NCBI GenBank assembly: GCA_012518845.1 | Contig: JAAYRJ010000229.1 | Span: 1 to 42,837 of the forward strand | Length of the DNA stretch: 42,837 nt | DNA from: Clostridiaceae bacterium | GTDB taxonomy: Bacteria > Bacillota > Clostridia > Saccharofermentanales > DTU023 | Direction of reading: 5' to 3' | Shown here: piece after piece, positions 1-42,837 of the stretch | Layout: every line of letters starts with the position of its first letter | Numbering within the stretch: position 1 is the stretch's first letter | Position numbers and translations under genes: made by a program | The notes under the pieces: generated by a model | What the model was told of the DNA's origin: nothing | Database searches by the model: none | The model's input: the letters and a program-made list of their open reading frames with translations, nothing else

Positions 1-30
1 GTCAATTTTAATAGAGTATGTGGAGGAAAT

Positions 31-165
31 ATGTTAGATATTTTAGTAATGTTATGGGAATTTTTTGTTAATAATTTCCTGACAAAGCCAGCCTATTTTA
101 TTGGCTTATTAGTAGCTGTAGGATATAAACATGAAAATCTTAAACTTTGGATCATTAAATATTGA
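31..165 (+). pseudogene. Possible truncated N-terminus of a PTS EIIC (SgaT/UlaA-like) protein, running into the ribokinase gene
   Basis: ATG at 31 after a good SD (GGAGG); reads MLDILVMLWEFFVNNFLTKPAYFIGLLVAVGYKHENLKLWIIKY*; the 'FFVNNFLTKPAYFIGLLVAVGY' part resembles EIIC N-termini, then the frame runs into the overlapping kinase gene. Confidence 0.45.
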
Positions 166-1033
166 TTACACTTACAGTGTAGACCATATTTTAGTTGGTG
201 GCGAAACTTTATCTGCAAGTGACCGAAATGTATATGCTGGAGGCAAGGGATTGAATCAATCCCTTGCCCTAGCACGTTCTGGTGCAGAAGTTTGGCATGC
301 TGGAGCTATTGGTGAAAATGATGGACACATCCTATTAGAAATATTAGAGACAAATCCGATCAATTTAGAATATCTTAGAATATTGCCCGGTGTTCCAAGT
401 GGTCATACTTTTATTCAAGTAGACAAAGATGGTCAAAATTGTATTTTAGTTTATGGCGGTTCAAATCATTTGATAACATATGAACAAATAGATGAAACTT
501 TATCTAATTTTGATCAGGGTGATTATCTTCTTTTACAAAATGAAATAAATGAAATTCCGTATCTAATGCAAGAGGCTCATAGTAAGGGAATGAAAATTGT
601 TTTGAATCCATCTCCCTTTGATGAAAAAATTGAAAAGATGCCTTTACAATATGTGGATTTTTTCTTGGTTAATGAAATTGAAGCAGCACAATTAGCTGAG
701 GGAGAATCAGATGAGGAGTTGTTAGATCAGCTGGTAAAAAAATTTCCAGATAGCCATGTCATCATGACAGTAGGTTCAGGAGGCTCCTATTATGCCCATA
801 AGACAATTAGAGAATATCATGATATATTTGATATTCAAGTTGTAGATACGACAGCAGCAGGTGATACATTTACCGGTTATTTTCTTAGTTCATATCTCGA
901 AGGAAAAAATCCAAAGGACTGTTTAAGAATTGCTTCTGCAGCCTCGGCTTTGGCTGTTTCAAAAGCAGGTGCAGGACCATCCATACCTACACTTCAAGAA
1001 GTCGGAAAGTTTCTATCAAAAGTAAATTTATAA
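131..1033 (+). CDS. PfkB-family sugar kinase, ribokinase-like
   Basis: N-terminal GSLNxDY..., GGKGLNQSLALARSGAEV motif, C-terminal DTTAAGDTFTGYF signature of PfkB kinases. Confidence 0.9.
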   Translation: MKILNFGSLNIDYTYSVDHILVGGETLSASDRNVYAGGKGLNQSLALARSGAEVWHAGAIGENDGHILLEILETNPINLEYLRILPGVPSGHTFIQVDKDGQNCILVYGGSNHLITYEQIDETLSNFDQGDYLLLQNEINEIPYLMQEAHSKGMKIVLNPSPFDEKIEKMPLQYVDFFLVNEIEAAQLAEGESDEELLDQLVKKFPDSHVIMTVGSGGSYYAHKTIREYHDIFDIQVVDTTAAGDTFTGYFLSSYLEGKNPKDCLRIASAASALAVSKAGAGPSIPTLQEVGKFLSKVNL

Positions 1034-1058
1034 ATATTTGTAATTTACATACCATTTA

Positions 1059-1099
1059 ACACACACTTTTTGTTTATTGAAAAAGTGTGTGTTTTTTAT
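1059..1099 (+). terminator. Intrinsic terminator
   Basis: acacacacttttt ... aaaaagtgtgtgt stem followed by tttttt. Confidence 0.85.
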
Positions 1100-1143
1100 A
1101 GGTTCAATCCACATAGATATTAATTGATAAATGAATAATTAGA

Positions 1144-1596
1144 CTATTCTCCCATAACTTGAAAAACAACATCTCTAACACGATCTCTAGTGTCACACTC
1201 TACCAAGGTAAGATTTTGCCAAGGCCCGATCGTAATTTTGCCGTCTGCGAATGGTATTGTGATAAATGGTGATAAAAGTGCAGCTTTAATGTGGCTAGAT
1301 CCGTTATCGTCATGCCAAGTTTCATGATGACGATAGTGAATAACCTTGCCTGTTTCATCTTGATAGGGAGAGAAAATATCTAAAGCTTCTTTCAAATCAT
1401 GATAAACAATGCCTGGCTCAAATTCGAGGGTAGTTAGACCTGCTACACCACCAGTTGTAAATCCGGTGATAATCCCAGATTTTATCCCTGCGTCACGACA
1501 CGCATCATTAACCGCTTGTTGGAAATCGTCTGTGATATCAATCATTCCCATATGTTTCTTAGTTTCATAAGTTTTTTTAGAAGTAATAACAGCCAT
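1144..1596 (-). CDS. YjbQ/UPF0047 family protein
   Basis: MAVITSKKTYETKKHMGMIDIT..., GxxHxKAALLSPFITIPFADGKITIGPWQNLTLVECD is the family signature; start moved to internal ATG at 1596 with SD gagagga. Confidence 0.85.
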   Translation of the reverse strand: MAVITSKKTYETKKHMGMIDITDDFQQAVNDACRDAGIKSGIITGFTTGGVAGLTTLEFEPGIVYHDLKEALDIFSPYQDETGKVIHYRHHETWHDDNGSSHIKAALLSPFITIPFADGKITIGPWQNLTLVECDTRDRVRDVVFQVMGE

Positions 1597-1704
1597 TTTC
1601 TGTCCTCTCTTATGTGAATTTTCTAAAATTTTTTGATTTTGGCATTTGATTGGTGATCTAATTATTAAGTCCTCTAAAGCAACAATAAAAATCATTCAGG
1701 TTAT

Positions 1705-2709
1705 TTATTTTGCATGAGCTGGACCAGTAGAATTCCTGACAATTAGTTTTGGTGGGACCAAAATTCTCAATGTTTGCTCTCTCCTATTTTTTATTTTATC
1801 GACTAAATGGTCGACTGCTTCAGATGCGACTACTTCATATTCTTGGGAAACACTTGTTAAAGTAGGTCTACAATATGTGCCCCATCTAATTCCATCAATT
1901 CCTATCACGGATACTTCTTTTGGTACTTTGATTTTACAGTCATTAAGTGCATTTAAGCATCCTATTGCCATAGGATCGCATTGTGCAAATATTGCAGTAT
2001 ATTTATCGAACAAATCTAGATTTGAGCGAACAAAATCATATCCATACTCAAGTTTACGATCAACTTTATTAATAAGTACGTCTTTTTCATTCAAATCATA
2101 TTCTGACAAAGCCTGAAAAAAACCACTAGTGCGATCATCAAATTCATGACCTTCTGAAGTTAAGGTAATAAACTTTCTGTGTTCAAATTCTAGCAAATGC
2201 TTTCCGGCTAAATAACCACACATAAATTGATTAGTATCAATTAAATCAATAGTTTCGAGCAAAAGATCATTAAAATATTGGACATAGACATGCGGAATTT
2301 TGAGATCGTTTAGATATTCCTCAATATCTGTATTAAAGAGTCGTTTAATTATAATATAACCCTCTACTATTCCAGTACTTGTTAGCCCTTTGATTCGATC
2401 AAGCAATTCATCTTCGCTACACGTAATAATGACAGGAAAATAATTTCTATTTTTTACTTCAGTGAACAAAACGTTATATAAACTTAAAAGATAATCGTCT
2501 GTCTCATCGTATTCAGTAGTAGCAACAGCTATAGCTTTGTTTACATAAGGAGCATGGCCTGGTTTTAGTTTCTTGTACCCATATTCTTTAGCTAGATTAC
2601 GAATTCTCTCCTTCGTTTCAGCTGATATCTGGTGACTATCGTTTAAACTCCTCGAAACGGTAGATTGACTGACGCCAGCAAGCTCCGCTAATTCTCTAGT
2701 AGTAATCAT
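1705..2709 (-). CDS. LacI-family transcriptional regulator
   Basis: N-terminal MITTRELAELAGVSQSTVSRSLNDSHQISAETKERI HTH; periplasmic-binding-like C domain. Confidence 0.93.
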   Translation of the reverse strand: MITTRELAELAGVSQSTVSRSLNDSHQISAETKERIRNLAKEYGYKKLKPGHAPYVNKAIAVATTEYDETDDYLLSLYNVLFTEVKNRNYFPVIITCSEDELLDRIKGLTSTGIVEGYIIIKRLFNTDIEEYLNDLKIPHVYVQYFNDLLLETIDLIDTNQFMCGYLAGKHLLEFEHRKFITLTSEGHEFDDRTSGFFQALSEYDLNEKDVLINKVDRKLEYGYDFVRSNLDLFDKYTAIFAQCDPMAIGCLNALNDCKIKVPKEVSVIGIDGIRWGTYCRPTLTSVSQEYEVVASEAVDHLVDKIKNRREQTLRILVPPKLIVRNSTGPAHAK

Positions 2710-2891
2710 CTTATATTATCTCCAAGACTCAAAAGCTTCATTACGCATCAAGACGCATTCTTGTGATTTGTGCTTTTGAATGTATTATACATCATCAATT
2801 AAACTTTGTCATTGCATGGATTGTGCATATTGAGAATGAAATTAAAATATATTGAGCGTATTGCACAAAGAACTTAGGCTATGCATTAATG

Positions 2892-2933
2892 ATGCGCAAA
2901 TTAACGCAATATTCGTTGATTTTATGCGCAAAA
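2892..2933 (+). promoter_or_regulatory. Candidate operator region: direct repeats ATGCGCAAA spaced 32 bp
   Basis: atgcgcaaa at 2892-2900 and atgcgcaaaa at 2924-2933, in the divergent lacI / ABC intergenic region; related ttgtgcat (2821) and ttgcacaa (2861) nearby. Confidence 0.4.
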
Positions 2934-3023
2934 AAGGATAAATTATGAGTAATCAGGAATATAAAATTTAATAGAATACAAGAATATAGGTTCTATTAGT
3001 CGGGAATGAGGTGATTAAAAAGT

Positions 3024-4538
3024 ATGAGTAAAAAAAGTAAAGAATATTTACTAGAGATGAATGATATCACTGTTCGTTTTCCTGGTGTCCTAGCTTTAGA
3101 CAAAGTACATTTTGACATGTATCCAGGTGAGGTACATGCTCTTTTGGGAGAAAATGGGGCAGGAAAATCAACAATTATGAAAGCGTTAGCGGGTGTCAAT
3201 AGACATTATGAAGGAGAAATAATCTGGAAAGGCGAACCAATAAAAGCTGAATCTATAGTGGAACAAAATGAAAGAGGGATTAGTATCATCTTTCAAGAAA
3301 TGAATTTGTTACCAAATTTAACGGTTGCAGAAAATATCTTTTTTGGAAGACATCCGACAGACAGTATGGGTATGGTTTTATGGGATAAAATGAACAATGA
3401 TGCAAGGGAACTTCTAGATTCAATTGGAACAAATATACGAGAGGATGCGTTGATTAAAGATTTGACAGTCGGCGCAATGCAAATGGTAGAAATCGCAAAG
3501 GCACTGTCGTTTGAGTCAGATTTGGTGATTATGGATGAACCTACCTCTGCATTAACAAACAAGGAAACAGAAAATTTATTTGAAGTTATCGAAAAATTAA
3601 AACAGCGTGATGTGGGAATTGTATATATTTCACATAGGCTTGAAGAGATTGATTTACTTGCAGATAGAATCACAATTCTTCGAGATGGAAAATATATTTT
3701 AACTGAAAAAAAGGAAAATCTTTCTCGTGAGGATCTTATCTCAAATATGGTCGGTAGGGAAATAGATGATTTTTATCCTCGAGTAGAAGTTGAAGTAGGA
3801 GACATTGCACTAAAGGTTGAAAATCTCAATCAAGAGCTTAATGGTTTAAAAGACATTAGCTTTTTTGCTAGAGCAGGTGAAACGACTGGATTTTATGGCT
3901 TAATGGGTGCAGGACGTACGGAATTAATGCGAGCAATTTATGGTGCTGATCATTATGATTCTGGGGACGTCTACATATGGGGAGAAAAAACGAATATAAA
4001 ATCCTGTGAGGATGGTAAAAATAAAGGCATAGCCTTCTTGACAGAGGATAGAAAAACTCAAGGACTTATTCTAGATTTTTCGATTAGCGAAAATATATCA
4101 ATTACTAATATAGACGCTCTAATTAGCAATTTTAAAATTAACTTAAAAGAAGAAAAGGAAAGAAATCAAGAGTTAGTCTCTAAGCTTCAAGTAAAGACTC
4201 CATCTATACAGCAAAAGACGTTGAATTTATCTGGTGGTAATCAGCAGAAAGTGGTTATCTGCAAATGGTTGAATTCTGACTCCAATATATTTATTTTTGA
4301 TGAACCAACACGAGGTATTGATGTTGGAGCAAAGACAGAAATTTATTCAATAATAAATAGTTTAAAAGAAGAGGGTAATGCTGTGATAGTAGTAACTTCG
4401 GAACTTCCCGAATTGTTGGGTGTGAGTGACCATATTTATGTTATGAGTAATGGAAGAATCAGTGGTGAATTTGATAACGATACACTAGCCACTGCAAATC
4501 AAAAAAGTGTAATGCGTTACGCAACTAAAGAATATTAA
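3024..4538 (+). CDS. Sugar ABC transporter ATP-binding protein (CUT2, RbsA/MglA type)
   Basis: Two ABC domains; GENGAGKST, LTEDRKTQGL, LSGGNQQKVVICKWL, DEPTRGIDVGAKTEIY. Confidence 0.95.
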   Translation: MSKKSKEYLLEMNDITVRFPGVLALDKVHFDMYPGEVHALLGENGAGKSTIMKALAGVNRHYEGEIIWKGEPIKAESIVEQNERGISIIFQEMNLLPNLTVAENIFFGRHPTDSMGMVLWDKMNNDARELLDSIGTNIREDALIKDLTVGAMQMVEIAKALSFESDLVIMDEPTSALTNKETENLFEVIEKLKQRDVGIVYISHRLEEIDLLADRITILRDGKYILTEKKENLSREDLISNMVGREIDDFYPRVEVEVGDIALKVENLNQELNGLKDISFFARAGETTGFYGLMGAGRTELMRAIYGADHYDSGDVYIWGEKTNIKSCEDGKNKGIAFLTEDRKTQGLILDFSISENISITNIDALISNFKINLKEEKERNQELVSKLQVKTPSIQQKTLNLSGGNQQKVVICKWLNSDSNIFIFDEPTRGIDVGAKTEIYSIINSLKEEGNAVIVVTSELPELLGVSDHIYVMSNGRISGEFDNDTLATANQKSVMRYATKEY

Positions 4539-4552
4539 TAGAGGAAATATAA

Positions 4553-5506
4553 ATGGCTACTAAAAAGAAAATAAATTTTGGAGATAAGTCGTCTTTAATC
4601 GTATTAATCGCGCTAATAATTTTGCTAGGTCTATTAGAACCAGCATTTGCGACTGTCAATAATGCTATCAATATCTTACAACAAGTTACAGTTGTAGCAA
4701 TATTGGCTTTGGGTGTAAATATTGTAATTTTTACTGGTGGAATTGACATTTCAGTTGGTGCCGTTGTTGCATTGAGTGGTATTGTCCTTGGGAAAATAGT
4801 TGTAGATGCAGGCTTACCCATGTTTGTGGGTATTGTTTTATCTTTATTAGTTGCTTTATTTTGTGGTGTTTTTAATGGTGTAATGATTTCTAAATTTAAA
4901 TTGCAACCAATGATCGCCACTTTAGCGATGCAGTCTATGGCAAGGGGTCTAGCTTTAACAATAGCAGGTGGAAAAACTATTTCAGGATATCCAGAATCAT
5001 TTTTGTATCTCGGACAAGGTAATGTCTTTGGAACGAAAATCCCTGTTCAAATAGTATTGATGATTGCATTGTTTATAATTTTTCATTTTATTATGAGGTA
5101 TCGTAAATTTGGTAGATATATTTACGCAATTGGGGGTAATGAAGAAGCTTCCAGGTTATCTGGTATCAATGTCGATAGATACAAAATACTAGCATATAGT
5201 ATCTCAGGTTTGATGGCAGGTGTCACATCACTTGTTTTAGTAGCAAAACTTAATTCTGCACAGCCAGTTGCTGGTTTGGAATATGAAATGGATGCCATAG
5301 CATCATGTGTTATAGGTGGATCCAGTTTGCTCGGAGGACAAGGTAGTGTGTGGGGAACTTTTATTGGTGCCATTATTATTGTTATTATTCGTAATGGTTT
5401 AAATTTAATGGGAATTTCTTCCAATTTACAAAAGTTTGTAATAGGTCTTGTTATCTTGCTAGCAGTCCTAGCTGACTCATTCCGTAACAGAAAAAAATTA
5501 CAATAA
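4553..5506 (+). CDS. Sugar ABC transporter permease (CUT2, RbsC type)
   Basis: Polytopic; FTGGIDISVGAVVALSG, AIGGNEEASRLSGINVDRYK motifs. Confidence 0.94.
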   Translation: MATKKKINFGDKSSLIVLIALIILLGLLEPAFATVNNAINILQQVTVVAILALGVNIVIFTGGIDISVGAVVALSGIVLGKIVVDAGLPMFVGIVLSLLVALFCGVFNGVMISKFKLQPMIATLAMQSMARGLALTIAGGKTISGYPESFLYLGQGNVFGTKIPVQIVLMIALFIIFHFIMRYRKFGRYIYAIGGNEEASRLSGINVDRYKILAYSISGLMAGVTSLVLVAKLNSAQPVAGLEYEMDAIASCVIGGSSLLGGQGSVWGTFIGAIIIVIIRNGLNLMGISSNLQKFVIGLVILLAVLADSFRNRKKLQ

Positions 5507-5581
5507 AGATTACTTATTTTCAAGACGATTTGAAATATCAAAGTTACTTGCTTTGAAAAAAATAGAAATAGGAGAAAGAGA

Positions 5582-6640
5582 ATGAAATTCAAAAAAATTA
5601 TTGCATTAATGTTAGCTACGTTGATGATGTTGTCATTGGTAGCTTGCGGAGGAGGAGAAAGTACTTCCGATGATAGTGGTAGTAGCGAGGCGGAAGCTGT
5701 TGAACCTTCAGCTGATTCAGATACTGAAGAGGTTAGTTCAGATGCTGAAGAAGACTCTAGCGCTACTGATGGCGATATCCAGATTGCGTATATTGTCAAA
5801 GCTTTAACAGACGAATTTTGGGAAGATATGCAAGCAGGTGCCTTTGCTTATGCGGAAGAAGTAGGTGTCGAAATAGATTTCCAAGCACCACCTAAAGAAA
5901 CGGACGTAGAACAACAAGTTAATATGGTTGAAAATGCTGTTGTTAAAGGTTATGACGCAATAATTTTATCAGCGGCAGACTCTAAAGCATTAATTCCAGC
6001 AATTATTACTGCAAATGAAGCGGACATTCCAGTCATCTTAGTTAATGACACAATTGACATGGATGAGCTAGAAAACTCAGGTGGCTATGTAGAAACGTAT
6101 GTAGGTATTGATCAATACGAGGCAGCTTCTTTAGCGGGAAAACATGCAGCGGAAAATATTGAAGATGGTAAAGTTGCATACTTAGAAGGTATTTCTGGTG
6201 TTCAAGCTTTGCAAGATCGTTTAGATGGATTTAAAGATCAAGTTTCTGACTTTGAAATTGTTGCTTCCCAAACGGCAAACAATGATAGGAATGAAGGATA
6301 TAATGTAACGCAAAATATTTTATCTGCAAATCCAGAGGTTAATGTAATTTGGGCCGTTAATGCTGAAATGGGACAAGGTGCCATACAAGCTATACAACAA
6401 GGAGGTTTTGAAAACATTGCAGTTTATGATTTTGATGCAGCCTCCGATGATATTGCTGCGGTACAAAACGGAACTTTAACTGGAACGGTAGCACAGTATC
6501 CAGAACTTCAAGCAGAAGGCGCTATTCAAGCCTGTTTGGATATTTTAGATGGTAAAGAATTAGAAGCACATACAAAAACAAAGGCTGAATTAATAACATT
6601 AGATAATGTAGAAGAGTTTATAGCTAATAAAAATAACTAG
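5582..6640 (+). CDS. Sugar ABC transporter substrate-binding lipoprotein (CUT2, RbsB type)
   Basis: Lipobox LSLVACGGG; acidic linker; periplasmic binding protein fold motifs. Confidence 0.93.
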   Translation: MKFKKIIALMLATLMMLSLVACGGGESTSDDSGSSEAEAVEPSADSDTEEVSSDAEEDSSATDGDIQIAYIVKALTDEFWEDMQAGAFAYAEEVGVEIDFQAPPKETDVEQQVNMVENAVVKGYDAIILSAADSKALIPAIITANEADIPVILVNDTIDMDELENSGGYVETYVGIDQYEAASLAGKHAAENIEDGKVAYLEGISGVQALQDRLDGFKDQVSDFEIVASQTANNDRNEGYNVTQNILSANPEVNVIWAVNAEMGQGAIQAIQQGGFENIAVYDFDAASDDIAAVQNGTLTGTVAQYPELQAEGAIQACLDILDGKELEAHTKTKAELITLDNVEEFIANKNN

Positions 6641-6690
6641 GACTTAAAGGTGTTAGTTTCTTGATAGAATTAGCAAAGTTCAAATCATAT

Positions 6691-6728
6691 AATAGGCTCC
6701 ACCCTGCTGTGCATATGGAGCTTATTAT
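6691..6728 (+). terminator. Hairpin downstream of SBP gene
   Basis: aataggctcca ... tggagcttatt stem; tail only moderately T-rich. Confidence 0.5.
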
Positions 6729-6807
6729 TCAAAAAGTTCCACAAACGTTTTCGGAAATAATTGATGAATAATAAATACAATAATTAACCTAATCTAGGAG
6801 GATTTTC

Positions 6808-7596
6808 ATGAAATTTGATAGAAGCGCATGCATAGAAACACTTTATACAGAAATTGATTTTTATGATCGTATAGAAGCAGCAAGTAATGATGGATTTAAG
6901 TACATTGAGTTTTGGAGTAGAGACGACAAAGATATAGATAAAATAACAGAACTCACGAAGAAACATAATATTAAAGTAGCTAGCTTTAACGGTGATGCAG
7001 ATCTATCTTTGGTTGATCCTAATCAAAAAAAAGAATACCTAGAGTATCTTAAAAAGTCTGTAGAAATAGCCAAGAAGCTTGATTCAGTTGCTGTAACAAT
7101 CCATTCTAACGGATTGGGAGATGGTGGTGTTGTCATTAATGATTATGCGCATTTATCAGATACAGTGAAAATTTGCACAATGTATGACACTTTAAAAGAA
7201 TGTGCCAAAATCTCTGAAGAGAGTGGTATTCGCATGAATCTTGAAATGCTCAATATCACGACAGATCATGTCGGTAATTATCTTGCAACAACCAGGATGG
7301 CTGCAGAGCTAACCGAGATGGTAGGTTCCGAATATATTAAGATTCTTTATGATGTCTATCACATGCAACTTAATGAAGGTAGTATTTGTGACAACATTTC
7401 TAAATATATTGATCAAATTGGTCATGTACATGTAGCAGATGTCCCGGGTCGTCACGAACCAGGGACAGGAGAAATAAATTACCACAATGTCTACAAGCAT
7501 CTTGAAAAATGTGGTTATGAAGGAATTGTAGGTTACGAATTATATCCTCAAAGTTCAACTGAAAAAGCTGTAGAAGCAATTTTTCAAAAATCTTGA
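6808..7596 (+). CDS. Sugar phosphate isomerase/epimerase, hydroxypyruvate isomerase-like TIM barrel (IolH/IolI-like)
   Basis: GHVHVADVPGRHEPGTGEINY motif and overall AP-endonuclease family 2 pattern. Confidence 0.85.
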   Translation: MKFDRSACIETLYTEIDFYDRIEAASNDGFKYIEFWSRDDKDIDKITELTKKHNIKVASFNGDADLSLVDPNQKKEYLEYLKKSVEIAKKLDSVAVTIHSNGLGDGGVVINDYAHLSDTVKICTMYDTLKECAKISEESGIRMNLEMLNITTDHVGNYLATTRMAAELTEMVGSEYIKILYDVYHMQLNEGSICDNISKYIDQIGHVHVADVPGRHEPGTGEINYHNVYKHLEKCGYEGIVGYELYPQSSTEKAVEAIFQKS

Positions 7597-7639
7597 TGAT
7601 CAACTAATAAGAAGAATGCTTTATTAAACAAAAATTATC

Positions 7640-8533
7640 GTGAGAAAAATAATGAGTAATATTAAACTGGGTATTGCACCAATTGGTTGGACAAATGATG
7701 ATATGCCGGAATTGGGTGGCGAGAATACTTTTGAACAATGTATAAGTGAAATTGCGTTGGCTGGCTATGAAGGTACTGAGGTGGGTGGAAAATTTCCTAA
7801 AGATCCAATTAAGTTAAAGAAAGCACTTGATTTACGAAAGTTAGAAATTGCTAGTAAATGGTTTGGATCTACGTTATGTGAAGATAGTTTTGAAAAAAAT
7901 AAAGATGCTTTTACAAAGAAACTCGATTATTTAGAGACATTGGGCGCATCAAGAATTAATGTCTGTGAAATGACGGGAAATTTATTTGCACAACAAGTTT
8001 CAATGTTTGGAGAGAATAAGCCAGTTGCTACAAGAGAACAGTGGGAACGCTTTTGTTCCGGACTAAATAAATTAGGCGAAATTGCGAACAAACGAGGCTT
8101 CGAGCTTTGTTATCATCATCACATGGCAACGATTGTTCAGACGGTCGATGAGACAAAACGATTACTAGAAGATACAGATGAAAGATATGTTCATTTGTGC
8201 TTTGATTCTGGTCACTTCCGGTTTTCAGAAGAAGATCCTATTAGAGCAGCTAATTTATTCAAAAGAAGAGTAAAACATATACACTTCAAAGACATACGTG
8301 AAGAAAAAATGACGATCGCAATCAAGGAAGGATATCCTTTTAGAAAAGCAGTAAGAGAAGGATGCTTTACAGTTCCTGGCGATGGAATGATAGATTTTTC
8401 TGAATTAGTTAAAATTTTTATAGAAGATGGCTATAAGGGCTGGATAATAGTTGAAGCAGAACAAGATCCTAATATAGCAAATCCATTTGAATACGCTTTA
8501 AAAGCTAAAAAATATTTAGCCGAGATTTTCTAA
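7640..8533 (+). CDS. IolE-like inosose dehydratase / AP-endonuclease-2 family protein (copy 1)
   Basis: LGIAPIGWTNDDMPELGGENTFEQCISEIALAGYEGTEVG; CYHHHMATIVQT; CFDSGHFRF; GDGMIDFSEL...GWIIVEAEQDP. True start may be the ATG at 7652. Confidence 0.9.
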   Translation: MRKIMSNIKLGIAPIGWTNDDMPELGGENTFEQCISEIALAGYEGTEVGGKFPKDPIKLKKALDLRKLEIASKWFGSTLCEDSFEKNKDAFTKKLDYLETLGASRINVCEMTGNLFAQQVSMFGENKPVATREQWERFCSGLNKLGEIANKRGFELCYHHHMATIVQTVDETKRLLEDTDERYVHLCFDSGHFRFSEEDPIRAANLFKRRVKHIHFKDIREEKMTIAIKEGYPFRKAVREGCFTVPGDGMIDFSELVKIFIEDGYKGWIIVEAEQDPNIANPFEYALKAKKYLAEIF

Positions 8534-8617
8534 AAAATTAATAAGGAATTAGATACACAAGTTTTGAAAGTACCAATAATAGATAAAAATAATAGTTAGA
8601 TTAGGAGTTGTGCACGC

Positions 8618-9652
8618 ATGAAAAAAGTTAAATTAGCAGTGATTGGTGCAGGAAATGTCGGTAGAATTCATGTTGAAAATATTGTTAATAAATTAGATAA
8701 CGCAGAGTTAGTTGCAGTTTCTGATTTTTATCCTGAGAAATATAATGAAATTGCTTCAGAAAAAGGTTGGCCGCTAGCAAGAAAAGAATATCGAGAGATT
8801 TTAAAAGATGAAGAAGTAGATGCAGTGGTTATAGCAACTCCAGCAGCTTTACATGGTGATATGATCATAGAATCAGCAAAAGCAGGAAAAGATGTTTTTT
8901 GCGAAAAACCATTAGACTATGACAAAGAAAAAATAGTAGAGATAATGAAAATTGTAGAAGAAACTGGAATTAAGCTACAAATTGGTTTTAATAGGAGATT
9001 TGATAAGAACTTCATGAAAGCCAAAGAGCTTGTTGAAACTGGTAAGCTTGGTGATATTCATGTTATAAAAATTACTTCGAGGGATCCATCTCCGCCAGGA
9101 ATGGAGTATTTTACAGCTCCAGGTGGTGAGCATTGTTCTATTTATACTGATACAACAATCCATGATTTTGATATGGTTAGATTTTTTAATCCTGCAGAAG
9201 TAGTTGAAGTTTATGCAATGGGATCTAAATTAATCAATAAAGATGTAGAGGAAATTACAAGAGATGATACCTGTGTAATTACCCTAAGATTTGAAGATGA
9301 TTCATTAGCGGTGATTGACAATAGTTGGGAGGCAGTATACGGGTACGATCAAAGGTCAGAAGTTTTTGGGACCAAAGGTGCGGTAACAGTAGAAAATGAT
9401 GTTTTTTCCGAAACAACTCTACACGCCACAGAAGGAATAATTTCAGAAAAACCATTAGTTACGATTAAAGATCGCTATGGTGAGTCATATGCAAATGAAA
9501 TTAAGGCTTTTGTAGATGCGATTCAAAATGATGCCAAAGTTCCAGTAGATGCATATGACGGTTTAATTTCTATTGTTATAGCGGATGCTGCTAGACTTTC
9601 TGCTGAAGAAAATAGACCAATAAAAATTAAAGAACTTATGCCAGAAATGTGA
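8618..9652 (+). CDS. Gfo/Idh/MocA oxidoreductase, inositol dehydrogenase-like
   Basis: GAGNVGRIHVENI Rossmann motif; CEKPLDYD; GFNRRFDKNF; IHDFDMVRFF; WEAVYGYDQRSEVFGTKG. Confidence 0.9.
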   Translation: MKKVKLAVIGAGNVGRIHVENIVNKLDNAELVAVSDFYPEKYNEIASEKGWPLARKEYREILKDEEVDAVVIATPAALHGDMIIESAKAGKDVFCEKPLDYDKEKIVEIMKIVEETGIKLQIGFNRRFDKNFMKAKELVETGKLGDIHVIKITSRDPSPPGMEYFTAPGGEHCSIYTDTTIHDFDMVRFFNPAEVVEVYAMGSKLINKDVEEITRDDTCVITLRFEDDSLAVIDNSWEAVYGYDQRSEVFGTKGAVTVENDVFSETTLHATEGIISEKPLVTIKDRYGESYANEIKAFVDAIQNDAKVPVDAYDGLISIVIADAARLSAEENRPIKIKELMPEM

Positions 9653-9698
9653 AGTAGTTAAAGATTAAAGATAAAGTTATTAGGCTAGGAGAGAAAAA

Positions 9699-10709
9699 AT
9701 GACTAAGTTTAAATTCGGTATTATTGGTACCGGTCGTATTGGAAAATTCCATATTGAAAATTTAATGCGTTACATACCCGACGTAGATGTATATGCAGCT
9801 GCAGATGTAATGATTGATGCTAGCAGTGAATGGCTTGAAGAACAAGGAATTAAGCATATCTATCAAGATTACACTGATTTACTGAAGTTAGAAGATTTGG
9901 ATGCAGTTGTTATATCTACACCTACAGATACACATGCTGATATTGCTATTGCCTCAGCTGAAGCTGGTAAACATGTTTTCTGTGAGAAACCAGTTGATCT
10001 AACTGTTGAACGGGTTAAAGAAGTTATAGAGGTAGTAAAAAAATCTAATGTTAAATTCCAAGTTGGATTTAATAGACGTTTTGATCATAATTTTAGACGT
10101 GTTAGGGAGCATGTGGAAAAAGGAAATATAGGTGATATCCACACAGTTCTTGTAACTTCACGTGATCCAGCTCCACCATCAATAGACTATATCAAAAGTT
10201 CGGGCGGATTATTTCTTGATATGATGATTCATGATTTTGATATGGTTCGTTATCAAAGCGGTGCTGAGGTTGTAGCTGTAACTGCTCATGGTGCCAATTT
10301 GGTTGATCCTGCAATTGAGGAAGCTGGCGATATTGACACAGCAATAGTTACTCTCGAGCTATCCAATGGTGCTTTAGCCATGATTAATAATAGTCGTCAA
10401 GCAGTTTATGGGTATGATCAAAGAGTTGAGGTGTTTGGCTCCAAGGGTCAAGCTGTCGCACATAATGATAAACCAAATGCTGTAGAACTATACACAACAG
10501 AAGACATTAGTACAGATAAAATTCCCTACTTTTTCTTAGACCGCTATACCGGTGCGTTTGTCAATCAATTCACAGATTTTGTTAAGGCTCTTAAGGACGA
10601 GATAGAGGTGCCTGTTAACGATGTTGATGGTCTACGAGCAATTGAAATTGCTTTGGCTTGTAACGAATCACTAAAAACAGGTCAACGTGTTGAATTAAAA
10701 TATGACTGA
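9699..10709 (+). CDS. iolG: Inositol 2-dehydrogenase family protein (IolG copy 1)
   Basis: GTGRIGKFHIENL; FCEKPVDLTVE; GFNRRFDHNFRRV; SGGLFLDMMIHDFDMVRYQSGAEV; highly similar to 29307-30323. Confidence 0.87.
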   Translation: MTKFKFGIIGTGRIGKFHIENLMRYIPDVDVYAAADVMIDASSEWLEEQGIKHIYQDYTDLLKLEDLDAVVISTPTDTHADIAIASAEAGKHVFCEKPVDLTVERVKEVIEVVKKSNVKFQVGFNRRFDHNFRRVREHVEKGNIGDIHTVLVTSRDPAPPSIDYIKSSGGLFLDMMIHDFDMVRYQSGAEVVAVTAHGANLVDPAIEEAGDIDTAIVTLELSNGALAMINNSRQAVYGYDQRVEVFGSKGQAVAHNDKPNAVELYTTEDISTDKIPYFFLDRYTGAFVNQFTDFVKALKDEIEVPVNDVDGLRAIEIALACNESLKTGQRVELKYD

Positions 10710-10803
10710 CAACAAACTAGATTTCATATATATTGTGGGTGTTTAGGTTTTGGAGTACAGAAACAAAAATAATGTTTTTTAGGTAGACCTTGTAAAAACA
10801 GCT

Positions 10804-10877
10804 TGGTGTATACCAGCTTCTTTTCCTCCAGTTCCTGAAGATAGCTTTTCCTGAGATTGGTATACACCATTTTTATT
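10804..10877 (+). terminator. Long-loop intrinsic terminator
   Basis: Perfect 12-bp stem tggtgtatacca / tggtatacacca, ~42-nt loop, followed by tttttatt. Confidence 0.7.
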
Positions 10878-11231
10878 CTAACTCCATCCTTTACTCACAT
10901 GAATATATTATGAAACCGGACAAAAATTGAACAATTTTATAAATTAACTTTTTTGTATCCTTTTGTTTTACTTTTGAGATTTCCTATGTGGCCTATGATT
11001 GTCTAATTTTGTAGTGAATTAAATGAAGATTTAATTTTAGTAAGTTTATAATATTCTGTTTTAGTTATTGTCAGTTTTTCTGCGTGATAATTATACTATA
11101 CTCTGTATTACCTAATCCGCTAAGATCACTTTCTGTTTTTTCATTTATATCTAGTTTGCCAATTTTTCTAAGGATTGAATGAGCGTACTTGGATTTGACG
11201 ATTACGTTAATTATGAAATTTCATTATGTTA

Positions 11232-11273
11232 AAAATGTCTCACTAAACTTAAAAAAAGTTAGGGAGACATTTT
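11232..11273. terminator. Bidirectional terminator downstream of fucosidase gene
   Basis: aaaatgtctcactaaactt...aaagttagggagacatttt near-perfect inverted repeat flanked by A/T tracts. Confidence 0.85.
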
Positions 11274-11324
11274 ACTGTAATATTGTTATATTCAAATTCT
11301 TTTCAGATAATAGTTGGAAACTTA

Positions 11325-12671
11325 TTAAATAGTAAATTCAAAACAAATAATATCAACATTTTCTGGCACTTGATTAATATCAATAACAATATCGTTGTTT
11401 ACTTGCTTAATAGAAGTGACTTTTTCATCAAGTGAGAGTGATCTAAATTTAGTATAAGTCTCTCTATGATTAGGTAAAATAATTTGTGCACTTTTTTGTT
11501 CTGCCTTTAAGCCATCAATGAGAGCATATACCTTGTTATCCTTTGCAGTATAAAAGGATTTAAGATTGTTTGGCAGATTATCTAGAGGTCTTTCCCAAAT
11601 ATCTGTTCCATAGATTGCTTCACCATTTTTCTTGAGCCAAGCCCCCATTTCTTTTAGTCTTTGAGCCTGGATTTCAGGAATAGTGCCATCGGCCTTTGGT
11701 CCTACATTAATTAAAAGGTTACCATTATGACTTACTGTCTCAACTAATAGGGTAATTAATTCACGTCTTGATAGAATATGACTTTCATCCTCCTCAGCGT
11801 TGTAGGCAAAGGATAAGCCTAAACCTCGACAATTTTCCCATTTGTTTTCTAAATCCATATTACCCAGTTTATATTCTTTAGTTGTAAAATCATGCCAAAC
11901 ATCAGACCAGCGATCATTAACAACACCATCTTCAACATGATTATAGTAATATGCAAAGAGCATAGGTAAATCATCTAATCCCTTCTTAGGCCATCCTATA
12001 TCATTCCATAGAACAGAGGGTTTATATTTATCGATCAATTCAATAACTTGATTGTAAGCATAGTCAGCATAGCTAGCTGTTACATTTGGTGGATTGTCAA
12101 GGTCGTAATCGTCTATGATAGGTGTAGATGCATATTGCCAATCCAAGATACCAGAATAATAAAGACCTAATCGAATATTTTTTTTCTCTACAGCATTAGC
12201 TAATTCTGTGATGATGTCACGTTTTGGACCCAAGTTGACTGAATTGAAATCTGTGTATTTACTGTTCCACAAGCAGAATCCATCATGATGTTTTGTTGTT
12301 GGAACAACATATTTAGCGCCAGCTTCTTCAAAAAGGGATGCCCATTCATCAGCGTCAAAGTTTTTCGCATTAAAGTCCTGTGAAAAATCATTATAGTCAA
12401 AATCCTTACCATATTTTTCTATATGATGTTCATAACTTGGACCTTGTCCAACACGTACCGAATTCATATACCATTCGGAATAAGGATTATTTCCATACCA
12501 ATCAATATTACCTTCTACTTCACCTAGTTCAGCGACGGGTGGAGCAAAGGCAGGTACAGAGTAAAGTCCCCAATGTATAAATATACCAATTTTGTCTGCA
12601 TGATACCACTTGGGTACCTTGTGAGTTCTAATAGATTTCATAGTTGGATAAAATGTTCTTTTATATTTCAT
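11325..12671 (-). CDS. Alpha-L-fucosidase (GH29)
   Basis: WYHADKIGIFIHWGLYSVPAF; KYVVPTTKHHDGFCLWNSKYTDFNSVNLGPKRDI; PSVLWNDIGWP (nucleophile region); GNLLINVGPKADGTIPE. Confidence 0.93.
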   Translation of the reverse strand: MKYKRTFYPTMKSIRTHKVPKWYHADKIGIFIHWGLYSVPAFAPPVAELGEVEGNIDWYGNNPYSEWYMNSVRVGQGPSYEHHIEKYGKDFDYNDFSQDFNAKNFDADEWASLFEEAGAKYVVPTTKHHDGFCLWNSKYTDFNSVNLGPKRDIITELANAVEKKNIRLGLYYSGILDWQYASTPIIDDYDLDNPPNVTASYADYAYNQVIELIDKYKPSVLWNDIGWPKKGLDDLPMLFAYYYNHVEDGVVNDRWSDVWHDFTTKEYKLGNMDLENKWENCRGLGLSFAYNAEEDESHILSRRELITLLVETVSHNGNLLINVGPKADGTIPEIQAQRLKEMGAWLKKNGEAIYGTDIWERPLDNLPNNLKSFYTAKDNKVYALIDGLKAEQKSAQIILPNHRETYTKFRSLSLDEKVTSIKQVNNDIVIDINQVPENVDIICFEFTI

Positions 12672-12716
12672 TTTACATCCTTTCTTGTTGTAACTATCAA
12701 TATCAATGTTTTTTTA

Positions 12717-13583
12717 TTAACCTTTAACTGCTCCAGACGTAAGGCCGGAGACAATATGTTTTTGAGCGTATAAATATAAAATTGTTATAGGCAACGCTGT
12801 TATAACTAAGTTAGCAAAAACCAAGTTCCAATCTCTAAAATATTGACCATAGAAATTGTATACAGTTAGAGGTAGCGTCCATCTTGATGAAGTGTTGAAA
12901 AAGTATAAAGGAACCATAAAGTCATTCCAAGAATTCATAGTAACTAATACAGTTGTTGTAACCAAAATGGGCTTCATGACGGGTGTAATAATAGTAAAAA
13001 ACATTCTTAAAGAGCTACAACCATCTATTAAAGCAGCTTGATCCAGTTCCCTAGGAACATTACGAACAAAATTGCTGACCATATATACGGCATAGGGTAT
13101 TTGAGAGGCAGCCAGAACCATAATGACTGCAAAATAAGATCCTAGGAGTCCAGTTACTCTCAACAATGCAAAAGTTGTAATCATATTCATTGGAGCATAA
13201 AGTCCTATCATAAACAAAGTTTGAGATCTACTGGAAATTTTTGTTGTTCTTCTAGCTATAATAAAACCAGCTAAAGAGGCTGGAACCATGCAAAACAGTA
13301 CACTAAAAAATGTAACAACTAAACTATTTATTAAGGCCCTGCCAATATTTCCAACTGTTATTACATACACGTAATTTTCAAAATGCCATTCTTTAGGTGG
13401 TAAAATATTAAATTTAGCTGCTTCAGTAGAATCTTTAAAAGATCCAAATACCATTATTAAAATAGGTACGATGATTATTAGACTAAAGAAAATGACAATT
13501 ATTTCAATAATTAAATCAGTTCGTTTTCTTTGTTTCTCCATACTAGTTAGTTTAACAGTAGTATTTTTTGAATCTGTGCTCAT
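12717..13583 (-). CDS. Carbohydrate ABC transporter permease (CUT1, MalG type)
   Basis: AALIDGCSSLRMFFTIITPVMKPILVTT EAA loop; polytopic. Confidence 0.92.
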   Translation of the reverse strand: MSTDSKNTTVKLTSMEKQRKRTDLIIEIIVIFFSLIIIVPILIMVFGSFKDSTEAAKFNILPPKEWHFENYVYVITVGNIGRALINSLVVTFFSVLFCMVPASLAGFIIARRTTKISSRSQTLFMIGLYAPMNMITTFALLRVTGLLGSYFAVIMVLAASQIPYAVYMVSNFVRNVPRELDQAALIDGCSSLRMFFTIITPVMKPILVTTTVLVTMNSWNDFMVPLYFFNTSSRWTLPLTVYNFYGQYFRDWNLVFANLVITALPITILYLYAQKHIVSGLTSGAVKG

Positions 13584-14473
13584 GAAATGTCCACTTCTTT
13601 CTTTTTGAGGATATAGTTGACTATAGAAGAACTACCGTATACAAAAATAAATAAGATTAAACTCATTGCTGTAGATCTTCCAAGCAAACCTTGTGAATAA
13701 TTCGTAAATACATATGTACTTAAGACTTGTGTTGTGAAACCAGGTCCCCCTCCAGTGATAATAAATACTTGATCAAATACTTTTAAACCACCGATGACAT
13801 TAAAGACAATGTTGATCGTAAATGCTGGCATGAGAAGAGGCAGAGTAATTTTGCGTAACATATTCCAGCCTGAGGCTCCGTCTATTTTTGCTGCTTCATA
13901 ATATTCTTTATCGATTCCTTGTAAACCAGCTAGAAAAATTGCCATATTAAACCCTGTCCAACGCCAAACATCAGCAAAAATAACAACTGCCATAGCTGTG
14001 GATTTATTCATTACCCAATCTTTTTGTAAAAAATCAAGACCTATGGAGCCCAATAAATTATTGAAAACACCATCTAAACTAAATATTGATTTCATCATTA
14101 TTCCCACCACAACCATTGATAAGACAGCAGGTAAATAATAAATAGTACGCATCAGATTTTTTGTTTTTAACTGACGATCTAAAGCAAGAGCCAATACAAG
14201 TCCAAGTACGGTTTTTAGAGTAGCTGTAAAAACAGCAAAAACTATGGTGTTCTTTACAGATAATAGAAACTTAGGATCGTTAAAAATATATTCAAAATTT
14301 TCAAATCCAATAAATTTTGGCTCATAGAAACGACTTAAATTCCAATCAGTTAGAGACATTACAAAAGCCATAATGATTGGTAGTATATAAAAAAAACCAA
14401 AGACAATGGCTGCCGGTATTATTAAACTTCCAGGATATAGTGTTTTTTCTATTCTTAATTTTGAAGGTTGCAT
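13580..14473 (-). CDS. Carbohydrate ABC transporter permease (CUT1, MalF type)
   Basis: YYEAAKIDGASGWNMLRKITLPLLMPAF EAA loop; overlaps the next gene by 4 nt. Confidence 0.93.
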   Translation of the reverse strand: MQPSKLRIEKTLYPGSLIIPAAIVFGFFYILPIIMAFVMSLTDWNLSRFYEPKFIGFENFEYIFNDPKFLLSVKNTIVFAVFTATLKTVLGLVLALALDRQLKTKNLMRTIYYLPAVLSMVVVGIMMKSIFSLDGVFNNLLGSIGLDFLQKDWVMNKSTAMAVVIFADVWRWTGFNMAIFLAGLQGIDKEYYEAAKIDGASGWNMLRKITLPLLMPAFTINIVFNVIGGLKVFDQVFIITGGGPGFTTQVLSTYVFTNYSQGLLGRSTAMSLILFIFVYGSSSIVNYILKKKEVDIS

Positions 14474-14521
14474 GTTGTTTCCTCCATAGATTTATTGTTG
14501 AATTTTGCTCGTTTATGTAAT

Positions 14522-14555
14522 TAAAAAGATATGAATAGATCAAATGAATCTACTC
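14522..14555 (-). terminator. Intercistronic hairpin between SBP and permease genes
   Basis: Minus strand: aaagatatgagtagattcatttgatctattcatatctttttaatt. Confidence 0.6.
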
Positions 14556-14572
14556 ATATCTTTGTCTAAAGA

Positions 14573-15952
14573 TTAAAAACCAGGTTGCTCCATCTGTTTC
14601 ATATAGTCTTCATATATCACTTGCCATTCTTCCAATATATCTATAGGTTCGCGATCTGAAGCTAACACGTCTGCATAAAGTTTCCATAATTCTGGCCAAA
14701 TTGATGAAGCTACCCCCATAGGATCATTGATTTGGTAAGTGTATTTTCCAGTCTCAAGATAATTTTCAACTAAATTTGTAACTGAAGGATCTACTTCGCC
14801 TCCGTCTACGTCATTAAAAGCAGAAAAGCCTGGACGCGTTTCATAAAAGATATTTTGAATTTCTGGTTGAGACCATTTGTCTAAGAAGTCTAAAGTGGTT
14901 TCTACTTGATCTCCATCTTTCATTACAAACATACCACGAACGTAAGCACCAGTACCCATTATTAAATTATCGTTATAGGGAATAACCCAAGATCCTAGTT
15001 CTGTCTCAGGATATCTTTCGTTTACTAGAGATGGAAACCACTCACCATGGAAAACCATGGCTGCAGAGCCACTACCAATTGCTTCTTGTGCGGAGTCATA
15101 ATCGGCGGAAAGATGATCCTCATTAACAAGACCTTCTTCGAAAAATGATTTAAATTGAGTCAGTACTTCTACAAAGCCAGGTGCTTCTGGAAAGGTTAAC
15201 TCATTATTTAATAGTTGTTCGTAGATTTCGCCATCATTTGGATAATTATAAACGGAATAACCTAGTGTCATGAAAATTTGTGTAGTCCAACCTTCAGCAG
15301 GTGCATTGGACATATAAAGGGGAGTGATCTCTCCATTACTCTTATCCTTGACTTCATGCATACGTTCAACTAATTCATCCATAGTTTCAGGTTGTTCAGT
15401 TGAAACACCCAATTCTTCCAAGACAGATTTGTTATAATATACGCCCCCGAAAAATGTGCCCGATTCACGCGGTTGTGCATAAATTTTACCATCATCAGGA
15501 TCGGCTAATAGATCTGGATTGACTAATCTATCTACCCAGGGCTCATCGTCTAGCGGCACAACTTTTTCATGTGCGTTTAATTCAATATTGTTCGATGGTG
15601 TATTATATTCGATAATATCAGGAACTTCACCAGTTGCTACTTTTGATTTTACTAATACATAGTATTGATCGTCTGGTAATACCTGCCATTCAATTTCATA
15701 ACCATAAAGTTCTTTCATCTTTTCACTCATAGGTCCATGTTGATTTTCAAAATAAGAACCTTGAGAAGTGAGAATGCTAATCTTTTTGATCTCATCTTCG
15801 TCCACAGGTGTTTCTGCATCTTCATCTGTAGTTATTTCATCAGTACCGTCTTTAGAATCATCTGTATCGGTATTTTCAGCTTGACCACAAGCTGATAAAA
15901 TTAACGACAAAGCTAGAATTAAAGATAGAACAATTGATATTTTTTTCTTCAT
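14573..15952 (-). CDS. Carbohydrate ABC transporter substrate-binding lipoprotein (CUT1)
   Basis: Start reset to MKKKISIVLSLILALSLILSACGQ (lipobox) with upstream SD aggagg; MalE-like architecture. Confidence 0.9.
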   Translation of the reverse strand: MKKKISIVLSLILALSLILSACGQAENTDTDDSKDGTDEITTDEDAETPVDEDEIKKISILTSQGSYFENQHGPMSEKMKELYGYEIEWQVLPDDQYYVLVKSKVATGEVPDIIEYNTPSNNIELNAHEKVVPLDDEPWVDRLVNPDLLADPDDGKIYAQPRESGTFFGGVYYNKSVLEELGVSTEQPETMDELVERMHEVKDKSNGEITPLYMSNAPAEGWTTQIFMTLGYSVYNYPNDGEIYEQLLNNELTFPEAPGFVEVLTQFKSFFEEGLVNEDHLSADYDSAQEAIGSGSAAMVFHGEWFPSLVNERYPETELGSWVIPYNDNLIMGTGAYVRGMFVMKDGDQVETTLDFLDKWSQPEIQNIFYETRPGFSAFNDVDGGEVDPSVTNLVENYLETGKYTYQINDPMGVASSIWPELWKLYADVLASDREPIDILEEWQVIYEDYMKQMEQPGF

Positions 15953-16151
15953 CTTATTTCCTCCTAAAACTGTAAAATATCTTGTTTTGATATTTAGATG
16001 CAATTGTTTTTTCAGCATCTTATATATAATCCTAATAGATAAAGTAACCAAACAAAATGGATTTTTATAACGTTTTGTTGTAAAATTACAAAGCAATTGG
16101 ATATCTGTTCGAGTAAGATAGTAAAAAAGATATCTAAATGAAACGAATAGA

Positions 16152-17963
16152 ATGTTTAAAAAAAATACATCTACATTTTTCTTAAAAAACTTTATACTAT
16201 TTTTAATTATTTTTTCCTTTTTTGCGGGAGTTATAATTTTTGTAATTTATACACATACCAAAAATAGAGAATTAACGTCTGAAAAGGAACGATACATAAG
16301 TGTTGTAAATAGCACCGCTTCCCAGATTAATAATTTAATGAAAGAAATGGATCATCTTAGTATTTATATTTCTGAAAATTATGTAGAAGTAGTACAAAAA
16401 ATTGTTGAAGATGATGAGTTACCAAAAAACTATGAACATGGATTTTTGATGCCGTACAGTATTCCAATTGGTAAGGAAAACCAAAGATTTAGTATAGTTA
16501 CGAAGAATGGAAATTTTCAATCATTTGGCTATCCTGTATCTTTAAAAAAAATTCAAAAAGAATTTAAAGCAGGAATATATGAAGAGTTGTACGATTTTAC
16601 CTCTGAGTCGAACATGAGATTTATTCCTCCACATGAGGATTACTGGGGTATTGACAATACTATAAATATGATAAGTTGTGTCAGAAGAATATACGATCGA
16701 AGTGAAAAGGAAGCGTTAGGTTTTGTTTTAGTTGAGCAACCAAGTAGTCATTTTAACAGTATTCTAAATACCACACACATGGAAAAATTGTTAATAGTAG
16801 ATAGTAGTGGAAAATCAATTCCAATGTTTAGAGGAGAAAAGTCAATTCAATATGAGCAAGCGAAAATAGATTCAAATTATTCTATTACTCAAGATGTTTT
16901 TATTTGGAATGATCTAAATGAGCAAGATAAAGAATGTCTTTATATAGCTAAAAATTTAGGTTATGAAAATTGGTCTTTATTATTAGAAATAGAAAAAGCT
17001 CACCTTCTACAGTCAACCTATTCTTCTTTGTCATCAATGTTAATAATTCTTTTTTCCCTTTATATTGGACTCATTCCTTTGGTTTTTGTGGCGATGCGCT
17101 ATATTTCAAAACCCTTTTCTGATCTAAGACAGCAATTGGATCAAGTAAATTTAGATCAATTTGAGATTGAACCTGTGACACCTTTTGCCAAAGATGAAAT
17201 TCAATTGTTAAATGATGCTTTAGGTAGAATGATAGATCGACTTAATAAGTCAGCTTCCGAGAAAGCAACTATGCACTCTAGGGAATTACATGCTAGTTTT
17301 GTTGCATTACAAGCACAAATTAATCCACATTTTTTATTTAATATTTTACAAGTTATTATGATATTGGCACAGGAAAACAGAAATCAAGAATTAATTCGTG
17401 CTTTAAGGGCTTTGTCAGAGATGTTACGCTATGTTACTACTTCGTCTCCAAAAGTAGTAAACTTGCACGAAGAAATTGATCATATAAAAAATTATTTAAC
17501 CCTCATGAAATTTAGTAAAGGTGATCAACTTGCATATGATATAATTTTTGATGAAGAAGCTGATTTTGCTCATTTGAAAATACCACGAATGTCTCTTCAA
17601 CCCCTGGTTGAGAATGCTTTTACTCATGGTTTTTCAAAAGTTCTTCCCCCTTGGAAATTATCTATTGAGATTATTGAAAATAATAATACTTTACAAATTT
17701 GTATTTCTAATAACGGAATGGGTATGACTAAGGATAATATTCTTAAATTAATGCAGAAGATAGATCATTTTCTTGAAAGACCTATGGAGTTTGTTGAAAA
17801 GATGGAAATAGGCGGTATGGGTTTAATTAGTAGTTTGAGCCGATTTAAAAATCTATACGGAGATGCCTTTTCATATGGTTTTCTTGTTCCAGAAGAAAAA
17901 GTTGGTTTTTCGATAACAATCAAGATAAGGAAGGATTTTGATATTGAAAATATTAATAGTTGA
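16152..17963 (+). CDS. Sensor histidine kinase, YesM/LytS-like (His_kinase + HATPase_c)
   Basis: TM, dCache-like region, TM, HAMP-like; LQAQINPHFLFNILQVI; RMSLQPLVENAFTHG. Confidence 0.92.
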   Translation: MFKKNTSTFFLKNFILFLIIFSFFAGVIIFVIYTHTKNRELTSEKERYISVVNSTASQINNLMKEMDHLSIYISENYVEVVQKIVEDDELPKNYEHGFLMPYSIPIGKENQRFSIVTKNGNFQSFGYPVSLKKIQKEFKAGIYEELYDFTSESNMRFIPPHEDYWGIDNTINMISCVRRIYDRSEKEALGFVLVEQPSSHFNSILNTTHMEKLLIVDSSGKSIPMFRGEKSIQYEQAKIDSNYSITQDVFIWNDLNEQDKECLYIAKNLGYENWSLLLEIEKAHLLQSTYSSLSSMLIILFSLYIGLIPLVFVAMRYISKPFSDLRQQLDQVNLDQFEIEPVTPFAKDEIQLLNDALGRMIDRLNKSASEKATMHSRELHASFVALQAQINPHFLFNILQVIMILAQENRNQELIRALRALSEMLRYVTTSSPKVVNLHEEIDHIKNYLTLMKFSKGDQLAYDIIFDEEADFAHLKIPRMSLQPLVENAFTHGFSKVLPPWKLSIEIIENNNTLQICISNNGMGMTKDNILKLMQKIDHFLERPMEFVEKMEIGGMGLISSLSRFKNLYGDAFSYGFLVPEEKVGFSITIKIRKDFDIENINS

Positions 17964-19545
17964 TGATGAACCTATTATTTTAAATTTAATTGGTTCATTA
18001 ACAAAAAAACTTCGACCTTTTTGGGATGTGACAACTTGTTTAAATGCCACTGAGGCAAAAGAACGGTTATCTAATACAAGATACGATATTCTTTTAACAG
18101 ATATAAACCTGCCTGTTGTTAGCGGTCTTGAACTTGCTAGTTGGTGTAGAAAAGAAATACCTACACTAATCATTGCTATCATATCAGCCTATTCTGAGTT
18201 TGAATTTGCTAGAACAGCAATGAGTTTAGATATCAAACATTATATTCTTAAACCTATAGATGAAGCACAGTACGAAGAAGTACTAACTGATTTAGAACAT
18301 GAATATATTTCTAAGAAAAAGAATATTATTAAGGAAAGCTTAAATAGCTATGTATCGAGCAGATCCAACTACAATTCTCAATCCATAGAAGAAATAATGC
18401 GTGGCTATACATTAATGCCATTGTTAATCAATGTTGGGTCTTTATCAAAAACTTCTTGGATGCAACGAGATACTTTACTCTCGAAAAAAAATTTGTTAGA
18501 AAAAAGCAAAATTGAAAGTTTTTTTAAAGACAAGCTATTTAAAGAACAGTTTTTGTGGTATTTCGAAGGTCCGTTTAGCACAATAATTACAATTGTTGTT
18601 ATACCAAACAACCAACCAAAAATTTCTCCAAATATAGTCAAGCACAAAATTGATGAATGGTTGAATGATCAAAAAAAATTAATCATAGTTATAAGCGATA
18701 AGATGGAATATATTTCCGATATAATGGATTTTCAAAATTTTGTTTTGGCAAGACTGACTCAACATATTCATTTTGAAAAATCTTCTTGCCATTATATTTC
18801 TAAAACTTATATGTCTAATAAATTGCAAAGTGAATTATCCACTGGGTGTGAAATATTAGATGAAAATAAGGGAATGTACATGCAATTTTGGGAAAAAACC
18901 CTTACTCAATTTAAACCAAGTGAAACTCACTGGTTTCAAATAGTTAGACATTGGCAAAATAATAATTATTCACAAGAAATGTGCGAATGTGAGCTTAAGA
19001 ATTTTATTGACATCGGAGAAGCGCAAGCCACGAACATCGGTTATAGAGGTAGATTATTTTATGATATTCATTTAACGTTGCTTAGAAATATAGAAAAAAC
19101 TTTTACTTGGAAATCTTTTGAAAGAAAAACAATCGAAGACATTGAGGTTTTATGTAAAGAGATTAAAGTGTTTGTAGAAGAAAATTTTATTACAAGAGAG
19201 CAACAACTAGTTCAAGACGTTAAGAAATTTATTCATCAGAATTACAAAGAGAAAATAACGAATGAAGATATATCGCAACATTTTTCTTATTCAATAGTCC
19301 ATATAAGTAACATTTTTAAAGAAATATGTGATTGTACACCATTAGACTATTTGAATAATTTTCGCATCAAAAAGGCTAAACATGCTTTGATTTCAAAACG
19401 TGAAATGTCGATTTCTCAAGTAGGCGATTCTTGTGGTTTTTCAGATCCTAGTTATTTCAGTCGAGTTTTTAAAAGAGAAACTGGTATTTCGCCAGACTTT
19501 TTTCGTAAATCTATGATAGATAATGAAAATCAGTCCTTTGATTGA
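17944..19545 (+). CDS. Response regulator with AraC-type output domain (YesN-like)
   Basis: KILIVDDEP, LLTDINLPVVSGLEL, YILKPID receiver; C-terminal AraC HTH (VGDSCGFSDPSYFSRVFKRETGISP). Likely TTG start at 17944 (spacing to aaggaagg) rather than 17938. Confidence 0.92.
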   Translation: MKILIVDDEPIILNLIGSLTKKLRPFWDVTTCLNATEAKERLSNTRYDILLTDINLPVVSGLELASWCRKEIPTLIIAIISAYSEFEFARTAMSLDIKHYILKPIDEAQYEEVLTDLEHEYISKKKNIIKESLNSYVSSRSNYNSQSIEEIMRGYTLMPLLINVGSLSKTSWMQRDTLLSKKNLLEKSKIESFFKDKLFKEQFLWYFEGPFSTIITIVVIPNNQPKISPNIVKHKIDEWLNDQKKLIIVISDKMEYISDIMDFQNFVLARLTQHIHFEKSSCHYISKTYMSNKLQSELSTGCEILDENKGMYMQFWEKTLTQFKPSETHWFQIVRHWQNNNYSQEMCECELKNFIDIGEAQATNIGYRGRLFYDIHLTLLRNIEKTFTWKSFERKTIEDIEVLCKEIKVFVEENFITREQQLVQDVKKFIHQNYKEKITNEDISQHFSYSIVHISNIFKEICDCTPLDYLNNFRIKKAKHALISKREMSISQVGDSCGFSDPSYFSRVFKRETGISPDFFRKSMIDNENQSFD

Positions 19546-20405
19546 CCGTTAACCAAGTATGAATAAATGTGAACCAAAGCATTTCTACTCACGATTAAAT
19601 CTTTTATTGTGAAGGCAAACAATAAAATATAAATAAGAGACACCTGAAGAGCATATTTGGGTAACATTATGTACATAGCAAAGGGGATCAAAAATAGGAC
19701 GATGTTAGATAATAAGAAAGCTATTAAATTCTTTGGCAATTGTAGAATTACTAAAATTAAAGCATTTTTAAAAATAGAGGATAGCTTTAAGTCGAACAAG
19801 GTAATCATTTGATACACATAAGGCTGCATCATGATAATAAAAATAAAAAAGATCCCAATAAGGCTAAAGAGCACGGAATTAATTATTGGATTTAAGTTTA
19901 AGTGATTATAAGCATTTATACTTAAGGGGAAAATAAAAAAACATATAATTTGAAGAAGTTGATGGAGTATCGTTGGTTTCCAGTTATTTTTGATTATTTT
20001 TAAGGTGTCATGCAGATAGAAAACATGTTTTCTTGCAAAATGTTTTCTATATGTGGATGATAAAGCTACTTGTACAGGAGTAATACATATAAACAAATTT
20101 CCTATCAAGAAAATTGCCAAAAACAAAACTCTACTAATTATTTCATAAGCATAGGGATCTAGAGAGTCTGAACTTGTTATTTCATTTGCTAAGTTTTGAT
20201 TAGCAACCATATTTGACGGGATAACAGCGGAGAAAAGCCAATTTCCTAAAAAAAATATTAAAATAAATACGGGGAGATTAGATAATGTAAACGAGATATT
20301 GTATTTAATCATTTTCCAGAAGTTAGCAAAATAAGTTTCAGAAACCCCGGCAAATTCTTCTACCTCTTTTTCTTTAGATTTGTTTATTATCTCTTTCATT
20401 TCCAA
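19530..20405 (-). CDS. DUF624 / YesL-like membrane protein
   Basis: Multi-TM; N-terminal 'YFANFWKMIKYNISFTLSNLPVFILIF' resembles the DUF624 N-terminus; beside YesMN-type system. Confidence 0.65.
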   Translation of the reverse strand: MEMKEIINKSKEKEVEEFAGVSETYFANFWKMIKYNISFTLSNLPVFILIFFLGNWLFSAVIPSNMVANQNLANEITSSDSLDPYAYEIISRVLFLAIFLIGNLFICITPVQVALSSTYRKHFARKHVFYLHDTLKIIKNNWKPTILHQLLQIICFFIFPLSINAYNHLNLNPIINSVLFSLIGIFFIFIIMMQPYVYQMITLFDLKLSSIFKNALILVILQLPKNLIAFLLSNIVLFLIPFAMYIMLPKYALQVSLIYILLFAFTIKDLIVSRNALVHIYSYLVNGQSKD

Positions 20406-20603
20406 GCCTTCTAGTCAGAATTATTTTGAGTAAAACGCATTATTATATTAGCACGGAATTACAATTAAATATTATTTTGTTATGTTTTTGACAAATTTTC
20501 AATGATTTTGTCCTATTTTAGCCATCATTCTTATTGATAAAATAATATTAAAATTAATAGCATAAGACTTTAATGATTATTTGAAAGGTTTAACATTTAT
20601 TTT

Positions 20604-21806
20604 ATGGCAACTTTGAAACTAAAAAACATTAGAAAAGTTTATCCTTTAGAGAGGAAAAAGAAAAAAATTTTTGACAAAAAATCCGATCAGAAAGACATTC
20701 AAAAAACTGAAGATGGCTTTGTTGCAGTTCAAAATTTCAATATAGACATTGCTGACAATGAATTCATCGTCTTAGTGGGTCCGTCTGGCTGTGGTAAATC
20801 AACGACTTTAAGAATGATTGCTGGTCTAGAGGACATTACCGCAGGTGAGCTATACATTGATGATCAATTGGTTAATGATGTAGCACCAAAGGATAGAAAT
20901 ATAGCGATGGTTTTTCAAAATTATGCCCTTTATCCTCACATGACAGTGTTTGAAAACATGGCATTCTCTTTGACATTGCAAAAGGAAGACAAAGATGTCA
21001 TAAGAGAAAAGGTTCAAAACGCTGCTGAGATTTTGGGTGTAACCGAATATTTGGATAGGAAGCCCAAAGCTTTATCTGGTGGGCAAAGACAGAGGGTAGC
21101 AATAGGACGTGCAATTGTACGTAACCCGAAAGTTTTTTTAATGGATGAACCACTTTCTAACTTAGATGCTAAACTGAGAAACCAAATGCGAGCAGAAATC
21201 ATACAGTTACGCGAAAAAATTCAAACAACATTTATATATGTAACACATGATCAGACAGAAGCTATGACTTTAGGCGATAGAATTGTAGTCATGAAAGACG
21301 GATATATTCAACAAATCGGGACTCCGCAAGAAGTTTTTGAGGAACCGACGAATTTGTTTGTCGCAAGTTTTATAGGATCACCTCAGATGAATTTTTTTAA
21401 AGGCTATCTAAAAAAAGAAGGTGAAACATATTTTGTTTCTATCAATGATAAAGATTTTAAACTTGGTGATGAGTGGCAAAAGAATTTAAAAAATAAAAGT
21501 TTTCCGGACAATAAACCAGTTCATGTTGGGGTTAGACCAGAGCATATGTACCTCGTGGACTTAGACGATGATGAACCTTCTTTAAAACTGAGGCTTAAAG
21601 TAAAAGAAATGATGGGGTCATCTTATCATTTGCATTTTTCAGCTCATGACCAAGAAGAGGTAGTGGTAGTAACATCAACCTTTGCTGTCCCTAAAAAAAT
21701 AAGACAAAAGGGTTTATCTATTGGTTCAGAGATGGATGTTATTTTTGACAATCGAATGGTCTATTTATTTGATCCAGAAACAGAATTAAATTTACTTCAT
21801 GTATAA
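20604..21806 (+). CDS. CUT1 sugar ABC transporter ATP-binding protein (MsmK/UgpC type)
   Basis: [57 protein letters not shown]-terminal TOBE-like domain. Confidence 0.95.
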
Positions 21807-21833
21807 GCTTAAGATATAAATTTACTGTAAAAT

Positions 21834-21881
21834 ATTTTCTAGCTCAAATAGTATTTTGTTTTACTATCTGAGCTAGAAAAT
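21834..21881. terminator. Bidirectional terminator between convergent ATPase and Gfo/Idh genes
   Basis: attttctagctcaaatagta...tactatctgagctagaaaat inverted repeat. Confidence 0.85.
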
Positions 21882-21925
21882 GAAAATTAATTATGTTATA
21901 TAAGGATCAGACCAAAGAACCAATA

Positions 21926-22945
21926 TTAATCCATGCTTAGCAGTTTACTACCACTCTCAAAGGATTCTTTGCAACGATAAGCAATTCTTGTTGTTGCTGT
22001 TCCATCATATACACTGACTGGTGGAGTACGATCTTCAATAATGCAATCACAAAATTCTGTAATTTCATTAATATAAGCCTGTTGCCAGCGCATCATGAAA
22101 TCTTGATATGCTTCTTGACGAACGCCATGCTCATCATAATAAACATTTAAATCAGGAGTAGGTACGGGTGAAATACGGATAGCACCTTTTGTTCCAATAA
22201 TTTCAGTTTCAACATGTGAACCATGTGGAGCTGCACGTCCTGCAAAAATAAATGCCATGGTATCATCCTTTAGTTGCATGGTACAACTTACATTATCGCC
22301 ATCATTCCAAGAAGCAAATTCCTCAAATTCATAACAACCACCCAATGCCCAGATACGATCAGGTTCGCTTCCGGTTAACCAACGGATCAAATCAATATCG
22401 TGGACTGCCATATCTAAGAATTGTCCACCACTGTGTGGTCCATAGGCGATTGTATTTTCGATGCTTGAAATTGGATCAACTGAATATCCACGAATCAAAA
22501 TAATTCTACCAAGGTCACCATTTTCAATACGTTTTTTTGCATTCATATAGGATGGATCAAAGCGTCTCATAAAACCAAGCATAAACTTTAGATCAGGGTG
22601 TGCTTCTACTGTAGCTTCAGCATCTTTACATGCTTCTACAGTGACTCCAAGAGGTTTTTCACAAAACACGTGCTTACCATTTTCCATAGCAATTTTAATC
22701 TGCTCCGGATGCAAAGAAGAAGGGGAGACGATTACAATAGCATCTAAATCTGGTCTTCTGCACATCTTTTCAAAGTCGATATAAATATTACTTACACCCA
22801 GCTCGTTAGCTACCTTCTTTAGGTTTGCCTCGTCAACATCGCATAGAGCTCCTAATTCTGCATTAGGAATCATAGATGCAATATTTTTTGCATGTTCATA
22901 ACCTAACCGTCCAAGTCCTACTGAACCAATTCTTACTTTTTTCAT
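21926..22945 (-). CDS. Gfo/Idh/MocA oxidoreductase, inositol 2-dehydrogenase-like
   Basis: MKKVRIGSVGLGRLGYEHAKNI; CEKPLGVTVE; GFMRRFDPSY; SGGQFLDMAVHDIDLIRWL; start reset to ATG at 22945. Confidence 0.9.
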   Translation of the reverse strand: MKKVRIGSVGLGRLGYEHAKNIASMIPNAELGALCDVDEANLKKVANELGVSNIYIDFEKMCRRPDLDAIVIVSPSSLHPEQIKIAMENGKHVFCEKPLGVTVEACKDAEATVEAHPDLKFMLGFMRRFDPSYMNAKKRIENGDLGRIILIRGYSVDPISSIENTIAYGPHSGGQFLDMAVHDIDLIRWLTGSEPDRIWALGGCYEFEEFASWNDGDNVSCTMQLKDDTMAFIFAGRAAPHGSHVETEIIGTKGAIRISPVPTPDLNVYYDEHGVRQEAYQDFMMRWQQAYINEITEFCDCIIEDRTPPVSVYDGTATTRIAYRCKESFESGSKLLSMD

Positions 22946-23039
22946 TTCATTTGTAGCCTTTCTAAAAATCACATTAGACTATGATTTTATTAATACCAAG
23001 ATTGCAGGATTAATAAGTATATTTAGAGATAAAAATATT

Positions 23040-23211
23040 TTCTGCAAACGATCTCTTAAATTATAGCATAAGTAGAAAAAGTGTTACAATAGTTTGTGGT
23101 ATTTACATAAATTAGAGCGAAAAAGATAGTGCTAAATGTATGTAATTAATTAAATTATTGCAAAAAGAATAAAAAAGATGCACCATTTAATTATTTGAAC
23201 GTTTGCAAAAT
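23040..23211 (+). promoter_or_regulatory. Paired LacI-type operator-like sites (A: tgcaaacgat; B: gaacgtttgcaaaa), centres 151 bp apart
   Basis: Inverted-orientation copies of TTGCAAACG with CG centres at 23049 and 23200; site B is ~20 bp upstream of ttgaca (23221). Confidence 0.6.
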
Positions 23212-23246
23212 TGAAAAATATTGACAATTATATACTTAAGTTAATA

Positions 23247-23288
23247 ACGAATCATTGATGCAGGCAACTATACTTGTGAATGATTCGT
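23247..23288 (+). promoter_or_regulatory. 5' UTR hairpin upstream of SBP gene
   Basis: Perfect 10-bp inverted repeat acgaatcatt / aatgattcgt with 22-nt loop, just before the SD (tggagg). Confidence 0.5.
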
Positions 23289-23308
23289 AGGAAATATGGA
23301 GGAAAATT

Positions 23309-24364
23309 ATGAAAAAAAGAAAAATTTTTGCGATTTTATTGTCACTACTGATGGTAGTAAGTTTAGTTGCTGCTTGTGGTGGCGATGATTCAGCAGATGA
23401 TGCTGCTTCAGATTCAGATGATACTGTTGCGGTAGAAGATGCAGATAGTGGTAGCGAAGATGCTGCAGCGGAAGGTGACATTAGTATCAGTGTTATCTTA
23501 AAGACAACAGCTTCAGAATATTGGGGTTATGTTATGGCTGGTGCTTTATCATACATGGATGATAACCCAGATGTATTTGTCGAAGTGGTTGGTGCTGCTA
23601 ATGAAACAGCTTTTGACGAGCAATTAAGTATGATTGAAACTGCTCTTGGCTCCGATGCATATGACGGATTTGTTATTTCTCCACTTCAAGGCGACATGGT
23701 TGCTACAACTATTGAAGGGTCGGATAAGCCAATTATCGCAATTGACACAGATATTCCATCTGACAAAGTGTTGTCATTTGTTGGAACTGGTAATGAAGAA
23801 GCAGCCAAACTTGGAGGTGAGACAGCAGTTGAAGTTGCTGAAGAGCGTGGCTGGGAAGAACTCAAAGCCATTTGTATTACAGGTGTGCAAGGGGATACAA
23901 CTGCTCAAGCTAGAATTGATGGTTACAAGCAAGGGGTAGAGGCAGCAGGTGGAATTTTCTTAGATGAAGAAATTCAATACGCTGATGCTACAACTGATAA
24001 AGCTGTAAACTCTATGGAAGCAATCATGCAAAAGTATCCAGAAGGTATTGCTATGATTTTGTGTAATAATGATGACATGGCTTTAGGTGCTTCACGTGCA
24101 GCTGCAGGTAACGAGGCTTATAAAGATACTGTGTTTGTTGGGTTTGATGGTGTTCAATCAGCTTGTAATGCTATTTTAGCAGGTGAGCAAACATTGTCAG
24201 TTGCTCAAGATGCTTATGGCATGGGATATTTAGCAGTAGAAGCAGCTCATAAAGCTATCATGGGCGAAGAGCTTGATGATTTCATTGACTCTGGTGCTAG
24301 TATGATCACACCTGAGAATGCTCAAGAACAGCTAGATAAATTAAAAGGTTATTTAGGTGAATAA
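23309..24364 (+). CDS. Sugar ABC transporter substrate-binding lipoprotein (CUT2)
   Basis: Lipobox LVAACGGD; acidic linker; periplasmic binding fold. Confidence 0.93.
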   Translation: MKKRKIFAILLSLLMVVSLVAACGGDDSADDAASDSDDTVAVEDADSGSEDAAAEGDISISVILKTTASEYWGYVMAGALSYMDDNPDVFVEVVGAANETAFDEQLSMIETALGSDAYDGFVISPLQGDMVATTIEGSDKPIIAIDTDIPSDKVLSFVGTGNEEAAKLGGETAVEVAEERGWEELKAICITGVQGDTTAQARIDGYKQGVEAAGGIFLDEEIQYADATTDKAVNSMEAIMQKYPEGIAMILCNNDDMALGASRAAAGNEAYKDTVFVGFDGVQSACNAILAGEQTLSVAQDAYGMGYLAVEAAHKAIMGEELDDFIDSGASMITPENAQEQLDKLKGYLGE

Positions 24365-24423
24365 TTAATCGTTTAAAAAGTGACAAATTCAAGATTTACT
24401 AAATTGTGAACTAAGTCACGATC

Positions 24424-24456
24424 AAAAGTCGAAAGGAATTCCTTTCGACTTTTACC
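24424..24456 (+). terminator. Intercistronic terminator/attenuator between SBP and ATPase genes
   Basis: Perfect 30-bp palindrome aaaagtcgaaaggaattcctttcgactttt. Confidence 0.8.
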
Positions 24457-24481
24457 TAATGGCGGTTGTTAAGGAGAATAT

Positions 24482-25990
24482 ATGAGCGAATACGTAATCG
24501 AACTAAAAAATGTCACCAAGCGTTTTCCAGGGGTTGTTGCTCTAAGAGATATGAAAATACAAGTAAAACCCGGTGAAATTCATGGTTTAATTGGTGAAAA
24601 TGGAGCAGGCAAATCAACTTTAATTAAGGTAATGACAGGTGTTCATCAGGCTGATGAAGGTGAGATCTATATTGATGGTCAAAAAGTGTCTTTTGCAAAT
24701 CCTAAAGAGTCCTCAGAAGCGGGGGTGGCTTGTGTTTATCAAGAGCTTAACATCGATCGATTGATGAATGTTACTGACAATGTCTTTATGAACAAGTGGA
24801 TTAAGGGGAGTTCCGGTTTACTAGATTATGCTGAGATGGACCGAAGGACTAAAGAAGTTTTGACTGAAATTGGTCAAGATCTCGATCCAAATGAAATAAC
24901 TGGAAAACTCGGAATGGGCCAACAGCAAATGATAGAAATTGCGAAGGCTATTTTAATTGATTCAAAAGTAATCATTATGGATGAACCATCCTCATCCTTA
25001 GGTGAAAAAGAAGTTGAACAACTTTTTAAAGTATGTAGACGGTTGAAGGAGCAAGGCATTGCTATAATCTATGTGTCACATAAATTGGAAGAATTATTTG
25101 AATTATGTGACTGCGTGACCGTTATGCGTGATGGTGAGTATATTTGGACTAAGCCTATTGAAGAAGTAACAAATGATAGTCTGGTGTCTGCAATGGTTGG
25201 TCGTAGCTTAGACAATCAATTTCCAAAAGAATTTGGAGAACGTGGACGTTGTGCTCTGAAGATAGAAAATTTGAGTCAAGTTGGCAGGGTAGATGATGTT
25301 AGCTTTGAAGCTTACGAAGGAGAAATCCTTGGTTTTTCCGGACTAGTTGGCGCAGGTCGAACAGAAACTATGCTTGCTCTCTTTGGATCGGATCCAATTG
25401 ATGGCGGAAAAGTTTATGTCTATGACGAAGAAGTCAATTTTAAAAGTCCACGTGAAGCTATAGAAAAAGGATTGGCACTATTAACAGAAGATCGTAAAGG
25501 GCAAGGATTAGTTTTGGGTCAATCTGTAAAGAGTAATTTAATTTTATCCAGTCTAAGAGAATTTACAGAGGGTGGTCTCTTTCTTCAAGAAGACAAGATT
25601 GAGAAAACGTGTCACGAAAATGTAGACGCTCTTAAAATTAAAACACCAACAATCGAAGAAACAACTGCGAAATTATCTGGTGGTAATCAGCAAAAAGTTG
25701 TTATTGGTAAATGGCTTAATACAGATGCGGATATTTATATTTTTGATGAACCAACAAGAGGAATTGACGTTGGTGCAAAAGTTGAAGTCTATAATATAAT
25801 GAATAATCTAGTGAAACAAGGTAAATGTGTAATTATGGTCTCTTCTGAAATGCCTGAGATTTTAGGTATGAGTGATCGTGTAGTTGTTATGAGAGAAGGA
25901 AGAATTACAGCAACTATCGAAAGAGACAGTAAACATTTTAATCAAGAAAGCATTATGCAAGCGGCATGGGGAGGCTCGTTAGATGACTAA
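24482..25990 (+). CDS. Sugar ABC transporter ATP-binding protein (CUT2)
   Basis: GENGAGKST, LTEDRKGQGL, LSGGNQQKVVIGKWL, DEPTRGIDVGAKVEVY. Confidence 0.95.
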   Translation: MSEYVIELKNVTKRFPGVVALRDMKIQVKPGEIHGLIGENGAGKSTLIKVMTGVHQADEGEIYIDGQKVSFANPKESSEAGVACVYQELNIDRLMNVTDNVFMNKWIKGSSGLLDYAEMDRRTKEVLTEIGQDLDPNEITGKLGMGQQQMIEIAKAILIDSKVIIMDEPSSSLGEKEVEQLFKVCRRLKEQGIAIIYVSHKLEELFELCDCVTVMRDGEYIWTKPIEEVTNDSLVSAMVGRSLDNQFPKEFGERGRCALKIENLSQVGRVDDVSFEAYEGEILGFSGLVGAGRTETMLALFGSDPIDGGKVYVYDEEVNFKSPREAIEKGLALLTEDRKGQGLVLGQSVKSNLILSSLREFTEGGLFLQEDKIEKTCHENVDALKIKTPTIEETTAKLSGGNQQKVVIGKWLNTDADIYIFDEPTRGIDVGAKVEVYNIMNNLVKQGKCVIMVSSEMPEILGMSDRVVVMREGRITATIERDSKHFNQESIMQAAWGGSLDD

Positions 25991-26981
25991 GGAAAAATCA
26001 AGAGGAAATATTTTATCGAAATTTGGTACAGTTATAGCTTTGATACTATTGTGTGTTATTCTCGCTATTTTGACACCTAATTTCTTGAAAGTATCAAACT
26101 TAATGAATGTTTTGAAGCAAACAGCAGTAAATGCGATTATAGCAACAGGGATGTTAGTTTGCTTAATTACTGGTGGTATCGATCTTTCGGTTGGTGCAAA
26201 TGCGGTCACTGTCACATGTCTTATTGGCTTACTACATACAAGAGGTGTTAGCAATGTTTTTGTATTAGTAGCTGCAGCCTTAGCCTGTGGAACTTTTATT
26301 GGATACATAAATGGTTCATTGTTAACTAAATTACGCTTACCACATCCGTTTGTTTCTACTCTTGGTATGAAAAACATATTAGCCGGTGTAGCCTTGCTAT
26401 TAGTTAATTCCAAGATGGTTTCTGGTTTTGGTCCTGGAATAAGCTGGTTAGGATCTGCATCATTGTTTACAAGTGGAAGCTTTCCAGGTGTTCCTGCAAG
26501 TTTTTTGCTAGTTATAATCGTTTTTGTTTTAATGCAAATTTTCTTAACCAAAACTCCTTTAGGCCGTTCTATTTATAGTGTTGGTGGTAATAGAGAAGCT
26601 GCTCGTCTTTCAGGAATTAACTCTGATAATGTTTTAACTTTTGCTTATACTTTGTCAGGGTTCATGTGTGCAATTGCTGGTATTATTTTGATTGGTCGTG
26701 GTGGTATTGCAAATGGTGCTAATGCTATTCAACCTTATGACACAGACGCAATTGCTGCTTGTATCATTGGTGGTGCTTCATTTGCAGGTGGTAAAGGTGA
26801 TATGAAGGGTACTATGATTGGTTCTTTGATTATTGCTGTTTTAAGAAATGGATTGACACTCCTTGCTGCATCTGGTGCGATCCAAAACGTTGTAATTGGT
26901 TCTGTAATTATTCTTGCAGTATATATTGATGTTGTTAGAGAAAGACTTGAAGCGGAACGTTTACGCCTAGCTTCGAAATAA
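25983..26981 (+). CDS. Sugar ABC transporter permease (CUT2)
   Basis: LITGGIDLSVGANAVT, SVGGNREAARLSGIN motifs; overlaps the ATPase gene by 8 nt. Confidence 0.94.
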   Translation: MTKEKSRGNILSKFGTVIALILLCVILAILTPNFLKVSNLMNVLKQTAVNAIIATGMLVCLITGGIDLSVGANAVTVTCLIGLLHTRGVSNVFVLVAAALACGTFIGYINGSLLTKLRLPHPFVSTLGMKNILAGVALLLVNSKMVSGFGPGISWLGSASLFTSGSFPGVPASFLLVIIVFVLMQIFLTKTPLGRSIYSVGGNREAARLSGINSDNVLTFAYTLSGFMCAIAGIILIGRGGIANGANAIQPYDTDAIAACIIGGASFAGGKGDMKGTMIGSLIIAVLRNGLTLLAASGAIQNVVIGSVIILAVYIDVVRERLEAERLRLASK

Positions 26982-27024
26982 TAAGTAATAATTAGCAATT
27001 TAGTAATTGTAAGAAGAAAATAAC

Positions 27025-27096
27025 AAAAGTATAAATTACGGTACCATTGGTACAGAAAGAACTGGACGTCTCCATATAGAAGTTATGGAGGTGTCC
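27025..27096 (+). pseudogene. Decayed fragment of an iolG N-terminus
   Basis: One frame reads KSINYGTIGTERTGRLHIEVME, aligning without gaps to KKYKIGVIGTGRIGKLHIENLM of the intact IolG at 29307. Confidence 0.7.
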
Positions 27097-27194
27097 ATAT
27101 TCTTCTAAAAAATCTATGTATTACCATTTTCAGACAATTTAGAAGCTATGTTCTGCCAAAGTTAATTTCAATAATAAATAATGGAAGCGGGTGT

Positions 27195-28259
27195 ATGTTC
27201 TTGCGAGAAAAGGAAAACAAAAAACGTCGTCAGATTACGATCAAAGATGTAGCCGAGAAGGCAGGAGTTTCATACTCTACGGTTTCAAGAGCTCTGAACG
27301 ACTATCCTGGTACAAATGAACAAACCAAAGCGATGGTGAAAAAAATTGCACAAGAGATGGGCTATACAGCAAATGAACTTGCTCGTAGTCTTGTGACCAA
27401 AAGATCCCAAACTGTTGGTTTTATTTTGCCAGATTTATCAAATCCTTTCTTTACAGATATTTTATCCGCAATCAACAAAGAAGTAGAAAATAATGGTTAT
27501 GACCTTTTAATTTGTGAAACACATTGGCAGGCAGAGAAAGAAAAATCAGAATTAGAAATGCTGATGAAAAAACAAGTGGATGGTGTTCTCTTGTATCCAG
27601 CTGAGGTTATAGGAGAAGATAGATTGTTAAAAAATAACAAGCCTACGGTCATTTTTGATGAATCACCTAATGCAATAGATGAAGTTACAGACTACAGTTT
27701 TATAGCAGTTAATAATATTGAGTCAGGATATCTTGCGGTAAGTCATGCACTGGAATATGGTTATCGCAAGATTGTGTATCTAGGTGGTCCAAGTATTTCT
27801 AATTCAAACAATAAGAGATTAGCAGGTATAGGAATTCGCTTAGCAGAAGAGAAGCTTAGTTTAGATCCGTGCGATCATCCCTATCTTGAGGGTGATTATA
27901 CTTTAGAGAGTGGTTATGATCGGACTAGATCATTGTTGTCTAGTTTTAGGGAAGACATTGACTGCTTTATCTGTGCCAATGATCTCATTGCTCTAGGCTG
28001 TATGAGCGCAGTTGAAGATTCTGGTTTTAAAATAGGAGGTGAAATTGGCGTAATAGGATTTGATGATATCGATTATGCAGGCTTGCCACAGATTCAGTTA
28101 ACTACAGTAAGAATCCCTAGGTATGAAATGGGACAACTAGGTGTTATAAATCTAATGAAGATGTTAGATGTTAATAGTTCTGAGTCTGAGATTAACCTTG
28201 TCAAAACAACAATGCTTTATCCAAATATTATTATTAGAAATACTACGAAAAGAAGATAG
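27195..28259 (+). CDS. LacI-family transcriptional regulator
   Basis: ITIKDVAEKAGVSYSTVSRALNDYPGTNEQTKAMVKKIA HTH; sugar-binding domain. Confidence 0.94.
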   Translation: MFLREKENKKRRQITIKDVAEKAGVSYSTVSRALNDYPGTNEQTKAMVKKIAQEMGYTANELARSLVTKRSQTVGFILPDLSNPFFTDILSAINKEVENNGYDLLICETHWQAEKEKSELEMLMKKQVDGVLLYPAEVIGEDRLLKNNKPTVIFDESPNAIDEVTDYSFIAVNNIESGYLAVSHALEYGYRKIVYLGGPSISNSNNKRLAGIGIRLAEEKLSLDPCDHPYLEGDYTLESGYDRTRSLLSSFREDIDCFICANDLIALGCMSAVEDSGFKIGGEIGVIGFDDIDYAGLPQIQLTTVRIPRYEMGQLGVINLMKMLDVNSSESEINLVKTTMLYPNIIIRNTTKRR

Positions 28260-28601
28260 ATTTTTCAAACATAAAAATCATATTCTAATAATTTCTATTT
28301 GAAATATAATAATATTACTATTTAAAATTGGGTCGACTAATTTATTTAATTAGGTGGATGTCCAATTTCATCTCGAAAGCTCTTTAGAGGTTATTATGTT
28401 CGAGACAGATAAAGACCTAAATTTGTTAGTTAAAGTGATTAACCGTGAATATTACATGTCAGTTCATGTGCAAAATCCTAGCCATTTTCTTTCAGAAAAG
28501 GAATATACCAAAAAACACCAACATGATTGGTCTTTTCCTTAATCAGCATAGAGTAAATATCCATTTGTTGCATTGCTTGCTATCTGGAAGGTTAAATCAT
28601 T

Positions 28602-28771
28602 CTTGCAAACGATTTCGAGGCGAGGAATTACTTGATCAATAAACTGAACAATGATTATGCTTATCGCACAATAAAAAATGCTTGTTTAGTGCAATAAGTA
28701 ATAATTTATCATATTAATTGAAAAAACATCACGAAATACATAATGTTATGGTATTCAATCGTTTGCAAAAA
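28602..28771 (+). promoter_or_regulatory. Second pair of operator-like sites (C: cttgcaaacgattt; D: aatcgtttgcaaaa), centres 150 bp apart
   Basis: Same motif, orientation and spacing as the pair at 23040-23211; CG centres at 28610 and 28760. Confidence 0.6.
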
Positions 28772-29306
28772 GCAAGTCCTTTGATTAGTATTTGTTAGAC
28801 TTTAGTTAAATCATAATGAGTTTCGTTGCTTTTTGATATTGTAAGAATGGTGAAGAATTGGATAAGGAAATCGAGTCATTGTTGTATATAAAGACTGTGT
28901 TTCGCACTTTTGGCAAATGCTGGAAAAATGGAAATTGTAGCATAATTCAGGTATTATTTATTTAAGTATCAAGTGTATTAATTACATTTGTGATGGAAGG
29001 CTGCATCAAATATTTTATAATAAGTTATTTAATAGTTATGAAGTATGACAAATTGAAGGACAGTATGGGACTTGTCCAAAAAAATGTCATGTGAAGGTAT
29101 TGGAGCATTAGTTATTTTTTAAAAGAATTACCTGTTTACTGTATTCTTTTAAATTATACGTAGATTCGACAATAATACGTATGTAATTGACGAAAATCAC
29201 ACTGGTGTGAAATTGCTGGTGCTAACATTAGAAGAAAATTTATTAATGAGCTTATAGCTTATTTATAAAAAAATTAATTGTATCGTTGGTACAAGGAGGG
29301 TAGAGA

Positions 29307-30323
29307 ATGAAAAAATACAAAATAGGGGTCATTGGCACAGGCAGGATAGGAAAACTCCACATAGAAAATTTAATGCGGTATATTCCTGAAGCAGAAGTTT
29401 ATGCGGCTGCTGATGTTATGATTGAGCATAGTAAAGAGTGGTTAGAAGAGAATAATATAGAACATGTTTTTTCTGACTACAAAGATCTGTTAGCCTTAGA
29501 AGAAATTGATGCAGTTGTCATTTCAACTCCAACAGATACTCATGCAGAAATTAGTATTGCTGCGGCTGAAGCTGGCAAACATGTATTTTGTGAAAAACCA
29601 GTTGATTTGACTGTTGAAAGAGTAAAAGATGTTATTGCAGCGGTAAAAAAAGCAGATGTTGTTTTTCAAGTTGGCTTTAACAGAAGGTTTGATCATAATT
29701 TCAGGAGAGTTAGAGAACATGTTGTTGATGGCAACATAGGGGATGTCCACATGGTGCTTGTCACCTCACGTGATCCTGCACCTCCACCAGTTTCATATAT
29801 TGAGAGTTCTGGTGGTTTATTTCTTGATATGATGATTCACGACTTTGATATGGTTCGCTATCAAAGCGGTGCAGAAGTAGTAGCAGTCACAGCTCATGGT
29901 GCTAATTTGGTTGATCCAGAAATTGGCGAAGCAGGTGATATTGACACTGCAATTGTTACATTGGAATTATCAAATGGCGCTTTAGCTATGATAAATAATA
30001 GTAGACAAGCTGTTTATGGCTATGATCAAAGGGTTGAGGTTTTTGGTTCTAAGGGTCAAGCAACTGCCTATAATGATCAACCAAATAATGTGGAACTCTA
30101 TACCGAAGAAGATATTAGCACGGACAAAATTCCTTATTTCTTCTTGGATCGTTATACTAACGCATTTATTAACCAGTTTGAAGATTTTATCAAGGCGCTA
30201 AAAGGGGAAATTGAAGTGCCAGTTAACGATGTAGACGGACTTCGAGCTATTGAAATAGCACTTGCTTGTAATGAATCTCTTAAAACAGGGGAGCGTGTTG
30301 AACTTGTCTATGATGAGTTATGA
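29307..30323 (+). CDS. iolG: Inositol 2-dehydrogenase family protein (IolG copy 2)
   Basis: GTGRIGKLHIENLMRYIPEAEVYAAADVMIEHS; near-identical over long stretches to 9699-10709. Confidence 0.88.
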   Translation: MKKYKIGVIGTGRIGKLHIENLMRYIPEAEVYAAADVMIEHSKEWLEENNIEHVFSDYKDLLALEEIDAVVISTPTDTHAEISIAAAEAGKHVFCEKPVDLTVERVKDVIAAVKKADVVFQVGFNRRFDHNFRRVREHVVDGNIGDVHMVLVTSRDPAPPPVSYIESSGGLFLDMMIHDFDMVRYQSGAEVVAVTAHGANLVDPEIGEAGDIDTAIVTLELSNGALAMINNSRQAVYGYDQRVEVFGSKGQATAYNDQPNNVELYTEEDISTDKIPYFFLDRYTNAFINQFEDFIKALKGEIEVPVNDVDGLRAIEIALACNESLKTGERVELVYDEL

Positions 30324-30343
30324 TGCCTAAAAGGAGGTAGTAT

Positions 30344-31246
30344 ATGTATAAATTTAACTCAGAAGAAGTGCATTTAGGAATTGCGCCAATTGGCTGGACG
30401 AATGATGATTTGCCTGACCTAGGTTCAGAAAACACTTTTGAACAATGTGTCTCTGAAATGGCTTTGGCTGGCTTTACAGGTTCGGAAGTAGGTAATAAAT
30501 ATCCTAAAGATCCTGAAGTTTTAAAGCCGATGCTTGATGTTCGCGGAATAAGAATTGCAAATCAATGGTTTTCTTCTTTGCTTATGTCAGAGCCTTATGA
30601 AGTAACAATCGAAAACTTCAAAAAGCAATTGGATTTTCTAGAAGCAATGGGAGCTAAAGTGATCGGTGCTTCAGAACAAGGTAATTCCATTCAAGGTAAG
30701 GATATTCCTGTTTTAAATGATCAAAAACCAGTCTTGACAGATGAAGAATGGGATCTATTAGCCAAAGGCTGTAATGAAATGGGGAAAATTGCTTATGATA
30801 GAGGTATGACCTTTACCTATCATCATCATATGGGTACTTGTGTACAAACAATTGAAGAAACAGAGCGTTTCCTCGAAATGACTGATCCAGAATTGGTCTT
30901 TTTGCTGTATGATACAGGCCATTTCTATTTCTCAGGTGAAGACCCAGTTGAAGCTTTGGAAAAGTTTTTACCACGTGTTCGTCACGTTCACTTAAAAGAT
31001 GTTAGAGCTGACGTCTTAAAAGAAGTAAAAGCACAAAAAATGAGCTTTTTAGATGCAGTTAGAGCTGGTGCCTTTACAGTTCCAGGAGATGGTCATATTG
31101 ATTTTGATCCAGTCTTCAAATTGTTGTCAGAAAATAATTATAAGGGATGGATGATAGTTGAAGCAGAGCAAGATCCTGCTAAAGCTAATCCATTTGTCTA
31201 TGCTAAGAAAGCAAGACAATTTATTAGAGAAAAAACAGGTCTATAG
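30344..31246 (+). CDS. iolE: IolE-like myo-inosose-2 dehydratase (copy 2)
   Basis: LGIAPIGWTNDDLPDLGSENTFEQCVSEMALAGFTGSEVG; FTYHHHMGTCVQT; LYDTGHFYFSGEDP; FTVPGDGHIDFDPVF. Confidence 0.9.
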   Translation: MYKFNSEEVHLGIAPIGWTNDDLPDLGSENTFEQCVSEMALAGFTGSEVGNKYPKDPEVLKPMLDVRGIRIANQWFSSLLMSEPYEVTIENFKKQLDFLEAMGAKVIGASEQGNSIQGKDIPVLNDQKPVLTDEEWDLLAKGCNEMGKIAYDRGMTFTYHHHMGTCVQTIEETERFLEMTDPELVFLLYDTGHFYFSGEDPVEALEKFLPRVRHVHLKDVRADVLKEVKAQKMSFLDAVRAGAFTVPGDGHIDFDPVFKLLSENNYKGWMIVEAEQDPAKANPFVYAKKARQFIREKTGL

Positions 31247-31279
31247 TAATAAATTATCCTAGAAACTGTATAATTTTTA

Positions 31280-31672
31280 GAAGAACATTGGCAGGCAGAG
31301 AAAAAGAAATCAGAACTAGAAATACCGATACAAAAGCTAGTAAATGATATTCTTTCTTCTGACCTGCTGATACAAAGAGATTGATAGGCACGGATATTCG
31401 ATTTATCTTTGCCTATGGTCTTAAATACCAAGGCTGTATGAATGCGGACGAAGATTTTGGCTTTAAAATAAGGGATGAAATTGGTATAATGAGGGCTGGA
31501 ACCATTGATTTTGTGGGATTGCCATAGATTCAGTTAACCATTGTGAGAATCCCAAGATACAAAATAGGGGCAATCAAGAGCTATAAACCTATGAGTCTGA
31601 GAATAAACATGTAAAAAACGACAATGCTTTATCCTAGTGTTGTGATTTAAAAATACTACGAAAAGAAGATAA
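31280..31672 (+). pseudogene. Truncated, internally deleted lacI pseudogene (paralogue of 27195-28259)
   Basis: acattggcaggcagagaaa..., gaagattttggctttaaaataagggatgaaattgg..., cagattcagttaaccattgtgagaatccc..., acaatgctttatcc...aatactacgaaaagaagat all match the intact lacI nearly base for base, with stops and a large internal deletion. Confidence 0.9.
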
Positions 31673-31676
31673 ATTT

Positions 31677-32942
31677 ATGAAAAAACATATAAACTTAGGG
31701 ATAGACAATCGATTTCAAACAATTGCAATAGAGGAAGACAATTTATTAGACGTTTTGCATCAAAATGATATCGAATATGATCTAACAGGAATGGATGCAG
31801 TTGCGGATTCTCTGAAAAAACCAATTGGAACTAAGACTCTGACAGAGATTATTCAGCCTGGTGAATCAGTTGTAATTGTTACATCGGATCTAACAAGACC
31901 CCTGCCTTCACATCAAGTTTTGCCACCAATTCTAAATGAATTAGAAGAAATTGGTGTTAAAGATGAGGAGATTACGATTGTTTTTGCTCTAGGGTCCCAT
32001 CGTAAGCAAACAGAAGCTGAAATGCGTGAGTTAGTAGGGGATGATATTTTCGAACGCTACAAAACAGTGGATGGTGACTTGGACGACGTAGTCCATTTAG
32101 GCGAAACAACTGGTGGTACACCTATTGATATTGACAGAACTGTGGCAGAAGCAGATCGCAGAATTTGTTTGGGCAATATTGAATATCATTATTTTGCTGG
32201 CTATAGTGGCGGGGCAAAGGCGATAATGCCAGGAGTTTCGACAAGAGCAGCTATTCAGGCAAATCACAGCAATATGACACATCCAAAAGCTACAGCAGGA
32301 AATGCTGTGGATAATCCTGTTCGGAACGATTTAGAGGAAGCAATTCAACATTGTCCAATTGATTTTATTGTAAATGTTGTTTTAAATGAAAATAAAGAAA
32401 TTATTCATTCGGTCGCTGGGCACTTTATTGAAGCTCATCGTGAGGGCTGTAAATTTTTAGATAAACTTTATCTAAAGCCAATCGATCAGAGAGCGGATAT
32501 AGTTATTGCCTCTCAAGGTGGTGCTCCTAAAGATCTTAATCTATATCAAACCCAGAAGGCTCTCGATAACACGAAGTTTGCAGTTGCAGATGGAGGTGTT
32601 GTTATCTTGGTAGGTTCCTGTAAAGAGGGAATGGGAGAAGAAGTTTTTGCTGAATGGATGTCAGAAGCAAAAGATCCTAAAGAATTAATTAAACGTATTG
32701 AATTAGAATTTAAATTGGGTGGCCATAAAGCTGCTGCGATTGCACTTGTTATGGAGAGGGCAGATATTTATTTGGTCTCAGATATGGACGATGATTTTGT
32801 GCGAAGTATTTTTATGACACCTTTTGATAATGTTGAGGACGCTTATCAAGCAGCAAGAGAAAAATTAGGTGATGATGCCAAAGTTCTCGTCATGCCTTAT
32901 GGGGGTTCAACTTTACCAAGAGTAAAGGGTGAAATAGAGTAG
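31677..32942 (+). CDS. LarA-family nickel-dependent 2-hydroxyacid racemase (candidate malate racemase)
   Basis: SDLTRPLPSHQ, ALGSHRKQT, NIEYHYFAGYSGGAKAIMPGVSTRAAIQANHSNM retain the LarA His/Lys signature. Confidence 0.9.
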   Translation: MKKHINLGIDNRFQTIAIEEDNLLDVLHQNDIEYDLTGMDAVADSLKKPIGTKTLTEIIQPGESVVIVTSDLTRPLPSHQVLPPILNELEEIGVKDEEITIVFALGSHRKQTEAEMRELVGDDIFERYKTVDGDLDDVVHLGETTGGTPIDIDRTVAEADRRICLGNIEYHYFAGYSGGAKAIMPGVSTRAAIQANHSNMTHPKATAGNAVDNPVRNDLEEAIQHCPIDFIVNVVLNENKEIIHSVAGHFIEAHREGCKFLDKLYLKPIDQRADIVIASQGGAPKDLNLYQTQKALDNTKFAVADGGVVILVGSCKEGMGEEVFAEWMSEAKDPKELIKRIELEFKLGGHKAAAIALVMERADIYLVSDMDDDFVRSIFMTPFDNVEDAYQAAREKLGDDAKVLVMPYGGSTLPRVKGEIE

Positions 32943-33005
32943 AAGTATAATTACGAATTAGAAAGAAGTAAAAATCTTGATAATATTTAAAGAGAGGAAC
33001 TTAAG

Positions 33006-34037
33006 ATGACAAAAGTAAAAGTTGGTGTATCCGGTTACGGAGTCATTGGTCAAAGATTAGCTGATGGCGTAGCAAAACAGGAAGATATGGAATTGGTAGG
33101 GGTTGCAGATATAGCTCCCACCTTATCAGTCAGAGCATTACACGAAAAAGGTATGCCTTATGACCTATATTTAGTCGAAGGAGCAGATGAAGGAAAGTTT
33201 AAAGAATTAGGTATTCCAGTGTCAGGCACATTCGATGAATTAGTTCAAAAAGTGGATGTCATGCTTGACTCTGCACCAGGCGGAATTGGTCTAGAGAACA
33301 AGAAAATTTATGAAAAATACAATACTAAAGCTATATTCCAAGGTGGAGAAGCCAATGAAATAGCAGATGTATTCTTCCACGGTTATGCTAATTTTGAAGA
33401 AGGCGTTGGTGAAGATTATTTGAAATTAACATCATGTAATACAACGGGTTTAATACGTGCTATCGATTGCTTAGATAGAAAATATGATGTAGAACGTACA
33501 GCAATTACAATTGTACGTAGAGTAGCAGACCCTGGTGACTATCATAGGGGTTTAACAAACGCATTGCAGATGGAAAAATCACCAAGTCATCAAGCGGTAG
33601 ATTTAATGACAATAATGCCACATATCGAAGCAACTGGAATCTTGGTACATACTCCAGTTACTCATGGTCATATTATTTCAGTGGTAGTTAATGCCAAGAA
33701 AAAAATAACAAAAGACATGGCACTAGAAGCATTTAACGAGCATGACAGAATTCGTGTTGTGTCAATAGATGATGGTTTCCTAGGCAATGCTTCTCTCTTC
33801 CGTTATGCAAGAGATTTAGGCAATTCACGTGGTGATATGTACGAAATAGCAGTTTGGGAAGATAGTATAGTTGAATACGGTGATGGAATTATGTTTGCAA
33901 TTAATATTCCACAAGAAGCTGTAACTATTCCAGAATCAATAGATGCAATTCGTGCGGCTACCAAGATGCAAACAACGCGTGAAGACGGCACAGATGCTAC
34001 TAACAAATATTTGGAAATAGCAAAATGGAAAAAATAA
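33006..34037 (+). CDS. Archaeal-type (class II) glyceraldehyde-3-phosphate dehydrogenase homologue, likely repurposed
   Basis: VKVGVSGYGVIGQRLADGVAKQEDMELVGV; APGGIG; IFQGGE; LTSCNTTGLIRAID (catalytic Cys); ITIVRRVADPGD; matches remembered archaeal GAPDH pattern. Confidence 0.9.
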   Translation: MTKVKVGVSGYGVIGQRLADGVAKQEDMELVGVADIAPTLSVRALHEKGMPYDLYLVEGADEGKFKELGIPVSGTFDELVQKVDVMLDSAPGGIGLENKKIYEKYNTKAIFQGGEANEIADVFFHGYANFEEGVGEDYLKLTSCNTTGLIRAIDCLDRKYDVERTAITIVRRVADPGDYHRGLTNALQMEKSPSHQAVDLMTIMPHIEATGILVHTPVTHGHIISVVVNAKKKITKDMALEAFNEHDRIRVVSIDDGFLGNASLFRYARDLGNSRGDMYEIAVWEDSIVEYGDGIMFAINIPQEAVTIPESIDAIRAATKMQTTREDGTDATNKYLEIAKWKK

Positions 34038-35278
34038 AAATCAATAATTTTAAAGATTTTGATTATCAAGATGCAACAGTTTTGTTGCGTCTTGATATCA
34101 ATTCACCTTTAGATCCTGAAACTAAAAGAATCACAGATGACACAAGGATTATTAAAAGCTTACCTACTTTAAATCATTTGTTAGATCAGGGAGCAAAAGT
34201 TGCTATTCTAGCTCATCAAGGTGATACACTTGATTATCAAAATTTAATAAGTCTCGAAGAACATGCAGAAATTTTGAACAAAAAAGCTAATGGAAAAGTC
34301 AGTTATATCGATGATTGTGCAGGACCGGCGGCTCAAGAAACTGTTAAGAATTTGCAGCCTGGTGAAGCAGTGATATTAGGTAATGTCCGCTATTTAGCTG
34401 AGGAAATATCAACTTTTGAAACAGTAGTGAATCTAACATCAGAAGAAATGACAGAAACTTGGTTAGTTAGAAATCTAGCACCGCTGTTTGATTATTACGT
34501 TAACGATGCCTTCTCAGCAGCTCATCGAAATTGTCCATCTATGGTAGCTTTTGAAGAGCTTTTGCCTTCAGCAGCAGGCGAACTATTCTTCAAAGAATAC
34601 TCCGTTTTAAGTGAAATTTTAGAAAATCCTGTTAAACCTTTGGCATTTATTTTAGGTGGGGCTAAAATCTCAGATGCTTTTGGCATGCTTGATCAAGTGT
34701 TAAGTAGTGGTACTGCAGATTATATTTTAACATCTGGAGTAACAGGTGTTGTTTTCCTTTTAGCTAGTGGGGTCAAAGTTGGTACAAAATATGAGTCTTG
34801 GCTTAAAGAACGTGATTTATTGCAGTTTGTTGAACCAGCAAAATCATATTTAGAAAAATATGGTGACCGTATCTTAGTACCTGTTGATTTAGCCTATGAG
34901 AAAGATAATCAACGACAAGAAATTGATGTTGCTGATCTGCCATTAGATGAGGGAATGTTCCTTGATATAGGTCAGAAAACGGTTGACAAATATGGTGAGA
35001 TTATAGCTTCTGCTGGTAGCATGTTTATCAATGGACCTCCTGGTGTGTACGAAGATAAGCTGTTCGAAGAAGGAACAAAGGGTATTTGGACCCATATTGC
35101 TAAATCAGAAGGTTATTCTGTTGTTGGTGGTGGTGATTCTGTTCAAGCAGCCGGAAAATTTATAGATTTAGATAATATCGGATATGTCTGTACGGCAGGC
35201 GGAGCTATGGTTCGTTTCATGACAGGCAAAAAATTACCTTTAATTGAAGCCATGGAAAAAGCTTCACAAAAATTTTAA
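34025..35278 (+). CDS. Archaeal-type phosphoglycerate kinase homologue with altered substrate patch
   Basis: VLLRLDINSPLDPETKRITDDTRI; ILAHQGDTLDYQNLISLEEHAEIL; NVRYLAEE; YVNDAFSAAHRNCPSMVAFE; LGGAKISDAF; FINGPPGVYE; VVGGGDSVQAA; TAGGAMVRFMTGKKLP. Confidence 0.92.
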   Translation: MEKIKINNFKDFDYQDATVLLRLDINSPLDPETKRITDDTRIIKSLPTLNHLLDQGAKVAILAHQGDTLDYQNLISLEEHAEILNKKANGKVSYIDDCAGPAAQETVKNLQPGEAVILGNVRYLAEEISTFETVVNLTSEEMTETWLVRNLAPLFDYYVNDAFSAAHRNCPSMVAFEELLPSAAGELFFKEYSVLSEILENPVKPLAFILGGAKISDAFGMLDQVLSSGTADYILTSGVTGVVFLLASGVKVGTKYESWLKERDLLQFVEPAKSYLEKYGDRILVPVDLAYEKDNQRQEIDVADLPLDEGMFLDIGQKTVDKYGEIIASAGSMFINGPPGVYEDKLFEEGTKGIWTHIAKSEGYSVVGGGDSVQAAGKFIDLDNIGYVCTAGGAMVRFMTGKKLPLIEAMEKASQKF

Positions 35279-35357
35279 TAATAAAAGTTGAGAGAAATTA
35301 TTTTAAAATAAGACAAGATTTAATGAGAAATTATACAAAGTAAAGAAAGGATATTTA

Positions 35358-36161
35358 ATGTACTTAGAAAAGAAAGATATTAAACCTGGTTACAATGAGT
35401 TTTTAAACTTAGATGTTAATAAGGGCGAAAATAGTTTAATGGATGTTGGACTTCTAATTTTGGAGCCAGGTCAATCTTATCGCTTTTCCGAAAAAGACAA
35501 AGAGGTATCCTGGGTCTTAATGAAGGGAAAAGGTAAAGCTGTAGTCGATGGTAAAGAATATGACATAGATCGTCCAGATCCATTTCGTTATGTCGGCTAT
35601 TGTCTTTTAATGTCTAAAGGATCTGAGTGCGAAATTACGGCTGAAGAATACAGCGAATTCTACGTTCAAATGACCTATAATGATAAAACTTTTGAACCAC
35701 ATATGTATTCTGCTGAGGATACACATACTTGGCAACGTGGTACTGGTGGAGTCTTGGATGGAACGATGAGACGTGATGTTCGTACTTATTATGATTATGA
35801 ATCCCGACCTGATTCCAATATGGTTCTAGGCGAGGTTGTTAGTCCAGGTGGCAATTGGTCATCATATCCACCACACCATCATCCACAACCAGAAGTTTAT
35901 TTCTATTTCTTTGAAGATGAGCGTGGTTTTGGAGCTGGTTGGGCAGAAAATGAGGTACATGAACTTGGAAATCATGGTTGCCTTGTTGTGGCTGATGACA
36001 CTAATCATCAACAAGTTGTAGCTCCTGGCTATCCTTGCTGTTATATCTGGGGTATTCGTCATTTAGATGGTAATCCTTGGGAAAAAACAAGAATTGATGA
36101 CGAAACACATGAATGGCTATTGGATGATCCAGAATACTGGCAGCCAGCAGCAGAAGAATAA
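35358..36161 (+). CDS. iolB: 5-deoxy-glucuronate isomerase
   Basis: GNWSSYPPHHHPQPEVYFYFF...GFGAGWAENEVHELGNHGCLVV...HQQVVAPGYPCCYIWGIRHL is the IolB signature. Confidence 0.95.
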   Translation: MYLEKKDIKPGYNEFLNLDVNKGENSLMDVGLLILEPGQSYRFSEKDKEVSWVLMKGKGKAVVDGKEYDIDRPDPFRYVGYCLLMSKGSECEITAEEYSEFYVQMTYNDKTFEPHMYSAEDTHTWQRGTGGVLDGTMRRDVRTYYDYESRPDSNMVLGEVVSPGGNWSSYPPHHHPQPEVYFYFFEDERGFGAGWAENEVHELGNHGCLVVADDTNHQQVVAPGYPCCYIWGIRHLDGNPWEKTRIDDETHEWLLDDPEYWQPAAEE

Positions 36162-36216
36162 TTAAACAGGCTGGTAATAGCTTTATCGGCCTTAAAAATA
36201 AATTAAAGGGGCATTT

Positions 36217-38076
36217 ATGACAAAAAGAATTCGTTTAACTATGGCTCAAGCTATTGTCAAATTCCTAGACAATCAATATATTGAGCAAGATGGCATTGAA
36301 AATAAATTTGTGAACGGTATGTTTGCTATTTTTGGGCATGGTTGTGTAACAGGAATTGGTGAGGCTCTTGAAAACATGGATCATAATCTTACCTTTTATC
36401 AAGGTAAGAATGAACAAGGAATGGCTTTAGCCGCAATGGCATATTCTAAGCAAAAAGATCGTAAAGAAATCATTCCATGTGTATCTTCTATTGGTCCTGG
36501 TGCTACTAATATGGTAACTGCAGCGGCGTGCGCAACAGCAAATAGAATTCCATTATTAGTTCTACCTGGTGATACTTTTGCAACACGTCAACCCGATCCT
36601 GTTTTACAACAAGCTGAGATCTTTTCTAGCGTTGGTACAACAGTTAATGACAGTTTTAAAGCAGTTTGTCGCTATTTTGATCGTTGTGATCGACCTGAAC
36701 AAGTTATGTCAGCTCTCATTAATGCCATGCGTGTTCTCACCGATCCAGCAGATACAGGTGCCGTAGGTATTGCTATGCCGCAAGACGTTGAGGCAGAAGC
36801 GTATGACTACCCAGAGTATTTCTTTAAGAAGCGTGTTTGGCATCTCGATCGTCGACCAATTACACAAAATCAAATTGATCGTACAATGGAAATTCTTAAA
36901 GAATCGAAACGTCCACTTGCAATTGTTGGTGGCGGAGTAAGATATTCAGCTGCTGAAAAAGAGTTGATAGAATTTGCTGAAAAAGCAAATATACCTTTTG
37001 GAGAAACACAAGCTGGTAAAGGAATCATTCCCTGGGATCATAAACTAAATCTAGGAGGAATTGGTGTTACTGGTACTTTAGCAGCTAACAGAATTGCTAA
37101 AGAAGCAGATCTCGTGATTGGTATAGGAACCCGTTTTACAGACTTTACAACTTCATCGAAATGGTTATTCCAAAATCCAGATGTAAAATTCATTTCCTTA
37201 AATATTTGTGCTTTTGATGCCTTTAAAATGGATGCAGAGGGTATAATTTGTGATGCCAAAGAAGGGCTCAAAGGTTTAACCGAAAATCTTGGTGATTATA
37301 AATCTGAATATACGGTAGAAATAGAAGAAAATAAAAACAACTGGAATAAGATTGTTGATGAAGCGTATACAGAAGAGCTAGAAGAAGGTTTTTCACAGAA
37401 AAAAGCAGTTGGTATTATCAACAAATTTGCTAAAGAACAAGATGTTGTAGTCTGCGCAGCTGGTAGTTTACCAGGGGACTTACAACGTTATTGGAGACCT
37501 GGCGATAGCCGTTCATATCATGTTGAATACGGATTTAGTAATATGGGATATGACTTAAATGGTGCGCTTGGTGTAAAGATGGCTCAACCTGAATCTGAAG
37601 TCTTTGCGATGGTCGGTGATGGTGGCTACTTAATGTTAAACTCCGAAGTCTACACAATGGTTCAAGATTATCAAAAAGTCAATATTATGCTCTTTGATAA
37701 TAGTGGCTGGGGTTGTATTGAAGATTTGCAAAATAGCCATGGTGGTAATAGTTATGGTACCCAGTTTACATCACGTGCTGCTGATGGTACTTTAACAGCG
37801 CCTCCTTTACCAATTGATTTTGCGATGAATGCTAAATCTTTAGGTTGTGCTGCATATACCTGTCGCAATGCGGAAGAACTAAAAGAAGCCCTTGAAGACT
37901 CTAAACAATATACAGATCGTCCTGTATTATTCGATATTAAAGTTGCTCCTGGCTCTATGAGTCCTGGTTATGAGTCATGGTGGCGTGTTGGTGTTGCGGA
38001 AGTTTCGGAAAATCCAGATGTCGAAAAATCTTATGAAGCTTTGGTTAAAGAAATTGCCAAAACGAGAGATTATTAA
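36217..38076 (+). CDS. iolD: 3D-(3,5/4)-trihydroxycyclohexane-1,2-dione hydrolase (ThDP-dependent)
   Basis: RLTMAQAIVKFLDNQYIEQDG..., FGHGCVTGIGEAL, YQGKNEQGMALAAMAYSKQ, SSIGPGATNMVTAAA; ThDP motif GDGGYLMLNSEVYTMVQ. Confidence 0.96.
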   Translation: MTKRIRLTMAQAIVKFLDNQYIEQDGIENKFVNGMFAIFGHGCVTGIGEALENMDHNLTFYQGKNEQGMALAAMAYSKQKDRKEIIPCVSSIGPGATNMVTAAACATANRIPLLVLPGDTFATRQPDPVLQQAEIFSSVGTTVNDSFKAVCRYFDRCDRPEQVMSALINAMRVLTDPADTGAVGIAMPQDVEAEAYDYPEYFFKKRVWHLDRRPITQNQIDRTMEILKESKRPLAIVGGGVRYSAAEKELIEFAEKANIPFGETQAGKGIIPWDHKLNLGGIGVTGTLAANRIAKEADLVIGIGTRFTDFTTSSKWLFQNPDVKFISLNICAFDAFKMDAEGIICDAKEGLKGLTENLGDYKSEYTVEIEENKNNWNKIVDEAYTEELEEGFSQKKAVGIINKFAKEQDVVVCAAGSLPGDLQRYWRPGDSRSYHVEYGFSNMGYDLNGALGVKMAQPESEVFAMVGDGGYLMLNSEVYTMVQDYQKVNIMLFDNSGWGCIEDLQNSHGGNSYGTQFTSRAADGTLTAPPLPIDFAMNAKSLGCAAYTCRNAEELKEALEDSKQYTDRPVLFDIKVAPGSMSPGYESWWRVGVAEVSENPDVEKSYEALVKEIAKTRDY

Positions 38077-38118
38077 AATAGATGACAAGTGGGTAGTATA
38101 TAAGAGACTAAAGAATTA

Positions 38119-38961
38119 ATGGAGATAATTATGGATGAAAAATTGAAAACAGATTTGCAAAGATTTGCTACACAAATAAGAATTGAGACAATCAAAGAAA
38201 TTGGTACTCTTGGAGTTGGACATATAGGTGGATCCTTATCAATTGTAGAAGCGTTAGCTGTTTTATACGGTGAAGTAATGCACATTGATCCAGAAAACCC
38301 AAAGATGGAAGAGCGTGATTGGCTGATTTGTTCTAAAGGTCATGCAGGTCCAGCAGTTTATGCTGCATTGGCCCTAAAAGGTTATTTCCCTATGGAAATG
38401 CTAGAGACGCTAAATCAACCAGGCACAAATTTACCTAGTCACTGCGATATGAACCGTACACCTGGAGTAGATATGACAACAGGTTCTTTAGGTCAAGGCG
38501 CAAGTTCTGCAGTCGGTATCGCTATAGGTAACCGTCTTAAAGGCTTAGACAATTATACATACTTAATTGTTGGTGATGGTGAAAGTCAAGAAGGACAAGT
38601 CTGGGAAGTAGCATTATATGCTGGGCAGAAAAAGCTTAATAATTTGATTGCTTTCATGGATTACAATGATATGCAAATAGACGGAAATGTTAGCGACATC
38701 AATACTTTAGGTGATGCTGGTAAAAAGTTTGAAGAGTTTGGTTGGTATTCACAAACAATTGACGGTCATGATGTTGAAGCTATTTATGAAGCGATTCAAA
38801 ATGCTAAGGCACAATCTGACAAGCCTTCAATGATTGTTCTCAATACAATTAAGGGTAAAGGTGCTTCATTCTGTGAAGGTCTAGTATCCTCTCATAGTAT
38901 GAATGTTACTGAAGACCAAGTAAAAGAAGCAGTTGAAGCGCTTGAAGCAGAGTTAGAATAG
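38119..38961 (+). CDS. Transketolase, N-terminal (ThDP-binding) subunit
   Basis: GHIGGSLSIVEALAVLYGEVM; KGHAGPAVYAALAL; TGSLGQGASSAVGIAIG; VGDGESQEGQVWEVA...YNDMQIDG. Confidence 0.95.
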   Translation: MEIIMDEKLKTDLQRFATQIRIETIKEIGTLGVGHIGGSLSIVEALAVLYGEVMHIDPENPKMEERDWLICSKGHAGPAVYAALALKGYFPMEMLETLNQPGTNLPSHCDMNRTPGVDMTTGSLGQGASSAVGIAIGNRLKGLDNYTYLIVGDGESQEGQVWEVALYAGQKKLNNLIAFMDYNDMQIDGNVSDINTLGDAGKKFEEFGWYSQTIDGHDVEAIYEAIQNAKAQSDKPSMIVLNTIKGKGASFCEGLVSSHSMNVTEDQVKEAVEALEAELE

Positions 38962-38974
38962 GTAGGAGAGTAAA

Positions 38975-39946
38975 ATGACAGTTAAATTAGCTGATTATAG
39001 AATAGATGATACAACAGAAATGCGGGCAGCATACTGTGAAACATTGATGGATCTTGCAGCAGAAGATTCACGAATCGTTGAGCTTGATGCTGACTTGCGT
39101 GGCGCTGCAGGTATGAATGCCTTTGCAGAAAAATTTCCTGATAGAGCGTTTAACGTTGGTGTACAGGAAGCAAATATGATGGGTGTTGCGGCTGGTTTAT
39201 CAGCAACTGGATATATTCCTTTTGCAAATACTTTTGCTCCTTTTGCAACACGTCGTGCCTGTGATCAAATATTTATGTCCTGTGCTTATGCCAAACAAAA
39301 TGTCAAAGTAGTAGGGCTTGATCCAGGGGTCACAGCAGCTTTAAATGGTGGTACACACATGCCATTTGAAGACATTGCGATAATGCGTGCTTTCCCAGAG
39401 GTAACAGTAGTTGAGCCAGCAGATTCTATGGCAACTAGAGATGTTATAAAACTAGCTAAAGAAAATGATGGTGTATGGTATATTCGTTTAGGTAGAAAAA
39501 CCTTCCCTGCAGTATATCAAGAAAGTCCAAAGATCGAATACGGTAAAGTAATTACAGTTCGTGAAGGTACAGATGTAACCTTGATTGCTTCTGGAATTAT
39601 GGTTGCTGAAGCGCTTAAAGCTGCAGATGAACTAGAGAAAGAAAACATTTCAGCAAGAGTTCTCGATTCACTGTTCATTAAACCATTGGACGAAGAAGCT
39701 ATCTCTAAAGCAATTGACGAAACTGGTGCCCTTGTAACCTGTGAAAACCATAATGTAATTAATGGTTTAGGAAGTGCAGTTGCAGATTTCCTAGCAACAG
39801 AAAAATATGCTCCTTTAGAAAAAGTTGGTGTACAAGATGAGTTTGGTGAAGTTGGTCCAGTTGATTACCTAAAAGAGAGATTTGACTTAACCGCAGATGT
39901 TATCGTTCAAAAAGCTAAAAAAGCTATTGCTAGAAAAAATAGCTAA
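38975..39946 (+). CDS. Transketolase, C-terminal subunit
   Basis: EMRAAYCETLMDLAAEDSRIVELDADL; NVGVQEANMMGVAAGLSATG; FAPFATRRACDQI; GGTHMPFEDIAIMRAFP; C-terminal transketolase fold. Confidence 0.95.
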   Translation: MTVKLADYRIDDTTEMRAAYCETLMDLAAEDSRIVELDADLRGAAGMNAFAEKFPDRAFNVGVQEANMMGVAAGLSATGYIPFANTFAPFATRRACDQIFMSCAYAKQNVKVVGLDPGVTAALNGGTHMPFEDIAIMRAFPEVTVVEPADSMATRDVIKLAKENDGVWYIRLGRKTFPAVYQESPKIEYGKVITVREGTDVTLIASGIMVAEALKAADELEKENISARVLDSLFIKPLDEEAISKAIDETGALVTCENHNVINGLGSAVADFLATEKYAPLEKVGVQDEFGEVGPVDYLKERFDLTADVIVQKAKKAIARKNS

Positions 39947-40001
39947 TTATTATTGCTGACAGTTAATAAAAACTCTAATAGAGTTTAATTAACAATATAA
40001 T

Positions 40002-40067
40002 ATCTCTTTGTTCTCTTGATAAAATTTTTTATAGATGAGAAAATCATTAGAACAAAGGGATTTTTAT
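40002..40067 (+). terminator. Intrinsic terminator after transketolase genes
   Basis: atctctttgttct ... agaacaaagggat stem followed by ttttta. Confidence 0.8.
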
Positions 40068-40116
40068 ATACATTTTTAGAAACCTACTATTTTGAATATC
40101 TTCAAAGGAATATTTT

Positions 40117-41292
40117 ATGGAAAATAAGATTTTTAACCTAGGTGTTATTGGTTTAGGCGATATAAGTGGAGTGTATATTTCTAATTTAAAGAAATATCCA
40201 ATTGTGAAGGTGCTTGCTTGTTCAGCTAGAAGCCTTGAAAAAGCAGAGAAAGTAGCTAAAAAATATGATATTCCAAGACCTTATGCGACCACAGAAGAGC
40301 TCTTGGTCGATTCAGATATAGATATTATTTTGAATTTGACTTTGCCTGAAGTTCACGCGGAAATTACAACGAGTGCTCTTAAAGCAGGTAAACATGTTTA
40401 TTCAGAAAAACCACTCGCAATGAACATCAAAGAAGCAAATGAGATTATGGCTTTAGCTAAAGAAAAAGGTTTGATGGTAGGTTGTGCTCCAGACACATTT
40501 CTTGGTGGACGTTTACAAGCATGTCGAGGATTAATTGATCAAGGAAAAATTGGTAAAATAACGGGTGCAAGTGCTTTTTTTGTTAGTCATGGTCATGAAA
40601 TGCATCATCCCAATCCAGATTATTTTTATCAAAATGGAGCAGGTCCTTTATTTGATATGGGTCCTTATTATCTAACAGCACTATTATCTTTAATTGGTCC
40701 TGTAACACAAGTTTCTGGAATGACAAATAGAGCTTCAGCTCAGCGTGTTATAGAAAGTGTTCCGCGCAAAGGCGAGATAATTCCAGTTGAGGTAGACACG
40801 CATATTAGTGCAAATTTGCAGTTTGAAAACGGTGCGATAGGAACCCTATTAACAAGTTTTGATGTTTGGGATTCAGAGTTACCTCGAATCGAAATATATG
40901 GTACAGAAGGGACCATTTGTATCAAAGATGTTGATTCTTTAGCAGGACCAAATTTATTTGGCGGTGATGTTTGGTTCAAAAGCAAAGAAGATTATCGTTG
41001 GATAAGTAATCCCAGGCCTGAAATTCTAAAACCTTGGATAGTTGTTGAACATGAACATCCATTTAATGAAACTAGTCATGCAAAAAATAGCCGTGGAATT
41101 GGTTTAGTTGATTTAGTTTATGCTATTAGAGATCAAAGGCCAGCAAGAACTTCTGCAGAGATGGCTTATCATGCATTAGAAATTATGGAGAGTATACTCA
41201 ATTCTGCAAAACAGCAATCTTTTATCAAGATTAATAGTAGCTTTGATTTGCCACAGCCATTGCCTGTAGATTTTCCTACATCTGAAGGATGA
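40117..41292 (+). CDS. Gfo/Idh/MocA family oxidoreductase
   Basis: LGVIGLGDISGVYISNL; HAEITTSALKAGKHVYSEKPLAMN; GAGPLFDMGPYYLTALLSLIGPV. Confidence 0.9.
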   Translation: MENKIFNLGVIGLGDISGVYISNLKKYPIVKVLACSARSLEKAEKVAKKYDIPRPYATTEELLVDSDIDIILNLTLPEVHAEITTSALKAGKHVYSEKPLAMNIKEANEIMALAKEKGLMVGCAPDTFLGGRLQACRGLIDQGKIGKITGASAFFVSHGHEMHHPNPDYFYQNGAGPLFDMGPYYLTALLSLIGPVTQVSGMTNRASAQRVIESVPRKGEIIPVEVDTHISANLQFENGAIGTLLTSFDVWDSELPRIEIYGTEGTICIKDVDSLAGPNLFGGDVWFKSKEDYRWISNPRPEILKPWIVVEHEHPFNETSHAKNSRGIGLVDLVYAIRDQRPARTSAEMAYHALEIMESILNSAKQQSFIKINSSFDLPQPLPVDFPTSEG

Positions 41293-41407
41293 TTATTCTA
41301 TATGAGATGCGGAATGCTGGTGAATTGTGTATGAAGTCATACACTATAAAAAATAAAGTTTTTATGAATCATCTAACTGCAAGAATATAATAATTTTCTT
41401 ATTCATT

Positions 41408-42337
41408 ATGATATTTGAGGGGCAAATTATGCACGAAGAATATGAACTCATTCAATATCCATTGATCTCATACTTAAACGTGTTTATTAATCGAATTGTG
41501 TATCGTAGACCTCATAGGCATGACGAATTTGAATTTTGTTTATGCCTTGCTGGTGAATCACGATGGTTAATATTTGGACAACCTTACCAAATAAATTCAG
41601 GAGATTTTCTTATTCTTAATCCAAGCGAATTGCATGAAATTCGTGGTGAAGAGTTAGGATCAACATTTCTTTTTGTTCAATTTTCTTCTTTGCTGTTTTC
41701 AACAAGCTTTCCAGAGATAAAAAATTTAATTTTTGATCAAAATATTATTGAAGATAATAAAACACATTTAAATTCAAGTTTACTTGAATTTGCAAAACAA
41801 TATTTCATGTCATCTCAAGACAAACCAGCACTAACTGTTATGAGTCAATTTCTTGATTTGTTTGATAAAATTCTTGAAGCCGTACCTCATCATTATATGA
41901 ATTCCAAAGAGCAAAATAGTTATGATTTCAGAATGGGACGTATTCGTAGGTTAGTTGATTTTATTGAAAAAAACTATAAACAGAATATAACATTAAAAAG
42001 TTTTGCAGAGCAGGAAAATCTTTCACTTTCGTATGCTTCACGTTTTATCAGGGAAAACCTTAATATGAGCTTTCAAGATTATGTTAGGGAACTACGTTTT
42101 AATGAGGCGAAAAAATTGCTACGCAATACTGACATAAGTATTAGTGAGATTAGTTTTGAGGCAGGGTTTTCTGATCCAAGATATTTAAATGAAATTTTCG
42201 AAAAAAATCTCAATATGAAACCTAGCGAATATCGTAATCAAAATTTTTTCTCAAAAGAATCAACAAATAAGCTAGATTATGTAAATGATGAACATATTTT
42301 TACTAGAGAAGAAAGTATTAACTTACTAACAAGTTAA
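41408..42337 (+). CDS. AraC-family regulator with cupin sensor domain
   Basis: RRPHRHDEFEFCLCLAGESRW...SGDFLILNPSELHEI cupin; ISEISFEAGFSDPRYLNEIFEKNLNMKPSEYR HTH. Start may be the ATG at 41429. Confidence 0.92.
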   Translation: MIFEGQIMHEEYELIQYPLISYLNVFINRIVYRRPHRHDEFEFCLCLAGESRWLIFGQPYQINSGDFLILNPSELHEIRGEELGSTFLFVQFSSLLFSTSFPEIKNLIFDQNIIEDNKTHLNSSLLEFAKQYFMSSQDKPALTVMSQFLDLFDKILEAVPHHYMNSKEQNSYDFRMGRIRRLVDFIEKNYKQNITLKSFAEQENLSLSYASRFIRENLNMSFQDYVRELRFNEAKKLLRNTDISISEISFEAGFSDPRYLNEIFEKNLNMKPSEYRNQNFFSKESTNKLDYVNDEHIFTREESINLLTS

Positions 42338-42837
42338 ACTAGTTCTCTATTTCATTAATTCATAAAAATTTATCATTTTAAGAGTTATAGGCATTCTGCC
42401 TAAAAAGAGACAGCGATTTCAGTGCAAATTAACGAAAATGTTTTTTGGTTCAAAGAAGTCGCATCTTGATGCAAAAGAAATCATTAACATTATAAAATTT
42501 TGCGGCATACTATAAATGCTTTAATTTATAGAAATTGTCTAAAAAAGTGTTAAGTAATGGCTTTTTTTATTGTAGTTTATGTCTTTTTGAAGAAATGAGA
42601 AAGAAATTTTCAAATTTTAAAAAAGTAAAATTCTACACATAATGACAAGTTTATCTATAAATAAAAAGTATTAATAAATACGCCGTTCTCATTACGATAA
42701 ACGGCGAATACAGGCTCTGTTAACTAAAGATGAATGAAAAAGAGATCTGAAATGCAAACTGGCAGAAGAAATTAAAATAAAAAATTAATTTCAAAGCAAA
42801 GTTTCATCAAAGATCAAGGTAACAGAAAAAAGAAATA

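Follow-up and report, generated by a model that had tools for sequence, protein, structure and literature searches.

The classical iol pathway takes inositol through upper steps catalyzed by IolG, IolE, IolD and IolB, and then relies on the IolC kinase, the IolJ aldolase and IolA. IolC and IolJ are likewise the basis of the inositol pathway of Anaerostipes (PMC8355322). Sulfoquinovose breakdown provides an example of a transketolase working on a six-carbon ketose that is not phosphorylated: SqwGH (sulfo-TK) transfers a C2 unit that ends up in xylulose-5-phosphate (PMC11659671). In PGK, three arginines (R65, R122 and R170) form bonds to the 3-phosphate of 3-PG and H62 to the bridging oxygen, as summarized in a review of PGK structures (PMC7729029). 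Finally, the biological role of the LarAH6 group of malate racemases was left open when this group was characterized (PMC7583248).

Here we analyzed a window (the whole stretch of DNA under study) of 42,837 nucleotides from a Clostridiaceae genome, in which homologues of GAPDH and PGK, a LarA-family protein and a split transketolase are encoded in an inositol operon. We consider it likely that this operon specifies an inositol pathway that is based on transketolase and mirrors the lower part of glycolysis, with a carboxylate replacing the phosphate, where we infer the substrates, the direction and the function of the Asp that marks the PGK homologue. The features concerned are as follows:

23309-26981, + strand: sugar-type ABC importer (binding protein 23309-24364, ATPase 24482-25990, permease 25983-26981), by position and sequence probably for inositol uptake
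27195-28259, + strand: LacI-family regulator, by sequence the probable regulator of the operon
29307-30323, + strand: iolG, inositol 2-dehydrogenase (TIGR04380, 452.7 bits, cut-off 355)
30344-31246, + strand: iolE, myo-inosose-2 dehydratase (TIGR04379, 420 bits, cut-off 290)
31677-32942, + strand: larA, nickel-pincer malate racemase of the LarAH6/Mar2 family (NF052593, 574 bits, cut-off 500)
33006-34037, + strand: gap2, type II (archaeal-type) GAPDH homologue (NF003251, 406 bits, cut-off 185)
34025-35278, + strand: pgk, PGK homologue with Asp at the R65 position, a putative D-malyl-phosphate:ADP phosphotransferase
35358-36161, + strand: IolB-like (KduI/IolB family) 5-deoxyglucuronate isomerase, divergent (PF04962, 138 bits)
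36217-38076, + strand: iolD, trihydroxycyclohexanedione hydrolase (TIGR04377, 913 bits, cut-off 715)
38119-38961, + strand: transketolase N-terminal half, TPP-binding (PF00456, 195 bits)
38975-39946, + strand: transketolase C-terminal half, pyrimidine-binding and C domains (PF02779 and PF02780)

The operon genes (iolG, iolE, larA, gap2, pgk, iolB-like, iolD and the transketolase halves, of which both N and C are present) all lie on the + strand and are closely spaced. The upper steps are those of the classical pathway, with IolB represented by a protein that scored 84 bits on TIGR04378, below the cut-off of 205; a related cluster (L035) encodes a bona fide IolB with 343 bits. In contrast to the classical pathway, no IolC over cut-off was found in the window genome, which is a draft of 87.7% completeness so that this absence is not final, and the proposed transketolase cut would yield a C4 unit and a gain of ATP instead of using ATP. 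Relatives of the importer were found inside other iol clusters, for example L052, and relatives of the LacI-family regulator lie near gap2/pgk in L033, L036, L037, L050 and L056. Approximately 20 kb upstream of the operon, positions 131-10709 of the window form a second inositol-type region, which holds a ribokinase-like kinase, an ABC importer, an iolE-like gene and two iolG-like dehydrogenases. The gene at 131-1033 was considered as a hidden IolC, but it encodes a ribokinase-like protein instead. An Rfam scan of the window gave no matches, and a promoter/terminator scan gave little above shuffled sequences.

The ORF of the PGK homologue has an ATG start on the + strand, encodes 417 amino acids and overlaps the gene for the type II GAPDH homologue by 13 nt. 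A match of 365 bits to the Pfam profile PF00162 places the protein in the PGK superfamily, and its segment after beta-2 reads ILAHQGDTLDYQNLISLEEH / ILAHQGDTLDYQ. The first-pass annotation had claimed that the Arg of the 'GRP' motif is lost here while the other patch arginines and the nucleotide-site motifs are kept, and the alignment bore out both points: the R65 position (common PGK numbering) is D67 of the homologue (HQGDT; codon 34223-34225), while H62, R38, R122, R170 and the GGAK, NGP and GGGD motifs are retained. Also kept are D23, N25 and R38 of the common numbering, as D24, N26 and R41. The basic-patch residues of EC 2.7.2.3 (R65, R122, R170 and H62) are thus not all present, R65 alone being replaced, by Asp. 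The reading of R65 as a contact to the distal phosphate of 3-PG was likewise correct (PMC7729029). The AF2 model (pLDDT 87.5) is that of a normal PGK, with the archaeal-type PGK of P. horikoshii (2cun) as its best match and low confidence just after D67 (residues 68-70) and in a clade-specific insertion (130-133). With archaeal-type PGK the homologue has in common the fold (TM 0.88-0.90), the nucleotide-site motifs, R38, H62, R122 and R170; it differs in that its clade and the sister clade have Asp, Ser or Gly for Arg or Lys at R65, in the clade-specific insertion, which follows NxRY, and in its location in an inositol operon of hosts with another PGK. The structure of the yeast R65Q mutant (1qpg) was also among the structure matches. 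Yeast PGK mutants in R65 are still active on 3-PG. By itself, the loss of R65 would be a weak argument and no proof of a changed substrate; it is the context that carries the case. Loss of K219 (human numbering) was rejected as a special feature of the homologue, since archaeal PGKs also lack K219.

When 392 genomes of the same class were searched with the whole PGK protein, the matches fell into sharply separated groups, of 58-71% identity in 12 genomes and of 44-45% in four, with canonical PGKs at approximately 40% and below. Screening named genomes extended the set to Clostridium magnum, C. peptidivorans, Flexilinea flocculi, Sphaerochaeta and further Spirochaetota, as well as to MAGs assigned to Negativicutes, Dehalococcoidales, Thermoleophilia and Deltaproteobacteria. 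The 58-71% group is referred to as clade A (28 sequences, including the window protein) and the 44-45% group as clade B (5 sequences). One of the two patterns used to search the named genomes contained HQGD, a source of ascertainment bias, but the unbiased whole-protein search of the 392 genomes gave the same split. At the R65 position the alignment has Asp in all 28 sequences of clade A and Ser or Gly in all five of clade B, whereas of the 78 canonical PGKs, 44 from archaea and 34 from bacteria, 76 have Arg and two have Lys. With R65 absent in 33/33 members of the A+B clade versus Arg/Lys in 78/78 canonical PGKs, chance or misalignment at this position is ruled out. D67 is the only position of the whole protein at which clade A and the canonical PGKs differ completely; other strong clade-A shifts outside an insertion are P to T beside D67 and E to G before NxR. 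K136, R149 and R397 are common in the clade and were considered as compensating residues. However, K136, which lies in the clade-specific insertion and is Lys in 26 of the 28 clade-A sequences, is replaced by Asn in the window protein, and the positions of R149 and R397 are often basic or variable among the canonical PGKs as well. The alignment check revealed no invariant compensating Arg. In a maximum-likelihood tree, clades A and B form one branch (support 100/100) inside the archaeal-type PGKs, so that R65 was probably lost once, at the stem of A+B. The Ser or Gly of clade B, rather than Asp, at the R65 position counts against the pathway.

The type II GAPDH homologue is called an ordinary type II GAPDH by NCBIfam of June 2026, and it retains the catalytic Cys (CNTT), the RR pair and the aligned His of this family. 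It shares the catalytic Cys, RRxADP, one PSHH histidine and the nucleotide fold with archaeal type II GAPDHs (1cf2, 2czc, 1b7g and 2yyy). In its clade, however, several differences from these enzymes are fixed across 31 members, namely H194 to Gln, L217 to His, M218 to Gly and H221 to Ile (M. fervidus numbering), as well as GP to GL. Since these fixed differences lie near the active site, glyceraldehyde-3-phosphate is a doubtful substrate. We propose that the homologue acts as a phosphorylating malate-semialdehyde dehydrogenase. Type II GAPDH was found in 16 of the 392 genomes, that is in all 15 with a clade A/B PGK and in one other. Genome G273 has a GAPDH-II clade gene at L130:6753-7829 without a matching PGK.

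The two genes could also encode an ordinary glycolytic pair of archaeal origin that acts on glyceraldehyde-3-phosphate and 3-PG and handles triose phosphates in the inositol operon. This would agree with the clear family membership of both proteins, with their greatest similarity being to archaeal enzymes, and with the activity of the yeast R65 mutants. However, all 15 sampled genomes with a clade A/B PGK also carry GAPDH-I, and each holds one PGK match beyond the clade A/B copies, which means that the gap2-pgk pair is not needed for glycolysis. Moreover, R65 is gone in every clade member and kept (as Arg or Lys) in every canonical PGK, the GAPDH homologues show active-site changes specific to their clade, and without IolC the classical triose-phosphate branch is missing. 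We therefore regard an ordinary glycolytic role as improbable.

The nearest solved relative of the LarA protein is the malate racemase Mar2 (6d6z), and the lactate racemase model gave only 360 bits on it, under the cut-off of 460. Like Mar2, it belongs to the LarAH6 family over the cut-off and retains both the Gln preceding the catalytic Lys and a further Lys that has been proposed as the ligand of the second carboxylate. Among the Mar2 residues that a structural study tied to malate specificity (Y172/K173, Q293 and K351), the equivalents of Y, Q and K351 are kept; the window protein differs from Mar2 by a Phe at K173 and by the placement of its gene in an inositol operon. LarAH6 was over cut-off in 6 of the 7 cluster larA genes tested.

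The gap2-pgk pair recurs with transketolase (tkt) halves, larA and iolB/D/E/G in varied combinations in many Clostridia and in Flexilinea flocculi (Chloroflexota), while in Spirochaetota this context recurs in partial form. Twelve gap2-pgk loci contain a malic enzyme gene, as do two separate iol loci in genomes of this kind; four of these assignments were confirmed by Pfam, and the others come from BLAST. In addition, a gene of the tartrate/D-malate-dehydrogenase family, over the family cut-off, directly follows pgk in a Spirochaetales MAG (L059). Malic enzyme and the L059 dehydrogenase both point to malate, and the latter to its D form.

The sharing of an inositol operon by a transketolase, a GAPDH, an R65-less PGK and a malate racemase would be explained by one scheme that leads from 5-keto-2-deoxy-D-gluconate (DKG) to malate. 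DKG equals xylulose-5-phosphate with CH2-COO- in place of CH2-OPO3, and its ketose head is D-threo, as in xylulose-5-phosphate and fructose-6-phosphate, which is the form accepted by transketolase. In the proposed scheme DKG would be formed by IolG, IolE, IolD and the IolB-like enzyme, and the split transketolase would shift its two-carbon ketol to an acceptor, for example glyceraldehyde-3-phosphate to give xylulose-5-phosphate. The remainder would be (R)-malate semialdehyde, an analogue of D-glyceraldehyde-3-phosphate, which the GAPDH homologue would convert with NAD(P) and phosphate to malyl phosphate. The PGK homologue would then use malyl phosphate and ADP to produce D-malate and ATP, where the replacement of R65 would remove one of the three phosphate-clamping arginines and leave R122 and R170 for the carboxylate. 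Lastly, LarAH6 would turn D-malate into L-malate for malic enzyme or a branch of the TCA cycle. Compared with sulfo-TK, the substrate would carry a carboxylate instead of a sulfonate, and the product would be oxidized via the GAPDH and PGK homologues with substrate-level phosphorylation. The first-pass annotation had arrived at malyl phosphate and malate from the loss of R65; these substrates now draw their support from the LarAH6 gene, malic enzyme, the D-malate/tartrate-dehydrogenase-family gene, the split transketolase and the lack of IolC, more than from the substitution that was its starting point.

Alternatively, the GAPDH/PGK pair might convert malonate semialdehyde (3-oxopropionate), the known C3 product of classical inositol breakdown (PMC8355322), via malonyl phosphate to malonate and ATP. 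Malonate semialdehyde has no 2-hydroxyl, which would make a malate racemase pointless, and a transketolase cut of DKG yields a four-carbon, not a three-carbon aldehyde. As IolC is also absent, and malic enzyme and malate racemase co-occur, a role in malonate formation seems highly improbable.

The distribution of the classical genes was compared across the same 392 genomes. IolD is present in 29 of these overall versus 11 of the 12 clade-A genomes (hypergeometric P ~5e-13, a value that ignores shared ancestry). IolC over cut-off was found in none of the 11 genomes with IolD and a clade-A PGK versus 12 of the 18 other IolD genomes (Fisher P 0.0004), among which a 13th IolC is truncated; IolA was over cut-off in 1 of the 11. 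The operon gene set therefore appears to stand in for the kinase branch of the classical pathway. Absence of IolC is no exclusive mark of the transketolase route, however, since five IolD genomes without a clade-A PGK are also without a full-strength IolC. Three IolD operons without full-strength IolC contain a transaldolase-like gene (L131:8861-9940, L132:8073-9149 and L133:8993-10069) together with an aldehyde dehydrogenase gene, which is of the SauS-like CoA-acylating type in L131 and MMSDH in L132. This suggests that in the L131-L133 operons DKG is cut by a transaldolase to yield malonate semialdehyde, a variant that would relate to the transketolase route as sulfo-TAL does to sulfo-TK.

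Several gap2-pgk-larA clusters, such as L039, L041 and L054, lack iol and tkt genes in their surroundings, and G163 is a clade-A genome without any IolD, so that in some hosts the module must receive malate semialdehyde from elsewhere or work on other substrates. A gene of the Asp/Glu-racemase family adjoins gap2/pgk at L039:8944-9603, L041:2-664 and L061:11472-12146, in clusters without tkt and iol. The L044 and L040 clusters combine gap2, pgk, tkt, larA and malic enzyme without iol genes; they carry zinc-ADH-like and transporter genes, with an SDR in L044, which hints at another sugar-acid feeder. Conceivably, the module serves another four-carbon 2-hydroxyaldehyde, for example tartrate semialdehyde from 5-ketogluconate, and was only borrowed in inositol operons. 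Transketolase does cleave 5-ketogluconate to tartrate semialdehyde, several clusters without iol genes have sugar-acid-type neighbors (SDR, zinc-ADH), and the L059 dehydrogenase is named tartrate dehydrogenase. On the other hand, IolD is found in nearly every clade-A genome and malic enzyme marks malate. Furthermore, LarAH62, a characterized malate racemase, shows a more than tenfold preference for malate relative to tartrate (PMC11770544). Taken together, a borrowed module for tartrate-type substrates is unlikely.

No description of an inositol route by transketolase, GAPDH and PGK was found in open-licence full texts, papers on LarA enzymes and on inositol metabolism in the gut included, and earlier publication elsewhere is possible. 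The DKG-to-malate scheme would represent a new branch in the catabolism of inositol, assembled from known enzyme families whose substrates have shifted. It is likely that this is a widespread inositol route of anaerobes, in which a split transketolase cuts DKG, GAPDH and PGK retuned to a carboxylate produce D-malate and ATP, and a nickel-dependent racemase follows. If so, it would add a third mode of DKG splitting to the kinase/aldolase mode and the possible transaldolase variant, and it would show GAPDH and PGK at work beyond triose phosphates, with a carboxylate standing for the phosphate. It would also give the LarAH6 malate racemases a role and correct the annotation of the type II GAPDH/PGK gene set in many anaerobes. 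For inositol, an abundant compound of plants and the gut, this route would provide an energy-yielding anaerobic fate.
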